A stretch of 64,000 bases of DNA from Luminiphilus syltensis NOR5-1B (GTDB lineage: Bacteria; Pseudomonadota; Gammaproteobacteria; Pseudomonadales; Halieaceae), in contig NZ_DS999411.1 of assembly GCF_000158175.1 (NCBI RefSeq), positions 605,009 through 669,008 on the forward strand, written 5' to 3'. Below are positions 1-64,000 of this stretch, piece after piece. The notes beneath the pieces were generated by a model. It did no database searches, had not been told where the DNA came from, and was given only the letters and a program-made list of their open reading frames with translations. The position numbers were made by a program, and so were the translations under genes. Position 1 is the stretch's first letter; the number at the start of each line of letters is the position of its first letter.

Positions 1-40
1 CCCCTAAAATCAACTCGATCAGACCGAGTTCTTCGTTCAC
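1..40 (-). CDS. tolQ: TolQ, first codons only (cut by window edge)
   Basis: A GTG start at 38-40 (minus strand) opens a frame reading M-N-E-E-L-G-L-I-E-L-I-L-G and runs off the window. A GGGAG ribosome binding site lies about 8 bases upstream. The identification rests mainly on position: tolQ normally follows ybgC in gammaproteobacteria, and the short hydrophobic N-terminus fits. TolQ would be the inner-membrane proton channel subunit of the Tol-Pal system. Only 13 codons are visible. Confidence 0.6.
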   Translation of the reverse strand, partial: MNEELGLIELILG

Positions 41-54
41 AGGTTTCTCCCTTG

Positions 55-480
55 TTAGTCGCTGTCGCCCACCGACACCGCCCTGTTAAGTGTCCGGCGC
101 ATTTCCGCCGGCATGCGCCGTGCTACACCTTCTTCCCTCGCCACCGTGGCGATGGTCACCGTGCCCTCGGCGAGCACGGCGTCGTCATCGCGGCGAACAC
201 TCTGGTTAAAAACGACTTTCGCAGCACCGGCACTCACTATCGACGCCGTCACCTGAAGGCAATCATCGAGCCGAGCCGACTGTTTATAGTCGACACTCAC
301 TCCTGTGACCACAAACATCAGGTCATCATCGAGCAAAGCCGCCTTGTCGTAACCCAACGTACGCATAAACTCGGTTCGCGCTCGTTCGAAGTATTTCAGA
401 TAGTTAACGTAGTAGACGATGCCGCCCGCATCGGTATCTTCAATGTAGACCCTGACCGGCAGGGAAAATTCCCCCGTCAT
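55..480 (-). CDS. ybgC: Tol-Pal-associated acyl-CoA thioesterase YbgC (hot-dog fold)
   Basis: The 141-residue protein has the 4-hydroxybenzoyl-CoA-thioesterase-type signature near its N-terminus ([20 protein letters not shown], about residues 11-30), with the active-site Asp in DTDAGG. Length is normal for the family. YbgC hydrolyses acyl-CoA or acyl-ACP and is encoded with tolQRAB-pal. The start overlaps the ruvB stop by 4 bases (ATGA), so it is probably translationally coupled as the promoter-distal member of the ruv operon, with tolQ 14 bases further on. Confidence 0.93.
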
Positions 481-1535
481 TCCGCCTCCCCATCGAGGGG
501 CTCCAGCGGCAGTGCAGCGGTGCCCGGGACCTCAGGAGGCCGCAAACCGAAGTGGGCATAGGCATTGCGGGTGACCATTCGGCCCCGCGGCGTTCGGATA
601 ATGTAACCCTGCTGTATCAAATAGGGTTCCAGCACATCTTCGAGGGTGCCTCGCTCCTCGGATAAGGCCGCGGCCAGACTGTCGATACCCACCGGCCCGC
701 CGTCGAATTTTTCAATCAGCATCAACAACAAACGCCGATCGAGGTGATCGAGACCCAGCTGATCGACATTGAGCATATCGAGAGCACGGGCTGCCACGTC
801 GGCGGTGATCGCTCCATCGGCCTTGACTTCGGCGTAGTCCCTGACGCGCCGGAGTAGTCGGTTGGCGATCCGGGGTGTGCCCCGGGCGCGACGTGCAATT
901 TCCCGGGCGCCCTGTTCATCAAGAGAAATCGACAAAATGGTCCCCGACCGCAGAACAATACGCGTCAAATCATCGACCTCATAAAATTCGAGGCGCTGTA
1001 CGATGCCAAAACGATCCCGAAGCGGCGACGTTAGCAAACCGGCCCGCGTCGTTGCACCCACCAGCGTGAAGGGCGGAAGGTCGAGCTTGATAGAGCGCGC
1101 CGCAGGCCCTTCACCAATCATAATATCGAGCTGGTAGTCCTCCATGGCGGGGTATAGCACCTCCTCCACATAGGGGCTAAGCCGGTGAATTTCATCGATG
1201 AAAAGCACGTCGCCCGGCTCAAGATTAGTCATCAATGCCGCAATATCACCGGCCTTCTCGAGTACGGGACCACTGGTGGTCTTCAGCGACACCCCCATTT
1301 CATGGGCGATAATGCTGGCCAGTGTGGTCTTACCCAGGCCGGGAGGGCCAAAAATCAGAGTGTGGTCCAATGGCTCCCCGCGCCCTTTCGCGGCGCTGAG
1401 GAAAATCTCCATCTGCTCCCGAACCACGCGCTGGCCGAGATAATCCGCGAGGGTCTTGGGTCGAATCGCCCGATCAACGGCCTCCTCGTTACTGCCCTCG
1501 GGGTTGGCCGCTATCAGCCGGTCTGTTTCTATCAC
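477..1535 (-). CDS. ruvB: Holliday junction branch migration ATPase RuvB
   Basis: This 352-residue AAA+ motor drives branch migration on RuvA-bound Holliday junctions. Visible motifs are Walker [10 protein letters not shown] (residues 63-71), Walker B DEIH (114-117), sensor motif GATTRAG (about 160-166) and an RDRFG motif near 173-177. The C-terminal winged helix contains a typical TPRGR. It overlaps ruvA upstream and ybgC downstream by 4 bases each, giving the canonical ruvC-ruvA-ruvB order. Length and motifs are complete. Confidence 0.98.
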
Positions 1536-2155
1536 CGCTGACTCCTCGGTGCTGCAGCCTGCAAAGCGCGACGAATAAGCTGTTCGCTGGATGCGCCTGA
1601 ATCATCCACCGAAGCCACCAATCGACTGGCATCCGCCAGTTTATACCCCAGCGCCACCAATGCCTGCTCGGCTTCTTCACGGGCATCGTCCGGAGCCGGA
1701 CCGGGGGCAACGCCAACCGTCGTCGCCATTTCCGGACTCAGTTCGCCCAGCCACTTACCCGCCTTATCCCGCATCTCCACAAGCAGGCGCTCAGCGGTTT
1801 TCTTGCCTACCCCGGGCAAGGCGACCAGCGACGCCACGTCATCACGCTGCAAACATCGGGAGAACTCCCGGGCGTCCATGCCCGACAGCAGGGTCAGCGC
1901 CAGACGCGGCCCTACCCCGCTGACCTTGATCAATTCGCGAAACAGGCGTCGATCCACCTCACTGACGAAACCGAACAGCTGCTGGGCATCCTCGCGCACC
2001 ACAAAATGGGTCACCAGACTGACTTCGGTGCCAATATCCGGTAATTGAAAGAGCGTCGTCATGGGCACCTGTATCTCGTAGCCGACACCGCCCACATCGA
2101 CAACAATCTCAGGGGGGTGTTTGGCGGCGAGAATCCCGCGGATACGACCAATCAT
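1532..2155 (-). CDS. ruvA: Holliday junction DNA-binding protein RuvA
   Basis: The 207-residue protein starts [10 protein letters not shown] and contains two helix-hairpin-helix motifs ([13 protein letters not shown] and [12 protein letters not shown]) and the C-terminal RuvB-binding domain ([13 protein letters not shown]). The frame stays open upstream, but the ATG at 2155 is preferred: it gives the standard family N-terminus and a 4-base ATGA overlap with ruvC. RuvA tetramers hold the four-way junction and load RuvB. Confidence 0.97.
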
Positions 2156-2682
2156 CGGCGACCCTCGCGTAAACGTCGGCCCGCAGTGCGGGTCGCGGTG
2201 GTGCGCAACAGCGTGCTGCGTGTGTGGATATGACATAAGGCAGCAGCCAATGCATCGGCCGCATCCTCCGCCGGCGTCGCCGGGAGCTGCAGTAGCCGCG
2301 TCACCATATGCTGTACCTGTTGTTTATCGGCGCCACCGGTTCCCACAACGGCCTGCTTGATCTGGCGCGCCGAATACTCGTGCACCGCCATATCACGCTG
2401 GACACAAGCCACCATGGCAGCACCACGGGCCTGACCAAGCTTCAGTGCGGAACCCGCATTATGGGCCATGAAAACCTGCTCGATGGAGAGTTCGGTCGGC
2501 TGATATTCATCAATCAACTCGTTCAGCGAGGCAAACAAAACCCCCAGCCGGGTCGCCAATTCGGCCTCCACGGGTAACCGAATGACACCGCTGGTGACAT
2601 AGGTCGAGCGGCCGGATACCAAACGAATGATTCCAAATCCGGTTTTTCGTGAGCCGGGATCAATCCCGAGTATGACTGTCAT
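2152..2682 (-). CDS. ruvC: Holliday junction resolvase RuvC
   Basis: The 176-residue RNase H-fold nuclease has all four expected acidic residues: D8 in GIDPGS, E68 in ELSIEQ, and D140 and D143 in AEDAADALA. It cuts Holliday junctions symmetrically with RuvAB. It is the first of the three ruv genes and lies 64 bases downstream of yebC, a common gammaproteobacterial order. The C-terminus is rich in Arg. Confidence 0.97.
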   Translation of the reverse strand: MTVILGIDPGSRKTGFGIIRLVSGRSTYVTSGVIRLPVEAELATRLGVLFASLNELIDEYQPTELSIEQVFMAHNAGSALKLGQARGAAMVACVQRDMAVHEYSARQIKQAVVGTGGADKQQVQHMVTRLLQLPATPAEDAADALAAALCHIHTRSTLLRTTATRTAGRRLREGRR

Positions 2683-2746
2683 GGTCGCGCCGGTTGCATG
2701 GCCACATTCTGACGCAAAGAAGCCCTCACGTCATGCGCGCCGGTGA

Positions 2747-3490
2747 TCACAACGCGTCCAGCACCTCGTCGGGGATATCAGCATTGGTATAGACGTTCTG
2801 AACGTCGTCGAGATCCTCGAGCATGTCAACCAGCCCGATCACGGTCTCAGCACCTGACACATCCACGGGCACCGTCGTGCTGGGAATCATCGTGACCTCG
2901 GCGTTGGCGGGCTCAAGACCGGACTCGACCAGCGCCGCCTTTACCGCGCCGACGTCTTCCCAGGGGGTGGTGACGTCGAAGGAACCATCGTCGTGGCCCT
3001 CAATATCCTCGGCACCGGCTTCCAGTGCCACCTCCATCAATTGCTCTTCGTCGACACCCGGTGCAAAGCTAATCGAACCCTTGCGCTCAAAAAGATACGC
3101 TACCGAGCCATCGGTGCCGAGATTGCCGCCCCTTTTGGAGAACGCGTGACGCACCTCGGCCACGGTCCGATTGCGATTGTCGGTCATCGCCTCAATGAGA
3201 ACCGCAACTCCACCGGCGGCATAGCCCTCGTAGGTCAGCTCTTCCATGTTTTCGCTGTCGGTATTGCCGGCGCCCCGGTCAATCGCACGATCGATGGTAT
3301 CCCGGGTCATATTGGCCCCGAGCGCCTTGTCCACCGCCGCGCGCAGCCGCGGGTTATCCTCCACCAGCGGACCGCCCTGCTTGGCGGAAACCACGAGTTC
3401 ACGAATAAGCTTGGTAAACAGCTTCCCGCGCTTGGCATCCTGGGCCGATTTTCGGTGCTTGATATTCGCCCATTTACTGTGACCTGCCAC
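2747..3490 (-). CDS. yebC: YebC/PmpR/TACO1 family protein
   Basis: The 247-residue protein begins [14 protein letters not shown], the family hallmark, and has the conserved Lys-rich N-terminal domain and central [11 protein letters not shown] segment. Members have been described as DNA-binding regulators and, more recently, as factors that help ribosomes through difficult proline-containing stretches; the sequence does not decide between these. It sits between aspS (11 bases) and ruvC in a shared minus-strand operon. Confidence 0.95.
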
Positions 3491-3501
3491 GTATCCCTCC
3501 C

Positions 3502-5292
3502 TCAGGCGTTACTGTCGTCGGCCGGCTTCTTGTCAGACCCGCGCAAACGAATATTGAGTTCCTTGAGCTGCGCTGGAGAGACCTCTCCCGGCGCATCGGT
3601 CATCACGCAGTGAGCAGACTGGGTCTTGGGAAAAGCGATCACGTCGCGAATCGAATGGCCGCCCACCATCAGGGTAATCAGCCGGTCCAGACCAAAAGCC
3701 AGCCCGCCATGGGGTGGCGCTCCGTACTGCAGTGCCGACAGCAGGAAGCCGAACTTCTCCTCCGCCTCTTCCGGGCCAATCCCGAGCAGATCAAATACCG
3801 CCTGCTGCATGACCTGATCGTGGATACGGATACTGCCCCCGCCAATCTCACTGCCGTTCAGCACCATGTCGTAGGCTCTGGACAGGGCGTTGGCGGGATC
3901 CGCCTTGAGGGTTTCCACATCGCACGCCGGCGCGGTAAAGGGATGGTGCAGTGGGGTCAGATCACCGTCCGCGTCGTTTTCAAACATGGGGAAATCCACC
4001 ACCCACAATGGTTTCCAGTCATCGCTCACACGACCGAGGTCCTCAGCGACCTTGATGCGCAGTGCACCCAGAGCTTCATTGACCACCCGGGCCTTGTCGG
4101 CACCAAAGAAGATGATATCGCCATCGGCGGCACCGAGCCGCTCAAGTAGCTGCTCTACCACGGCATCGGGCATGAACTTGAGGATGGGTGACTGCAGACC
4201 ACTCACCCCTGCGGCGCGGTCGTTGACCTTGACCCAGGCCAGGCCGCGGGCACCATATATACTGACGAATTTGGTGTAGCCATCGATGTCCTTGCGACTC
4301 AGGGTGGCGCCACCCGGGACGCAAAGCGCTGCCACGCGACCCTCGGGGTCCTTTGCAGGACCGCTGAATACCTTGAAGTCGACCTCCTGCATCAGGTCTG
4401 AAATCGATACCAGCTCGAGATCGATACGCAGGTCAGGCTTGTCCGATCCGTACCGGTCCATGGCCTCGTGCCAGCTCATATGTGGAAAATCCGGGAGGGT
4501 GACGCCCAAGTGATCCTGGAACAGCGACTTGACCATGCGCTCGGTGATATCCATGACATCGCGCTCTTCGAGAAACGACGTCTCGATATCGATCTGGGTG
4601 AACTCTGGCTGTCGATCAGCCCTTAAGTCTTCATCGCGGAAGCATCGGGCAATCTGGTAGTAACGATCAAAACCCGCCACCATGAGCAACTGCTTGAACA
4701 ATTGCGGTGATTGCGGCAGGGCAAAGAATTCACCGGGGTGTGTGCGGCTGGGCACCAGATAATCCCTGGCGCCTTCCGGTGTGGCCCGAGTCAGAATGGG
4801 GGTCTCTATGTCCAGAAAACCCTCCCCCTCGAGGAAGGCTCTCACGCCGTAGGTAATCTTGGACCGTGCGATGAGATTGGACTGCATCTCGGGGCGCCGA
4901 AGGTCCATATAGCGATACTTAAGCCGAACGTCTTCGCCGACACTGGTATGCGCATCCAGCTGAAACGGAGGGGTGACCGCCTCGTTAAGAATTTCAAGGG
5001 ACTTCCCCAAAACCTCGATCGCACCTGTCGCCATGGCGGGATTCACGGTTTCCGGGCTACGAGCCCGAACGCGGCCAGTAATTTTCAGGACGTACTCGGG
5101 TCTTACCCGGTCAGCGCGCTCGAAATGCTCCTCGGTATCGGGGTCAAACACCACCTGGACGATGCCCTCACGATCCCGCATGTCGAGAAAGATGACCCCG
5201 CCGTGATCCCGACGGCGGTCAACCCAGCCGCATAGGGTGATGGTTTGGTCGATCAATGACTCATCGATAGAGCCGCAATAATGGGTGCGCAT
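3502..5292 (-). CDS. aspS: Aspartyl-tRNA synthetase
   Basis: This 596-residue class IIb synthetase has the N-terminal OB anticodon-binding domain ([14 protein letters not shown]), motif 2 ([18 protein letters not shown]), the bacterial GAD insert and motif 3 ([10 protein letters not shown]). The open frame extends 53 codons upstream with Arg/Pro-rich sequence unlike AspRS, so the ATG at 5292 ([10 protein letters not shown]) is chosen, which gives the usual bacterial length. It lies 34 bases after the small zinc-ribbon gene and 11 bases before yebC. Confidence 0.97.
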
Positions 5293-5326
5293 GGTTATCC
5301 GCTGTCCGTTCAGAATGGCTGTTGTT

Positions 5327-5647
5327 TCAGGAGGAGCTTTTCGCCGTCGCCGCGGCATCCGCCCCGGGCTTTTTGGCTGCACCTTCCGTCGAACCGGCCG
5401 ACTTCTCGGCGGTATTGGTTTTGGCACCGTCTGCGCCTTTTTCACCGGCAAGATTTTTCTTGTTGCCGGTCTTAAAATCGGTTTCGTACCAACCGCCGCC
5501 TTTAAGCCTGAATACCGGGGCGCTGATCCGTTTCTTCAGGGCCTGCGCTCCGCATTCCGGACACTCGGTCAGCGCGGCGTCAGCAACTTTCTGGATGGCT
5601 TCCAGTGAATGGTGGCACTGGCCGCATTGATACTCATAAATAGGCAC
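5327..5647 (-). CDS. FmdB-family small zinc-ribbon protein
   Basis: The 106-residue protein starts at GTG ([10 protein letters not shown]) with a GAGGAG ribosome binding site 8-9 bases upstream. Residues 1-45 form a CxxC...CxxC zinc ribbon of the FmdB/CxxC_CxxC_SSSS type. The remainder is low-complexity, rich in Lys, Ala, Gly and Ser, and probably disordered. Such genes often precede aspS in gammaproteobacteria. The function is not established; a regulatory or translation-linked role is only guessed from position. Confidence 0.85.
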
Positions 5648-5998
5648 GGTCTGGGACTCCTCAAAACACCCATGGGGGCTTCTAGAAATGAGGCGCGTCA
5701 GGGTGAAAAACAAGGGGCCGGAGACTACCCCAAAGCCCGGGCCGAATAAAGTAGTAGTAATGTAAAGGGGCGGCGTCGCTAAACGGCGACTATTGTTGTG
5801 TTTACCGGTCTGGCGGCGGGATCTCGAAGTCGAAGAATCAGAAAATTTCGGGGACAGGAGGGATAGCAATGAGGCCAGACACCGACCTCAACGGCGGGGA
5901 ACGAAGTACCGGGCCCTCTCTACACATACTTCTCTAAACGACTACGCGTAACTAGCGGGCCCGGCGAAAACCGACCTGAAGTGGCCGGTGATCTGCGA
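5648..5998. other. Intergenic region, no gene recognised
   Basis: About 350 bases separate the HU-type gene from the fmdB/aspS operon. No convincing reading frame is present: the FmdB frame stays open upstream but lacks family-like sequence. A small hairpin with arms GTCGC/GCGAC lies at 5775-5790. The operon promoter must lie here, but no strong -35/-10 pair was identified. Confidence 0.5.
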
Positions 5999-6418
5999 TC
6001 AGGAGTTAGCGAACTCCTTCATTTTCTTCAGCGGCCGAATTTTAACCGCAGTGCTGGCGGGCTTGGCCTTGAACATGGTCTCCTCGCCGGTAAACGGGTT
6101 AATACCCTTGCGTGCTTTAACAGCAGGCTTGCGTACTGTGGTGACCTTCATCAGACCCGGCAATGTAAACTCGCCCACTGCGCGCTTCTTGATGCTGCCC
6201 TGGATCAGGCTTTCCAGCTCACCGAGAACATCACCGACCTGCTTTTTGTTCAGGCCCGTGCTCTCTGCAATCGACCCGACAATCTGGGTCTTAGTCATCT
6301 TTTCACGGATCGCCTTCACTTTTACTGGCGCCGCCGCTGCCTTCTTGGCGGGTGCTTTTTTGGCCGCTGCTTTTTTCTTGGCGGGTGCTTTCTTCGCTAC
6401 TTTCTTTTTCGTTGCCAT
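5999..6418 (-). CDS. HU/IHF-type nucleoid protein with Lys/Ala-rich N-terminal tail
   Basis: Residues 1-36 of 139 are almost only Lys, Ala, Pro and Val (repeated PAKK/AKK units), like eukaryotic H1 or AlgP tails. Residues about 40-139 form an HU-like domain: MTKTQIVGSIAE at the start, then PGLMKVTTVRKPAVKARKG leading to the DNA-binding arm with NPFTGE. The tail should add nonspecific DNA binding or compaction. Canonical HU is about 90 residues, so the tail accounts for the extra length. It is monocistronic and divergent from proS, with a good sigma70-like promoter upstream. Confidence 0.88.
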   Translation of the reverse strand: MATKKKVAKKAPAKKKAAAKKAPAKKAAAAPVKVKAIREKMTKTQIVGSIAESTGLNKKQVGDVLGELESLIQGSIKKRAVGEFTLPGLMKVTTVRKPAVKARKGINPFTGEETMFKAKPASTAVKIRPLKKMKEFANS

Positions 6419-6505
6419 GCGCTATCTCACCTTGTTTGGGTTGCCCGAAGATTGTCAACCGTCGGAACGTGCCTAAACCACTGCCATTTCCGTACAGTTC
6501 GAGCG

Positions 6506-6534
6506 ATTAAAAACCACTCAACACTATAAAACAA
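6506..6534 (-). promoter_or_regulatory. Candidate sigma70 promoter of the HU-type gene
   Basis: On the minus strand, TTGTTT (6529-6534), a 17-base spacer and TTTAAT (6506-6511) precede the HU-type start by about 90 bases in an AT-rich stretch. This matches the -35/-10 geometry well. Confidence 0.55.
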
Positions 6535-6670
6535 GGGTTTTTTGCCAGTTAACAACAAAAAATCGCTATTTTTATAGCTTTTCACGGTTCTTAAATCAAA
6601 GCGGCAAGGTTTCTGGCCGCCAGAGTGGAACGGCGATTAGAATAGAGCATTCCCATTTATGGAGCTCTCC

Positions 6671-8353
6671 ATGCGCGCGTCTCAGTTTCCACTCTTCACT
6701 CTGAAAGAAACGCCTTCCGATGCTGAAATTATCAGCCACCAGCTGATGCTGCGGGCGGGAATGATTCGTCGCATTGCCGCAGGAATTTATACATGGATGC
6801 CACTCGGACTCAGAGTGTTGCGCCGGGTTGAAGCGGTGGTGCGGGAAGAAATGAATAACGCAGGGGCGCTCGAAATTACCATGCCAGTGGTGCAACCCGC
6901 GGAACTCTGGCAGGAGTCTGGCCGGTGGGAGCAGTATGGACCGGAGCTTGCCCGACTGCGGGATCGCCACGACCGGGAGTTCTGCCTGGGACCGACTCAT
7001 GAGGAGGTGGTGTCAGCGCTCGCCCGCAGTGAGATCAAGAGTTACAAGCAATTACCCCTGAATCTTTACCAGATACAAACCAAGTTCAGGGACGAAGTGC
7101 GCCCTCGTTTCGGTGTTATGCGCTCCCGCGAATTCATCATGAAGGACGCCTACTCTTTCCACGTCGACCAGGCATCGCAGGAGGAAACCTACTGGCGCAT
7201 GCACGACGCCTATAGCCGCATCTTCAATCGCCTGTCCCTCGCGTTCAGGCCGGTGGAAGCGGACACGGGGTCGATTGGTGGTAACCACTCCCATGAGTTC
7301 CACGTCCTCGCCGACTCGGGAGAAGATGCCATCGCCTTTTCTGACACCAGCAGCTACGCGGCGAATGTCGAACTCGCACCCACCATGCCCGCGGCAGAGC
7401 CGGTGGCTGATGCCAGTGAGGCACTGGAAAAAATCGCGACGCCCAATGTCACGACCATCGCACAACTGGTGGATGCCCATCACTTACCGATGGAGCAGAC
7501 CGTCAAAACGCTGTTGGTTGCCGGCGAAGCCGAGGGGGAGTTGATTGCCCTGGTCGTACGGGGCGATCACCGGCTCAACGATATCAAGGCGGAGAAGATA
7601 CCCGGTGTTGCGGAGCCACTATTGATGGCCGAGGAAGCAGTCGTCCGCGCCCGCGCAGGCGCCGGATTTGGCTCGCTAGGGCCGGTGGACCTCGACACCC
7701 GCATCATTGTGGATTACGCCGCCGCTGCGCTCGCCAGCTTCGCCTGTGGCGCGAATGAGGACGGCTTCCATCTGACAGGAGCTCATTGGAACCGCGATGT
7801 GGGTAACTTCGAAACCGCCGATCTGCGCGAAGTCGTTGCCGGTGATCCCAGCCCCTGCGGAGAGGGCAGCCTGGAAATCTGCCGGGGCATCGAGGTCGGC
7901 CATATTTTCCAGCTTGGCACCAAATACAGCGAAGCCATGGGGGCCGAAGTGCTCGATGAAAACGGCAAGAGTACCGCGATGGCGATGGGGTGTTATGGCA
8001 TCGGGATCACACGGATTGTTGCCGCCGCGATCGAGCAGAATAACGACGACAACGGGATTATATGGCCCGTCAGTATGGCGCCCTTCACCGTCGCCCTGGT
8101 GCCGCTCAATATGGGTAAATCCCAAGCCGTCGCGGACGCCACGGAAGATCTCTACAGCGCGTGTGTCGAAGCGGGAATTGATGTCTTTATGGATGATCGG
8201 GATCAACGTCCCGGCGTCAAGTTTGCCGAGATGGAGCTCATAGCATCCCCGTTCGAGTCACCATTGGCGATCGCTCGCTCAAGAAAGGGTGGTGGAGATA
8301 CAGCGCCCGTTCGGATAGTATTAGCAGTAACACCCCCCTGGCAGAAGCCCTAG
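6671..8353 (+). CDS. proS: Prolyl-tRNA synthetase, C-terminus frameshifted
   Basis: The protein is a bacterial-type ProRS: catalytic core with motif 2 ([22 protein letters not shown]), the editing (INS/YbaK-like) insertion in the middle and an anticodon-binding domain at the end. The ATG at 6671 (MRASQFPLF) is preferred over 6659 because GGAG lies 6 bases upstream. After MELI (8231-8242) the frame leaves the family sequence and stops at 8353. Inserting one base near 8243 restores [16 protein letters not shown] and continues to a stop at 8383-8385, giving about 571 residues. The gene is essential, so a sequencing or assembly error is more likely than real loss. Confidence 0.93.
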
Positions 8354-8387
8354 TGACGATCAAGGACTTACTGGCCGACGGCTGAGC

Positions 8388-9008
8388 ATGGTCAGCTTCG
8401 CTCTCAAACACGGCCTGCGACAGCGCCCGGGGACGCTGCTGCTGTTCTTTTTAGGCCAGTGGCTCCTCGGGCTTGCACAGGCGCAGCCAGAACCGATCGA
8501 TGACCGCGCCGCCCTGCGCGAATTTCTGAGTCACACCATCCGCGATGCGAACAGCTTTGAGGATCGCTTTGACGCAGAAGTCTGGCTGCTTGATATGCAA
8601 AATCGCCTGACCCCCTTTATCGACACCCCCGAGGAGCGATTGGCGCTGCTTCGCGAGGTGCACCACGCGGCAACGCAAAGTGAATTGCCACCCGAGCTGG
8701 TCCTCGCGGTCATCGAAGTCGAGAGCAGCTTCGATCGATTTGCCATTTCACGGGTGGGCGCACAAGGCCTTATGCAGGTCATGCCCTTTTGGAAAAATGA
8801 AATTGGTCGCGATGACGATAACCTGACGCAAACCACCACTAATCTCAATTATGGCTGCCGAATCCTGCAATACTATCTGCAGCGGGAGTCGGGCAACCTG
8901 CGCCGGGCACTCGCCGCCTACAATGGCTCGCTGGGCAGTCATCGATACAGTGATAAGGTATACCGCGCCTGGGCGAATCGGTGGCGGACCCTGCCGCTGG
9001 ATTGGTAG
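8388..9008 (+). CDS. Lytic transglycosylase, SLT (Slt70-like) domain
   Basis: The 206-residue secreted protein has an N-terminal signal-like hydrophobic segment ending near residue 28 (LGLAQAQ). Its single SLT domain shows the catalytic Glu in VIEVESSFD, then GAQGLMQVMP, NLNYGCRIL and ALAAYNGSLG, the family motifs. It would cleave peptidoglycan glycan strands to 1,6-anhydro-muropeptides. It begins 2 bases after the restored proS stop and overlaps the next gene by 28 bases, suggesting co-transcription with proS. Confidence 0.9.
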   Translation: MVSFALKHGLRQRPGTLLLFFLGQWLLGLAQAQPEPIDDRAALREFLSHTIRDANSFEDRFDAEVWLLDMQNRLTPFIDTPEERLALLREVHHAATQSELPPELVLAVIEVESSFDRFAISRVGAQGLMQVMPFWKNEIGRDDDNLTQTTTNLNYGCRILQYYLQRESGNLRRALAAYNGSLGSHRYSDKVYRAWANRWRTLPLDW

Positions 9009-9901
9009 CGCCACTACTAACAACGAACCAAGACTCGACGGAGCAGAGTGAGGGGCAGTTTTTGGTCGATCTCAAAACACTGAATCGATGGAACGTTGAT
9101 CTGGCCCGGGTCATTGAAACTCTGGGTACCGACGATTTCTTCCCGACGCTTTTTGAGGCGCTGCGGACTCAGGTGAAGCTGTCCTACCCCCAGGCCTGGC
9201 TATACCATCGTGATCTGCCACCACAGATTCTCAGTCATGACATTCCCAAGCGGGCAGTAAAACTGCAGATTGATCGCTACCTGGAGGGACCTTATCAGGA
9301 AGACCCCTTCTACCAGACTTCGATCGCGAGTCCGCGCAGCCATATCTACCGCCTGGGTACCCTGACCTCAGGCAAACTACCTGACTCGGGTTACTACCGC
9401 GACTACTATCAGGACACGGATACCGTCGACGAGGTCATGTTTCTGTCGCGCCTCGATGGCGGTAGCGTGACCAATCTCTGTGTGATGCGGCTCCCCCAGC
9501 AGGGGCCGTTCACCCAGGACGAATACGACCTGCTCTACGCACTCGCCGAGCCCGTTGCCGCAGTGATAAAGTCGCACTGTCTGCGCGATGATTTTGCGGT
9601 TCGCAACCTCCTTAAGCCGGGCATTGACCACCAGATTGACATCGCCTTCAGTTCTTTCGGTGCTTCTTACGTCAGCGGGAGAGAGCGGGAGGTGCTGGAG
9701 CTGATGCTACGCGGTTATGGCACCGCGACTTCCGCTGAGCGCCTGGGCATTTCAGTCGAAACCGTACGCCGACACCGCAAGTCCATTTACGGCAAGCTCG
9801 ATGTAAATTCCCAGGCGGATCTGTTCTCACTATTTATCAATACCATGCCGTTTATCGGCCAGGCCGGAGGCGAGGACCCACTGAAAATCTACATGGGTTG
9901 A
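8981..9901 (+). CDS. LuxR/FixJ-type HTH transcriptional regulator
   Basis: The 306-residue protein ends in a LuxR-type helix-turn-helix (GREREVLELMLRGYGTATSA, then ERLGISVETVRRHRKSIYGK, about residues 228-275). The N-terminal ~200 residues look like a GAF- or PAS-like sensory domain; no phosphoacceptor receiver signature was seen. The ATG at 8981 overlaps the upstream gene by 28 bases; a TTG at 9062 preceded by GAGGGG is an alternative start. It lies 87 bases before a glutamine-synthetase-like gene that it may regulate, which is inference from adjacency. Confidence 0.85.
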   Translation: MADPAAGLVAPLLTTNQDSTEQSEGQFLVDLKTLNRWNVDLARVIETLGTDDFFPTLFEALRTQVKLSYPQAWLYHRDLPPQILSHDIPKRAVKLQIDRYLEGPYQEDPFYQTSIASPRSHIYRLGTLTSGKLPDSGYYRDYYQDTDTVDEVMFLSRLDGGSVTNLCVMRLPQQGPFTQDEYDLLYALAEPVAAVIKSHCLRDDFAVRNLLKPGIDHQIDIAFSSFGASYVSGREREVLELMLRGYGTATSAERLGISVETVRRHRKSIYGKLDVNSQADLFSLFINTMPFIGQAGGEDPLKIYMG

Positions 9902-9988
9902 GCCCCGGCCGTGCCCCATTCAGGGCATTGTCCTGCGGCTCCCCCACGCCCAGAATAGGAAGGTTATTCTATCCCCGGTATTCGTCCT

Positions 9989-11332
9989 ATGGACCGCGAA
10001 GTCGAATTGTTCCTCAAAGCCTACCCGGCGGTAACCATGGTCGAAGCACTGATCACGGACTGCAATGGCGTTGCCCGAGGCAAGTGGATACCCAAAACCA
10101 AGTTAAACACCGTAACCCGTAGCGGCCTGAAACTGCCGAAGTCGGCATTGGCACTGGATATCTGGGGTCGCGATGTCCCCGAACTGGCCTTTGAAAATGG
10201 CGATATGGACGGTTATTGCATGGCAGTGCCCGGCTCACTGACCCCGGTCCTTGGACCCAATGGGGTGAATCAGGCGCAGCTACTCATGACAATGACCGAC
10301 GAAGAGCACGCCCCTTTTATGGGTGACCCTCGACAGGTTCTGAGTGGGGTCATCGATCGATTCAGACGCATGGGCCTGCGCCCTTGCGTCGCCGTTGAGC
10401 TCGAGTTCAGCCTGTTGCCAGACCCCGGTAAGGAAGGGCTGCTGAGCGATACTATGGCTTCAAAGCACGACGTGGGTGGGAATCTCTACGCCCTGAATGA
10501 GCTTGATCGCGTCGAGCCGATGCTCGATGCCCTGCGCGCGCTGTTTGAAGTACAGGGCCTTCCGTATGAAGGCATCATCAAGGAAGCCGCACCCAGCCAG
10601 TTTGAAATCAATATGGCCCACAGTGCTAAGACCATGCAGGTCGCCGACCATATTATTAAAATGCAGCGGGGAATACGGACGATAGCCAAGCGCTTTGGAC
10701 TGATTGCATCATTTATGCCCAAGCCGATGGATAATGTCCCGGGTAATGGTATGCACGTCCATTGCAGCCTGCTCGACAAGCGAAACAACAATATTTTTAA
10801 CGATGGCACCGATGCCGGAAGCCAGCACTTGCGCCACGCCGTTGGCGGTGCGTTGGACATGATGGCCGACAGCATGTTGGTGTTCGCGCCAAGCTACAAC
10901 GCGTACCGCCGGTTCCAGCCGGGGAATCATGCGCCAACCTTTCCCGCCTGGGGTATGGATAATCGCACCACAGCCGTCCGTATCCCCGCCGGGCCACACC
11001 AGGCGAAACGCATTGAACACCGCGTCGCCGGCGCCGACGCCAACCCGTACCTGACACTCGCGGTAGTGCTCGCCGGCGTCCTGAAGGGCCTCGACAGTCA
11101 GAATGAGCCCCCCGAACCCATAGCGGGTAATGCCTACGACCAGCAGCCCGAGGGCGATACGCTGCCAACGCTGATGGGGGACGCCATCGACCGCTTCAGC
11201 AGCTCCGAGGCGATAGCCAACTTCCTAAGCCCTCAGTTTCAGCGGATCTACGCCCTCACCAAGCGTCAGGAACTGGCCGAATTCGGCAGTCGAGTCACCG
11301 AATTCGAGCTCAAAACTTACCTGGAAATCTGA
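9989..11332 (+). CDS. Glutamine synthetase family protein (gamma-glutamylpolyamine synthetase-like)
   Basis: The 447-residue protein has the GS fold: N-terminal beta-grasp (EALITDCNGVARGKWIP), EAAPSQFEIN, NGMHVHCSLLD and RIPAGPHQAKRIEHRVAGADANPYL near the C-terminal half. It resembles the PuuA/GlnA3-type ligases that glutamylate amines more than housekeeping GlnA, which is somewhat longer and carries an adenylylation loop. The substrate is not readable from the sequence. It stands alone after a LuxR-type regulator. Confidence 0.85.
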   Translation: MDREVELFLKAYPAVTMVEALITDCNGVARGKWIPKTKLNTVTRSGLKLPKSALALDIWGRDVPELAFENGDMDGYCMAVPGSLTPVLGPNGVNQAQLLMTMTDEEHAPFMGDPRQVLSGVIDRFRRMGLRPCVAVELEFSLLPDPGKEGLLSDTMASKHDVGGNLYALNELDRVEPMLDALRALFEVQGLPYEGIIKEAAPSQFEINMAHSAKTMQVADHIIKMQRGIRTIAKRFGLIASFMPKPMDNVPGNGMHVHCSLLDKRNNNIFNDGTDAGSQHLRHAVGGALDMMADSMLVFAPSYNAYRRFQPGNHAPTFPAWGMDNRTTAVRIPAGPHQAKRIEHRVAGADANPYLTLAVVLAGVLKGLDSQNEPPEPIAGNAYDQQPEGDTLPTLMGDAIDRFSSSEAIANFLSPQFQRIYALTKRQELAEFGSRVTEFELKTYLEI

Positions 11333-11386
11333 ACCCCCCCTACCTTCCCTGCGTATATGCTTGCCATACGCATTAAGGAGAGAATC

Positions 11387-11872
11387 ATGGGCGATATCTA
11401 CGACTTTTCCGCAACAACGGCCGATGGCAGCGACGTCAACCTGGCCGACTACCGGGGTAAGGTATTGCTGATCGTGAACACCGCCTCCAAGTGCGGCTTT
11501 ACCCCGCAATATGAGGGGCTCGAGGCGCTACGAAGTGACTTTAGCGACCGGGGTTTCGAAATCCTCGCCTTCCCCTGTAATCAGTTTGGTAATCAGGAAC
11601 CGGGTACCGAGGAAGAGATCGTCGAGTTCTGCAGCTTAAACTTCAGCACAACATTCCCACTGTTCGCCAAGATCGACGTCAACGGATCCGATGCCCATCC
11701 GCTCTACGAGCACCTGAAAGAACAGGCACCGGGCGTACTGGGTACCAAGTCGATCAAGTGGAATTTCACTAAATTCCTGGTCAATTCCAATGGCGAGGTC
11801 GTCAAGCGCTACGCATCAAAAGACAAGCCTGCATCGATCGCCAAGGACATCGAAGCCCTGCTCGAGGCCTAG
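11387..11872 (+). CDS. Glutathione peroxidase-family thiol peroxidase
   Basis: The 161-residue protein contains the catalytic Cys36 in [12 protein letters not shown], the Gln motif [11 protein letters not shown] and the Trp motif KWNFTKFL. Cys replaces selenocysteine, as usual in bacteria, so thioredoxin is the probable reductant. The start at 11387 is chosen because AAGGAGAG lies about 6 bases upstream; the frame is open for 10 more codons. It converges on prfC with a 4-base overlap of the coding ends. Confidence 0.93.
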
Positions 11873-13452
11873 TGTTCCCGGGTTTCGCGGAACAGGATAT
11901 CGGGCCAACGCTCCTGCATCAGCGTTAAATTGACCCGGGTTGGCGCGAGATACGTCAGAAAGCCGCCACCGTCTTCGGACAGATTATCGGCGGCCTTTTT
12001 CCTGAATTCTTCGAGCTTTTTGGGGTCTTCGGCATCGATCCAGCGCGCGGTGTAGATATTGACCGGCTCGTAAATCGCCTCGACCTTGTATTCGTCCCGC
12101 AACCGATAGGCCACTACGTCGAACTGCAGTTGCCCCACGGCACCCACGATCAAATCGGTCGAACTGAGCGGAGAAAACACCTGCGTGGAACCCTCCTCTG
12201 AGAGCTGCTGAAGCCCCTTTTGCAGGGCCTTCATCTTCATGGGATCCTTGAGTCGGATCAAACGGAACAGCTCGGGGGCGAAATGGGGAATACCGGTGAA
12301 CTGCAACTCCTCGCCGGTGGTAAAGGTATCACCGATCTGAATCGTACCGTGGTTGTGCAGTCCGATAATATCGCCGGACAACGCCTGCTCAACCAGCACT
12401 CGCTCGCCCGCTTTGAAGGTCACGGCATCCGCTATTTTTACATCTTTACCGATGCGGGTATGACGGATCTTCATTCCCTTTTCATAACGACCGGAACAGA
12501 TCCGTAGGAACGCGATGCGATCGCGATGTTTGGGGTCCATATTTGCCTGGATTTTGAATACGAAACCACTGAACGGCGATTCGGTGGCGTCGACCTGTCG
12601 CGACTGGGTGGGCCTCGGTAAGGGTTGCGGTGCCCATTCGACAAAGTTATCCAGCATTTCGCGAACGCCGAAATTACCGAGGGCCGTCCCAAAGAACACC
12701 GGGGTCATTTTCCCGGACAAAAACGCTTCGAGATCAAACACATGGCTGGCACCGCGCACCAGCTCTATCTCATCACAAAAATCGTCGTAATCCTCCCCTA
12801 ATAGCGCTTTGGCCTCATCGCTTTCAAGCCCCTGTATCCGCTCATCGGGCGGCAGACTACTACCCGATCCCGGCTGGAACAGATGCAGCGTATCGGTATA
12901 CAGGTTGTAAACCCCCTTGAGAAAGCCCCCCATACCGATGGGCCAGTTGACCGGTGCCGCTTCGATACCGAGCACGGCTTCGATTTCGTCGAGCAGGTCA
13001 ATGGGGTCACGGATATCGCGGTCAAGCTTGTTAACGAAGCCGATAATCGGTGTGTCGCGCAATCGGCATACATTCATCAGCTTTATGGTCCGGTCCTCCA
13101 CACCTTTGGCACCGTCAATCACCATCAATGCGGAATCGACGGCGGTGAGGGTGCGGTAGGTGTCCTCGGAAAAGTCCTCGTGCCCCGGCGTATCGAGGAG
13201 ATTGACAACCCGGTCCCGGTAGGGAAACTGCATCACGGAGGAGGTCACTGAAATGCCCCGCTCCTGCTCCAGGGACATCCAGTCAGAGGTGGCGTGAGGC
13301 CCCCGTTTGCCCTTGACGGAACCCGCCACCTGAATCGCACTACCCAAAAGCAGTAGCTTTTCAGTAATTGTCGTCTTGCCCGCATCGGGGTGCGAGATGA
13401 TCGCGAACGTGCGACGACGACTGATTTCGTTGAGTAAATTCTGATCGGTCAT
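11869..13452 (-). CDS. prfC: Peptide chain release factor 3
   Basis: This 527-residue translational GTPase recycles RF1/RF2 after peptide release. G1 is [13 protein letters not shown] (residues 20-32), G3 is DTPGHEDF and G4 is NKLDRD; the RF3-specific [11 protein letters not shown] and C-terminal domains are present. The length is standard. It is monocistronic on the minus strand and convergent with the glutathione peroxidase gene. Confidence 0.97.
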
Positions 13453-13785
13453 TGAGAAGGTCTTTTGGTTGAATCGCTATTGCAGGATACGGCGCGGCAA
13501 AACCGCAGCGATCACGTACGTTGTCGGTCGACGCTTACCCGTTGGCCCTTACTCTTCAGAGTGACCCTGGGAATGCGAAAAACCGGCATCGATCAACGCC
13601 GTATTGTAAGTCGATAGCGCCCGACTCACCTAATCTGATCGCCGTTGCTGTGCCAGTGCCGGCTACAAAAACGGGTTAAATATACACAAGCGGTCGGAAA
13701 TGGACGAATATCCGGGGCGTCTTGCTCTGCCTGCTGTTTCTACCTACCCTCACGGAGGGCGTCAGGAGCGGATAACCCTCAACCG
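13453..13785. other. Intergenic region with no recognised gene
   Basis: About 330 bases separate the divergent prfC and the first membrane-protein gene. The plus-strand frame is open from 13645, but that stretch encodes Cys/Arg-rich sequence with no family character and is treated as non-coding. Both promoters must lie here; none is clear enough to place. Confidence 0.4.
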
Positions 13786-14256
13786 GTGATTATTTTACTA
13801 CTACTGCTACACGGACTGCTGTCGGTGCTTTTGCTGGGTGCACTTACCCACCAAAGCGCGTCGCTGCTGCGCAGGCGTCCGGAAAGCAATGATCGCTCAA
13901 TCGAGCCAACAGCGGGCTTTATGGGTCATTACAGCGCTATCAATGGCCGACTCATGGTCACCGCGGTCGTGGTGTGCTACCTGATTACCTTCACGATAGG
14001 CGCTGTGCTGTACCCCACCTACCGACTCGATGTCCGCGTCGCCTTCGCCGAAATGCAACTACCGTGGGCCATCGCTCTGTTTGAAATCAAGGAGCACTGG
14101 GCTGCACTCGGGTTGGGCCTGCTGCCGTTTTACGTACAATCCTGGCGCAGCGCAGCAATGCGCCAACCCAAATTAGTCCTCACGCTCTGCCTCAGTGTGG
14201 TCGTCTGGTTCAACTTTATCGTCGGGCATGTGCTCAACAATTTCAGGGGGCTATAA
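13786..14256 (+). CDS. Uncharacterised integral membrane protein (about four TM helices)
   Basis: Starting at GTG 13786 the product is 156 residues with hydrophobic stretches at the N-terminus (VIILLLLLHGLLSVLLLGAL), VTAVVVCYLITFTIGAVLY, a region around HWAALGLGLLPFYV, and LVLTLCLSVVVWFNFIVGHV. No family is recognised. His and Trp residues near membrane ends could suit quinone or heme chemistry, but that is speculation. It is followed after 3 bases by another membrane protein and probably forms a four-gene operon to 16307. The start is uncertain because no good ribosome binding site is close. Confidence 0.65.
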   Translation: MIILLLLLHGLLSVLLLGALTHQSASLLRRRPESNDRSIEPTAGFMGHYSAINGRLMVTAVVVCYLITFTIGAVLYPTYRLDVRVAFAEMQLPWAIALFEIKEHWAALGLGLLPFYVQSWRSAAMRQPKLVLTLCLSVVVWFNFIVGHVLNNFRGL

Positions 14257-14259
14257 CCG

Positions 14260-14589
14260 GTGTCGCCGCGAATACCGCTGTTTTCTGCACTCTGGTGTAT
14301 CGGTTATGCCATTGCCCTCGGCGTTGAGCGGCCATTGTTCTACTATTACCCGCTGGAGGGACAGTGGACCCTAACGCTGGCCACCGACGCCGCGGGCCCC
14401 GTTATGCCCTGGTACGGGCTGCTCGCCAGCGCCGCCTTGTTTGCCGTCCTATCGACCGTACTACTCGAGGGCTTTATCCGATTTCGGCAAACCCTCGCGC
14501 TCTCGAACGGACTATTGCTTTCGCTTGCGCTTATACCGGTAATTGCGATGGTCGCGACGGCCGCTTTGATGCTGTTTTACCTGCTGTAG
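14260..14589 (+). CDS. Small uncharacterised membrane protein
   Basis: The 109-residue protein starts at GTG 14260. It has about three hydrophobic segments: residues 5-20, 50-72 and 82-109. No family is recognised. The tight spacing on both sides (3 and 9 bases) implies operon membership and perhaps complex formation with the neighbouring membrane protein. Confidence 0.6.
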   Translation: MSPRIPLFSALWCIGYAIALGVERPLFYYYPLEGQWTLTLATDAAGPVMPWYGLLASAALFAVLSTVLLEGFIRFRQTLALSNGLLLSLALIPVIAMVATAALMLFYLL

Positions 14590-14598
14590 AATCACGCC

Positions 14599-15012
14599 AT
14601 GCTCGATCTCTTGTCACTGGCACCTGCAAAACGATCCGCCGCTCTCGGCTGTGTTCTGCTGGGCTGTTGCAGCGCTGCACCAAGTACGGGATACGCGCAA
14701 ATCTACGGCGACTACCTCAGTTATGACCGCGACTCCCAGCAGCCCGCCAACGTTTATTTTGGCGCCGCAAAGAATGCGTCTGGTGGCTACGTGTACGGTG
14801 CGACGATCGTGGTGGCTACCGATTACCTCGATTTTGTCGCGGTAACCGATGCGGGGGGGCGATTTCGACTCGAGTTACCCACCGACATCACCCCGCAGCA
14901 AGTGGCGGCGCGCTGCTCCCATAGTGATTATCCGCAGTCAAAGGTATATCGCAGACTCCCCCGCGGCCGGGCGGTAACACCGGTGGAAATCACCTGCCGT
15001 CTACAGCGATGA
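14599..15012 (+). CDS. Secreted carboxypeptidase-regulatory-like (Ig-fold) protein
   Basis: The 137-residue protein has a hydrophobic N-terminus ending LLGCCSA, a possible lipobox around C23. The C-terminal half (GGYVYGATIVVATDYLDFVA, then VTDAGGRFRLELP) follows the CarboxypepD_reg-like pattern in which a beta-sandwich repeats a V-T-D-x-x-G-x-F-x-L motif. The same fold type occurs at the N-terminus of the convergent protein encoded at 16293-18038. It overlaps the next gene by 4 bases. Function unknown. Confidence 0.65.
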   Translation: MLDLLSLAPAKRSAALGCVLLGCCSAAPSTGYAQIYGDYLSYDRDSQQPANVYFGAAKNASGGYVYGATIVVATDYLDFVAVTDAGGRFRLELPTDITPQQVAARCSHSDYPQSKVYRRLPRGRAVTPVEITCRLQR

Positions 15013-16307
15013 TCCGACACTCACGAGTCGCCGTGTTTGCGGTTGGGCTCCTGCTGTGCCCGACACTTTCCGCAGCAGAGTTTGTACCCTTACCCGAGGG
15101 CGAGGCGCCTTTTACAGCGTTGATTCAGGATACGGCAGCGTTTCAGAGTAGCGCGACCACGGGGGATGCTGCAGACACGCTGAGGCGGGATCAGCGAGCG
15201 ATTACTCGGCGATGGTTGCAGGCGTTTGTCGAGAAGACGCCGCCTGACTTCCTCAGTTGGCCGACCGAAGCCGACCTTTTCGTCGATAAACCGGCGCTGC
15301 CTGGTGCCGAGAGAAGGTCGTTTCCCGGCCCGCCAGTCATCACCAATAGCGAACGTTTGGCGATCAGCCACGGAGGTACCGGCGGACCGCTGATTCACTT
15401 TATTCATTACAACCGGGCGCTCGCCGGCTACCTGCGCAAGGAGCAGCTTGACCAACCCAACGCCACAACAAACCGGCACCGCGAAGCAAGGCCGCTACCG
15501 TCATTACCCGCCGACGCCGTGGCCATTATGACCGCATGGTGGCCCATTGCCGGTGATCGGGATACACCCATACCCGTTTGGAACCCCGGGCAGCGGCATC
15601 GGTCTCAGGGCGCCAATAGTTATCTGAACTGGCCTGAGATCGCCCTGCTATCGGGGGACAACGAGGCGTCGCGTAACGCGGATCCGGTGGCCCAGTTTGC
15701 GGGTCGGCGCATTGACCCGAGCCGTCGTCTGCCACCCAATACGCTATATCGCACGCCGTTGAGTCGCCAACAGTCGCTGCAACTGATGCAAAGCCCCACG
15801 TTCGCAATGGCTGCGACTATTGCCCTGGGACGCCCGCTTCGGGAGGGAGATTACCTTGGGCTGGTGGGATTCCACTTTATGCACGCGGGGCTGGATGCAG
15901 GGATCTGGGGCACCTTTTGGTGGCAACCCGATCTCGACCGCAGTAACCACGGCGTACTGGAGGAACACACACCCTGGCGGCATTATCGCGGCGACCTGAC
16001 CACCGACCCCATCTACCCTAGAGAACCCGATGGTGGTCCCAATATCTGCTTCAATCCGTGGTTCGACGCGGTGTTCACCGACTCCGGTGAGGGCAACGGA
16101 CTGCGCGCTAATTGCATGAGCTGCCATCTGCGAGCAGGCTATCCGGCGCAAGGCGCGACCGAGGTGACCCGTGGTCGCCCCAACGCTCTGCCGACGTTAC
16201 CGGGCCGGCTGGGAACACAGGGATTGTGGTCGATCGCCCACGGTCATCAGCGCTGGATCGCCGGGGAGACAAAACCCGTCGACAACCGCGATTCAGTCAG
16301 TCAGTAA
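15009..16307 (+). CDS. Secreted monoheme cytochrome c-like protein
   Basis: The 432-residue protein has a signal peptide (residues 1-22, cut near LSAAEF) and one heme c site, CMSCH (C369, C372, H373), near the C-terminus. The rest is rich in Trp, His, Pro and Gly and matches no family I can name. It ends with a 15-base convergent overlap with the gene on the other strand. Likely a periplasmic redox protein; the partner is unknown. Confidence 0.7.
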   Translation: MIRHSRVAVFAVGLLLCPTLSAAEFVPLPEGEAPFTALIQDTAAFQSSATTGDAADTLRRDQRAITRRWLQAFVEKTPPDFLSWPTEADLFVDKPALPGAERRSFPGPPVITNSERLAISHGGTGGPLIHFIHYNRALAGYLRKEQLDQPNATTNRHREARPLPSLPADAVAIMTAWWPIAGDRDTPIPVWNPGQRHRSQGANSYLNWPEIALLSGDNEASRNADPVAQFAGRRIDPSRRLPPNTLYRTPLSRQQSLQLMQSPTFAMAATIALGRPLREGDYLGLVGFHFMHAGLDAGIWGTFWWQPDLDRSNHGVLEEHTPWRHYRGDLTTDPIYPREPDGGPNICFNPWFDAVFTDSGEGNGLRANCMSCHLRAGYPAQGATEVTRGRPNALPTLPGRLGTQGLWSIAHGHQRWIAGETKPVDNRDSVSQ

Positions 16308-18038
16308 TTCAACCCGAATCAGTTCAGCGGCGTTTTTATTGGGCAGCCAAACGGTCACCTGCGGCGCCGATTCATCGAGGACCACCTTGCGCGCGTCGTA
16401 GTACACCGGCATCAGATAGGACACCACTTCGCCGGTCTCGGGTATTAACCGCAACAGTCGATCGGAGCCCGTGCTCGAAATCCAGATGTGGCCGTTGCGA
16501 TCAGGGCGGGTAAAATACGGTGAGATATAGCGCGGGCTCAAGGGAAATTCTGTGATCTGATTGGTGGCCAGATCGAGCATGCCGACGCGATCGGCAAAAA
16601 ACTCGGAAAACCAGAAGCGGTTATTGTCATCGCGATAACCCCGACGTGGGTAGGCATGGGGGGTCGGTGTGGGTATTCGCTCTACGGACCCATCGAGTCC
16701 TGCGCGAACAATCGCCGATGTTTCTGAGGCGGTACAGATAAAATCGCCGGCCTCATCCTGATCGAACATGTAGCAGTAATTGAGACGATCCGCGTGGGTC
16801 GGTGAGGTCGGCGACGGCAGACCAGCGAAAAGCGCAATGCCTTTACTCAACTCTCCGGTGGCGGTATTGAGGGCAAAGGCATGCTCGTAGCGCTCCTCGC
16901 CCTCGGGAGGCTGGGTGATACCCGATCCCCAGAGCATCACCTCGTCGTCACGCACGGGACCGAGAAAGGGATTTTTCCAAATGACCGGCAGGTCAAAAAC
17001 CTGCCAACGCTCAAGCTCTGGATCGAAAGCGGCGTGCTTATTGCCCATGACCGCGGCCCACACCTTACCTTGAGGATCGACCTGGATATCCTGCACACCA
17101 ACGATTCGATCAACGCCCTCGCCGGCAGCCGGGGGCAAAAAGTTGGGTGCTGGCCATTCCGAAAATTTACCGGTGGTAGGATTCAACTTACCGAGGTAAT
17201 CCCAGCCGGTATTGCCGTACCACACATTACCCTGTGCATCGACGTCCAGATCGTGAACAACACTGGCCGGTCGCGGGATCGGGAACACAGTAACCACAGC
17301 GCGGGTACCCGCGCCGGCAGGCCGCGGTAGTGTTTGCAACGGATAGTCCCAGCCTGTTTTTTCACCCGCGAGATTGACCGTTGCCAGGTACTCCGAGATC
17401 GCCCGGGCATCGCGTCCGTACCAGGCGAGCCCTTCCAGGGGCTCGGGCTCTGCAACCCGCTGAATCCGAACCGATGAGGAGTGATCGGTCTCGTAGGTTT
17501 TCATCCGCTGGATGACCTTCATAAAACCGTCCGCATCATGGTTCGACCGGGCGATTCGCTCCAGGGAATGGCAAAACGCGCAATTGACCATATTGCGGGT
17601 GAGTAAATCCTTATCTGCTGTCGAACCGGGAAAACTGTTCAACCACTCCAGCGACGTCAATTGGGAGGCCAGCACCTCCGGATCGGTCACTGGTCTCACG
17701 GTAATGGTGAGCGAAGAGCCCTCCGCGGGAATGGCGACACGTCTGTTTTCCGGTTGGGCCCATTCGAAACCCGCCGCGCGAATCGAGAGTTCATAAGCAC
17801 CTTCGCTCAGACGATCCGTTGGAAATACGAATTGACCATCGCTGTCAGTGCTGACCGAGACAGTCATACCACTGTCGGGTTCCGTGGCGCTGACCACCAC
17901 ACCCTCGAGGGGGTCTGCATCCGCGTTGATCACGGAGCCTGACAGGGAGGCCAACACCGGCACGCTGAAAAGTAACAGCATCAGTGCAGCCAAACCGCCG
18001 CTGGTCCTGACTCCTCGTTTGACTACCCGCTTCACCAT
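16293..18038 (-). CDS. Carboxypeptidase-regulatory-like + heme c + Vgb-like beta-propeller protein
   Basis: The 581-residue exported protein begins at ATG 18038 (GAGGGGG about 8 bases upstream). Order of parts: signal peptide to about residue 30; CarboxypepD_reg-like domain (about 33-118); a heme c site CAFCH at about residues 153-157; then a propeller with repeats such as VHDLDVDAQGNVWYGNTGWD and VQDIQVDPQGKVWAA typical of virginiamycin B lyase-like (Vgb) domains. Similar fused proteins recur in marine bacteria without assigned function. It is separated by 42 bases from lipB and could be the last gene of that operon. Confidence 0.75.
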   Translation of the reverse strand: MVKRVVKRGVRTSGGLAALMLLLFSVPVLASLSGSVINADADPLEGVVVSATEPDSGMTVSVSTDSDGQFVFPTDRLSEGAYELSIRAAGFEWAQPENRRVAIPAEGSSLTITVRPVTDPEVLASQLTSLEWLNSFPGSTADKDLLTRNMVNCAFCHSLERIARSNHDADGFMKVIQRMKTYETDHSSSVRIQRVAEPEPLEGLAWYGRDARAISEYLATVNLAGEKTGWDYPLQTLPRPAGAGTRAVVTVFPIPRPASVVHDLDVDAQGNVWYGNTGWDYLGKLNPTTGKFSEWPAPNFLPPAAGEGVDRIVGVQDIQVDPQGKVWAAVMGNKHAAFDPELERWQVFDLPVIWKNPFLGPVRDDEVMLWGSGITQPPEGEERYEHAFALNTATGELSKGIALFAGLPSPTSPTHADRLNYCYMFDQDEAGDFICTASETSAIVRAGLDGSVERIPTPTPHAYPRRGYRDDNNRFWFSEFFADRVGMLDLATNQITEFPLSPRYISPYFTRPDRNGHIWISSTGSDRLLRLIPETGEVVSYLMPVYYDARKVVLDESAPQVTVWLPNKNAAELIRVELLTD

Positions 18039-18080
18039 GGAGCACCCCCTCTGCATTAAGAATCGACCGCACATTGCCCG

Positions 18081-18701
18081 TTACCGGGCGACTGCCGCGG
18101 CGACGCCGTCGGCCAGGGCGGTCAGAAGTGCCTCTCCGACGACGGGCAATGTCGGAATCTCGCTACCGATTTCCTGTCGCACCGACGTTACCGCCAGCCC
18201 CTGGTAGCCACAGGGATTGATACGCTGGAACGGCTCAAGGTCCATATCCACATTCAACGACACGCCATGGTAACTGCACCCTTTACTGACCTTTAACCCC
18301 AGTGCCGCAATCTTTGCACCGTTGACATAAACCCCGGGGGCTTTGGGGTCCGCCTCGGCCTTGATGCCGAAGCCCGCCAACAGATCGATAACCGATCCCT
18401 CGATCAGCGTGACAAGCTGCCGCACACCGATACCGGCACGGCGAATGTCGATAAGCAGGTAAACCACCCACTGGCCCGGTCCGTGATAAGTCACCTGGCC
18501 GCCGCGATCAATTTGGATAACGGGAATGTCACCCGGCGCCAAAATGTGCTCTTCCTTTCCGGAGATACCCTGGGTGAACACGGGTGGATGCTGCAGCAAC
18601 CAGAGTTCATCCTCGGCATCCGCCTCCCGCGCTTTGGTGAACGCCTTCATCTGCTCAAAGACAGACGGATACTCGACGAGCCCCAGCCGGCGCAGCTTCA
18701 C
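18081..18701 (-). CDS. lipB: Lipoyl(octanoyl) transferase LipB
   Basis: The 206-residue enzyme moves octanoate from ACP to lipoyl domains. Motifs: [26 protein letters not shown], Lys130 in [15 protein letters not shown] and the catalytic Cys164 in INPCGYQGL. It lies 4 bases after ybeD, the usual neighbour. It would also serve the E2 protein encoded at 51-52.6 kb. Confidence 0.96.
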
Positions 18702-18705
18702 AGGA

Positions 18706-18975
18706 CTAAATCACCATCGAAACCAGGCCCGTTGCCATCAAATCCTCATGCAGAGCCGATAACTGGTCACTACCGGTGGCCTCTATAACGATAGTGATGG
18801 AGACAAAGGTACCGGCTCGACTGGCCCTGACCTGCATGAGTGACTGGTCAAAATCATCGGCGTGACGGGTAAAAATCTCGATAATGGCTACTTCGAGCGC
18901 TTCCCCGGCGCGCCCCACCACCTTGATCGGGTAGGGACAGGGAAACTCTATCTTGGGCGGATCCTGAGGCGACAT
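18706..18975 (-). CDS. ybeD: YbeD/DUF493 family protein
   Basis: The 89-residue protein has the DUF493 pattern: [17 protein letters not shown] at the N-terminus and [17 protein letters not shown] in the second half, an ACT-like ferredoxin fold. It sits between dacA and lipB exactly as in other gammaproteobacteria. Its role is unknown; genomic linkage to lipB suggests a regulatory part in lipoylation. Confidence 0.92.
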
Positions 18976-18977
18976 GA

Positions 18978-20135
18978 TTACTTAAAAAGTCCGGTGAACC
19001 AGAGTGTCAATGCATCCCAGAGTCGCTTAAAAAATCCAGCTTCCGGCGCATCGGCCAGGGCAACCAGCGATTCACGACCCACAGCCTCGCCCGCGACTCG
19101 CACTTCGACCTCACCGATGACATCACCCCGAGACAGGGGCGCCTCAATCGGCTCATTAAAGGTCACGACCACTTCGGGCTGTGCACTGCCCCGGGGAATA
19201 GTCATTGCGCTGGATTCAAGAACCCCTCCTGCGACGGCATCATCAAGCCCTTTCCACAAACGGGTACTGGCCAATGCGACGTTGGCAACCACGGGCTGTA
19301 CCGTTTCGTAGAAGCGGAAGCCATAATTCAGCAGAGAACGGGTTTCTGCCTTGCGCGAGCGGGTGCTGTTACTGCCCATGACCACCGATATCAAACGCAT
19401 GCCATCCCGCTCTGCAGACGCCACCAGTCCGTAGCCCGCAACACTGGTGTAGCCGGTTTTCAGTCCGTCGACGGAAGGGTCGTCACGCAGCAAATGGTTG
19501 CGGTTGTACTGGGTGATGTCGTTGTAGGTGAAGGAAAGCTGTTTATAGACTTTATATCGCTCGGGATGGTCGCGAATAATCGCCGCCGCCAGTGTGGCAA
19601 GGTCTCTGGCTGAGGTCACGTGCGCAGAGTTGGGCAGTCCATGGCTGTTCACATAGTGGGTCGCCGTCATACCCAGAATCTCGGCGTAGCGGTTCATCAT
19701 TCCCGCAAAGGCTTCTTCGGATCCCGCGATATGCTCTGCGATCGCCACAGTGGCGTCATTGCCTGAGGAGATCACGATGCCTTTTTCCAGCTCTCCTACC
19801 GTCACCGTCTTACCGGGCTCGATCCACATGAGTGACGATCCTCGAAAAGTGGGATTTTGTGACCACGCTGTGCGGCTGACCGGCACTTCGTCGGATAACG
19901 ACAGCCGACCCGCGTCGATCTCCTCGGCGAGAATATAGGCCGTCATCATTTTGGTCAGGCTGGCGGGGGGAAGCACATCGTCGGCATTGTGCTCAACCAG
20001 CACCTCACCAGAATGGAAATCCATTAGCAGATAGCCGTCTGCGGCGATACTCGGTGGTGCCGGAACAACGGACGACGCCAAAACAGATGTGCTGAACATC
20101 ATCAAAATTACAAATCGCAGCATTCTGACTCTCAT
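18978..20135 (-). CDS. dacA: D-alanyl-D-alanine carboxypeptidase (PBP5/6 type)
   Basis: The 385-residue exported enzyme has a signal peptide (about 1-22), the SxxK motif PASLTKMM (S59, K62), the SxN motif SSGNDATV and the KTG motif DGLKTGYT. After the catalytic domain comes the PBP5 C-terminal beta domain and a terminal amphipathic helix (RLWDALTLWFTGLF) that anchors it to the inner membrane. It trims pentapeptides in peptidoglycan. It belongs to the rodA/rlpA cell-shape operon. Confidence 0.96.
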   Translation of the reverse strand: MRVRMLRFVILMMFSTSVLASSVVPAPPSIAADGYLLMDFHSGEVLVEHNADDVLPPASLTKMMTAYILAEEIDAGRLSLSDEVPVSRTAWSQNPTFRGSSLMWIEPGKTVTVGELEKGIVISSGNDATVAIAEHIAGSEEAFAGMMNRYAEILGMTATHYVNSHGLPNSAHVTSARDLATLAAAIIRDHPERYKVYKQLSFTYNDITQYNRNHLLRDDPSVDGLKTGYTSVAGYGLVASAERDGMRLISVVMGSNSTRSRKAETRSLLNYGFRFYETVQPVVANVALASTRLWKGLDDAVAGGVLESSAMTIPRGSAQPEVVVTFNEPIEAPLSRGDVIGEVEVRVAGEAVGRESLVALADAPEAGFFKRLWDALTLWFTGLFK

Positions 20136-20189
20136 TAACTGGATGTGGATGAATTATAGGTTGACTTGAGTTAGCGACAAAACGCGTAC

Positions 20190-20963
20190 TCACGGTAACG
20201 GCTGACCCTCGGGAAAGCCCGCCGCGCGAAGCGCTGCCTGTGCCTGCGCCAGTGCAGCTGCATCACTGAATGGCCCGGCGCGAAGCCGATAGAGCCTACC
20301 ATGAGGGCCATCCACAGGACTCAGCTGCACCGGTGTTTCAATCACTGTGGCAATGCCGCTGGCGAGCTTTTCTGCCGATGCCTTGTTCGAGTAGGCACCG
20401 ATCTGCAGGTTACGGTAATCACCGTCCTCACTAAACCGTCGATCCTCCGCGCCTACCACCGACAGCGCCTCAACGATGACCGGCGCTGTGCCCTGGTTGG
20501 CGAATCCCAGCTTGACCGCAGCGCCATAGGAGAGATCGATGATTCGATTGTCGTGAAACGGTCCACGGTCGTTTACCCGGACGACCATGCTGCGGTTATT
20601 ATCCAGGTTAGTGACGCGGGCATAGCTTGGTATGGGCAGGGTTTTATGTGCGGCCGTCGCCGCATACACATCGAAAATCTCGCCGTTGGACGTCCTGCGA
20701 CCGTGGAATTTTGTGCCATACCAGGAGGCCGTACCCTTCTTGCGATAGCCCGCTGCGGAATCAAGCACGGTGTAAGTACGGCCATTCACAGTGTAAGGGC
20801 TGATATTCCCCGACAGCCGGATTGGATCGGGACGCACAACGGCGTCGGCCACCATCGCGGGATCGATCGGTGGCGGCGTACCATCACTGACGCCGTCATC
20901 CCCTGGCGGTGCGCCACCGCAGGCTGCCATCAACATCAGCAGTACTAGCGTGATTGACCTCAC
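20190..20963 (-). CDS. rlpA: RlpA septal-ring lytic transglycosylase (DPBB + SPOR)
   Basis: The 257-residue lipoprotein has a lipobox ending at Cys15 (LMAACGG), a double-psi beta-barrel domain (GTASWYGTKFHGRRTSNGEI and VRVNDRGPFHDNRIIDLSYG) and a C-terminal SPOR domain (NLQIGAYSNKASAEKLA) that binds denuded septal glycan. RlpA cleaves glycan strands lacking stem peptides. Its start overlaps the mltB stop by 4 bases. Confidence 0.95.
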   Translation of the reverse strand: MRSITLVLLMLMAACGGAPPGDDGVSDGTPPPIDPAMVADAVVRPDPIRLSGNISPYTVNGRTYTVLDSAAGYRKKGTASWYGTKFHGRRTSNGEIFDVYAATAAHKTLPIPSYARVTNLDNNRSMVVRVNDRGPFHDNRIIDLSYGAAVKLGFANQGTAPVIVEALSVVGAEDRRFSEDGDYRNLQIGAYSNKASAEKLASGIATVIETPVQLSPVDGPHGRLYRLRAGPFSDAAALAQAQAALRAAGFPEGQPLP

Positions 20964-21955
20964 TGGGACCGCATCGCCTCGGCAATGGCTTCGCTCAGTT
21001 GCCAGACACTCAATGCATACATCGAACTGTGGTTGTACCGGGTGATGACGTAGAAATTATGCAATCCCATCCAGTACTCCGGTCCGTTCTTACCCTCAAG
21101 TTTCATCGCTGTGGCGGCGTCATCGACGAACACCTCACCGAGCGGCTCGAAGCCCATTTCAATAAGCTCGGATACGGTGAAACGAGGCTTCAACCCACCG
21201 CCAAACACCTCGGGGGACGCCTTATCACCGGAGGCGGGAACCACCACTTTTCGCCCTGCCCGCCAGCCGTGCTCGATAAAGTAGTTGGCCACACTGGCGA
21301 TGGCGTCGGACGGGTTTTCCCAGATATCGATGACCTCATCACCGTCGTAATCCACGGCATACGCCCGGTAACTGCTCGGCATAAACTGACCGAAACCCAT
21401 CGCTCCGGCATAGGAGCCTTTCAGCTGAAGCGGATCCTTACCTGATTCCCAGGCTAGAACCAGGAAATTTTCAAGCTCGGACGTAAAAAATTCGGACCGC
21501 TTGGGGTAGTCAAATGCCAATGTCGCCAGTGCATCGACCACACGATAACTCCCGGCAATACGGCCGTAGTAGGTTTCCACACCGATAATGGCCGTAATGA
21601 TCTCCACCGGCACTCCGGTATCAGCGGCGACCGTCGACAACACATCGGCGTGTTGGGCGGCGAACTCCACCCCCGCGTCGATCCGCTTCTGCGTCATAAA
21701 AATATCGCGATATTCGTGCCAGGGTTTGGTTTTTTCAGCCGGGCGCGACATGGCATCGAGGATGCTTTGCTGGCGTGACGCCGCGGCGATGACAGACTCC
21801 GCCCACTCTCGATCCACACCCTCGGCAACCGCCGCATCCACCACAGCGACACCGGCGGGCTGGGAGGCATAGTCTCCAGCCAGCAACCGCTGCGAAGCAC
21901 CACAGCCGAGCACAAACACCAGTGTGGCCGTCACGGTTAGTACCCGATAGTTCAT
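20960..21955 (-). CDS. mltB: Membrane-bound lytic murein transglycosylase B
   Basis: The 331-residue lipoprotein starts at ATG 21955, where AAAGGAG is correctly spaced; an ATG seven codons upstream is less likely. The lipobox is VLGC (Cys18). The MltB-type domain shows the catalytic Glu in AIIGVETYYGR and YAGAMGFGQFMPSSYRAYAV. It is coupled to rlpA by an ATGA overlap and lies about 90 bases after rodA. Confidence 0.95.
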   Translation of the reverse strand: MNYRVLTVTATLVFVLGCGASQRLLAGDYASQPAGVAVVDAAVAEGVDREWAESVIAAASRQQSILDAMSRPAEKTKPWHEYRDIFMTQKRIDAGVEFAAQHADVLSTVAADTGVPVEIITAIIGVETYYGRIAGSYRVVDALATLAFDYPKRSEFFTSELENFLVLAWESGKDPLQLKGSYAGAMGFGQFMPSSYRAYAVDYDGDEVIDIWENPSDAIASVANYFIEHGWRAGRKVVVPASGDKASPEVFGGGLKPRFTVSELIEMGFEPLGEVFVDDAATAMKLEGKNGPEYWMGLHNFYVITRYNHSSMYALSVWQLSEAIAEAMRSQ

Positions 21956-22000
21956 CCTGACTCCTTTATCCTTCACTTACTGCCCAATACTCCAGTACGG

Positions 22001-22051
22001 TCATTGCACGGCTGTCATTGCACGGCTGTCATTGCACGGCTGTCATTGCAC
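22001..22051. repeat. 14-bp tandem repeat over the rodA stop codon (3.6 copies)
   Basis: Units of GGCTGTCATTGCAC occupy 22010-22023, 22024-22037 and 22038-22051 without change, with a partial unit at 22001-22009. Read on the minus strand, the first copy holds the last codons and the TGA stop of rodA; the others extend into the rodA-mltB gap. This looks like slippage-generated duplication of the gene end. Confidence 0.95.
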
Positions 22052-23182
22052 GATAATGCGCCGCTCGGTACTGATTGCCATCAGGACGCCAAAACCGAGC
22101 ATCAGTGTTACCACCGACGTGCCGCCAAAACTGATTAGCGGCAGCGGCACACCCACCACCGGGAGTATGCCTGCAACCATACCCATATTGACGAATATAT
22201 AGACGAAAAATGTGAGCGTAATGGCACCTGCCAGTAGCCGACCGAATGCACTCTGGGCATGCAGGCCAATCCAGAAGCCGCGCAATACCAGCAGCAGATA
22301 AACGCCGAGTAGTGCCAGTACGCCCTGCAGTCCAAACTCCTCCGCCAGCACCGCAATGATGAAGTCGGTCTGGCTTTCAGGCAGAAAATCGAGGTGGGAT
22401 TGCGTGCCCTCAAGCCAGCCCTTTCCGTTCCATCCCCCGGAGCCAATGGCGGTTTTAGACTGGATGATGTTCCAGCCCGCACCCAGCTTATCGGACTCGG
22501 GGTCGAGCAGCGTCAGAATACGCTGCTTCTGATAATCCTTCAGCAGAAACAGCCAGGCCGGCCACGCGGAGGCGACAAAGAGCGCGACAGCGCCCCCGAT
22601 GTAAAGCCAACTGATACCAGCCATAAAAATAACAAAAAGGCCACTGGCGGCGACCAGCAGTGAAGTGCCCAGATCGGGCTGGATCACAATCAGTCCAGCG
22701 GGCAATGCGACAAGCAGCAAAGATCCGATCAGAGGCAGGGGCCGAGGAGGAATCGTGTAGCGACTGAACCACCAGGCAATCATCAGTGGCATCGCCAACT
22801 TCATAATCTCTGAGGGCTGAAAACGGATAACAGATAGATCCAGCCAACGCTGCGCACCCTTGGCACCCACGCCGAAAAAGGGTACCGCCACCAATAGCAT
22901 CAGGCCCATAGCATAGAATACCACCGCCCATCGCCGGTAGGTCTCGATACCGATCTGGGCCGCCGCCAACATGACAATAAAACCGATCACGAAATTACGC
23001 ACCTGGCGCATTACGGTATCGACGTGCTCATTAGACGCGCTATAGAGCACCACCAGGCCACCGGCGACCAGCGCCAGCAGAGGGATTAGCAGGTAGGCAT
23101 CAATGTGCAGGAATTGCAGCACGGTTTTACGTCGAGAAAAATCGCGCTCTGAGCCCGGTAGAGACCGCTCGTAATCAGCCAT
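22043..23182 (-). CDS. rodA: Peptidoglycan glycosyltransferase RodA (SEDS)
   Basis: The 379-residue polytopic protein (about ten membrane helices) carries SEDS motifs: RWLDLSVIRFQPSEIMKLAM and, near the C-terminus, GILPVVGVPLPLISFGGTS. The start at 23182 is chosen for the GGAGG 9-14 bases upstream and the family N-terminus. It overlaps mrdA by 8 bases. RodA polymerises glycan in the elongasome together with PBP2. Confidence 0.96.
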   Translation of the reverse strand: MADYERSLPGSERDFSRRKTVLQFLHIDAYLLIPLLALVAGGLVVLYSASNEHVDTVMRQVRNFVIGFIVMLAAAQIGIETYRRWAVVFYAMGLMLLVAVPFFGVGAKGAQRWLDLSVIRFQPSEIMKLAMPLMIAWWFSRYTIPPRPLPLIGSLLLVALPAGLIVIQPDLGTSLLVAASGLFVIFMAGISWLYIGGAVALFVASAWPAWLFLLKDYQKQRILTLLDPESDKLGAGWNIIQSKTAIGSGGWNGKGWLEGTQSHLDFLPESQTDFIIAVLAEEFGLQGVLALLGVYLLLVLRGFWIGLHAQSAFGRLLAGAITLTFFVYIFVNMGMVAGILPVVGVPLPLISFGGTSVVTLMLGFGVLMAISTERRIIVQ

Positions 23183-25022
23183 CGGCAATACCTCCGAACC
23201 AGGCGTCCATGACCTTTCGTGCGACCGGATAAGCGGCACTACTGCCACCTCCATTCTCAGCAAGCACTGCCACCACAATCTCGGGATCGTCCACCGGGGC
23301 AAAGGCAACGAATAAACCGTGGTTGCGATGTCGCTCTGCGATGGCATCCTCGTCGTAAACCGCGTCCTGCGCGATGCCGATGACCTGGGACGTCCCCGTT
23401 TTTCCGGCGATCGTGTAAGACGCGCCCTTGCCGATGGCTCGCGCCGTTCCACGGCGACTGTGCACCACATCCATCATGCCGGCGATCACCGCAGACCAGT
23501 CTTTCTCTGACGCCGTCAGCGGCTTTCGCAGCAGGAACCCCACGGGCTGGTTGTCGATTCGACGCACCAGCGACGGGACACGACTTGTCCCCCGATTGGC
23601 CAGTACCATGGTGGCCTGGGCCAGTTGCACCGGCGTCGCGAGCATATAGCCCTGACCAATCCCTGCACTCAGGGTTTCACCGGGATACCAGGGCTGCCCC
23701 AGATAACCCCGCTTCCATTCTCTATTGGGCAGTATGCCCGCCTTTTCACTGGTAATGTCGATTCCCGTTTTTTCACCAAATCCGTAAGGTTTGAGGGACT
23801 GTGCGAGTCGGTCAATACCCATACGCCGGGCGAGATCGTAGTAGTAGACGTCGCAGGATTCTGCGATCGCCATCTTGAGATCGACCTCGGGAGCGTGACC
23901 AGTGCCACGAATACGCAATATCCAGTCTCGATAGCGACGAGAATCTCCCGGAATCCGATACCAACCCGGGTCGGGTACGGTGCTCTCGGGGGTAACCAGT
24001 CCGAGTTTCAACCCGGCAAGCCCCAGCATGGGCTTTACCGTTGAGCCCGGCGGATATTGGCCCTGGACCGCGCGATTCAGAAGCGGCGTGTCGGGCGAAT
24101 CGCGCAAAGCCGCATAATCGCGACTGCTGATGCCGTTCACGAATAAATTGCTGTCAAAGCCGGGGTTGGATACCAAGGCCAGAACACCGCCGGTTCGCGG
24201 GTCCATTGCCACGACGGCTCCACGCTGCTCTCCCAGCGCATCGTAGGCGGCGCGCTGTAAATCGAGATCGAGGTGCAGCCGCAGGATCGCACCGTCTTTT
24301 GGAGGTTGTTTGTCGAGCACGCGGAGAACGCGTCCGTGCGCGTTGGCCTCGACATTCTGGTAACCGACCTGACCGTGCAGGATTGCTTCATAGCGCCGCT
24401 CCAGACCGACCTTGCCAATATGGAGCGTGCCGCTGTAATTCGCCGCATCAATGCGAGCGGCTTCGCGCTCATTGATACGTCCGACATAACCCACGACATG
24501 ACTGAGCAAGTCACCGTGCGGGTAATAGCGAGTCAATTGCGCCTCAATGGTCACCCCGGGCAGGTCATGGCGGTTGACCGCGATTATTGCCTGCTCGGTA
24601 TCGGTCAACTGCAGCTTGAGCGGCACCGGTTCGTAGGGCCTGCGGCGATGTCGTCGCGATTCGAATCGCGCCAGGTCCTCAAGTTCAATAACGATTAATT
24701 CGCCGAGTCGATCGAGCAGTCGATCGATGTCATCGGCGCGCTCAATCACGATCGACAAACGATGCGAGGGCTTATTGGTCGCCAGCAGTCGACCCTTGCG
24801 ATCCATAATCAGGCCACGGGTCGGTGGAATCGGCTCGAGCCGGACGCGGTTGCGATCGGATTCGGTGAGGAACTGCTCGTAGTTGGTGATCTGAAGCGAG
24901 TAATACCGGGCAACCAGCCCGACCATCAGGGCCGTCACCAACAACCCTGCCAGCAGCACCCGGCCGGTATTGATGCTTGATTCGCGGCCTGTGTCCCGCA
25001 GGGAATCGCGCTCACCGAGCAT
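23175..25022 (-). CDS. mrdA: Penicillin-binding protein 2
   Basis: This 615-residue class B PBP has a single N-terminal membrane helix (about residues 22-42), a dimerisation domain and a transpeptidase domain with SxxK in PPGSTVKPML, SxN-type motif ESCDVYYYDLA and KTG in IAGKTGTSQV. It crosslinks side-wall peptidoglycan with RodA. Gene order rlmH-mrdA-rodA is canonical, with a 3-base gap from rlmH. Confidence 0.97.
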   Translation of the reverse strand: MLGERDSLRDTGRESSINTGRVLLAGLLVTALMVGLVARYYSLQITNYEQFLTESDRNRVRLEPIPPTRGLIMDRKGRLLATNKPSHRLSIVIERADDIDRLLDRLGELIVIELEDLARFESRRHRRRPYEPVPLKLQLTDTEQAIIAVNRHDLPGVTIEAQLTRYYPHGDLLSHVVGYVGRINEREAARIDAANYSGTLHIGKVGLERRYEAILHGQVGYQNVEANAHGRVLRVLDKQPPKDGAILRLHLDLDLQRAAYDALGEQRGAVVAMDPRTGGVLALVSNPGFDSNLFVNGISSRDYAALRDSPDTPLLNRAVQGQYPPGSTVKPMLGLAGLKLGLVTPESTVPDPGWYRIPGDSRRYRDWILRIRGTGHAPEVDLKMAIAESCDVYYYDLARRMGIDRLAQSLKPYGFGEKTGIDITSEKAGILPNREWKRGYLGQPWYPGETLSAGIGQGYMLATPVQLAQATMVLANRGTSRVPSLVRRIDNQPVGFLLRKPLTASEKDWSAVIAGMMDVVHSRRGTARAIGKGASYTIAGKTGTSQVIGIAQDAVYDEDAIAERHRNHGLFVAFAPVDDPEIVVAVLAENGGGSSAAYPVARKVMDAWFGGIADG

Positions 25023-25025
25023 GCA

Positions 25026-25493
25026 TCAGGCCCGGTGGTAGGGGTGTTGTGCGTTGATCGACCACGCTCGATACAACTGTTCTGCCAAAATCACCCTGAC
25101 CAGTGGGTGCGGCAATGTGATGCGACCGAGAGACCATTGGGCAGTGGCGCTCTGCCCGAGTTCGGGATCGATACCGTCGGGGCCACCAATCACAATGGCC
25201 GCCGATTCACCGTTCAGCTGCCAACGGGCAATCTGTGCCGCTATGGCTTCGGTGGACACCAGGGTACCACCCACGTCGAGCACGACGAGATGCTCTCGCG
25301 GTTTAATCTGGCGACGGATCGCGTCGGCCTCGGCCGCCATCAAGCGCTGCGGCGCGTCGCCCTGCCGCTTGGCCGGTGGAATGCTGTGCCAGCTTACCTT
25401 GAAGTCGCGGGGCAACCGCTTCTGGTACTCATCGACCCCTGTATCGACCCACCGCGGCATCTTCGCACCTACTGCGAGGACGCGAATCGCCAT
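25026..25493 (-). CDS. rlmH: 23S rRNA (pseudouridine1915-N3)-methyltransferase RlmH
   Basis: The 155-residue SPOUT enzyme begins [13 protein letters not shown] and has the SAM-binding trefoil-knot region IVIGGPDGIDPEL and the C-terminal LPHPLVRVILAEQLYRAWSI. The ATG at 25493 is chosen over the open upstream frame; it overlaps the rsfS stop. It methylates Psi1915 in helix 69 of 23S rRNA. Confidence 0.96.
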   Translation of the reverse strand: MAIRVLAVGAKMPRWVDTGVDEYQKRLPRDFKVSWHSIPPAKRQGDAPQRLMAAEADAIRRQIKPREHLVVLDVGGTLVSTEAIAAQIARWQLNGESAAIVIGGPDGIDPELGQSATAQWSLGRITLPHPLVRVILAEQLYRAWSINAQHPYHRA

Positions 25494-25849
25494 CAGCCCG
25501 GTGCGGGGGCGGCTGCAGACCACAGCCGCTCCAGGTCGTAAAAGCCGCGTGTAGCGGGCTGCATAACATGGACCACAACATCGCCAAAATCGACCAGTAC
25601 CCACTCCCCGGCATTCTGGCCCTCGACCCCAATGGGTCGGGCACCCTGCTCCTTGGCGGTAACAATGACGTTGTCCGCCAGCGACTTCACATGCCGCGAT
25701 GATGTACCGCTGGCAATCACGAGGAAGTCCATCACCGAAGATACCGAGCGGACGTCTATGACCACAGGCTCAACCGCCTTGAGATCGTTGAGCGCTGACA
25801 ATGCCAATGCTGATAGTTCGTCGCCGTGGGGGATGCTGTCTTCAGTCAC
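25493..25849 (-). CDS. rsfS: Ribosome silencing factor RsfS
   Basis: The 118-residue protein shows the DUF143/RsfS pattern: [32 protein letters not shown] and [16 protein letters not shown]. It binds uL14 and blocks subunit joining in nutrient-poor conditions. It overlaps nadD by 4 bases upstream and touches rlmH downstream. Confidence 0.95.
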
Positions 25850-26505
25850 GGCTTCCCCGGGGCTTTGGTAAATGAGTAGAGATCATGCATGGCAATATAC
25901 TCGATAACGGGGTCCGGCAGTAGAAATCGAACATCGCTACCACTAGTTAGTCGCTCCCGAAGGTCGGTCGACGATACGGTCAAGGGCGGCTGCCGTATCA
26001 TCGCAATACGGCCATGGGCACTGTTACGAAGCGTTCCGGCAGCGGCGTTGTGCGCCTCTAGCCAGGCACTGACACCGTCGGGAACCCCGCCGATACCGGT
26101 TGCCCGTTCAAGGATGGCGACGTTGGCCAGTGAGAGCAGGGTTTGCCAGCGGGACCAGCGATCGAGGCTGCACAGGGAATCGCTACCCATAATAAAGGTC
26201 AGCGACACGTGATCGCCCAACTCCGAACGCCATTCCCGCAACGTGTCAACGGTGTAGGACGGGCCTTCACGCCTGAGCTCCCTATCGTCCAATTCAAACC
26301 CCGGGACCCCACGAATGGCCAACTCAACCATCGCCGCGCGATGCCGGGGGGTGACCGTGGGTGCGTCTTTCAACGGCGGGGCAGCGGCCGGCAGCAGAAC
26401 GAGACGCTCCAATCCCAGTCGCTCTCGGGCCTCAATCGCCCCGCGAAGATGGCCAATATGTATTGGGTTAAAGGTGCCGCCCAGAATGCCAATTGCGGTC
26501 GCCAT
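25846..26505 (-). CDS. nadD: Nicotinate-nucleotide adenylyltransferase NadD
   Basis: The 219-residue enzyme has the nucleotidyltransferase signature [16 protein letters not shown] at the N-terminus, [14 protein letters not shown] in the middle and the C-terminal SSTDLRERL motif. It adenylates NaMN to deamido-NAD. It immediately follows proA (no gap) and overlaps rsfS by 4 bases. Confidence 0.96.
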
Positions 26506-27759
26506 TTAACTGCGCACGTGTCCCTCGCCAAAAACAACGTACTTCTGCGAGGTTAATCCCTCGAGGCCAACCGGTCCGCGAGCATGGAACTTATCCGTGG
26601 AAATGCCGATCTCGGCGCCCAGTCCGTATTCGAAGCCATCGGCGAAACGGGTCGATGCATTGACCATGACGGAACTGGAATCAACCTCGCGAAGAAAACG
26701 CATCGCGCGACCGTGGTGCTCGGTGACAATGCTCTCGGTGTGGCCCGATCCGTAGCGCGCAATGTGCTCCATGGCGTCTTCGAGATCGTCAACCACACGA
26801 ATCGAGAGAATCGGAGCGAGATACTCGGTGCCCCAATCTTCTTCGGTAGCGTCGATGGCGATAGCAGGAGCAATCTTTCGGCTCCGGGGGCAACCCCTTA
26901 ACTCCACTCCTCGCTGCTGCAGGGCATCGACCAATCCCGGGAGTAGCGACTGCATGCCCTGCGACACCAGGAGTGTTTCCATGGTATTGCAGGTGCCGTA
27001 GCGCTGGGTTTTAGCGTTCAGCGCAATGGCCGGCCATCGCGGGGTCGGCGCTGTCATCGATGTAGACGTGGCAAATACGTCAAGATGCTTGATGACCGGC
27101 ACCCTGGCGTCGGCCGCGACGCGCTCGATCAGCCCCTTGCCCCCACGGGGTATGATCACATCCACCGCCTCGGGGGCGGCAATTAATGCGCCGACGACGG
27201 CCCGGTCGGTGACCTGAACCACCTGCACCGCCGACTTATCAAGCCCAGCCTGCTCAAGACCGCTCTCTATCAGCGCGCCGAGAAACCGATTGCTGTCGAT
27301 CGCCTCGGAACCGCCGCGCAAAATCACCGCATTGCCCGACTTGAGGCACAGGCTCGCGGCCTCAACCGTTACATTCGGACGCGACTCATAAATCATCCCG
27401 ACCACCCCAAGCGGCACCCGCATTTTGCCCACGCGGATTCCAGAATCCATGGTACGCACGTCATCCATGGCGCCCACCGGATCGGCCAATGACGCCACCT
27501 GTTCCAGGCTGAGCAGCAAGTCGTCGATACGCGCCGGCGTCAATTCGAGTCGGTCCAGTAACGCCGGGTCAAGGCCCGTGCTTCTGCCGCGCTCGAGATC
27601 CTTTTGATTGGCTTCCAGCAAGCCTGTGCGGTGATCTGATATCGCCGCGCCAATGGCAGCCAACGCCTGGTTGCGCACTGCCACAGGCGCCGCCGCCAGT
27701 TGCCGCGCTGCGACTCTCGCATTGTTTCCAAGTTCGGCGACCAGGGTTTTCGGGTCCAT
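26506..27759 (-). CDS. proA: Gamma-glutamyl phosphate reductase, with an internal out-of-frame block
   Basis: The 417-residue aldehyde-dehydrogenase-fold enzyme performs the second step of proline synthesis. Landmarks are [19 protein letters not shown], the catalytic Cys257 in [12 protein letters not shown] and [10 protein letters not shown]. Residues about 228-243 ([16 protein letters not shown]) are foreign to the family; the +1 reading of the same bases gives [16 protein letters not shown], the conserved block. One base is missing near 27078 and one is extra near 27030, so the frame is restored. Confidence 0.94.
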
Positions 27760-27896
27760 TTTCAGTCCTCTTTTCCAGCGCGCAGTATAAGGGGTGCCGC
27801 CCGCGATGTAAGGCGCCGGAGTACCTTTATGGAGTGCGTCGTGTGCAGGGCCCGACGCGGCACGATGGGGGCTGGTTTACCGCGCCATAAATTTTG

Positions 27897-27925
27897 TTGA
27901 CAATCATTCTCAATCGCATTAACTT
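27897..27925 (+). promoter_or_regulatory. bfd promoter overlapped by a Fur-box-like site
   Basis: TTGACA (27897-27902), a 17-base spacer and TAACTT (27920-27925) form a strong sigma70-like promoter. The 15-mer TGACAATCATTCTCA at 27898-27912 matches the 7-1-7 Fur core TGATAATnATTATCA at all but two defined positions, so Fur would occlude the -35. Transcription would begin about at the bfd ATG (27933). Confidence 0.7.
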
Positions 27926-27932
27926 TAATCGC

Positions 27933-28148
27933 ATGTACGTATGCGTCTGCAAAAAGGTGTCGGATCGAGCGATCGCAAAAGCGGTTGCCGGTGGCGCGCG
28001 GTCGTTCCGTGAAGTGCGCGACGAGCTGGGCGTATCCACCCAGTGTGGCAAGTGCACTTCACTCGCCCGAGAAGTGGTTTCCGACTGCATCGAAGCCAGC
28101 GAAAAGAGCAACAACTTCTACGATGCCGGCGGCTTCGCCACCGCCTGA
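27933..28148 (+). CDS. bfd: Bacterioferritin-associated ferredoxin Bfd
   Basis: The 71-residue [2Fe-2S] protein begins MYVCVCKKVSDRAI and has the four ligand cysteines in CVC and TQCGKC. Bfd donates electrons to bacterioferritin to release iron. No Shine-Dalgarno is visible before the ATG at 27933, and the predicted transcription start falls on the ATG, so the message may be leaderless. bfr follows 127 bases downstream on the same strand. Confidence 0.93.
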   Translation: MYVCVCKKVSDRAIAKAVAGGARSFREVRDELGVSTQCGKCTSLAREVVSDCIEASEKSNNFYDAGGFATA

Positions 28149-28167
28149 GTGCAGTCAATAATCACTC

Positions 28168-28182
28168 TGATTATCATTATTT
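28168..28182. promoter_or_regulatory. Second Fur-box-like site, between bfd and bfr
   Basis: TGATTATCATTATTT agrees with the 7-1-7 Fur core at most positions, missing mainly at its right end. It lies about 35 bases upstream of the proposed bfr -35, a place more suited to activation or to a separate small transcript than to simple blocking of bfr. Confidence 0.5.
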
Positions 28183-28217
28183 TTTCTTAAATTTCAGAAA
28201 CTTACGCAGACGATCAG

Positions 28218-28246
28218 TTGCAGCACGCGCGCGACAGTCGTTACAC
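28218..28246 (+). promoter_or_regulatory. Candidate bfr promoter
   Basis: TTGCAG (28218-28223), 17 bases, then TTACAC (28241-28246). The spacing is ideal and a GGAGG ribosome binding site (28263-28267) follows before the GTG start. Confidence 0.5.
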
Positions 28247-28275
28247 TGCGGTCTTAATACACCGGAGGCACAACC

Positions 28276-28761
28276 GTGAAAGGCGACGCAAAAGTAATCG
28301 AGTATTTGAATAAAGTTCTGGGCAATGAGCTCGTGGCCATCAATCAGTATTTCCTGCACGCGAAGATGTACAAGGACTGGGGCCTGACCGAACTCGGCGA
28401 GCACGAGTACCACGAATCCATCGATGAGATGAAGCACGCCGATGAGCTGACCGAACGCATTCTTTTTCTTGAGGGTCTGCCAAATTTGCAGGACCTGGGT
28501 AAATTACTGATTGGTGAGACGCCCCGTGAAATGCTCGAATGCGATCTTAAGCTGGAGCATATCGCCCACGTCGACCTGAAAGAAGGCATTGCTCATTGCG
28601 AGACAGTGGGTGACTTCGTCTCCCGGGACTTGCTGCTGAGGATTCTCGACGCCGAAGAAGAGCACATCGACTGGCTCGAGACCCAGATATCACTCATGGA
28701 TCGTGTCGGAGAGCAGAATTATCTCCAGACCGCCATGAAGACCGTCAAGCCTGACGAATAA
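28276..28761 (+). CDS. bfr: Bacterioferritin
   Basis: The 161-residue four-helix protein starts at GTG 28276 with GGAGG 8 bases upstream. All ferroxidase ligands are present (E18, E51, H54, E94, E127, H130), as is the heme ligand M52 in IDEMKHADE. Twenty-four subunits would form an iron-storing shell with inter-subunit heme. It pairs with bfd and is followed by a strong terminator. Confidence 0.97.
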
Positions 28762-28785
28762 TGGGCAGTTGGTGAAATAAAAAAA

Positions 28786-28808
28786 GGCGGGAATTCCCGC
28801 CTTTTTTG
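28786..28808. terminator. Rho-independent terminator between bfr and grxD
   Basis: The perfect hairpin GGCGGGAA/TTCCCGCC (28786-28801) is flanked by an A-run on the left and a T-run on the right, so it can end both the plus-strand bfr message and the convergent minus-strand grxD message. Confidence 0.9.
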
Positions 28809-28839
28809 CGTCTGGCGGATGCCAGACTTCAGCGGGCTG

Positions 28840-29160
28840 TTACTCGGACTCCGGCGCCCCCGCCACTACTTCACTGAGCTCGCCGGCTTCGTGCATCTCA
28901 CAAACGATGTCACAACCGCCCACCAATTCGCCATCAACCCATAATTGGGGAAACGTGGGCCAGTTGCCGTACTGGGGAAGATTGGCGCGAATTTCCGGAT
29001 TCGATAGCACGTCGACATAGGCAAACCGCTCACCGCACGCCATCAGCGCCTGCACCGTTCTCGCCGAAAAGCCACATTGGGGCTGATTGGGCGAACCCTT
29101 CATGTACAGAATCACACGGTTATTGCTGATCTGATCCTTGATAGTCTCTATAACGTCCAT
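28840..29160 (-). CDS. grxD: Monothiol glutaredoxin (Grx4/GrxD type)
   Basis: The 106-residue protein has the CGFS active site with Cys29 (SPNQPQCGFSARTV), the WPTFPQLWVDGELVGG segment and the CD motif GGCDIV that binds glutathione. Grx4 dimers carry a glutathione-ligated [2Fe-2S] cluster used in Fe-S transfer and iron signalling. The position beside bfd-bfr forms a small iron-handling neighbourhood. Confidence 0.95.
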   Translation of the reverse strand: MDVIETIKDQISNNRVILYMKGSPNQPQCGFSARTVQALMACGERFAYVDVLSNPEIRANLPQYGNWPTFPQLWVDGELVGGCDIVCEMHEAGELSEVVAGAPESE

Positions 29161-29301
29161 AACGCTTCCTCAACAAAAATGTTCAATGTCCTAGTGTAAT
29201 AGGTTGTGGTGCCAAGGTGTTAATTCAAGCGGCGGGTGTTTCGCGGGCACCGCTTAATCGGTATGCTTCAGCGCTCTTTTTTCTAAGGTTTGGTTTTCTT
29301 C

Positions 29302-30507
29302 ATGACCACCTACGCATCCCGCATCATGCCTACTTACGGTCGCCTGCCCGTGTCCTTCAGCCGCGGCGCAGGCGAGCTCCTGTTCGATGGCGACGATCGA
29401 CCCTATATCGATGGTGTCAGCGGCATCGCCGTGACCAACCTCGGCCATTGCCACCCCGCCGTCACCAAGGCGATCACAGCCCAGGCTGGTGCGCTGGTGC
29501 ATACCTCCAATCTTTACCGCATTGATACGCAGGAAGCACTGGCCGCAACGCTCACCGATGCGACCGGTATGGATAACGTGTTTTTCTGCAACTCGGGTGC
29601 GGAAGGTAACGAGACAGCGATCAAGCTCGCGCGCCAGTACGGCGCACAAAAAGGCATCGAGCACCCCGGTATCGTGGTGCTCGAGGCGGCATTCCACGGT
29701 CGCACCATGGCCGCCCTTTCAGCGACCGGGAATGAAAAGCTGCAGCTAGGTTTTGGCCCAATGCTCGAGGGCTTCTATCGGGTGGCGAGAGACGACATCG
29801 AGGCCATATCAAGGCTGGCTGAAGCGCACGCCAATATTGTTGCCGTACTCGTGGAACCGATTCAGGGAGAAGGCGGCGTATATCCGCTCCCCGTTGAGTA
29901 CCTGAAGCAGCTTCGGGCAATTTGCGACCAACACCAGTGGCTGCTGATGTTTGACGAAGTCCAGTGCGGCAACGGGCGTTGTGGCAGCCTTTACGCGTTC
30001 CAGCGCATCGGTGTTACCCCCGACGTCCTGGTCACAGCGAAAGGCCTCGGTAACGGTGTTCCCATTGGGGCCTGCATGGCGCGGGGCGACGCCGCCGAGG
30101 TCATGGCACCCGGCCATCATGGCACCACCTACGGCGGCAATCCGCTGGCGTGCAGCGCGGCTCAGGCCGTCGTCGATACCCTCATCGGCGAGCAGCTTTG
30201 GGATCGGGCAGACCCGATTCGGGCCGCCGTGCTTGAAGGGTTTCGGGAACGACTCGCCGAACCCGGTTGGGTCAGGGAGGTACGGGGTACGGGACTGATG
30301 ATCGGTATTGAACTGACCCTTCCCTGTGACGGGCTTGTTCAGTGCGGCCTCGATCAGGGGGTTTTACTCAATGTGACTGCAGGCCGTACGGTACGCCTGC
30401 TGCCACCATTGGTCATGTCCGATGAAAACGCCCGGGTCCTCGGCGGTGGTGTTGCAGAGGCTATCGGCGCAATGATGGCCCGACAAACGCAAACAAAAGG
30501 AGCGTGA
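29302..30507 (+). CDS. argD: Acetylornithine aminotransferase (class III)
   Basis: The 401-residue PLP enzyme starts MTTYASRIMPTYGRLPVSF. Family landmarks: CNSGAEGNETAIKLAR, EAAFHGRTMAAL, LMFDEVQCGNGRCG and the PLP lysine in VTAKGLGNGVPIGA. It makes N-acetylornithine and may also act as succinyldiaminopimelate aminotransferase. It is 3 bases from argF. Confidence 0.95.
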   Translation: MTTYASRIMPTYGRLPVSFSRGAGELLFDGDDRPYIDGVSGIAVTNLGHCHPAVTKAITAQAGALVHTSNLYRIDTQEALAATLTDATGMDNVFFCNSGAEGNETAIKLARQYGAQKGIEHPGIVVLEAAFHGRTMAALSATGNEKLQLGFGPMLEGFYRVARDDIEAISRLAEAHANIVAVLVEPIQGEGGVYPLPVEYLKQLRAICDQHQWLLMFDEVQCGNGRCGSLYAFQRIGVTPDVLVTAKGLGNGVPIGACMARGDAAEVMAPGHHGTTYGGNPLACSAAQAVVDTLIGEQLWDRADPIRAAVLEGFRERLAEPGWVREVRGTGLMIGIELTLPCDGLVQCGLDQGVLLNVTAGRTVRLLPPLVMSDENARVLGGGVAEAIGAMMARQTQTKGA

Positions 30508-30510
30508 ACC

Positions 30511-31416
30511 ATGGCTCAGCCCCGGCATTTCCTGACGCTAGATGATATCAATGCGGACGAGTTTCGTTCGATTATCGCTCGCGCAACGGAACTTAAACGT
30601 TTGCAGCGCGAGGGTATCAGTCACGCGCGCTATCCGGGCAAAGTGCTGGCAATGATTTTTGCCAAGGCCTCCACCCGAACCCGGGTCTCCTTCGAGGCCG
30701 GAATGACGCAACTCGGCGGCAGCGCCATGTTCCTGTCCGCCGCCGATACGCAACTGGGTCGCGGCGAGCCTGTTGAGGACACGGCGCGGGTTATCTCTTC
30801 GATGGTTGACGCTGTCATGATTCGCACCTTCGAACACAGCACGGTGGAACGCTTCGCCCGCATGAGCAGCGTCCCGGTCATCAACGGGCTGACCAATGAT
30901 TTTCACCCCTGCCAACTGCTGGCCGACATGCAAACCTGGTTTGAGCATCGCGGTGATATCGCCGGCCGCAGGGTGTGTTGGCTGGGTGACGGCAACAACA
31001 TGTGCCAGTCCTACATCAACGCCGCGAGATTACTGGACTTTGAACTGGTCATTGCCTGCCCCGAGGGCTACGAACCCGACGCTGATCTGGTCGCAAAGAA
31101 TGCCGAGCGCGTCCGGATCGAACACGATGCCGATGCTGCAGTTGAGGGTGTCGACCTGCTGGTGACCGATGTCTGGGCATCGATGGGTCAGGAGGAAGAG
31201 CAGAAAATCAGGGAGGCGGCAATGGCCCCCTTCCAGTTGTCGCGCGGCCTGCTCGCCCGGGCGGCAAAAGATGCGCTTTACCTGCATTGCCTGCCGGCCC
31301 ATCGGGGTGAAGAAATTACCGCCGAGCTTATGGACGCCCCCGACTCGGTCATCTGGGATGAGGCCGAAAACAGGCTGCATGCGCAGAAAGCGCTGCTCGA
31401 ATTCCTGCTGGGCTAG
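30511..31416 (+). CDS. argF: Ornithine carbamoyltransferase
   Basis: The 301-residue enzyme has the carbamoyl-phosphate site STRTR (residues 54-58), HPCQLLAD, the ornithine-binding D-x-W-x-S-M-G motif (TDVWASMGQ) and [10 protein letters not shown]. It forms citrulline from ornithine. It is transcribed with argD. Confidence 0.97.
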
Positions 31417-31615
31417 CACCGGCCGGGAAGTCGACCAATAACCAAAGTCGCTAAAACAGATTATGGTTATAAAAAAATAATCCACCTCGCTCGATACCCG
31501 CGATTCGCCTTGTCCCCAGACTGATTTGTTGCATTTACTGATCTGGCAAGTTAGCGAGCACTAGCTCGTCGTGTTGCGAACATGTTTTCCACAAAATAAC
31601 CCCGCTCCAATACCC

Positions 31616-31680
31616 TTGCATTGGCATCGCGACCCGCCTATCTTGGGGTTTCTCGGACAAGAAACCCCAACATATGGGGT
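31616..31680 (+). promoter_or_regulatory. nrdAB promoter with two NrdR-like boxes 31 bp apart
   Basis: TTGCAT (31616-31621), 17 bases, then TATCTT (31639-31644). The -10 lies inside a 16-mer at 31634-31649 (CCGCCTATCTTGGGGT); a second 16-mer at 31665-31680 (CCCCAACATATGGGGT) is exactly 31 bases downstream. NrdR boxes (consensus ACACTATATATAGTGT) normally occur as pairs three helical turns apart. Here the outer bases are C/G-rich, but the ATAT core and the spacing fit. The arms also form an 11-bp inverted repeat (TTGGGGTTTCT at 31643-31653 with 31660-31670). Confidence 0.65.
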
Positions 31681-31747
31681 TTCGTCGACGAGTCACCCCA
31701 ACAATAAACCCAGCGATGCCCAGGCCAGGCACGAAGGTGGAGACGTA

Positions 31748-34633
<2,886 letters not shown>

Positions 34634-34658
34634 GTAAGCACAACAAGAGGAATGAATT

Positions 34659-35924
34659 ATGTTGAATTGGGATGACTACCACGAAGAAGACGGCGGCAAT
34701 AACGCAGCTGATATCGCCCCCGCTGTGGTTGAAAAAACCCTGGATACAATAACGCAGGCCGAGGCTATCGATGATGGTGCGGCGTCTGTGTCCACCGCGA
34801 CCCCTGAAGCTCAAGACCCCATGGCTTCCGAAGCGATCCGGAAGGCGGCAGAGGCTGTCGCCAGCCTCGACGTTGCTCCCGGTCTCGAGGAGCTGGAGAT
34901 GGGTGCGCAGCGCGTCTCCGTGGACGAAAAAGCAATGATCAATTGTCGCGCCGACCTCAACCAGCTGGTGCCCTTCAAGTACGACTGGGCGTGGCAGAAG
35001 TACATTGATGGTTGCGCCAATCACTGGATGCCGCAGGAAGTGAACATGACGGCCGATGTGGCCACCTGGAAGAGCAGTGATGGGCTCACCGAGGACGAAC
35101 GTCGCATCGTACTCCGCTCGCTGGGCTACTTCTCGACCGCAGATTCGCTGGTGGCCAACAATTTGGTACTGGGTATTTACCGCCTGATCACCAACCCCGA
35201 GTGCCGCCAATACCTGCTGCGCCAGGCCTTTGAAGAGGCGATTCATACCCACGCCTATCAGTATTGTATTGAGTCGCTGGGGATGGATGAGGGCGCGGTC
35301 TTCAATATGTATCGCGAAGTACCGTCGGTCGCCAGAAAAGCGACCTGGAGCCTCAGCCACACCCACTCCCTGTCGGATCCAAACTTCAAGACCGGTACCG
35401 TTGAAACGGATCAACAGCTGCTGCGGAATCTGGTCGGGTTTTACTGTGTCACCGAGGGTATTTTCTTTTACTGCGGCTTTACCCAGATATTATCCATGGG
35501 CCGACGCAACAAAATGACCGGCGTTGCCGAGCAGTTCCAGTACATCCTGCGGGATGAGTCGATGCATCTGAATTTCGGTATCGATGTGATCAACCAGATC
35601 AAACTGGAAAATCCACATCTGTGGACTGCGGAATTCCAGGAAGAAGTGGTGCAGATGATACTCGAGGGCACCCAACTCGAGATTGAATATGCCCGTGACA
35701 CCATGCCGCGCGGCGTATTGGGTATGAACGCCGCCATGATGGAAGAATATCTCCAGTTTATCTGTAATCGACGACTCAACCAGCTGGGCCTGTCAGAGCA
35801 GTACCCCGGCGTACAGAATCCCTTTCCCTGGATGTCAGAGATCATGGACCTGCGCAAGGAAAAGAACTTTTTCGAGACTCGGGTCATCGAGTACCAGACG
35901 GGCGGCGCCCTCACCTGGGACTAA
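34659..35924 (+). CDS. nrdB: Class Ia ribonucleotide reductase, beta subunit
   Basis: The 421-residue protein has an acidic N-terminal extension of about 85 residues before the ferritin-like core. Metal and radical sites are visible: Asp in [22 protein letters not shown] with the radical Tyr in THAY, then [14 protein letters not shown] and [10 protein letters not shown]. The core supplies the tyrosyl radical to NrdA. The C-terminal tail ([18 protein letters not shown]) matches the NrdA-binding peptide. Confidence 0.97.
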
Positions 35925-35940
35925 AAAGCTAGACCTTAAA

Positions 35941-35976
35941 AAAGGCCGGCAACACACGTTGTCGGCCTTTTTTTTA
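35941..35976. terminator. Rho-independent terminator after nrdB
   Basis: Stem AGGCCGGCAAC/GTTGTCGGCCT with one G-T pair and loop ACAC, followed by eight T. The A-run on the left may also serve the convergent oxidoreductase gene. Confidence 0.9.
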
Positions 35977-35986
35977 TTCCCGACCC

Positions 35987-36994
35987 TCAATCGAGGGTAA
36001 CGAGACACTTACCCCGGGCGTTGCCGTGCATCATGTCGCAGAAGGCCTGTGGCGTTTTCTCAATGCCATGGTATTGCTGGTCAAAACCTTTTAACTCGCC
36101 TTTCTTCAGGCGTCTGCCCAGATCGTCCATAATCGCGGGAAACTGATCGATGTAGTCAGAGAACATAAACCCTTCCATACGCGCGCGCTTGGTAATCAAT
36201 TCCCAGCAGTTGGTGACAGGATCGGGAGCTTCTGCCTCATATTGAGATATCGCACCGCAAAGCACCAAGCGCGCGTTTTCCCGTAACTGGCCCATCACGG
36301 TGTTCAACGCCGCTCCACCGACATTGTCGAAGAACAGGTCGATACCCTCAGGCAGCGCCTGCTTCAGAGCAGCGTCCAGGTCGGGAGATTCTTCCCGCGA
36401 AATCGCGGCGTCGTAACCCACCTCTTCGACCAACCATTTCGCTTTTGCCGCCGAGCTTGTCAAGCCAACGGTGTAACACCCTTCGGCCTTGGCCAGTTGG
36501 CCCACAACCGTTCCCACAGCACCACCGGCGGCACTCACCACCACGGTGTCCCCGCGCTGGGGCTTACCCACTTCCATCAATCCTATCCAGGCGGTAACAC
36601 CCGTCGGACCCAGGGTGGACATGTATTCATGCAGGGGCACGCCCGGTGTCGTTTCAAGGATTGACGTCAGGTCGCTGCCATCGAGCACGCTGAATTCTTC
36701 CCACGCGGTGCGCGCATTGACGATAGCGCCTACAGGATAGTCAGGGTGTCGGGACTCAATGACTTCGCCGAGCACAATACTCTGTACCGGCTCGTTGAGT
36801 TTCATCCCCTCAAGGTAGTTATCACCGGCGCCCTCATTCATCCACGCCCGGAAACCGGCATCGAGGGAAAACAGGCGATTTTTGATCAGAAAAAACCCCT
36901 CCTCAACGGCAGGCATAGGCACCTCAGCAACAGCGAAGTCCTCTTCGGCAATCTCACCCTGTGGATATCGGGCCAAAACAACGGCTTTAGGCAT
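35987..36994 (-). CDS. NADP-dependent zinc-less MDR oxidoreductase (PTGR-like), copy 1
   Basis: The 335-residue protein has the MDR cofactor motif VVVSAAGGAVGTVVGQLAKA (about residues 152-171) and DLFFDNVGG, typical of leukotriene B4 dehydrogenase/prostaglandin reductase-like enzymes, with no zinc ligands. Such enzymes reduce the double bond of alpha,beta-unsaturated ketones. It has two paralogues in the window (40166, 43965). It is the last of a minus-strand unit SnoaL-SDR-EthD-MDR. Confidence 0.88.
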   Translation of the reverse strand: MPKAVVLARYPQGEIAEEDFAVAEVPMPAVEEGFFLIKNRLFSLDAGFRAWMNEGAGDNYLEGMKLNEPVQSIVLGEVIESRHPDYPVGAIVNARTAWEEFSVLDGSDLTSILETTPGVPLHEYMSTLGPTGVTAWIGLMEVGKPQRGDTVVVSAAGGAVGTVVGQLAKAEGCYTVGLTSSAAKAKWLVEEVGYDAAISREESPDLDAALKQALPEGIDLFFDNVGGAALNTVMGQLRENARLVLCGAISQYEAEAPDPVTNCWELITKRARMEGFMFSDYIDQFPAIMDDLGRRLKKGELKGFDQQYHGIEKTPQAFCDMMHGNARGKCLVTLD

Positions 36995-37357
36995 CTAACT
37001 TTTCTCCTTTATCGATGATTCAAACTCATCGACCATAAAACTCACAATTTTATCGCGATCAAATAACCGCGCTTCGTCTGCTGCAATTTCTGCTGCCGCC
37101 TCTGGTTCACTCAGCGCAACCATGGCCGCATCAAACGTCGCCTGGTCAGGGAACCAGATCTCCAGGACCACATCACAGGGCAGCTCCCCTGCCTTCGGCG
37201 CTCCCGTCGCAGGGCGACAATAGCGTCTGACATAACGCTCGGCATACCCCCTGAGGTACTTCTCACCGATCAACCGATGCCCGTTTTCGTAGCGCTGCTG
37301 GAATTCTTCCCGGCTGATATCCGGGCGTCGAGTAAGTAGCGTTACCATTTTGATCAT
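36995..37357 (-). CDS. EthD-domain protein
   Basis: The 120-residue protein (start MIKMVTLLTRRPDI at 37357; the frame is open six codons more) has the EthD/dimeric alpha-beta-barrel pattern: PDISREEFQQRYENGH, YVRRYCRP and FDRDKIVSFMVDE. Family members are found in degradation clusters, often of unknown mechanism. It abuts the MDR gene without a gap and follows the SDR gene by 7 bases. Confidence 0.82.
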   Translation of the reverse strand: MIKMVTLLTRRPDISREEFQQRYENGHRLIGEKYLRGYAERYVRRYCRPATGAPKAGELPCDVVLEIWFPDQATFDAAMVALSEPEAAAEIAADEARLFDRDKIVSFMVDEFESSIKEKS

Positions 37358-37364
37358 GAGTATC

Positions 37365-38138
37365 TCAGCCCTCACCCATCATTTCATCAACGGTAGGGAT
37401 ACGCCTTAGCGTCTGCCCCGCCGAGACATCGAGCACGACACCGGTCGCGAAGCAATCGTCGCTCGCCAGCCAGGCTGCGGCTTTGGCAATATCGAGTACC
37501 GACGCGAGTCGAGGCAGGGCAATCTCTTTTTTAAACGCCTTCTCGACCGTCGGCATCTGCAGATAGGCCTCTGTCATGGCGGAAGGGGTAAATCCGGGGG
37601 CGACGGCATTAACTCGAATGCCCCGGGCGCCGTATTCATTGGCCGCGATTCGCACCACGTGATCGGCGCCCGCTTTGGCGCCCGCGTAGGCTGCAAGTCC
37701 GGGGGGCGCGAGGAGCGCCGTTTGCGATGACGTGGTAACGATGGCACCGCCATCGCTCATTTTCTCCGCCATAAAGCGGATAAACATGACGGTACCGGCC
37801 AGATGAACATCGGCGCTGTGCATCACGGCATCGCGAGTGAGTTCGGCGATGGCGCCTCCGGCCTCAACACCGGCAAAATTGAGCGCCACATCCAGCTGGC
37901 CAAACTGTTCAACGGCAAAACTCGCGAGCCCTTCCAGCTGCTCATCGCTGGTAATGTCACAGGTAAATGCGGCACAACCCAGATTCTTGGCGAGCGCGGC
38001 GACCTTTTCCCCGGAACGTGACGCGACAACCACCTGCGCTCCCGATTCAAGACAATACCTGGCGGCGGCGGCACCCATACTGCGTTCATCGGATGCGCCC
38101 AAAACGACGACTACCTTACCTTCGAGTAACCCCATCAC
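37365..38138 (-). CDS. Short-chain dehydrogenase/reductase 1
   Basis: The 257-residue Rossmann protein has an unusual nucleotide loop (GASDERSMGAAAARY), NFAGVE in place of NNAG, a catalytic Ser in TTSSQTALL and YAGAKAGADHV (Tyr/Lys). Its last ~20 residues (GQTLRRIPTVDEM) resemble the tail of the SDR at 47188-47988 (GGLCLRRNPRANEL), so the two form a distinct subfamily. It probably oxidises or reduces an alicyclic alcohol or ketone. Confidence 0.88.
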   Translation of the reverse strand: MMGLLEGKVVVVLGASDERSMGAAAARYCLESGAQVVVASRSGEKVAALAKNLGCAAFTCDITSDEQLEGLASFAVEQFGQLDVALNFAGVEAGGAIAELTRDAVMHSADVHLAGTVMFIRFMAEKMSDGGAIVTTSSQTALLAPPGLAAYAGAKAGADHVVRIAANEYGARGIRVNAVAPGFTPSAMTEAYLQMPTVEKAFKKEIALPRLASVLDIAKAAAWLASDDCFATGVVLDVSAGQTLRRIPTVDEMMGEG

Positions 38139-38209
38139 TATCTCCCTCCTACCTTGTCTGTCTTGTCTGTTGTTGTGCCTGATCAGTGCCGCCGAAGCAG
38201 TGAAACGGC

Positions 38210-38734
38210 CTATACCGGCCAGTTGCGCAGGCTGCTGAAATCCCTGCCACCACGCTGGCCGAAGGGAACCCTGGGGTTCTGCTCGCGGAAATCCTGATCG
38301 GTGGCGGGATCATTGCGGACCCAGTCGACAATTTCATAGCGTTTGACGATTCGCCAGTCACCAGCGCGACACTCGTATTCATCCACGTAGCGGCCCGATA
38401 CCAACAGATCGAAGGCGTTGTCACCGTCAATGACGCGATGCTGGGCGAAAAAGTAAATTTCACCCTCGGCACGATCACCATGGATGCTGATATCCATTTG
38501 CCCAAGAATATGTTGGCTGGATTCCAGGTCAGACAAAAAACCCTGGGCGAATGCAACAAACTCCTCTGCCGATCCCGCCATCAAACCGCAGTCCACGTAG
38601 GCGCCTTCATGGAAGGCGGATCGGTGTAGATCCGGATCGAGTCGGTCCTGGCCACGGATGTAGCGCATACAGGCTGCAGCGATGTCTCGACGCGCAGCGA
38701 GATCCCGCACTTCAGCTTCTAAATCAAAGGCCAT
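38210..38734 (-). CDS. SnoaL-like (NTF2-fold) protein 1
   Basis: The 174-residue protein has the SnoaL_4-like pattern: RRDIAAACMRYIRGQDRLD, AFHEGAYVDCG, SSQHILGQMDISIHGDRAEG and SGRYVDEYECRAGDWRIVKR. Such proteins act as cyclases, isomerases or dehydratase-like accessory enzymes; the specific role is not readable. It is first in the minus-strand unit that ends with the MDR at 35987. Confidence 0.82.
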   Translation of the reverse strand: MAFDLEAEVRDLAARRDIAAACMRYIRGQDRLDPDLHRSAFHEGAYVDCGLMAGSAEEFVAFAQGFLSDLESSQHILGQMDISIHGDRAEGEIYFFAQHRVIDGDNAFDLLVSGRYVDEYECRAGDWRIVKRYEIVDWVRNDPATDQDFREQNPRVPFGQRGGRDFSSLRNWPV

Positions 38735-38777
38735 AGCGTCGCCCTACACTTATTATTAGTTTGGTGACTATCGCACA

Positions 38778-38830
38778 GCCGTTTTTAAATAACAAACAAT
38801 GTTGACTGTTTTTAAGTAAGCCGATACGGT
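38778..38830 (+). promoter_or_regulatory. Promoter of SDR 2 with flanking direct repeats
   Basis: TTGACT (38802-38807), 17 bases, TACGGT (38825-38830). Two copies of GTTTTTAARTAA (38781-38792 and 38808-38819) sit 27 bases apart, one within the spacer, in the gap between two divergent genes. They may be binding sites for a regulator or AT-rich promoter flanks. Confidence 0.45.
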
Positions 38831-38918
38831 CAGCAACCAATGTCGCCGGGTTCGCACTCGAGCATTAATCAGTGGGCGGCCAGAAATCCGGACCACTCAT
38901 CATAAAAAAGGGGGATAT

Positions 38919-39674
38919 ATGGAACTGAGGCTGGATGGAAAAGTTGCGCTGGTGACGGGCGGCGGTAAGGGTTTGGGCAGAGCTTGCGCACTGGCCTTTG
39001 CGCGCGCCGGCGCCGATGTCGCCATTTGCGACGTCGACGAAACGGCGGCCGCAGCGGTTAAGGCTGAAATTGAAGCCGCAAACCAGCGCTGTTTTACCGG
39101 CAGCTGCAACGTGAGCAGCGCCGCCGAGGTAAAGGAGTTCTTCCACGGCGCCGTCGAGGCGCTGGGTAGCCTGGATATCACGCTCAACAACGCCGGCGTA
39201 TCAGCGCCGATAGTACCCCTCGCAGAGACTGAAGAAGCGGATTTCGACCGCTTGATGTCGGTCAACCTAAAGGGGGTGTGGCTGTGTCTGCGGGAAGCTC
39301 TGCGCATCATGGAGCCCCAGGGACAAGGCAATATCATCAATATGGATTCCGCCCTGGGACGACGAACTTTTCCTGGCGTTGGCCTTTACGTCAGCAGCAA
39401 ATTCGCGGTGGCGGGTCTGACTCGTAATACCGCCATCGAGTACGCCGAAAAGGGTATTCGCATTAACGCCATGTGTCCGGGGAACGTGGCAACGCCACTG
39501 TTGGTGTCGTCAACTACCGAGGAAATGCAGGGCATTCTCGCGGATCAACACCCTATGAAGCGCCTGGGTACCGAGGAGGAGATTGCCAATCTTGCTCTTT
39601 TTCTCGCCAGTGATGCATCGAGCTTTATGACCGGTGAGCTGGTTGCCGCTGATGGCGGATGGACCGCCCTCTAA
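38919..39674 (+). CDS. Short-chain dehydrogenase/reductase 2
   Basis: This 251-residue classical SDR has the GGGKGLGRA nucleotide loop, D-V-D after strand 2 (favouring NAD), NNAGVS, MDSALG (the catalytic-Ser region), YVSSKFAV (Tyr/Lys) and the C-terminal GELVAADGGW. It is a single-gene plus-strand unit; the Rieske ferredoxin gene converges on it 5 bases away. Confidence 0.92.
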   Translation: MELRLDGKVALVTGGGKGLGRACALAFARAGADVAICDVDETAAAAVKAEIEAANQRCFTGSCNVSSAAEVKEFFHGAVEALGSLDITLNNAGVSAPIVPLAETEEADFDRLMSVNLKGVWLCLREALRIMEPQGQGNIINMDSALGRRTFPGVGLYVSSKFAVAGLTRNTAIEYAEKGIRINAMCPGNVATPLLVSSTTEEMQGILADQHPMKRLGTEEEIANLALFLASDASSFMTGELVAADGGWTAL

Positions 39675-39679
39675 GACGA

Positions 39680-39991
39680 TTAGCTGACGTCAACCTCAAG
39701 CTGCCCGTTTTCGACCCGCACGGGGAAGGTTCGAACAGGAACCCGGGTGAGCTGACCCATCGGCTCACCGTCCTTCAGGTTAAAGCGTACTCCGTGCAGC
39801 GGACAGGAGATGAAGCATCCGCGGATGCGTCCACCCTCGAGCTCGGCTTCCTGGTGGGTGCATCGATTCTCGACCGCATAAAATTCATTGCTGGCACGGC
39901 ACACCAATATTTTCATTCCGGCCAGTTCGACCGCTTTGCCGCTGTTGTTTTCCAGCACGTCGGCCGCAAAGGCCACCTGATAATCCGACAT
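39680..39991 (-). CDS. Rieske [2Fe-2S] ferredoxin
   Basis: The 103-residue soluble protein has the Rieske ligand pairs C44-x-H46 (RCTHQE) and C63-x-x-H66 (SCPLHG), with no membrane segment. It is probably the electron donor to one or both Rieske oxygenases of the region (41700, 55609). No matching reductase gene is in view. It is transcribed away from the MDR gene at 40166. Confidence 0.93.
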   Translation of the reverse strand: MSDYQVAFAADVLENNSGKAVELAGMKILVCRASNEFYAVENRCTHQEAELEGGRIRGCFISCPLHGVRFNLKDGEPMGQLTRVPVRTFPVRVENGQLEVDVS

Positions 39992-40084
39992 GTCTTGCTC
40001 CGATCAATAACGTAAAGGCCAGCAAACGAACCAACCTGAGAAAGGGATAGAGGATAGCACTGAGGCAGCCAATAAAAAAACCGT

Positions 40085-40118
40085 CAAGCTTGCTTTAATT
40101 TTTCCGGGTGTTTAGTCT
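40085..40118 (+). promoter_or_regulatory. Promoter A with CAAGCTTGCTT element
   Basis: CAAGCTTGCTT (40085-40095) contains the -35 TTGCTT (40090-40095), followed by 17 bases and TAGTCT (40113-40118). The same element and geometry recur at 43896 and 49005. Confidence 0.7.
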
Positions 40119-40165
40119 AGCTCCGCTAACCTCAAAATTCCGCCATAAAAAAACCGGAGAGCACC

Positions 40166-41188
40166 ATGCTGCCCACATCCAAACGACAGTGGACGCTTGC
40201 CAAGCGACCCCACGGTGTTCCCAGCACCGATGAAGTAACCATTGAGGAAAAAACGATCGGCGAGCTGCCGCCCGGTCACCTGCTGGTCGAAAACCATTAT
40301 TTCTCGCTGGATCCGGCGATTCGCGGCTGGATGTCCGATGCCCCCTCCTACTTGCCGCCGATACCTCTGGGAGAGCCCGTACGCTCTACCGTATGCGGCA
40401 AAGTACTCGCCAGCACCAGCGATGGATTTGCAAAGGGCGATCTGGTGTATGGCATGGGTGCCTGGGAAACCCACGGAGTCGTACCCGCCGAATTCTTCAC
40501 CAAAGTTCCCGAAGACAATACCTTCCCGCTTCACTACTACGTGAATATGCTGGGAGCCGTTGGTCTCACGCCGTATTTTGGCGTGATCGAAGCCGGCAAG
40601 GCCCAGGCAGGGCAAACCATGCTTATGAGCGCCGCCGCCGGCGCGGTGGGGTCAATCGGCGGTCAGATCGCCAGGCTTATGGGCCTACGGGTGGTCGGTA
40701 TGGCGGGGTCCGACGAAAAATGCCGTTGGGTCACCGACGAGCTCGGCTTCGATGACTGTATCAACTATAAAACCTGCGGCGATATGGTCGACGCGATTGC
40801 AAAGGCCTGCCCGGAGGGCGTGGATCTGTTTTTCGACAATGTCGGCGGCGAAATTCTCGACGCGGCACTGATGAACCTGAACAGCGACGCCATCATCGTT
40901 TTCTGCGGCGCGATCAGTAGCTATAACGCTACCGAGCCCGTGCCCGGCCCCTACAACTGGTGGCAGGTACTCGCCCGAAGCGTGACCATTCAGGGGTATT
41001 TGATCAAAGACTATTTTGATCGCTTCCCAGAGGGGCAGGCCCAGATGTCCGAGTGGCTCAACGAGGGCAAAATCCAGTTCAAGGAACACATGGTGGACGG
41101 ATTTGATAACACCCTCGATGCCTTTTCACTGCTCTTTAGCGGTGGGAACGAGGGAAAGCTCATGGTCAAACTCGAAGCCGCCGACTAA
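40166..41188 (+). CDS. NADP-dependent zinc-less MDR oxidoreductase (PTGR-like), copy 2
   Basis: The 340-residue enzyme has SLDPAIRGWM, MLMSAAAGAVGSIGGQIARL as cofactor loop, the basic NADP pocket around DEKCRW and DLFFDNVGGEILD. It is closer to copy 3 (43965) than to copy 1 across most landmarks. A role in reducing an enone intermediate or a prostaglandin-like conjugated ketone is inferred. It is a single gene under promoter A. Confidence 0.9.
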   Translation: MLPTSKRQWTLAKRPHGVPSTDEVTIEEKTIGELPPGHLLVENHYFSLDPAIRGWMSDAPSYLPPIPLGEPVRSTVCGKVLASTSDGFAKGDLVYGMGAWETHGVVPAEFFTKVPEDNTFPLHYYVNMLGAVGLTPYFGVIEAGKAQAGQTMLMSAAAGAVGSIGGQIARLMGLRVVGMAGSDEKCRWVTDELGFDDCINYKTCGDMVDAIAKACPEGVDLFFDNVGGEILDAALMNLNSDAIIVFCGAISSYNATEPVPGPYNWWQVLARSVTIQGYLIKDYFDRFPEGQAQMSEWLNEGKIQFKEHMVDGFDNTLDAFSLLFSGGNEGKLMVKLEAAD

Positions 41189-41262
41189 CGTTCAGGCTAT
41201 TGCAAACAACAAAGGCCTATCGCGGATTTCAGAGGTCGCCAGTCTCCCCTCAGAAGCCTCGC

Positions 41263-41276
41263 GTATGACGTCATAC
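41263..41276. repeat. Perfect 14-bp palindrome
   Basis: GTATGACGTCATAC is fully self-complementary and lies 75 bases after the stop of the MDR gene. It lacks a T-run, so it is not a typical terminator; it could be a protein-binding site. Confidence 0.8.
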
Positions 41277-41307
41277 CTGACCCGGGCGGCTCAGCCCCGG
41301 ATTACTC

Positions 41308-41526
41308 GAGCTGCTCGCGTAGCTCCATCGGCGATGGCGTATTAAACCGCTCGCTCGTCGACGCTCGAGCAAACCGCCGCCGAGCCACCCTAAGCAATCG
41401 CTGCAAGTACAGTCGAAGCAACCCCGACGATGGCACCGCCACGAGGTGAGGTGGGCGGGAGTGCTTTGAGCGTCGACGAGCAATTCCGACAGTGCGCTGG
41501 CCCTGCTGGAGCTACGCGAGCAGCTC
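41308..41526. repeat. Large inverted repeat element in the 41.2-41.7 kb gene-free gap
   Basis: The 20-mer GAGCTGCTCGCGTAGCTCCA (41308-41327) recurs inverted at 41507-41526. A second 14-mer GCTCGTCGACGCTC (41353-41366) recurs inverted at 41468-41481, at the same 45-base offset, so each arm is about 59 bases with a diverged 25-base interior. The gap of 510 bases (41189-41699) otherwise has no recognised gene, apart from the palindrome at 41263 and a terminator. It may be a MITE, a REP/BIME-like pair (each arm carries GTAG followed by palindromic sequence), or remnants of an inverted duplication. Confidence 0.8.
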
Positions 41527-41650
41527 AAAGGACTACCGCCTGCCTCACCGACTTCAATAAAGAGGAGGTGGTAATCAGCGATTGCCGTTCAGCGGACTGA
41601 TGAAGGTTCTGTGCAGGTCTTGATCCCGCCAAAATCCGCGATGAAGAAAA

Positions 41651-41684
41651 AAGCCCGCATTGGCTTCAATGCGGGCTTTTTTTA
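41651..41684. terminator. Rho-independent terminator at the Rieske oxygenase 3' end
   Basis: Perfect 12-bp stem AAGCCCGCATTG/CAATGCGGGCTT with loop GCTT. A T-run follows on the plus strand and an A-run precedes it, so it can act in both directions. It lies 16 bases beyond the minus-strand oxygenase stop. Confidence 0.9.
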
Positions 41685-41699
41685 TCGGTCAGACCATTA

Positions 41700-42875
41700 T
41701 CACAAGGTGGGTTCAGGCGCCGACTCGTCACCGTTCACATAGTACTTGATCCACTTGTGCACGTACTGGTTGGCGCGTTCGTTGCGACCGAAGATCACAT
41801 CCTTTTGATGGCCCGCCTGTAAACCGCGCTGCACCTGCAGTCCCAACTGGTAGTCCTCTTTGTCGACGACGTCACGGAGCCAGTCGACCATCTCAACTCG
41901 CGCCTGTGCTTCCGCCTCATCGGCTGGCGGCTCGGGGTGCAGGAAATGAAGAATCGTTGTGTTCTGGTCCACCGTTGGGCCCGGTATCAACTGGGCGACC
42001 TGAGTAATTTCGGGAGCGACAAAAATAGAGACGTTGGGGAAAAACAGGCGAATGTAGTCATACCCATCGTTCTCAAATTTCCAGAGATCTTCCTCCGGGG
42101 TGTCCTTGTGCTTGAGGATGCCTTTCTGCGGAAATCCAATAAAGACGTGGGGGCCATGGGCATCGAACTCCATGATATTGGAAAATGTTCTGGGCTCGAT
42201 GGTTTCCGGGTGCGCAGCCTTGAAGTGATAGCCTTCAAGATAACCGTCGTAGGCGATTTTCCAGTTGGCGCCATGGATCACGCGGTTTCCAACATAGCTC
42301 CAGTCTTTAAAGCCCTTTTGGACCACATCATCCATCATACCGCCCAGATACGAACGAATATCCACCGTCGAATCGGGGTCGAGTACCGCAAATAAAAGGC
42401 CGCCCTCTTCGTGAGAAGGAAACTCAACCAGATCTCGATCGCCCCGGCAGTCTTCACCGAACTTGGGCGCTTCAGCGACTCCGCGCAGGGTGCCGTCCCC
42501 ACTGAACGACCAGGCGTGATAAGGGCAGGTAAAGACCCGCTTGTTGCCGCTCTCCGCCTGGGTCAAGGTCATACCTCTATGGGTACAGACATTCATAAGC
42601 ACCTTGGCGCTGCCATCGGCCTGCCGGGTGATTAGCAGCGGCACGCCCTGGTAATCGCGGGTGAGGAAGTCGCCGGTTTCCGGGATCTCATGAGACACCG
42701 CAACCATCACTGGCAGCTTTTTAAATATCGCGGCCACTTCTTTTTCATAAAAGGCAGGATCGGTGTATTGGGATGAATCCACGCGCATGGTGCTCTCGGC
42801 CCAGTCAGTGGTGCCGTTTTCAACGTGCTCCATCATGCGCTTGATAATCTTGGTATAACGCTCTGCAAGTTCCAT
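41700..42875 (-). CDS. Rieske ring-hydroxylating oxygenase alpha subunit 1
   Basis: The 391-residue protein starts at ATG 42875 (TTAGGAGA upstream; the longer open frame is rejected). The Rieske domain has C97-x-H99 and C117-x-x-H120 (MNVCTHRG, TCPYHAW). The mononuclear iron site is seen in NWKIAYDGYLEGYHFKAAHP (H217, H222). It hydroxylates an aromatic or alicyclic substrate using the ferredoxin. No beta subunit gene is adjacent, so an alpha-only oxygenase is likely. It is last in the unit SRPBCC-ABM-oxygenase. Confidence 0.93.
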   Translation of the reverse strand: MELAERYTKIIKRMMEHVENGTTDWAESTMRVDSSQYTDPAFYEKEVAAIFKKLPVMVAVSHEIPETGDFLTRDYQGVPLLITRQADGSAKVLMNVCTHRGMTLTQAESGNKRVFTCPYHAWSFSGDGTLRGVAEAPKFGEDCRGDRDLVEFPSHEEGGLLFAVLDPDSTVDIRSYLGGMMDDVVQKGFKDWSYVGNRVIHGANWKIAYDGYLEGYHFKAAHPETIEPRTFSNIMEFDAHGPHVFIGFPQKGILKHKDTPEEDLWKFENDGYDYIRLFFPNVSIFVAPEITQVAQLIPGPTVDQNTTILHFLHPEPPADEAEAQARVEMVDWLRDVVDKEDYQLGLQVQRGLQAGHQKDVIFGRNERANQYVHKWIKYYVNGDESAPEPTL

Positions 42876-42912
42876 TATTTCTCCTAATCGCTCAGCGGTG
42901 CGTAAAGCCCGG

Positions 42913-43230
42913 CTATTCGGGCATCTCGACCGGGCCCATGGCGGAAACCGAGTATTGCCTTGCATCCAGGCTCTTGATGTCCAGCCCACCGACGGTCTGC
43001 AGGAACTCGAGGATGTGTGGCGCGCGCAGGTGATCGTCGAGATGCTGTTTACTCGCCCACTGCTCAGAAATCCAAATGACGTTGGGATCACAGATATCAA
43101 CGGCCATGGCATACATCTCGCAGCCCGCTTCCTTCCGAGTGGGTTCGATCAATTTACGCGCCGCTTCAACATACTTCGGGGCGTCCTCCGCCGATAATTC
43201 GGTGCGTGCGATAATGGCTAAGGTATTCAT
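42913..43230 (-). CDS. Antibiotic-biosynthesis-monooxygenase (ABM) domain protein
   Basis: The 105-residue dimeric alpha-beta-barrel protein has RKLIEPTRKEAGCEMYAM and WISEQWASKQHLDDHLRAPHI, the ABM signature. Family members act as cofactor-free monooxygenases or detoxifying enzymes. CAGGAAC lies before the start. It sits between the SRPBCC and oxygenase genes. Confidence 0.85.
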   Translation of the reverse strand: MNTLAIIARTELSAEDAPKYVEAARKLIEPTRKEAGCEMYAMAVDICDPNVIWISEQWASKQHLDDHLRAPHILEFLQTVGGLDIKSLDARQYSVSAMGPVEMPE

Positions 43231-43251
43231 ATTCCAGTTCCTGTTTTTGGA

Positions 43252-43722
43252 TTATTGTGTGGATGCAGCGTCATTTGAAGCACGAGCCCTATCGGCCGCC
43301 TGCTGCAGCCCATCGAACATCATTTGGTAGGCACCGCGAAGAAACGTTTCCGCCTCCTGCTCCCTGCCCGGTTCGGTTCTGAACTCCCCTCGATAAGAAA
43401 TTCCGCAGCTACCGTCATCTGACGGATGCAACTGTCCGGTAGCGGTGTACTGCACAAGGCCCGCAGGCCGCTCGCCAACTATCGCGAGTTGCCAGCGGTA
43501 GATTTCAGGATCAAGAGCCAACAGCTGTTCGCTGACCGCATGACTAAAGCCGGCATTGTAAATATGGCGAGTCATGCCGATGCCCTCGCCGTCGATATCG
43601 ACACGTTCAATGTCGATCGCCTGCCCCTGTGGCCACCACGCCTCGATATTGCCGAAGTCGACGATCAGGGGCCAGATAAAGTCAGGGTCGGCATCCAGCG
43701 AGTGTTCAACCAGCAATTCCAT
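43252..43722 (-). CDS. SRPBCC-fold (polyketide cyclase/START-like) protein
   Basis: The 156-residue protein, started at ATG 43722 with GGAGATAACA before it, has a START-like pattern: VEHSLDADPDFIWPLIVDF, then EAWWPQGQAI and TATGQLHPSDDGSCGISYRG with a C-terminal helix (AETFLRGAYQMMFDGLQ). The fold binds hydrophobic ligands. It is the first gene of a three-gene unit whose predicted promoter is divergent from promoter B. Confidence 0.85.
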   Translation of the reverse strand: MELLVEHSLDADPDFIWPLIVDFGNIEAWWPQGQAIDIERVDIDGEGIGMTRHIYNAGFSHAVSEQLLALDPEIYRWQLAIVGERPAGLVQYTATGQLHPSDDGSCGISYRGEFRTEPGREQEAETFLRGAYQMMFDGLQQAADRARASNDAASTQ

Positions 43723-43869
43723 TGTTATCTCCAACACAGCACAAAGGCAGGGCGTGCCATGAACGTTATTGTTGTGCCCACGGACGGACCTGTTGGCTAT
43801 CGTTTTTCAGTCGCTCCGCAGCAGCGAGAGTGTATAGCAAACGCGTGTTTTTAGCCTGGCTCAACGCCG

Positions 43870-43933
43870 AGGCTAGGCACCCGGCAATAAAAAGTCAAGC
43901 TTGCTTGCTTTTTTCTCAGGCGTCACCTAATCT
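43870..43933. promoter_or_regulatory. Bidirectional promoter B around a CAAGCTTG palindrome
   Basis: Plus strand: CAAGCTTGCTT (43896-43906), -35 TTGCTT (43905-43910), 17 bases, TAATCT (43928-43933), reading toward the MDR at 43965. Minus strand: TTGACT (43893-43898), 17 bases, TAGCCT (43870-43875), reading toward SRPBCC. Both -35 regions touch the palindrome, so one bound regulator could control both directions. Confidence 0.7.
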
Positions 43934-43964
43934 CGTGTCAAATAATCAGCAAAGACATCACATT

Positions 43965-44993
43965 ATGTACCCATCGAAACAGCGCCAACTGGTGCTGCGA
44001 CAACGGCCAACGGGGCTTCCCACCGAACAGGATATCGAGCTCGCTGAGGGTGACGTTAAACCACCGCAGCCGGGCGACGTGGTTATCAAGAATCTCTATT
44101 TATCGCTGGATCCTGCGCAGCGGGATTGGATGAATGACGCGGTCTCCTACCTGCCGCCTATTGCCATCGGCGAGGCCATACGCAGTACAACCCTGGGCCA
44201 GGTCGTTGCCAGCGAGAGCGACGCCCTCGCCGTTGGCGACTTCGTCATCGGATTGGCAACCAACGCCTGGGAGGAATACAGCACCACCCCCGCTGAGCAA
44301 CTTGAAAAGGTGGACAACAGTGAGTTCCCCCTGCACTACCATTTGACAATTCTCAGCGGTGCCATGGGTCTGACTCCCTATTTCGGCATGCTGAAACTGG
44401 GACTGCCAGCCCCCGGCAAGACGGTACTCATGAGTGCCGCGGCCGGTGGCGTTGGCTCGATTGCGGGCCAGATAGCGAAGTTACACGGGTGTCGCGTCGT
44501 GGGTATCGCCGGTGCCGACGAGAAGTGCCAGTTCATCTGCGACGAGCTCGGATTTGATGACGCCATCAACTACAAGGCGGTAGACGACCTTACAGCGGCC
44601 ATCGCGGAAAAGTGCCCTGAAGGGATTGATATCTATTACGACAATGTGGGTGGTGAAACCCTCGATGCGGCACTACTGAATCTGGCGCAGGGCGCCCGGG
44701 TGGTCTTCTGTGGCGCCATTTCCACCTACAATGCCGACGGCCCGGTACCGGGTCCTTTCAATTACTGGCAGGTGCTGGCCAAAGGTGCGAGCGTCCACGG
44801 CCAGATGAACCTCAAATACGCCGACGAGTACCCTGCGGCAATCGAGCAGTTGAAAGCGTGGGTGCGTTCCGGTGAGCTCAAATTTGCCGAACACATTGTT
44901 GAAGGTATTGAAAACACCGTCGATGCCTATCGCATGCTGTTTACCGGCGGCAATAAAGGCAAGCTCATCGTCAAGATCGCAGATCCAGACTGA
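43965..44993 (+). CDS. NADP-dependent zinc-less MDR oxidoreductase (PTGR-like), copy 3
   Basis: The 342-residue enzyme starts MYPSKQRQLVLRQRP; the open frame upstream is rejected because it crosses promoter B. Motifs: SLDPAQRDWMND, VLMSAAAGGVGSIAGQIAKL, ADEKCQFICDELG and DIYYDNVGGETLD. It shares the SYLPPI-IGEAIRS and ETLDAALLNL-type segments with copy 2, indicating recent common origin. The SDR gene follows after 47 bases, so the two are likely an operon. Confidence 0.9.
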   Translation: MYPSKQRQLVLRQRPTGLPTEQDIELAEGDVKPPQPGDVVIKNLYLSLDPAQRDWMNDAVSYLPPIAIGEAIRSTTLGQVVASESDALAVGDFVIGLATNAWEEYSTTPAEQLEKVDNSEFPLHYHLTILSGAMGLTPYFGMLKLGLPAPGKTVLMSAAAGGVGSIAGQIAKLHGCRVVGIAGADEKCQFICDELGFDDAINYKAVDDLTAAIAEKCPEGIDIYYDNVGGETLDAALLNLAQGARVVFCGAISTYNADGPVPGPFNYWQVLAKGASVHGQMNLKYADEYPAAIEQLKAWVRSGELKFAEHIVEGIENTVDAYRMLFTGGNKGKLIVKIADPD

Positions 44994-45040
44994 ACTCAGT
45001 CTCGAAATCACAGCAAACGAACAGTTAACGGAGCAAATTT

Positions 45041-45817
45041 ATGAGTGGCAAGCTGCAGGGTAAAGTGGCGCTGATTACGGGTGGCACCAACGGTATTGGT
45101 AAAGCGGCCGTCGAGGGTTTTACCCGCGAGGGAGCCTCCGTCATCTTTACCGGAAACAACGAGACCGCTGGTGCTGATATCTCGCAGGCAACCGGTGCCA
45201 CCTTTGTCAAGCATGCGGTGCAGGATGTGGAGGGCTGGAAAGCATTGGTGGCACAGATTCGTGCTGAACACGGTCGTCTTGATATTGCCTTTGCCAATGC
45301 CGGTACCAACTCCGGCGACAGCAATATCGAGGACGTGGAAGTCGATGCGTGGAAGCGGCTGATCGATATCAATTTGACAGGGGCGATGCTGACGATTAAG
45401 TCGGCGGTCGAACTCATGCGAGAAAATCCCGGTGGGCCCAGCGGTTCCATCATTCTCAACAGTTCGATCAATGGCATTCTGGCCTTGGCGGGCGATGTCA
45501 CCTATTCCACCACCAAAGGCGCACTGCGCCTGCTGGCGAAGTCAACCGCGGTACACCTGGGTAAATCCGGTATCCGCTGTAATACCATCCACCCCGGTGT
45601 TACCGAGACGCCTTTGATTGAAGGCGCGATCAACAGCGCCCCGGATCAGGCGGCGGCGCGAAACATGCTGGAAAACGTAGCTCCCATGGGTCGCATGGCG
45701 AAGATGGAAGAGATCGTGTCCCTGGTGATGTATCTGGCTTCTGACGACGCCAGTTTCGTCACCGGCTCCGAGCTGGTTATCGACGGGGGCTCAACCGCAG
45801 GGTTGCCCGGCGTCTAA
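45041..45817 (+). CDS. Short-chain dehydrogenase/reductase 3
   Basis: This 258-residue classical SDR has the loop TGGTNGIGKA, FANAGTN, LNSSINGIL (catalytic Ser), YSTTKGAL (Tyr/Lys) and the C-terminal GSELVIDGGS. CGGAGC precedes the start by about 9 bases. It is probably co-transcribed with MDR copy 3 and ends at a bidirectional terminator. Confidence 0.92.
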   Translation: MSGKLQGKVALITGGTNGIGKAAVEGFTREGASVIFTGNNETAGADISQATGATFVKHAVQDVEGWKALVAQIRAEHGRLDIAFANAGTNSGDSNIEDVEVDAWKRLIDINLTGAMLTIKSAVELMRENPGGPSGSIILNSSINGILALAGDVTYSTTKGALRLLAKSTAVHLGKSGIRCNTIHPGVTETPLIEGAINSAPDQAAARNMLENVAPMGRMAKMEEIVSLVMYLASDDASFVTGSELVIDGGSTAGLPGV

Positions 45818-45841
45818 ACTCAGTTTAAGGGTATAAAAAAC

Positions 45842-45865
45842 GCGAGAGAAATCTCGCCTTTTTTA
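45842..45865. terminator. Rho-independent terminator, convergent units
   Basis: Stem GCGAGA/TCTCGC (45842-45847, 45852-45857) with a GAAA tetraloop. Six A precede it and a T-run follows, so it can end both SDR 3 (plus) and the SnoaL gene (minus). Confidence 0.85.
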
Positions 45866-45878
45866 TGGTGCGATACCG

Positions 45879-46286
45879 TTATTCACCGTGGAGGACTTTG
45901 AACTTCCTGAGGGAAAATTTCCACTCTCCGTCAACCTTGACACACTCGTCGTGGTACTCACCCCGCGGACGTATTTCATTGCCATCCTGGGTAACCGCGA
46001 CTTCGGTGGTATAAGAGCGCATGGTCGCTTTGTCACCAGTGACCTCGATGACGCCAGGCTGTGCCATCATGTTGACGAAAGGAAACAACTTCATGGCTTC
46101 GACCCAGGCCGAGACAATATTTTCTCGGCCCTGAATGCCCGACATTTCCAGGTGCGGGAGTTCCCATACCGCGTCCTCGGCCCAGGTACCACCCCAGATC
46201 GTCGCATCCCTCTGGTTGACGCCGTCGCAGTAGCGATCCAATAGCGCCCTGATTGCCAACTGGTCCATGAGTGTGTTGTCCGTCAT
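45879..46286 (-). CDS. SnoaL-like (NTF2-fold) protein 2
   Basis: The 135-residue protein has MDQLAIRALLDRYCDGVNQRD, WAEDAVWELP and the HDECVKVDGEWKFSLRKFK end, a SnoaL_4 pattern. The D-R-Y near the N-terminus parallels the other SnoaL proteins here. It is third in the minus-strand unit SDR 5-SDR 4-SnoaL. Confidence 0.85.
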   Translation of the reverse strand: MTDNTLMDQLAIRALLDRYCDGVNQRDATIWGGTWAEDAVWELPHLEMSGIQGRENIVSAWVEAMKLFPFVNMMAQPGVIEVTGDKATMRSYTTEVAVTQDGNEIRPRGEYHDECVKVDGEWKFSLRKFKVLHGE

Positions 46287-46335
46287 TCGGTTCTCCCCAG
46301 TAAAAGTAGTCGGTGCTGTTTGGCCTGCAAGACCG

Positions 46336-47100
46336 TCAGACGCTGATCAGTCCGCCATCAATAACCAGCTCGGTGCCGGTTACATAGCTGGACATGTCAG
46401 ACGCCAGGAACAGCGCCGCGTCGGCAATCGATGAAGGTGGCCCCATATACCCCATGGGGATTTTATCGACGATAATTTTGTACTCTTCCGGATTATCAGT
46501 GGCGGCCTGGGCGTTCATATTGGTGAGGATCATACCCGGATGGAGTGTGTTGCATCGGATGCCCTGCCGCGCCGTTTCAGCGGCGACCGCTTTGGTAAAT
46601 CCATGGACGCCCGCCTTGCTCGCTGCGTAGGCCGTAACACCCACCACGCCCACCAAAGCGGCGACCGAAGACATGTTGACGATGGAACCCTTGATGTCAT
46701 CCTCGCGCATCATTTCAACAACCAGTTGTGTGCCCATGAAAACGCTGGTCATGTTCACACTCATCTGCTTTTCGTAATCCGCCATGGTGAAGGCTTCCAG
46801 CGGCTGGAGCACGGCGATTCCGGCGTTGTTCACCAGCACATCGATACGTCCATAGTCCGACTTGATCCTGGCCAGTGTCGCAACCCATTCGTCCCGCGAG
46901 GTCACATTCTGTCCCCAGCCCACCGCGGTACCACCGGCGTCGTTGATCTCAGAAGCGGTACGTTCGGCGCCCGCCCCGTCCATATCGGTAACGATCACCG
47001 TGGCGCCCTGCTCACCGAATCGGTGGGCAATCGAGTGGCCCAGTCCGGGATTGGAGGCCGCGCCCGTGATGAGGCAAACCTTGTTTTCTAATAAAGCCAT
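46336..47100 (-). CDS. Short-chain dehydrogenase/reductase 4
   Basis: The 254-residue SDR starts at ATG 47100 (AAGGAATAT upstream). Loop TGAASNPGLGHS is longer than the usual TGxxxGxG. NNAGIAVL, MSSVAALVG, YAASKAGV (Tyr/Lys) and GTELVIDGGL are present. The D-M-D after strand 2 favours NAD. Confidence 0.91.
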   Translation of the reverse strand: MALLENKVCLITGAASNPGLGHSIAHRFGEQGATVIVTDMDGAGAERTASEINDAGGTAVGWGQNVTSRDEWVATLARIKSDYGRIDVLVNNAGIAVLQPLEAFTMADYEKQMSVNMTSVFMGTQLVVEMMREDDIKGSIVNMSSVAALVGVVGVTAYAASKAGVHGFTKAVAAETARQGIRCNTLHPGMILTNMNAQAATDNPEEYKIIVDKIPMGYMGPPSSIADAALFLASDMSSYVTGTELVIDGGLISV

Positions 47101-47187
47101 CTGGATATTCCTTCGCTGGAGGTAAAAAGTGTGTTGGGGTTTTTGTTCATTCACTGCCCATTACGACAGCTTCCGGGTATCTTGCGG

Positions 47188-47988
47188 TCAGCCGGGAATC
47201 TCGCCAGCGGCAACCATCGCTGCCTGAAGCTCGTTGGCCCGAGGATTTCTGCGCAGACAAAGGCCACCGTTGACCTGCAGATTTTCGCCCGTCATAAAAC
47301 AACGGTCAGAGGCCAAAAAAAGTGCGGCTTCGGCAATGTCTTCCGAGGTGCCGTATCTACCCAGTGGGTAGCACTTGGCAAATTCCTGCTTCAGCGCTTC
47401 ACTCTTTAGCGCCTCTGATGTCATAGGGGATTCCGTCAAGCCCGGCGAAATCGAGTTAGCCCGTATTCCCACCTCGCCATATTCGTTGGCGACGGTGCGG
47501 ATGACATGGTCGATACCCGCCTTGGTACCCATGTAAGCCGCATGGTTATCGAGCATTATTTTCGCGGTCGCGGATGAAATCTGGATGATCGAGCCGCCGC
47601 CCTGAGCGGTCATCACCTTAACCAGGTGCTGAAGCCAGATAAATGGGCCCTTGAACTGAAGATCGACCATCCGATCGAGCTCCGCTTCCGTGGTCTCGGT
47701 GAGCGGCGTCAGCAGCCCCCACCCGGTCGCATTGATGGCAACGTCAACACGTTCAAACTGCGCGACGTGCTGCTCGAACATTGCCGAGATCGAACTCCGA
47801 TCACAGAGATCACAGTGAAGCCAATGGCCCCCTATCTCCGATGCAAAACGCCCCAGTGCGTCATTGTCACGGCCCGATACCACGACGGTTGCGCCTTCTT
47901 CCGCAAACCGTCGCGCCATGACCTGACCCATGTTGCCGGGTGTGCCAGCGCCGACTATTGACACCACTTTTCCTGAAAACGCGCCCAT
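47188..47988 (-). CDS. Short-chain dehydrogenase/reductase 5
   Basis: The 266-residue SDR has an unusual loop GAGTPGNMGQVMA, NATGWG in place of NNAG, ISSATAKIM, YMGTKAGIDHVIRTVANEYG and the tail NGGLCLRRNPRANEL. It is close to SDR 1 (37365) in loop, active-site and tail, so the two form a paralogue pair within the region. First gene of its minus-strand unit, with a promoter at 48028-48056. Confidence 0.9.
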   Translation of the reverse strand: MGAFSGKVVSIVGAGTPGNMGQVMARRFAEEGATVVVSGRDNDALGRFASEIGGHWLHCDLCDRSSISAMFEQHVAQFERVDVAINATGWGLLTPLTETTEAELDRMVDLQFKGPFIWLQHLVKVMTAQGGGSIIQISSATAKIMLDNHAAYMGTKAGIDHVIRTVANEYGEVGIRANSISPGLTESPMTSEALKSEALKQEFAKCYPLGRYGTSEDIAEAALFLASDRCFMTGENLQVNGGLCLRRNPRANELQAAMVAAGEIPG

Positions 47989-48027
47989 TTATTCTCCGAC
48001 TTATCGTTATTTTTCAGACAGAACAAA

Positions 48028-48056
48028 ACATTACAGCATGTTTTTTTCTAGCACAA
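48028..48056 (-). promoter_or_regulatory. Candidate promoter of the SDR 5 unit
   Basis: On the minus strand TTGTGC (48051-48056), 17 bases, TAATGT (48028-48033). The spacer contains AAAAAAACATG. No CAAGCTTG element is present here. Confidence 0.5.
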
Positions 48057-48149
48057 CAGCGGCTGTCAGCGAATGGCATTCCCCGGGGAACGCGAGAGAG
48101 GTGATCTGCCGGCACCAGTGCCGGCTGAGTAGTGCAAAAGCGCTGTCGG

Positions 48150-48875
48150 TCAGTCCGCCTCGACCTGATAAATCCTCATCAGCGTGTCGGTAACCAGATC
48201 GATCACCCGGTCTGCCCGCTTCTTCTTTTGACTGCCCATATGGCTGTTCGCCATACCCTGCATCACAAACTGGACAAGGTCGTGGGCCGCCTCCAGAGAC
48301 TGCACCTTGGTCCAGTGGGGGAATACGGTTTTTACCGTCTGCAGGAACTGGCGGTCAAAGTCCTTCTCGACATCGGCAATGATATCCCCGAGTTCGGCGT
48401 CGGTTCTCGACGCTGCACGCAGCTCCTCGTAAGCCACAAAAGAAGGCAGATTCACGTACTTCCATGCCGCCACCACCGACTTTCGGATGCTTTCACGCTC
48501 CAGTGCGGCCTCAGGATCGTCGATATTTTGCATCAGTTCCCGATATTCCATCAGACGAGTCGCGTGCAGATGGGACACCACGGCCTGCAGTACCGCAAAA
48601 CGTGAGGGAAAGTGATGCATCATGGCACCCCGGGAGACCCCCGCCTGCGCCGCTATCAATGCGGTAGTGGTGCGGGTATAGCCACGCTCGACAAAACACG
48701 TGATTGCCGCGTCAATAATCGCCTTGCGCGTCATCGCGCTCTTTTCCGCCTGCCAGCCGTCGCCGTTGGCCCTCACTTTCTTCGCCTTTTGACGCACGGC
48801 TGTGCTGCTGCGGTCAGATCCATCACCGGCGTCTCCTGTTCGCGAGTCCAAATTTGTCATGTCCTGCTTCCCCAT
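48150..48875 (-). CDS. TetR-family transcriptional regulator
   Basis: The 241-residue protein has a long polar N-terminal tail (about 45 residues) before the HTH (RKAIIDAAITCFVERGYTRT, then AQAGVSRGAMMHHFPSRFAV), and an all-helical ligand domain. A start at 48860 (MTNLD) is also possible. It is divergent from the 2-oxo acid dehydrogenase operon; the shared gap holds promoter C. As the only pathway-type regulator in the catabolic region it is the best candidate for binding CAAGCTTG, which is inference. Confidence 0.9.
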   Translation of the reverse strand: MGKQDMTNLDSRTGDAGDGSDRSSTAVRQKAKKVRANGDGWQAEKSAMTRKAIIDAAITCFVERGYTRTTTALIAAQAGVSRGAMMHHFPSRFAVLQAVVSHLHATRLMEYRELMQNIDDPEAALERESIRKSVVAAWKYVNLPSFVAYEELRAASRTDAELGDIIADVEKDFDRQFLQTVKTVFPHWTKVQSLEAAHDLVQFVMQGMANSHMGSQKKKRADRVIDLVTDTLMRIYQVEAD

Positions 48876-49004
48876 AGCGGATCCCTGTCATCGCGACGTA
48901 AAGCTGCACCGGGCAGTCTCCACAGGTGCTCTTAACGGCGTGCGACGTAAAGCTAAGTTTAATCACAGACGGACTTTCTGTGAGTCGCGTTTATATCAAA
49001 CAAT

Positions 49005-49038
49005 CAAGCTTGCTTTTTTTATGGGCCACTCCTAGTAT
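49005..49038 (+). promoter_or_regulatory. Promoter C with CAAGCTTGCTT element
   Basis: CAAGCTTGCTT (49005-49015) with -35 TTGCTT (49010-49015), 17 bases, TAGTAT (49033-49038). It lies between the divergent tetR-like gene and the E1 alpha gene and likely drives the large operon 49071-57816. Confidence 0.7.
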
Positions 49039-49070
49039 CGTAGGGATCGATAAAAACTTTAAAAGGTACT

Positions 49071-50042
49071 GTGGCAATGGCGCTGTCTTCTGAAGCACTG
49101 CACAAGGTTTACTACACGATGACGACCATCCGGCAGTTCGAAGAGCGGATGATCAAGGAATTCATGGCCGGTAATATCCCGGGGTTTGTTCATACCTATG
49201 ATGGCCAGGAGGCCGTCGGTGTCGGCATCTGCACCCACCTGACCGACGAAGATATCATCGGCAGTACGCACCGCGGTCACGGCCACTGCATCGCCAAAGG
49301 CTGCGATATTGAAGCAATGATCCTGGAAATCATGGGCAAGCAGGGCGGCCTGTGTAACGGCAAAGGCGGCTCGATGCACATCGCCGATTTTGATCGCGGC
49401 ATGCTTGGCGCAAATGCCATTGTCGGTGGTGGTCCGCCGCTGTGTAACGGGGCGGCGCTGTCGGCAAAAACCCTGGGCACCAAGAACATTGCGGTGTCGT
49501 TCAGCGGCGACGGCTCCTCCAACCAGGGCACCGTCATGGAGGCGCTGAATCTGGCGGGGGTTCTCGACTTGCCCCATATCTTTATTTTCGAAAACAATCA
49601 CCTGGCCGAGGGAACCGGCGACGAATACGCCGTTTCGGGCGATATCGCCAACCGAGTCGCCTCTTTCGATATCCCCGCGGTCAAGGTGGACGGCCTCGAC
49701 TTCTTCGCGGTCTACGATGCCATGGAGAAGGCGGTGGAGCACACCCGATCAGGTAAGGGCCCTTACGCCATCGAGGCGGACGTCATTCGTTTTGACGGAC
49801 ACTTCATCGGCGATCCGCAGGCGTACCGCGGTGAAGGAGAGCTCGATGACCTTCGCGCCAACAAAGACTGCCTGAAAATCTTCCGCAAGCGTGTCACCTC
49901 CGAGGGTCTCATGACCGACGACGAGCTGGATATGCTGGATGCACAGGCCGGCGATGCCATTGAGCAGGGCGTACAGCGGGGATTGGCAGCGCCACAACCC
50001 GCCGTCGAAGAACTCTACACCGACGTCCACGTCAGCTACTGA
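49071..50042 (+). CDS. 2-oxo acid (pyruvate/acetoin-type) dehydrogenase E1 alpha
   Basis: The 323-residue TPP-dependent subunit has the phosphate/Mg motif GDGSSNQG (146-153), THRGHGHCIA and the GGLCNGKGGSMHIAD loop. GTG 49071 or ATG 49077 may start translation (AAAAGG upstream). The heterotetrameric E1 form and the AcoA-like loop suggest an acetoin or pyruvate-like 2-oxo acid donor rather than 2-oxoglutarate. The E1 beta gene follows 15 bases on. Confidence 0.93.
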   Translation: MAMALSSEALHKVYYTMTTIRQFEERMIKEFMAGNIPGFVHTYDGQEAVGVGICTHLTDEDIIGSTHRGHGHCIAKGCDIEAMILEIMGKQGGLCNGKGGSMHIADFDRGMLGANAIVGGGPPLCNGAALSAKTLGTKNIAVSFSGDGSSNQGTVMEALNLAGVLDLPHIFIFENNHLAEGTGDEYAVSGDIANRVASFDIPAVKVDGLDFFAVYDAMEKAVEHTRSGKGPYAIEADVIRFDGHFIGDPQAYRGEGELDDLRANKDCLKIFRKRVTSEGLMTDDELDMLDAQAGDAIEQGVQRGLAAPQPAVEELYTDVHVSY

Positions 50043-50057
50043 ATAAAGGAAATAACA

Positions 50058-51092
50058 ATGTCAGAGTCAGCCGTTAACGAGCACCCCGTCAAAACATTGC
50101 GAGAAGCACTCAATGAGGCACTGCATCAGGAAATGGAACGCGATTCCCGCGTCATTATCATGGGCGAGGAAGTGGCCGGTGGCGCCGGCTGTAAAGGCAG
50201 CGACGAGGCCTACGGTGGTGTCTTCGGCGTAACCAAGGGCCTGGGGACCAAATTCGGCCGCACCCGCGTTATCGATACCCCCATCACCGAATCGGCGATT
50301 ATCGGCGCCGCCGCCGGCGCCGCCAATACCGGGCTGCGCCCCGTCGCCGAACTCATGTTTATTGATTTTATCGGCGTCTGCTTCGACCAGATCTTCAACC
50401 AGGCGGCAAAATTCCGCTATATGTTTGGCGGCAAAGCCCGCACCCCCATCGTGATCAGGGGTACAGCCGGTGCCGGTATGCGCGCTGGCGCACAACACTC
50501 GAGCATGCTGCACCCGGTCCTGACGCACATACCGGGGCTCAAGGTCGTCATGCCCAGCAATGCCTACGACGCCAAGGGCTTGATGATCTCCGCTATACGG
50601 GACGATGACCCGGTCGTATTTATCGAGCATAAACTGCTCTACGAGACCAAGTGTCCGGTCCCCGACGAGATGTATACGATTCCCTTTGGGGAGGCTGCCT
50701 TTGCCCGTGAGGGTTCCGATGCCACCATCGTCGCTTTCGGTGCAATGGTGCCCAAAGCCATTGCTGTCGCCGACAAGCTGGCGAAAGAAGGCATCCACTG
50801 CGACGTCATCGACCCGCGGACGACATCGCCCCTTGACAGCGAGTCCATTCTCGAAAGCGTTGAGGTGAGTGGCCGCTTGATCTGCGTCGACGAAGCCAAT
50901 CCGCGCTGTAGCCTTGCCGCTGACGTCTCGGCCATTGTCGCGGAACATGCGTTTTCTTCGCTGCGCGCACCGGTCAAGTGCGTTACCGCTCCGCACACAC
51001 CCGTGCCGTTCGCACCCGTTCTCGAAGATGCCTACATCCCCAGTGAAGCAGCTATCGAGCAGGCCGTTCGAGAAACCCTCGGAGGTCGATAA
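50058..51092 (+). CDS. 2-oxo acid dehydrogenase E1 beta
   Basis: The 344-residue subunit shows LREALNEALHQEMERD, IMGEEVAGGAG, DTPITESAIIGAAAGAANTG, MFIDF and GTAGAGMRAGAQHSS, the transketolase-like pyrimidine domain with the catalytic Glu in DTPITE. The C-terminal transketolase domain follows. It overlaps the E2 start by one base, indicating coupling. Confidence 0.95.
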   Translation: MSESAVNEHPVKTLREALNEALHQEMERDSRVIIMGEEVAGGAGCKGSDEAYGGVFGVTKGLGTKFGRTRVIDTPITESAIIGAAAGAANTGLRPVAELMFIDFIGVCFDQIFNQAAKFRYMFGGKARTPIVIRGTAGAGMRAGAQHSSMLHPVLTHIPGLKVVMPSNAYDAKGLMISAIRDDDPVVFIEHKLLYETKCPVPDEMYTIPFGEAAFAREGSDATIVAFGAMVPKAIAVADKLAKEGIHCDVIDPRTTSPLDSESILESVEVSGRLICVDEANPRCSLAADVSAIVAEHAFSSLRAPVKCVTAPHTPVPFAPVLEDAYIPSEAAIEQAVRETLGGR

Positions 51093-52582
51093 TGGCTAAC
51101 TTGAACAAGGTAGCCATGCCCAAGTGGGGCATGGAAATGACCGAGGGTGAAATCGCCGATTGGCATGTCTCCGTAGGGGACACCATCGATATGGGCGATG
51201 ACGTTGTCGATGTCGAAACCGCAAAGATCGTCAACACCGTTACGGCTTCATCGTCGGGAACCGTCGTCAGAATTTGCGCCAACACCGGCGACATCGTGGC
51301 TGTGGGTGCGCCGCTTGTCGTGCTTGCCGACGGCGACGCCACCGACGATGAAATCGACGCGTTTATGGGCTCAGGTGCACCCGACCCCGCCGACGTGGCT
51401 GTCGAGGAGGCTCCCGCCGCACCCGGTGAATCACCCGCCGCTGAAACCGCGGAGCCCGCGACCCCGGTTGCAACCAGGCCGTCGGCTTCCTCCAGCCTCA
51501 GCGCTGGCGGCGATGACAGCGAAGTGCCGGCCACGGTGGTCGCCCGACGCCTGGCCAAGGCCAATAATATCAACCTGAATAATGTCAGCCCCAGCGGTCG
51601 GCACGATCGTGTGACCGTCGAAGATCTCCGGAGCGCGGCTGATGCGGCCAATGTGGCTGTCGACCTGCCCGCGGGACGCGACTTCGGCGAAGCGGTACTG
51701 CCTGATGACAGCGGTGTGAAAGCGAGCCCTGTTGCCCGAAGATTGGCTGCCGAACTGGGTATTAACCTGAACGAATGTCGACAATCGGGCCGTCACGGTC
51801 GGGTCAGCAAGGCCGATGTCGAAGCCGTTGCCGCGAGAACAAAATCGGCAACCTCCTCCAGCGCCGAGCCTACCGGAACCGCGGCGCCGCCTGAGTCTCT
51901 AGCACCCGTGCGAACCCAGCTGAGCGGCATGCGCAAGGTCATCGCGCAGCGCGTGCATCAGTCGAAGCAATCTATTCCTCACTTCAGGGTGAACATTGAT
52001 GTCGACGTCACCGAGGCGATGGCACTGCGAAAACAGCTCAATGCGCATCGAACCGATGTCAAAATTTCATTAAATGACATTCTGATCAAGGCCTGCGCCT
52101 GCGCGCTTCAGCAAAACCCGGCACTCAATGCCCGTTTTGATGGCGAAACCCTCGAGCAATTCTCCGAATGCCATATCTCATCGGCGGTTGCCATCGACGG
52201 CGGGGTCATGATGCCTGTGCTTCGATCAGCAGAACGGCATGGACTCGCCAGCATATCTTCCGCCATGCGTGACCTCGCTACTCGAGCCAAAGTAGGTCGG
52301 CTCAGCGGTGAGGAACTCGATGGTGGCAGCTTTAGTATCAGTAATCTTGGCATGTTCGGGATTAGCAGCTTTGATGCGATCATCAATGCGCCCCAGGTCG
52401 CAATCCTCGCCGTCGGCAGCGCGGAGAAGAAGCCCGTCATCCGCAATGATGAGGCCACCGTCGGCCAGATAATGAGCCTCAGCGTGGCAAGCGATCACCG
52501 GGTGGTGGACGGTGCCGATGCGGCGCAGTTCCTTGCTGATCTGAAAGCGCTCATTGAAAATCCTGCAATGATGCTGGGCTGA
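51092..52582 (+). CDS. 2-oxo acid dehydrogenase E2 (acyltransferase) with two subunit-binding domains
   Basis: The 496-residue protein has one lipoyl domain (residues 1-80; lipoyl K45 in VETAKIVNTV), an Ala/Pro-rich linker, two peripheral subunit-binding domains (about 145-185, VVARRLAKANNINL; about 210-250, PVARRLAAELGINL) and a catalytic CAT domain with H469 and D473 in SDHRVVDG. Most E2 proteins have a single binding domain. The lipoyl context lacks the DKA of pyruvate E2, resembling acetoin-type E2. Confidence 0.94.
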   Translation: MANLNKVAMPKWGMEMTEGEIADWHVSVGDTIDMGDDVVDVETAKIVNTVTASSSGTVVRICANTGDIVAVGAPLVVLADGDATDDEIDAFMGSGAPDPADVAVEEAPAAPGESPAAETAEPATPVATRPSASSSLSAGGDDSEVPATVVARRLAKANNINLNNVSPSGRHDRVTVEDLRSAADAANVAVDLPAGRDFGEAVLPDDSGVKASPVARRLAAELGINLNECRQSGRHGRVSKADVEAVAARTKSATSSSAEPTGTAAPPESLAPVRTQLSGMRKVIAQRVHQSKQSIPHFRVNIDVDVTEAMALRKQLNAHRTDVKISLNDILIKACACALQQNPALNARFDGETLEQFSECHISSAVAIDGGVMMPVLRSAERHGLASISSAMRDLATRAKVGRLSGEELDGGSFSISNLGMFGISSFDAIINAPQVAILAVGSAEKKPVIRNDEATVGQIMSLSVASDHRVVDGADAAQFLADLKALIENPAMMLG

Positions 52583-52586
52583 TCGC

Positions 52587-53990
52587 GTGGCAACCGTGAG
52601 CGATTTCGATATTGCCGTGATTGGCGGCGGGCCCGGCGGCTATTCAACCGCCATTCGTGCTGCACAATTGGGCTTTTCCACCGTGCTGGTGGAGTCCGCA
52701 GAGCTGGGTGGCGTCTGTCTCAACTGGGGTTGTATTCCCACCAAGGCGCTGCTGCATTGCGCGGAGCTCATCGCCGACATCGGGAGCGCCAGTCAGTTTG
52801 GCATCGAGGCCTCTGTCGATAGCATCGATTTGGAAGCCATGGTCAGGCACAGCCGGCAGACCGCGGGGAAGTTGTCCAAGGGGGTGGAATTCCTGCTGCG
52901 TAAAAACAAGGTAACCCACCTTTCCGGGCACGGCAGTATCCCTGAAAAAGGCAAGCTCGCAGTCACCACGAGCACCGGCGAGCAACAGGAGTACCGCGTA
53001 CCGCATATTATCGTCGCAACCGGTGCGCGCCTGAAGCAGCTGCCCAGCCTGCCATCAGACGATTCCCGGATTTGGGACGCCCGAGCGGCAATGACTGCAA
53101 CGACACGACCCGATCATCTGGTCGTTATTGGTGCGGGTGCCATTGGCGTCGAGTTCGCCAGTTTTTACTCGGATATCGGCGCTCAGGTTACCCTCGTTGA
53201 AGCCGCCGACCGGGTGGTACCCACCGAAGACCCGGAAATCAGCGAGCGCATGGCCAAGGCTTTGGCTAAGCGTGGCATCGACTGCCGTACCCGCACGCGG
53301 TTTGCCTCCATGGACGCCATGCCAGACAGTCTCACAGTCAATGTGACCAAGAGCGATGGCTCCGATGGCGCTATCGCCTGCGACCGTTTACTGGTGGCCG
53401 TCGGTGTGGATGGCAACATTGAGGGCATGGGTCTCGAAGCGTTGGGGCTCGACACCGACAAAGGCTCCATCGTGACTGGCGCTTATGGTGAAACCAATGT
53501 GGCGGGGGTGTATGCGATTGGCGATGTTGCCGGCGCACCCTGGCTGGCGCACAAGGCCGTACATGAGGGCATTGCCTGTATCGAGCATATCGCCGGGATG
53601 GATATCAAGCCCGCCGGTGAACGGCTGATACCGGGGTGTATTTATGCACGGCCTCAAATCGCCAGCATCGGATTGAGCGAACCCGCGGCAAAGGCGGCGG
53701 GGAAAAAGATCAAGGTGGGCAGATTTGACCTCACCGCAAACGGTAAAGCACTGGCAGCTGGCCATAGCGACGGACTCATCAAGACGATTGTCGACCAGCA
53801 GACGGGGGAGCTCCTTGGCGCGCACATGATTGGTCACGGTGTGAGCGAGCAGATACAGGGCTTCGCCCTCGCCATGGGTGCGGAGATCACTACCGAAGAA
53901 TTTGCCGAGACGGTGTTCCCCCACCCCACTATTTCAGAGGCCATGCACGAGGCCGTGCTCGATGCCGAAGGCATTGCGGTGAACCACTGA
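52587..53990 (+). CDS. Dihydrolipoyl dehydrogenase (E3)
   Basis: The 467-residue flavoprotein starts at GTG 52587, 4 bases after the E2 stop. It has VIGGGPGGYSTAIRAAQLG for FAD, the redox pair C44/C49 in GGVCLNWGCIPTKALLH, GAIGVEFASFYSD for NAD and the His-Glu dyad in FPHPTISEAMHEA. It reoxidises dihydrolipoyl on the E2 of this operon, so the complex is self-contained. Confidence 0.95.
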   Translation: MATVSDFDIAVIGGGPGGYSTAIRAAQLGFSTVLVESAELGGVCLNWGCIPTKALLHCAELIADIGSASQFGIEASVDSIDLEAMVRHSRQTAGKLSKGVEFLLRKNKVTHLSGHGSIPEKGKLAVTTSTGEQQEYRVPHIIVATGARLKQLPSLPSDDSRIWDARAAMTATTRPDHLVVIGAGAIGVEFASFYSDIGAQVTLVEAADRVVPTEDPEISERMAKALAKRGIDCRTRTRFASMDAMPDSLTVNVTKSDGSDGAIACDRLLVAVGVDGNIEGMGLEALGLDTDKGSIVTGAYGETNVAGVYAIGDVAGAPWLAHKAVHEGIACIEHIAGMDIKPAGERLIPGCIYARPQIASIGLSEPAAKAAGKKIKVGRFDLTANGKALAAGHSDGLIKTIVDQQTGELLGAHMIGHGVSEQIQGFALAMGAEITTEEFAETVFPHPTISEAMHEAVLDAEGIAVNH

Positions 53991-53998
53991 GCCCTGTC

Positions 53999-54433
53999 AT
54001 GAGTCAGCAAAAGCCCCTCCATGAAGGACTCTTTACCTGGCCACCGGGTCAGGTGGAACTGCTCGGCAGCCGATGCCAAAACTGCGGGGAGCATGCCTTC
54101 CCCGCACAGTCGAGCTGTCGCGCCTGCGCCGGCTCAGAAACCGAAGTAGTAAGTTTGGGAAATCAGGGTTCGCTATGGACCTGGACCATCCAATCCTTCA
54201 TGCCAAAAGCGCCCTACGCTACCGATGAAACCGCCGAAACCTTCCGACCCTATGGCGTCGGCTATGTGGAAATGGCCTGTGGACTACGCGTGGAGAGCCG
54301 ACTCCGCGAGAGTTCGGTCGGAGACCTGCGTATCGGCATGCCCATGGCGCTCGAACTGATACCAGTTCGCCGCGACGAAGACGGTACCGAGTTACTGACC
54401 TTTCAATTCCGTGCAAGCCCGGAGACCGCTTAA
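53999..54433 (+). CDS. DUF35-type Zn-ribbon/OB-fold protein
   Basis: The 144-residue protein has a rubredoxin-like Zn site (C26, C29, C40, C43: RCQNCGEH, SCRAC) followed by an OB-fold domain (GSLWTWTIQSFMPKAPY, PYGVGYVEM). DUF35 proteins partner thiolase-fold enzymes in known systems: archaeal HMG-CoA synthesis, PhlB in phloroglucinol acyltransferase, and ChsH2 with the Ltp2 retro-aldolase. It overlaps the thiolase-like gene by 1 base, so a direct complex is expected. Confidence 0.9.
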   Translation: MSQQKPLHEGLFTWPPGQVELLGSRCQNCGEHAFPAQSSCRACAGSETEVVSLGNQGSLWTWTIQSFMPKAPYATDETAETFRPYGVGYVEMACGLRVESRLRESSVGDLRIGMPMALELIPVRRDEDGTELLTFQFRASPETA

Positions 54434-55575
54434 TGGATGTCGCTATCGTCGGTCTCGGGCTACACCCCTTTGGACGCAGTCCCGCACTCACCGGGCTCGA
54501 ACAGGGGGCCGAGGCAGCGCGCGCGGCACTTCGCGATGCGGGCACCGAGTTCAAGAACATGCAGTTTGCCTTTGGCGGCAGCCAGGACGGTGGCAATGCC
54601 GACTCACTGGTGAATCTCCTCGGATTGACCGGCCTGCAGTTCACTAATATCTGGAACGGCTGCGCAACCGGTGGCAGCTCCCTCAATGCCGCCTATTCTG
54701 CGATCAAGTCGGGACAGTACGACGTCGGGCTGGTCGTCGGTTTTGACAAGCACCCGAGGGGGGCTTTCAACCCGCAGCCCAGGGATTGGGGGCTCGATGA
54801 CTGGTACGGTGAAACCGGTCTCATGCTCACCACCCAATTCTTCGCCATGAAGATCCAGCGCTACATGCACGACTACGGCATTTCCAGGGATACCCTGATC
54901 CGGGTCGCCGAGAAGGCCTTCAGAAACGGCTCCATCACTCCGACAGCATGGCGGCGTACGGCCTTGTCCCGGGACGAAATCGCGGAAGCCCCCATGGTGA
55001 GCGAACCGCTGAACAAGTACATGTTCTGCTCGCCCGCAGAGGGCGGTTGCGCCCTCGTGGTTTGCAGGGCCGATATCGCACAGCGATTTACCCGTAATCC
55101 GATTATCCTAAAGACCGCCGTGGTTAGATCGAGAAACTATGGCAGCTTTGAAGTCTTCAGCCCTTCGCAGGCGCCGCTTCTTGGAGATGCACCCACCGTC
55201 AATGCCTCGAGGGCGGCCTTTGAGCTCGCCGGGGTCGGACCCGAAGATATCGACGTGGCACAACTTCAGGACACCGAGGTCGGTGCAGAGATCATGCACA
55301 TGGCAGAAAATGGCTTTTGCGATCATGGCGACCAGGAACAATGGATCGCCGATGGAGTGACCGAAATCAACGGGCGACTCCCGGTTAATACCGATGGTGG
55401 GTGCCTCGCCAACGGTGAGCCTGTGGGGGCATCGGGCTTACGGCAGGTCTATGAAATCTGCTTGCAGCTCCGCGGTGACGCGGGAGCGCGGCAGGTTCCA
55501 AATCAACCACGAACGGGCTATACCCACGTGTATGGCGCGCCAGGAATAAGCGGCGTCAATATACTGGCCCGATAA
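54433..55575 (+). CDS. Thiolase-fold enzyme with altered active site (SCP-x/DUF35-partner type)
   Basis: The 380-residue protein retains the nucleophile-position Cys77 (WNGCATGGSS). However, the usual GHP motif reads NGEP (about residues 327-330: NTDGGCLANGEPVGASG), and the CxGGG motif is absent at the C-terminus (GAPGISGVNILAR). A normal thiolytic triad is therefore incomplete. The adjacent DUF35 protein suggests an acyltransfer or retro-aldol role rather than beta-ketothiolysis. Function remains open. Confidence 0.85.
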   Translation: MDVAIVGLGLHPFGRSPALTGLEQGAEAARAALRDAGTEFKNMQFAFGGSQDGGNADSLVNLLGLTGLQFTNIWNGCATGGSSLNAAYSAIKSGQYDVGLVVGFDKHPRGAFNPQPRDWGLDDWYGETGLMLTTQFFAMKIQRYMHDYGISRDTLIRVAEKAFRNGSITPTAWRRTALSRDEIAEAPMVSEPLNKYMFCSPAEGGCALVVCRADIAQRFTRNPIILKTAVVRSRNYGSFEVFSPSQAPLLGDAPTVNASRAAFELAGVGPEDIDVAQLQDTEVGAEIMHMAENGFCDHGDQEQWIADGVTEINGRLPVNTDGGCLANGEPVGASGLRQVYEICLQLRGDAGARQVPNQPRTGYTHVYGAPGISGVNILAR

Positions 55576-55608
55576 GTACAGACATAATGATTTTTCGGAG
55601 GATGAGCG

Positions 55609-56991
55609 ATGAATAACGCGACAAAGAAGCTGCAGGGCGATGGCGGCCGGTTTGAGGGCACCACCTGGCAGGACCTGCTCGATAAGGAAACCGTCGAAGT
55701 TCCTGATTTTCTGCGGGAGAAGAGCAATCCCTACCTGGGCGATGAGGACCTCTCGGTCGATCGCTACATCAGCAAGGATTTCTTTGACCTGGAAAAAGAA
55801 AAGCTCTGGTCGAAAGTCTGGCAGATGGTGTGTCGCGAAGAAGATCTACCCGAATCAGGCGATCACGTGGTTTACGACATCATCGACCAAAGCGTTATCG
55901 TGGTGCGCACCAACGAGGGCACACTCAAGGGCTTTATCAACTCCTGCCTGCACCGCGGTCGAAGCCTGCGCGACGAATCCGGCACCGTAGGCGAGTTTCG
56001 CTGCCCCTTCCACGGCGCCACCTGGAACCTCGAGGGCGAGTTTCAGGGCATCCCCTGCCAGTGGGACTTTGAGCACCTTGAAGACCGGGATATGTCGCTG
56101 CCGGAAGTACAGGTCGACACCTGGGGCGGCTTTGTTTTTATTAACTTTGACCACAACTGCAAGCCGCTTGAAGAATACATGGAGGTGATGCCTGAGCATT
56201 TCTCCCGCTATCCGTTGGAGAAGTATTTCAAGGGGGTGCACGTCAAGCGCGTCATGAACTGCAACTGGAAAGTCGGTGCAGAAGCCTTCATGGAGTCGTA
56301 CCACACGGTTGAGACGCACAAACAGATCCTGACCTTCACCGGCGACGCCAATTCCCAGTACGACACTTACGGCGACCACATCTCCCGCTCCGTGACCCCC
56401 ATGGGCGTGGCGAGTCCGCACCTCGAGGGCATCTCGGAAGAAGCGATCACGCGGGATATCCTCAAGCTGTCAGGCCGAATGGCCAAAGACTCCGACGAAG
56501 GGGTCGACATGCCCGATGGGGTCGACGCGCGACGCTACGTTGCCGACATGAATCGCGGCATGTTCGAAGAAGCCTCAGGGCAGGATTTGTCGGGCGCCAC
56601 CATGGCTGAGCTCGAGGATGCGATTCTTTACAGCCTGTTCCCCAACTTCCAGGTGTGGATTGGCTACAACGGCAACATCGTTTACAAATTCATTCCCAAC
56701 GGTGACGATCCCGACAGCTGTATTTTCGAGGTGATGATCCTGTTGCGTTACCCAGAGGGTAGCGAGCGGCCCGACCCGGCACCCTGCCATGTCATCCCCG
56801 CGGATGAATCCTTTTCTTCCTATCCCAATCTCGGCGCCCTCGGCCCCGTGTTCGATCAGGACGATGCCAACCTGCCGGCGGTACAAAAAGGCATGAAGGC
56901 CTCACACAAAAAGGCGGTGAGCCTCGCGAGTTATCAGGAAAGCCGCATACGGCATCTGCATCAGACCATCGACAAGTACCTGAATGCCTGA
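55609..56991 (+). CDS. Rieske ring-hydroxylating oxygenase alpha subunit 2
   Basis: The 460-residue protein has Rieske ligands C113, H115 (NSCLHRG) and C132, H135 (CPFHGATWN), and the iron-site block NWKVGAEAFMESYHTVETH with H232 and H237. It is longer than alpha subunit 1 and carries a ~30-residue N-terminal extension. GGAGGATGAGCG precedes the start. No beta subunit is adjacent. It sits in the same operon as the 2-oxo acid dehydrogenase, linking ring oxidation to CoA chemistry. Confidence 0.93.
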   Translation: MNNATKKLQGDGGRFEGTTWQDLLDKETVEVPDFLREKSNPYLGDEDLSVDRYISKDFFDLEKEKLWSKVWQMVCREEDLPESGDHVVYDIIDQSVIVVRTNEGTLKGFINSCLHRGRSLRDESGTVGEFRCPFHGATWNLEGEFQGIPCQWDFEHLEDRDMSLPEVQVDTWGGFVFINFDHNCKPLEEYMEVMPEHFSRYPLEKYFKGVHVKRVMNCNWKVGAEAFMESYHTVETHKQILTFTGDANSQYDTYGDHISRSVTPMGVASPHLEGISEEAITRDILKLSGRMAKDSDEGVDMPDGVDARRYVADMNRGMFEEASGQDLSGATMAELEDAILYSLFPNFQVWIGYNGNIVYKFIPNGDDPDSCIFEVMILLRYPEGSERPDPAPCHVIPADESFSSYPNLGALGPVFDQDDANLPAVQKGMKASHKKAVSLASYQESRIRHLHQTIDKYLNA

Positions 56992-57003
56992 CGGGAGCCT
57001 GCA

Positions 57004-57816
57004 ATGAGTGACTCAGCAAGAACGGCAGGACGCATCAACTGTGTACTCATTGCCGGTGGGCTTTGGCACGATATCGACTTCGCACGACTCGAGCTGCTTA
57101 AACTTCTCGCCGAGCACGAGCGTGTGCGCGTGCGCGTGTTTGAAGATTTCGAGAACCTGGAGGCATTGGCCGAAGCGGACTTTCTGATCAGCTACACCTG
57201 CAACGTGGTGCCATCGCTCCCGGCTCAGGAGGCGCTACGCGAGTGGGTCCGCAGCGGCGGGCGTTGGTATGCGCTGCACGGCACCAACTCGATTATTCGC
57301 CTGATGTCCGACGGTAACTTCGGTACCCCCGACTGGGCCCCCTTGTTCGTGGAAACCCTCGGCTCCATGTTCCGATCGCACCCGCCCATTGAGCCCTACA
57401 AAGTTACCGTGGCCAAGCCCGACCACCCGCTGGTCGAAGGTGTCGAGCCTTTCGACGCCAGCGACGAGCAATACCTGATGCGCACCTACGGTGATCTTGA
57501 GGTGTTGCTGGAAACCGAATTCGGCGGCGATGCGCCCGGCTTTGTCGAAGACAAATGGGAGCAGGCCAAGCATCCCGTTTTTTACATCAATAAACAGGAC
57601 AAAGGCGCCGTGCTATACCTGACACTGGGGCACTGTCGCCATCACTACGACATGCAGCCACTGCTCGATTACTGGCCTACCATTGATCGTTGTTCCTGGG
57701 ATCTTCCTGTGTTTTACACGCTGCTGCGCCGCGGTATTGAATGGGCAATCTCGCCAGTGGATGAAGCCAGCCAGGCAGCGAAGCAGGCCGCTGCAGAGGC
57801 AATGGCCGATAGCTAA
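57004..57816 (+). CDS. ThuA-domain (trehalose utilisation-like) protein
   Basis: The 270-residue protein has the glutamine-amidotransferase-like ThuA fold: ADFLISYTCNVVPSL, GGRWYALHGTNS and VLYLTLGHCRHH. ThuA members are linked to sugar and keto-metabolite catabolism without a proven general activity. It follows the oxygenase by 12 bases. Confidence 0.85.
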   Translation: MSDSARTAGRINCVLIAGGLWHDIDFARLELLKLLAEHERVRVRVFEDFENLEALAEADFLISYTCNVVPSLPAQEALREWVRSGGRWYALHGTNSIIRLMSDGNFGTPDWAPLFVETLGSMFRSHPPIEPYKVTVAKPDHPLVEGVEPFDASDEQYLMRTYGDLEVLLETEFGGDAPGFVEDKWEQAKHPVFYINKQDKGAVLYLTLGHCRHHYDMQPLLDYWPTIDRCSWDLPVFYTLLRRGIEWAISPVDEASQAAKQAAAEAMADS

Positions 57817-57830
57817 GCGGTTTAGCATTA

Positions 57831-57864
57831 CCCTCTGTAGCAGGGGGGGGTTAACAGCAGAGGG
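57831..57864. repeat. G-run inside a 7-bp inverted repeat
   Basis: CCCTCTG (57831-57837) pairs with CAGAGGG (57858-57864), enclosing an eight-G tract (57843-57850). It is not followed by a T-run. It lies between the ThuA and DUF3604 genes and may be a weak hairpin or simply repetitive DNA. Confidence 0.5.
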
Positions 57865-57916
57865 CGATCTAGCAAGATAGCTCCCGATGGATTTGCAGCA
57901 CGAGAGAAATAATAAA

Positions 57917-59800
57917 ATGAAAAACAGACCCTTGATCGGACTCAGCGCTGCGCTGTTGATTGGCGGAGCCCTCAGCGCCTCGCCCACACTCGCCGGAGAG
58001 GCACTCATCGGCGACCCCAACACCTACTCCCCCCCCGCACGGCAGTCATCGCGGCAGTTGTACTGGGGCGATACCCACCTGCATACCACCCAGTCCCCCG
58101 ATGCCTTTACCCTGGAAACTCGGCTCGACCGGGAGCAGGCTTATCGATTCGCACGCGGGGAGACAGTGATTGCCGACAACGGAATGGCTGCCAAACTGCG
58201 TCGTCCCCTCGACTTTCTGGCGATTACTGATCACTCCGAGTATCTCGGCGTGTTTCCCATGCTGGAGAAAAAAGACCCTCGGCTGAAGGAATGGCAGTTT
58301 GGCGACTTTCTTGGGAGCCTGATGGACGAGGGAAAATTTCAGGAACTTGCGCTGGAATTTTCCCTGGCGATTCAGAAAACCGATGCCGAGTTCAAGGTGC
58401 CCACGCCAGTGCGGCAGTCAATATGGGAGGATGTCACTCAAACGGCGGATCAGTACTACCAACCCGGCGTGTTCACCACGCTCATTGGTTACGAGTGGAC
58501 GTCAATGATTACCGGCGACAACCTGCACCGGGTGGTTTTGTTCAAGGGCGACCATGAGCAGACGCACCAGGTTTTGCCGTTTACCGCCCAACACAGTACC
58601 GCACCGGAAGATCTCTGGGCGGCACTCACTGACTATGAACGCACCACCGGCGGCGAAGTGCTCGCTATCGCGCACAATGGCAATGTGAGTAACGGACGCA
58701 TGTTCGGGCCCATCAGGGAAAACGGCAAGGCCTTTGATGCGGCCTACGCCACACAGCGGGCGCGCTGGGAACCCGTTTATGAAGTGACCCAGGTCAAGGG
58801 AGACGGAGAAACCCACCCCGCGCTTTCCCCCGACGACGAATTTGCCGATTTCGAGACCTGGGACGACGGCAATATAGCCCTGACCGCGGATAAAGACCCC
58901 GACATGCTGCCGTACGAATACGCCCGCTCGGCACTGCAACTGGGGCTGGGCTACGAACGGGAATTGGGTGTGAATCCGTTTAAATTCGGGTTGATTGGCA
59001 GCAGCGATATGCATACTGGCCTGAGTACCACCGCCGAAAACAATTACTTTGGCAAATTCGGCCACGATGAACCCGCCAAAGATCGCTTCCGCGAAAAAAT
59101 GGCGCACCAGCTCCAGGAAAACTGGCGTCTGGTGGCCTCCGGACTCGCCGCCGTCTGGGCAGAGGACAACACCCGCGAGTCGATCTTTGAAGCCTTCAAG
59201 CGGCGCGAGGTCTACGCCACATCGGGTAGCCGCATCGGTCTGCGATTCTTCGCGGGTTGGGATTTTGAGGCCCAGGACGTACAGCGGCCTGACTATGCTG
59301 ATATCGGTTATCGAAAGGGCGTACCCATGGGCGGTGACCTGGTAACCGGGCCAGACGGGGCGAGCCCGACGATAATGGTGGCAGCGGTTCGCGACCCCGA
59401 TGGCGCCAATCTGGATCGCGTGCAGATTATCAAGGGCTGGCTGGATGCCGACGGGGAAACCCATGAGCAGGTATTCGACGTCGCGCTTTCCGATAATCGC
59501 CAGGCAGACCCCAGTACGGGATTGATCCCCCCGGTGGGCGATACCGCCGATCTGGAAAATGCCACCTATCTCAACAGTATTGGTGATGCCGAGCTTGCAG
59601 CGGTGTGGCAGGATCCGGATTTCGACCCCACCGAACCCGCCTTTTATTACGCCCGGGTTATCGAGATCCCCACTCCCCGGTGGACGGTCTATGATGCGGC
59701 ATTTTTTGGGTCCGATATCCCGGACCCGGCACGGATCGCCATTCAGGACCGCGCCTACTCCTCACCCATCTGGTACACCCCACCCTCACCCGAGCCATGA
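57917..59800 (+). CDS. DUF3604-family secreted metallo-protein (PHP-like)
   Basis: The 627-residue exported protein starts at ATG 57917 with a signal peptide (about 1-27). Metal-binding motifs are WGDTHLHTTQS (D52, H54, H56), AITDHSEYL (D105, H106), AHNGNVS and IGSSDMHTG, a PHP-phosphoesterase-like set. The GAP-like C-terminal segment is typical of DUF3604. The family is widespread but uncharacterised; it recurs beside parvulin-type genes, as here (4-base overlap). Confidence 0.88.
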   Translation: MKNRPLIGLSAALLIGGALSASPTLAGEALIGDPNTYSPPARQSSRQLYWGDTHLHTTQSPDAFTLETRLDREQAYRFARGETVIADNGMAAKLRRPLDFLAITDHSEYLGVFPMLEKKDPRLKEWQFGDFLGSLMDEGKFQELALEFSLAIQKTDAEFKVPTPVRQSIWEDVTQTADQYYQPGVFTTLIGYEWTSMITGDNLHRVVLFKGDHEQTHQVLPFTAQHSTAPEDLWAALTDYERTTGGEVLAIAHNGNVSNGRMFGPIRENGKAFDAAYATQRARWEPVYEVTQVKGDGETHPALSPDDEFADFETWDDGNIALTADKDPDMLPYEYARSALQLGLGYERELGVNPFKFGLIGSSDMHTGLSTTAENNYFGKFGHDEPAKDRFREKMAHQLQENWRLVASGLAAVWAEDNTRESIFEAFKRREVYATSGSRIGLRFFAGWDFEAQDVQRPDYADIGYRKGVPMGGDLVTGPDGASPTIMVAAVRDPDGANLDRVQIIKGWLDADGETHEQVFDVALSDNRQADPSTGLIPPVGDTADLENATYLNSIGDAELAAVWQDPDFDPTEPAFYYARVIEIPTPRWTVYDAAFFGSDIPDPARIAIQDRAYSSPIWYTPPSPEP

Positions 59801-60681
59801 AGTGGTTACGCGAGCCCCTGGTCCACTTTACCGTGATCGGGGCGCTGCTTTTCGCGCTTTATCCCAGCCCGGATGATGACGCAAATTCAAACCGTATTAC
59901 CCTCGACCGCCCACAGTTGATCGCGTTTTATCAGCAGCAATTCCGGATACCCGACAGCATAAACGCGACCGAGCGGTTCATGACACTCCCCGACAAGGCG
60001 CGCCAGCAGGTCATCGATCAATGGGTGCAAGAGGAGGTGCTCTATCGCGAGGCCCTCAGGCTGGGATTACTCGAAGGCGATACGGTCATCCGCAAGCGCC
60101 TGGCTCAAAAGATGCGCTTTATCGCTGAGGCTGAAGCCGTCCCAGCCCTCGACATCACACCTGCCGACTTATCGGCCTACGTTGACGAGCATCGTGACCG
60201 CTACCGGACGCCCGCCCAGATCTCGTTCAGCCATTTATATTTTGCCCGCGACGACCGCGACCCTGACGGGAAGCAGGCGCTACAGGAGGCGCGCACCGCG
60301 CTGAATTCGGCTACCTTGTCATCCACCAGCGCTTTGGGGGATCGCTTCCCGTACCACCGACACTACGCCGAGCGCGATCAGTACTATATCGGGTCTCATT
60401 TTGGGGAAGAATTTGCCGAGGAGGTATTTGCCCTAACACCCGATGCCCAGAAATGGCAGGGGCCCATCGCCTCCCGCCTGGGGTATCACCTGGTCAGGGT
60501 AACGGCGCTAAGCGCCGCTGCGACACCTAAACTCGAAACGATAAAAGTGCGCGTCGAGGAGGATATTCTGCGCGAGCGACGCCTTAGCCAGCGCGCGGAG
60601 GTGCTCAACACCCTGGTCGATCGCTACGAGGTTACCCTCGCCAAAGACCTGCTGCTCGATTCAAGCGACGCCACCCCCTAG
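59797..60681 (+). CDS. Membrane-anchored parvulin-type peptidyl-prolyl isomerase
   Basis: The 294-residue protein has an N-terminal membrane anchor (FTVIGALLFALYPS), a SurA/PpiD-like helical region (RQQVIDQWVQEEVLYREALR) and a rotamase-like domain with GPIASRLGYHLVRV near residue 230. The fold and periplasmic location suggest a chaperone for the neighbouring exported protein. The start overlaps the DUF3604 stop by 4 bases. Confidence 0.85.
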   Translation: MKWLREPLVHFTVIGALLFALYPSPDDDANSNRITLDRPQLIAFYQQQFRIPDSINATERFMTLPDKARQQVIDQWVQEEVLYREALRLGLLEGDTVIRKRLAQKMRFIAEAEAVPALDITPADLSAYVDEHRDRYRTPAQISFSHLYFARDDRDPDGKQALQEARTALNSATLSSTSALGDRFPYHRHYAERDQYYIGSHFGEEFAEEVFALTPDAQKWQGPIASRLGYHLVRVTALSAAATPKLETIKVRVEEDILRERRLSQRAEVLNTLVDRYEVTLAKDLLLDSSDATP

Positions 60682-60758
60682 CGCGGCTCTATCTTAGTGC
60701 GGCTTGGTCTTAGCACGGCTTAGTCTTAGCGCCGCTTGTTTTTAGCGCCGCTTGCGAA
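60679..60758. repeat. Five 16-bp tandem units spanning two convergent stop codons
   Basis: Units begin at 60679, 60695, 60711, 60727 and 60743, each of the type TAGYGCGGCTTNGTCT with 2-6 substitutions. The first unit starts with the TAG stop of the parvulin gene. The end of unit 4 and start of unit 5 hold the TTA complement of the PQQ-enzyme stop. The array fills the whole 60-base gap between the genes. Confidence 0.9.
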
Positions 60759-62661
60759 ACACCAGCAGCGCATTACCGGGCATTTTTCCGGCAAAGGCAT
60801 AACCCGAGTTGGTGATCAGATAATCCCCATACACCAGCGGTGCAGATCCACCACCCATCGAACCGCCGGTTGCCTCACGCCCACCCACTGCCAACACCGT
60901 CTCAGTGGTATCGTGACGCCAGATGACAGTACCGTCGCGCACATCATAGGCGCGTAAGAAGCCATCATTGGAGCCCGCCAGAACGTAGTCGTCGGTCACC
61001 GATATCGCCCCGGAGTAACCGGGAAAACACCCCGGCCTACCCTGGCAAATATCGGTCGGAGAAGGCGTGCGCCACAGGTATTTACCCGTTCTGGCATCGA
61101 GGGCATACATACCGGGTCGTGCAGGTTCATCGTAAACCTTGCCATCCGGTGCGTCGCTGATGGGAACAAATACCCTGCCACCGAACGTGGCAATACCAAA
61201 GTGGACACCGGCAACGACACCGCCACGACCCACTTTGTTTTTCCATAGCAACTCGCCGGTATCCGGCTTTAGACCCACAACCAGTCCGCTTTTGCCCCCC
61301 GCCACCAGGACGGGCTCACCCTCCTCCGTGTAGGCGATCACGGGCGCAGCGCCAAAATCATAGTCGGGCCCATCTTCTTCAGGGCAGTTGTAACGTGTGG
61401 CTTCTTCGCAGGAGGCATTCCAGGCGTCATTGGTGTGGGCCTGATACACCCATTCGATCTCGCCACTGTGGCGGTTGACGGCAATGACGGAATCACTGGT
61501 ATCCGTCGCCGGCGACGAGTAGTTTTCACCGGTGCCGACATAAAGATAATCGCCCCAAAATGCGGGACTGTTCCATACCGGCGCACCGGACGGGCCCAGT
61601 CGCGGGGTGCCCACCGGATTGGCCCCCAGCGGTTGGGCTGGAGGCAGCCAGTGCGCCCGCCACAGCTCTTCACCGGTGCTCGCTTCAACAGCGACCACGG
61701 CGCCGCGAAAGGAGCAGCATTGATACTCCGGGTCAATCGCCGCGCCAACCTCCAGCGACGAAAGGGGTACATAAAGCGTATCGCCCTGCAATACCGCCGA
61801 CGCCGTCAGCGTAACGCCCGGGTGTTCATCCATTCGTTTACGCCACACCAGCTCGCCAGAGAAGGCATCAAGGGCGTACTGGTGACCGGTCAGATCGCCA
61901 AAGAACAGCAGCGGCTGTGCGTCGTCGTCACCCGCCTCCCAGGTCTGGAGAGTCATGCCGGTACGCACCTCGGCACCGGCGACAAATTGCCAGCGTGTGC
62001 AGCCGGTCTCCAGATCGAACGCGTAAACAATGCCCTTGTGGCTGCCGACAAAGACCGCGCCCCCGGCAATGACAGGCTGGGAACGGGCCCTGGTTGCACT
62101 GGGAAAGGCGAAGGCCCACGCCGGTTCGAGTAGCTTCAGATCGGCGGCGCCGACGTTGTGCAGCTCGGAGCCAATATGATGGCTATTGGCGTCATCGAAG
62201 CCCCAGTTAGGCAATCCGGGTGGCTGATCCCGATCAAAGGCGGCGCGATCTGCCGCGCATTCCACACCAGCGGCGAGGGGATCGCTGTTATCGAGCTTGC
62301 GTTGGGTAAGGAATTCGGCAATCGCAACACGCCCACTCTCGGGGATTCCGCTGGCGACGCCCTGCATGATGCCATCATTGAGCGCGGAAAGAATCGAGTC
62401 CGGCGTCAGTTGGGCCAGGATAAATCGCTGGGGCGCCCGGGGTACCGCGCGATCGTGACACTGGGCGCAATGTTCGGTGTACAACGCAGCACCTTTGGCC
62501 TGGGTGTCCGGATCCACATTACGGGTGACATCCGCGTAAGCGTCGGAATTGGCGCGCGCCTGGTGGATATCTTCTGCCATCGCCGATAAAGGCCAAAGCA
62601 CCGCCAGCATAAGCGTGGTCAACCGGACACAAGCTTGCTGCAACTCGATAGCACTCTGCAT
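60742..62661 (-). CDS. PQQ-dependent dehydrogenase with N-terminal cytochrome c domain
   Basis: The 639-residue exported protein has a signal peptide (cut after AMAE near residue 30), one heme c site C65-x-x-C68-H69 (HCAQCH), then an eight-bladed PQQ propeller with tryptophan-docking-type repeats (AFDLETGCTRW, YALDAFSGELVW, VAVEASTGEELW). The layout resembles polyvinyl-alcohol dehydrogenase, which oxidises secondary alcohols to ketones. Such an enzyme would feed the downstream ketone chemistry of the region, but the substrate is not shown. Confidence 0.88.
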   Translation of the reverse strand: MQSAIELQQACVRLTTLMLAVLWPLSAMAEDIHQARANSDAYADVTRNVDPDTQAKGAALYTEHCAQCHDRAVPRAPQRFILAQLTPDSILSALNDGIMQGVASGIPESGRVAIAEFLTQRKLDNSDPLAAGVECAADRAAFDRDQPPGLPNWGFDDANSHHIGSELHNVGAADLKLLEPAWAFAFPSATRARSQPVIAGGAVFVGSHKGIVYAFDLETGCTRWQFVAGAEVRTGMTLQTWEAGDDDAQPLLFFGDLTGHQYALDAFSGELVWRKRMDEHPGVTLTASAVLQGDTLYVPLSSLEVGAAIDPEYQCCSFRGAVVAVEASTGEELWRAHWLPPAQPLGANPVGTPRLGPSGAPVWNSPAFWGDYLYVGTGENYSSPATDTSDSVIAVNRHSGEIEWVYQAHTNDAWNASCEEATRYNCPEEDGPDYDFGAAPVIAYTEEGEPVLVAGGKSGLVVGLKPDTGELLWKNKVGRGGVVAGVHFGIATFGGRVFVPISDAPDGKVYDEPARPGMYALDARTGKYLWRTPSPTDICQGRPGCFPGYSGAISVTDDYVLAGSNDGFLRAYDVRDGTVIWRHDTTETVLAVGGREATGGSMGGGSAPLVYGDYLITNSGYAFAGKMPGNALLVFRKRR

Positions 62662-63004
62662 GACTAGTCCTTTTTACTATGCAAAAAAATCTGGCACACG
62701 CGTGCCGCGTATTTGGAGATTATTGTCTGCCTTCTGGATACATTCATTGTCACCATGTCCGGGTGAAAGAGCCCAGAGCAGCGAGTCTGGCCAAAGCTCC
62801 TTTCGCAGAACCTCAGGCGGCACCGACGACCGAATAAGACGCAATAAAACCTTCAGGATTAGCGGCCAAACATGGCAACCATGGGCTCCTATACCTCAAG
62901 GCCCGGCATCAATATTTTGCGATCACGGCTAGCGGGCAGTCACGCTAAAAAGACCATTAACGTCGATTTGGGCGTCATTTAAGGTCTGATTTGCCGCAAA
63001 GACG
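62662..63004. other. Intergenic region, no gene recognised
   Basis: About 340 bases separate the PQQ dehydrogenase from the SnoaL gene. A short inverted repeat GGCAC-ACGC-GTGCC at 62693-62706 lies 30-45 bases upstream of the dehydrogenase ATG, where an operator could sit. AAAGGACT provides its ribosome binding site. Nothing else was identified. Confidence 0.4.
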
Positions 63005-64000
63005 CTATCCATTCAGGGAATTCCACAGCGCATAAACCGGGTCCTGATCGCCACGGCAGCCTTTATTCATCGCTTCGAACATGCCTGCATTGAGCAGGTC
63101 TTTTGAATCTTCAGACATCGCCCAGTCCATGACGAAGCTGCGCTCGGCGATTTTCCACTCCCCGTCGCGGCGCTCATAACGATCGATGTAACGACCGCCA
63201 ATCAACCGATCCTCAGGCGAATCCCCAGGAATGCCCTGAAAGGCCATGACGTAACTCTCACCCACGGCGGCATCACCGTCGATTTCGATCCAGTGATTGG
63301 TCACTGTGTGCGCGGTGCACATCCCGCTGATCGCCGGCAGCACGGTATCGGCAAACTCCCGGGCGCAACCGTTAAACACACCTGACATAACGACGGCATC
63401 ATCGTGGAACGCCGACAGCAGGGTCTCAACATCACCCCGGTCGGCGCCACGGCAATAGCGATAATTCAACTCGGTAATCGCCTGGTGAGACAGGGCGTGA
63501 TCTATTGCGGTATCGGTCGCCATGGCGTTGCTCTCCTGTTGCGGTTTTTTGGTCGCGGCATAAGCCATAAGCAGGGTATTGCCCGCGTCTGCAGTGTGAT
63601 GACCGCCCCGAGGCGGTGCGCCCACCAGCGCAAAGGCCGGCGGTGTATCCTGTTGGCCCGCCGGGGGATACTGGATACACCAATCGAGAATGTACTGACG
63701 ATGTTGCATTCGCCACTCGCCATTCTTATGGCTGTGCTGGTCAAGATAGCGCCCGCCTACCAGATGGGGCTGCGCATCACCGGTAGTGGGCATCACTACA
63801 TAGGCGATAACGTAACTTTCGGTCACCGCCCGATCGCCACTGACCTTGCACCAGGTATTACTGGGCCGGTGCAGGGAGATCGGCGCACTTGCCTGAACCG
63901 GGGTGAGGAAGCCGGCGAACTCGGCGGCGCTTCCCGCAAATACACCGTAATCGACGGTACCATCATCGTGATAAGCCTCTTTTAACAGAAGCTCATCGGC
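63005..64000 (-). CDS. Tandem SnoaL-like protein, continues beyond the window
   Basis: A single minus-strand frame is open from the right edge to 63005 and encodes two SnoaL_4-type domains. The first (partial) is seen in KEAYHDDGTVDYGVFAG and GDAQPHLVGGRYLDQHSHKN. The second begins MATDTAIDHALSHQAITELN and has LIGGRYIDRYERRDGEWKIA. An ATG at 63523 with CAGGAG upstream fits a separate gene start, so the piece may be one fusion or two genes with a lost stop between them. The domains are clear paralogues. Confidence 0.75.
   Translation of the reverse strand, partial: ADELLLKEAYHDDGTVDYGVFAGSAAEFAGFLTPVQASAPISLHRPSNTWCKVSGDRAVTESYVIAYVVMPTTGDAQPHLVGGRYLDQHSHKNGEWRMQHRQYILDWCIQYPPAGQQDTPPAFALVGAPPRGGHHTADAGNTLLMAYAATKKPQQESNAMATDTAIDHALSHQAITELNYRYCRGADRGDVETLLSAFHDDAVVMSGVFNGCAREFADTVLPAISGMCTAHTVTNHWIEIDGDAAVGESYVMAFQGIPGDSPEDRLIGGRYIDRYERRDGEWKIAERSFVMDWAMSEDSKDLLNAGMFEAMNKGCRGDQDPVYALWNSLNG

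Follow-up and report, generated by a model that had tools for sequence, protein, structure and literature searches.

Introduction

KstR2 is a TetR repressor that controls part of cholesterol catabolism in mycobacteria and rhodococci (PMC3068626). Its regulon resembles the locus presented here, which lies in a 64,000-nucleotide stretch of Luminiphilus syltensis NOR5-1B DNA (the window): a TetR regulator adjoins divergent catabolic operons, palindromic operators are discovered through the comparison of ortholog promoters, and multiple promoters serve one CoA-dependent pathway. It differs in its enzymes and in the bacterial phylum, and its 14-bp motif, AnCAAGnnCTTGnT, places the half-sites 2 bp closer than does the 18-bp operator found here. 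When tried on our loci at ≤1 mismatch, the KstR2 motif was near the TetR gene in 0/53 and was rejected; the sites of L. syltensis itself differ from it by 4-5. KstR2 is found neither among the best 60 of the 82 solved chains matched by our regulator nor among the 50 fold rows listed.

Two other described regulators share the TetR fold with the model of our protein, namely EthR2/Rv0078 (6hrz_A; Z 14.2, rmsd 3.6, 185 residues, 22% identity) and IcaR (2zcn_A), which scores as high (Z 15.6, rmsd 3.0, 175 residues, 15% identity); since many TetR proteins score as high as EthR2, neither subfamily nor ligand is readable from these fold matches. The ScbR family (NF041196) was rejected, as the protein reaches 50.3 bits over the HTH only, whereas >150 bits over the whole protein are required.

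Loci and alignments

The 65 TetR loci were divided into a main count of 53 (L064-L116) and the 12 weakest (L117-L128), which were counted separately; symmetry in distant relatives was compared over 52 loci (L065-L116), and another comparison covers 51 (L064-L114). Alignment A2 and model R1 hold 40/44 distinct elements, with own sites 1 and 2, L050 and L057 excluded and own site 3 included in A2, while alignment A4 and model R2 hold 64/78 distinct sites. The conservation profile covers 18/24 MDR1 promoters, the others having no flank in the extracted stretch; for the SDR promoter it covers 12 relatives and our own sequence, with L083 excluded as its stretch is cut. The counts do not include MDR1 relatives L058-L060, which contig ends truncate.

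Results and Discussion

The regulator and the genes around it

The proposed repressor carries an N-terminal TetR HTH (PF00440, 54.6 bits against a cut-off of 24), and its structure model (pLDDT 83.8) has the all-helical, two-domain TetR fold. In the fold comparison, 806/1000 chains reach Z ≥ 8 and TetR proteins occupy the top rows, with no clear TetR subfamily indicated among the rows listed; matches among solved sequences are mostly limited to the HTH (best 60 of 82 chains). Orthologs number 25 in 56 other genomes of the genus, and the recognition region SRGAMMHHF is unchanged across 24 TetR proteins. The surrounding genes and sites are given in Table 1. A steroid pathway is one candidate for the island: steroid breakdown has been predicted in an OM60 member (PMC4810484). 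No steroid-hydroxylase names occur among the listed PDB matches of both Rieske oxygenases at 1e-10.

Table 1. Genes, operators and promoters of the island (positions in the window).
Feature	Position	Strand	Remarks
MDR3, EthD, SDR, SnoaL genes	35987..38734	-	SDR read from translation
Operator AAACAATG-TT-GACTGTTT	38794..38811	.	1 mismatch, score 23.1; SnoaL-like (38210-38734 -)/SDR (38919 +) gap
SDR gene	38919..39674	+	read from translation
Rieske-ferredoxin-like gene	39680..39991	-	divergent from MDR1; read from translation
Operator 1, AAACCGTC-AA-GCTTGCTT	40078..40095	+	matrix score 19.2; serves MDR1
Operator 1 promoter	-35 40090-40095, -10 TAGTCT 40113-40118	+	
MDR1 oxidoreductase	40166..41188	+	ADH_N_2, ADH_zinc_N
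Rieske oxygenase 2, small monooxygenase-like and polyketide-cyclase-like genes	41700..43737	-	divergent from MDR2; oxygenase start uncertain; monooxygenase-like gene read from translation
Operator 2, AGTCAAGC-TT-GCTTGCTT	43893..43910	+	serves MDR2-SDR; register uncertain
Operator 2 promoter	-35 43905-43910, -10 TAATCT 43928-43933	+	
MDR2 oxidoreductase	43965..44993	+	54% identity to MDR1
SDR gene 3' of MDR2	45041..45817	+	read from translation
SnoaL-like gene and two SDR genes	45879..47988	-	read from translations
Operator AAACATTA-CA-GCATGTTT	48026..48043	.	1 mismatch, score 19.4; upstream of SDR-SDR-SnoaL (47988 to 45879, -)
TetR-family regulator, proposed repressor	48150..48875	-	241 aa; TetR_N 9.4e-15
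Operator 3, AAACAATC-AA-GCTTGCTT	48998..49015	+	score 24.7; TetR/E1 operon intergenic
Operator 3 promoter	-35 49010-49015, -10 TAGTAT 49033-49038	+	
2-oxo acid dehydrogenase E1 alpha, E1 beta, E2, E3	49071..53990	+	
ChsH2-like OB-fold gene, thiolase, Rieske ring-hydroxylating oxygenase	53999..56991	+	

The shared motif is a fragment of an 18-bp inverted repeat

Three plus-strand copies of CAAGCTTGCTT lie exactly at 40085, 43896 and 49005, as in the preliminary description, against a mean of 0.02 per shuffled window; they are the only copies in the 3.26-Mb genome, in which the backward-read pattern occurs twice. The genes assigned to them were likewise correct, with MDR1, MDR2 (from its ATG) and the E1/E2/E3 operon lying downstream, and the TetR gene is indeed divergent at the third copy. 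Comparison with relatives shows that CAAGCTTGCTT is a fragment of an 18-bp inverted repeat, AAACAnnC-nn-GnnTGTTT. The palindromic core proposed earlier, CAAGCTTG, lies off the true dyad and is rarely conserved, orthologs having CCAGCTTG, CCGGCTTG, CTTGCTTG or others instead: in the 400 bp upstream of TetR, three of the 53 ortholog loci have exact CAAGCTTG and none has CAAGCTTGCTT, against 44 with the 18-bp operator at ≤1 mismatch.

At the three promoters the right arm of the repeat is GCTTGCTT, the final six bases of which form the -35, with the -10 following 17 bases further. The spacing of 17 bases from the shared TTGCTT had been claimed for all three; it is seen at sites 1 and 3 but not at site 2, where the distance is 21 and a second, overlapping TTGCTT restores the 17 bases and is the working -35. 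For site 2 the matrix prefers the register 43889-43906 (16.8) over that starting at 43893 (11.3).

Conservation in relatives

Within the genus, the element stands before E1 or thiolase genes beside 26/26 TetR genes; all 26 of these TetR-side elements have the left AAACAAnC and the right-end TTGCTT, and 24 the full GCTTGCTT. The MDR1-side elements keep AAACnnnC in 24/24 and GCTTGCTT in 21/24, the remaining three having a weaker right arm. On the TetR side, base conservation is 0.89-0.99 across the operator versus about 0.4-0.5 outside it, and the -10 lies at 18 rather than 17 bases in 16/26 orthologs. The SDR/MDR2 promoter of relatives carries the element as well.

A plain conserved sigma-70 promoter (TTGCTT, 17 bases, TAnnnT) that does not act as an operator would account for the right arm coinciding with the -35 and for the -10 being conserved alongside. 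We nevertheless regard this as very unlikely: the left arm AAACnnnC, upstream of the -35, is the same in 50/50 elements, the inverted repeat also occurs outside such a promoter position, for example at the TonB-receptor site, and its symmetry extends to distant relatives. Scarcely credible is a history in which the MDR paralogs, 54% identical, retained a common promoter while the third copy is coincidental, given that the E1 operon is unrelated to the MDR genes, that each promoter is separately conserved in relatives, where the site-2 element stands in front of the SDR gene, and that the chance expectation is near zero.

Operators across the island and the genome

The preliminary description named three sites only. 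With a matrix built from 78 relatives' sites, nine places score at least 14 in 81 kb, against 0.13 expected, and every one of the five promoter-bearing gaps of the island is occupied; beyond the three promoters there are two operators elsewhere in the window (Table 1), two just beyond its end and two farther away. Outside the window, operators lie at 64391, 64482 and 76997 and at the TonB-receptor site. One of the additional genes preceded by operators resembles acyl-CoA synthetases, another is a WS/DGAT gene, and a third, for a TonB receptor, is unlinked and lies about 1.5 Mb from the island. A genome scan at ≤1 mismatch finds 16 operator places, 6/16 of them in the island, versus two for the reversed pattern, and the element is not equally common before unrelated genes genome-wide. 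A 20-position model run on the whole genome gives weak E-values (best 0.014; 150/1031 candidates scored), and sites 40078, 43893 and 48026 are absent from that list of scored candidates. Two matches were set aside as chance because both lie inside open frames: 1460071 (model R2, E 1.4) and the exact-pattern site at 1860757, whose frame reads like a gene for an enoyl-CoA hydratase.

The probable regulator of the operator

In the 53 main loci the operator (≤1 mismatch) is present anywhere in 51, the reversed pattern giving 0 both there and near the TetR gene; the near site is missing in 9/53. A genuine operator bound by another regulator, such as a sibling TetR with a common half-site, is improbable, if a shade less so than the bare promoter. 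The exact palindrome occurs in 7 genus genomes that lack this TetR, and therefore a sibling could share the site; in two of them (G016, G048) it stands beside other TetR genes, and the L. syltensis genome itself has five further TetR matches (E ≤ 0.001). The site nevertheless tracks this TetR gene across the 53 loci and is found in 0/12 distant TetR loci. Of the 31 genus genomes without this TetR, 28 have no element match, although 28/31 also lack a close MDR1 ortholog; the element is present in three genus genomes without a detected TetR.

The earlier proposal of a common TetR-bound operator defining a catabolic unit finds good support in conservation, placing and co-occurrence, but the operator had been misread and the unit exceeds three promoters. 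Element conservation, placing and co-occurrence with the TetR gene make it highly probable that all three motifs form part of a single operator of this TetR, which would repress the whole island, the WS/DGAT gene and the TonB receptor gene.

Proposed mechanism and scope

Because the right arm GCTTGCTT contains the -35 at the MDR1, MDR2-SDR and E1 operon promoters, a bound TetR dimer would exclude RNA polymerase by covering it. Operator 3 lies in the regulator's own intergenic region, as a putative self-operator. TetR would control itself together with the island's promoters; this CoA-dependent catabolic unit comprises MDR, SDR and Rieske genes, the 2-oxo acid dehydrogenase, a thiolase, acyl-CoA dehydrogenases and a gene resembling acyl-CoA synthetases; the WS/DGAT gene and the unlinked TonB receptor would fall under it too. 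By analogy, TetR would be released once an intermediate of the pathway, possibly a CoA thioester, binds to it.

The broader reading, which we judge evenly balanced, is that an undescribed TetR regulon, shared by Halieaceae, Porticoccaceae/SAR92, Zhongshania and Shewanella, turns on the complete import-to-CoA pathway of a substrate that is probably hydrophobic and ring-bearing, with operator and -35 fused in Luminiphilus and the operator list naming the pathway genes, TonB receptor included. No published description of the regulon itself is found among the literature matches listed. For a catabolic island of many marine gammaproteobacteria, the analysis supplies a regulator, an operator and a list of genes that can be tested. 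The link to the TonB receptor, which a reading of the neighbourhood alone would overlook, is made by the operator and thus offers a route toward identifying the substrate; in Zhongshania and Shewanella, operators lie upstream of TonB receptors too.

A probable common operator at three island promoters

The + strand of the window carries the motif CAAGCTTGCTT at 40085, 43896 and 49005, against an average of 0.02 copies in shuffled windows. These are its only copies in the whole genome (3,261,541 bases in one contig, of which the window is 605009-669008), where the control pattern, the motif read backwards, is found twice. The clustering of three copies within 9 kb, put forward in the preliminary description, is real. 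The identical 17-bp geometry claimed alongside it holds for all three promoters when counted from the operator end, where TTGCTT is followed by 17 bases and then by TAGTCT, TAATCT or TAGTAT. It does not hold for the TTGCTT inside the shared motif at site 2 (the operator of the MDR2-SDR genes), which stands 21 bases from the -10; the 17-base spacing there uses a second, overlapping TTGCTT at 43905-43910.

The putative operator is an 18-bp inverted repeat, AAACAnnC-nn-GnnTGTTT. An operator arm placed over the -35 is a usual layout of repression by occlusion among TetR repressors, and the right arm, which covers the -35 of the three promoters, would allow repression in this manner.

Conservation in the genus and beyond

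Orthologs of the TetR gene, with 56-69% identity, are present in 25 of the 56 other genus genomes. The E1 gene is still divergent from TetR in two orthologous loci (L005 and L006), and a thiolase gene is next on the divergent side in 22; the window too has a thiolase gene, but farther down the E1 operon. At one locus, L012, the divergent side is hidden by masked bases. With our own genome included, the TetR-side gaps carry an 18-bp element with left AAACAAnC and right-end TTGCTT in 26/26 cases, and full GCTTGCTT in 24/26. On this side, the two operator bins reach a majority-base identity of 0.89 and 0.99, versus 0.38-0.53 farther out. The MDR1 ortholog elements, our own among them, have left AAACnnnC in 24/24 and right GCTTGCTT in 21/24; the deviating ones are L040, L050 and L057, the last two of which score low. 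The site-2 promoter is kept before the SDR gene in all 13 loci found by an SDR sequence seed (one, L083, being visible only partly), and ahead of an MDR2-like gene in Parahaliea. The -10 lies 17 bases away in 13/13 SDR promoters and in 17/18 MDR1 promoters (one has no fit), while on the TetR side the distance is 17 bases in 10/26 and 18 in 16/26.

The inverted repeat is cleaner in more distant relatives, as in AAACAAGCAAGTTTGTTT of Zhongshania and AAACATGCATGTCTGTTT of several Porticoccaceae. A set of 53 non-independent TetR loci, many of them from the genus, was searched for AAACAnnCnnGnnTGTTT, allowing one mismatch: 44 have it no more than 400 bp upstream of TetR and 51 have it at some position, versus 0 and 0 for the reversed control. 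With the spacer longer by two, 2 loci match near TetR and 8 at some position; with the spacer shorter by two, 2 and 3 do. Nine loci have no site close to TetR: L085, L090, L091, L095, L097, L101, L109, L112 and L115. Shewanella corallii (TetR identity 38%) has three exact operator sites; the operator is absent from twelve loci with distant TetR matches.

Model R1, made from 40 elements, matches in 29/57 genus genomes, namely 26/26 with a TetR ortholog and 3/31 without (Fisher p = 3e-13), the latter being G017, G023 and G044, with a completeness of 67-83%. These matches arise partly by construction, because the same genomes supplied the elements for the model; the informative part is the absence from 28 genomes, none of which has a close MDR1 ortholog either. 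The exact palindrome occurs at 24 places in 18/57 genomes versus 3 for the reversed control, and seven of the 18 carriers are without this TetR. In two of the seven (L032, G016:C69:35287; L031, G048:C36:4186), it adjoins other TetR genes. A variant site resembling AAACAGCCC(T/C)(T/C)GATTGTTT is shared by G014, G016, G036, G037 and G043. Together, these likely represent a sibling regulon.

Candidate operators in the Luminiphilus syltensis genome

A matrix derived from 78 sites in relatives was used to scan the window plus 17 kb. At a cut-off of 14, nine places were found versus 0.13 expected. Those in the window fall in the five gaps of the island (36-57 kb) that must hold promoters by the ORF map, and none in the island's convergent gaps.

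Matrix places and the promoter-bearing island gaps (ORF map) that hold them
Gap	Matrix place
38734-38919	38794
39991-40166	40078
43737-43965	43889
47988-48150	48026
48875-49071	48998; overlapping register 49002
Beyond window	64391
Beyond window	64482
Beyond window	76997

Site 2 can be read in two registers. The matrix gives the higher score to 43889 (16.8, against 11.3 for 43893), whereas the spacing, model R2 and the symmetric pattern of conservation among relatives speak for 43893.

The first two places past the window are flanked by a SnoaL-like gene on one side and, on the other, by an acyl-CoA-synthetase-like gene (identified by its translation); two acyl-CoA dehydrogenase genes and an SDR come after the latter. 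The synthetase-like gene (L146:2640-4258) is interrupted, its two parts (2640-3584 and 3602-4258) being in different reading frames, either by sequencing error or by a real break. The third place is 44 bases ahead of a WS/DGAT frame. At L146:15068-18751, this gene is followed by lipase-like, phasin-like and second TetR genes (all three identified by their translations), which may point to a connection with storage lipids.

Genome-wide, at most one mismatch yields 16 places versus 2 for the reversed pattern, with 6/16 inside the island. At 2189776, an exact site precedes a TonB-plug-domain gene by 38 bases; matrix sites precede TonB receptor genes in Zhongshania aquimaris and Shewanella corallii too, but inside the cluster. 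A GFA-domain gene (L140:1574-1981) adjoins the operator of the unlinked receptor, and another lies near an operator in HTCC2080 (L107:17573-18082).

Model R1, built with site 3 itself included, returned sites 1 to 3 and the two places just past the window as its best five of seven. Model R2 (64 sites), whose genome-wide E-values are weak (best 0.014), listed 682004, 2189776, 669490, 669399, 654006, 643802 and one likely chance match; with 150 of 1031 candidates scored, window positions 40078, 43893 and 48026 are absent from its list.

Proposed regulator and pathway

Domain and fold both place the proposed regulator among the TetR proteins; it matches none of the named TetR subfamilies tested. 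All 24 aligned TetR proteins share its recognition region, SRGAMMHHF, without change, in keeping with the steadiness of the operator. The enzyme families hint at a CoA-dependent catabolic route for a compound that would be hydrophobic and probably ring-bearing. KstR2 controls cholesterol genes (PMC3068626), and the predicted control of the island would work likewise; however, the island operators do not use the KstR2 motif.

Downstream of the Rieske gene (57004-62661), ThuA-like, DUF3604 and PPIase-like genes lie on the same strand; DUF3604 and Rieske together were not found in a literature search. In the same stretch, a PQQ beta-propeller gene follows the PPIase-like gene on the opposite strand.
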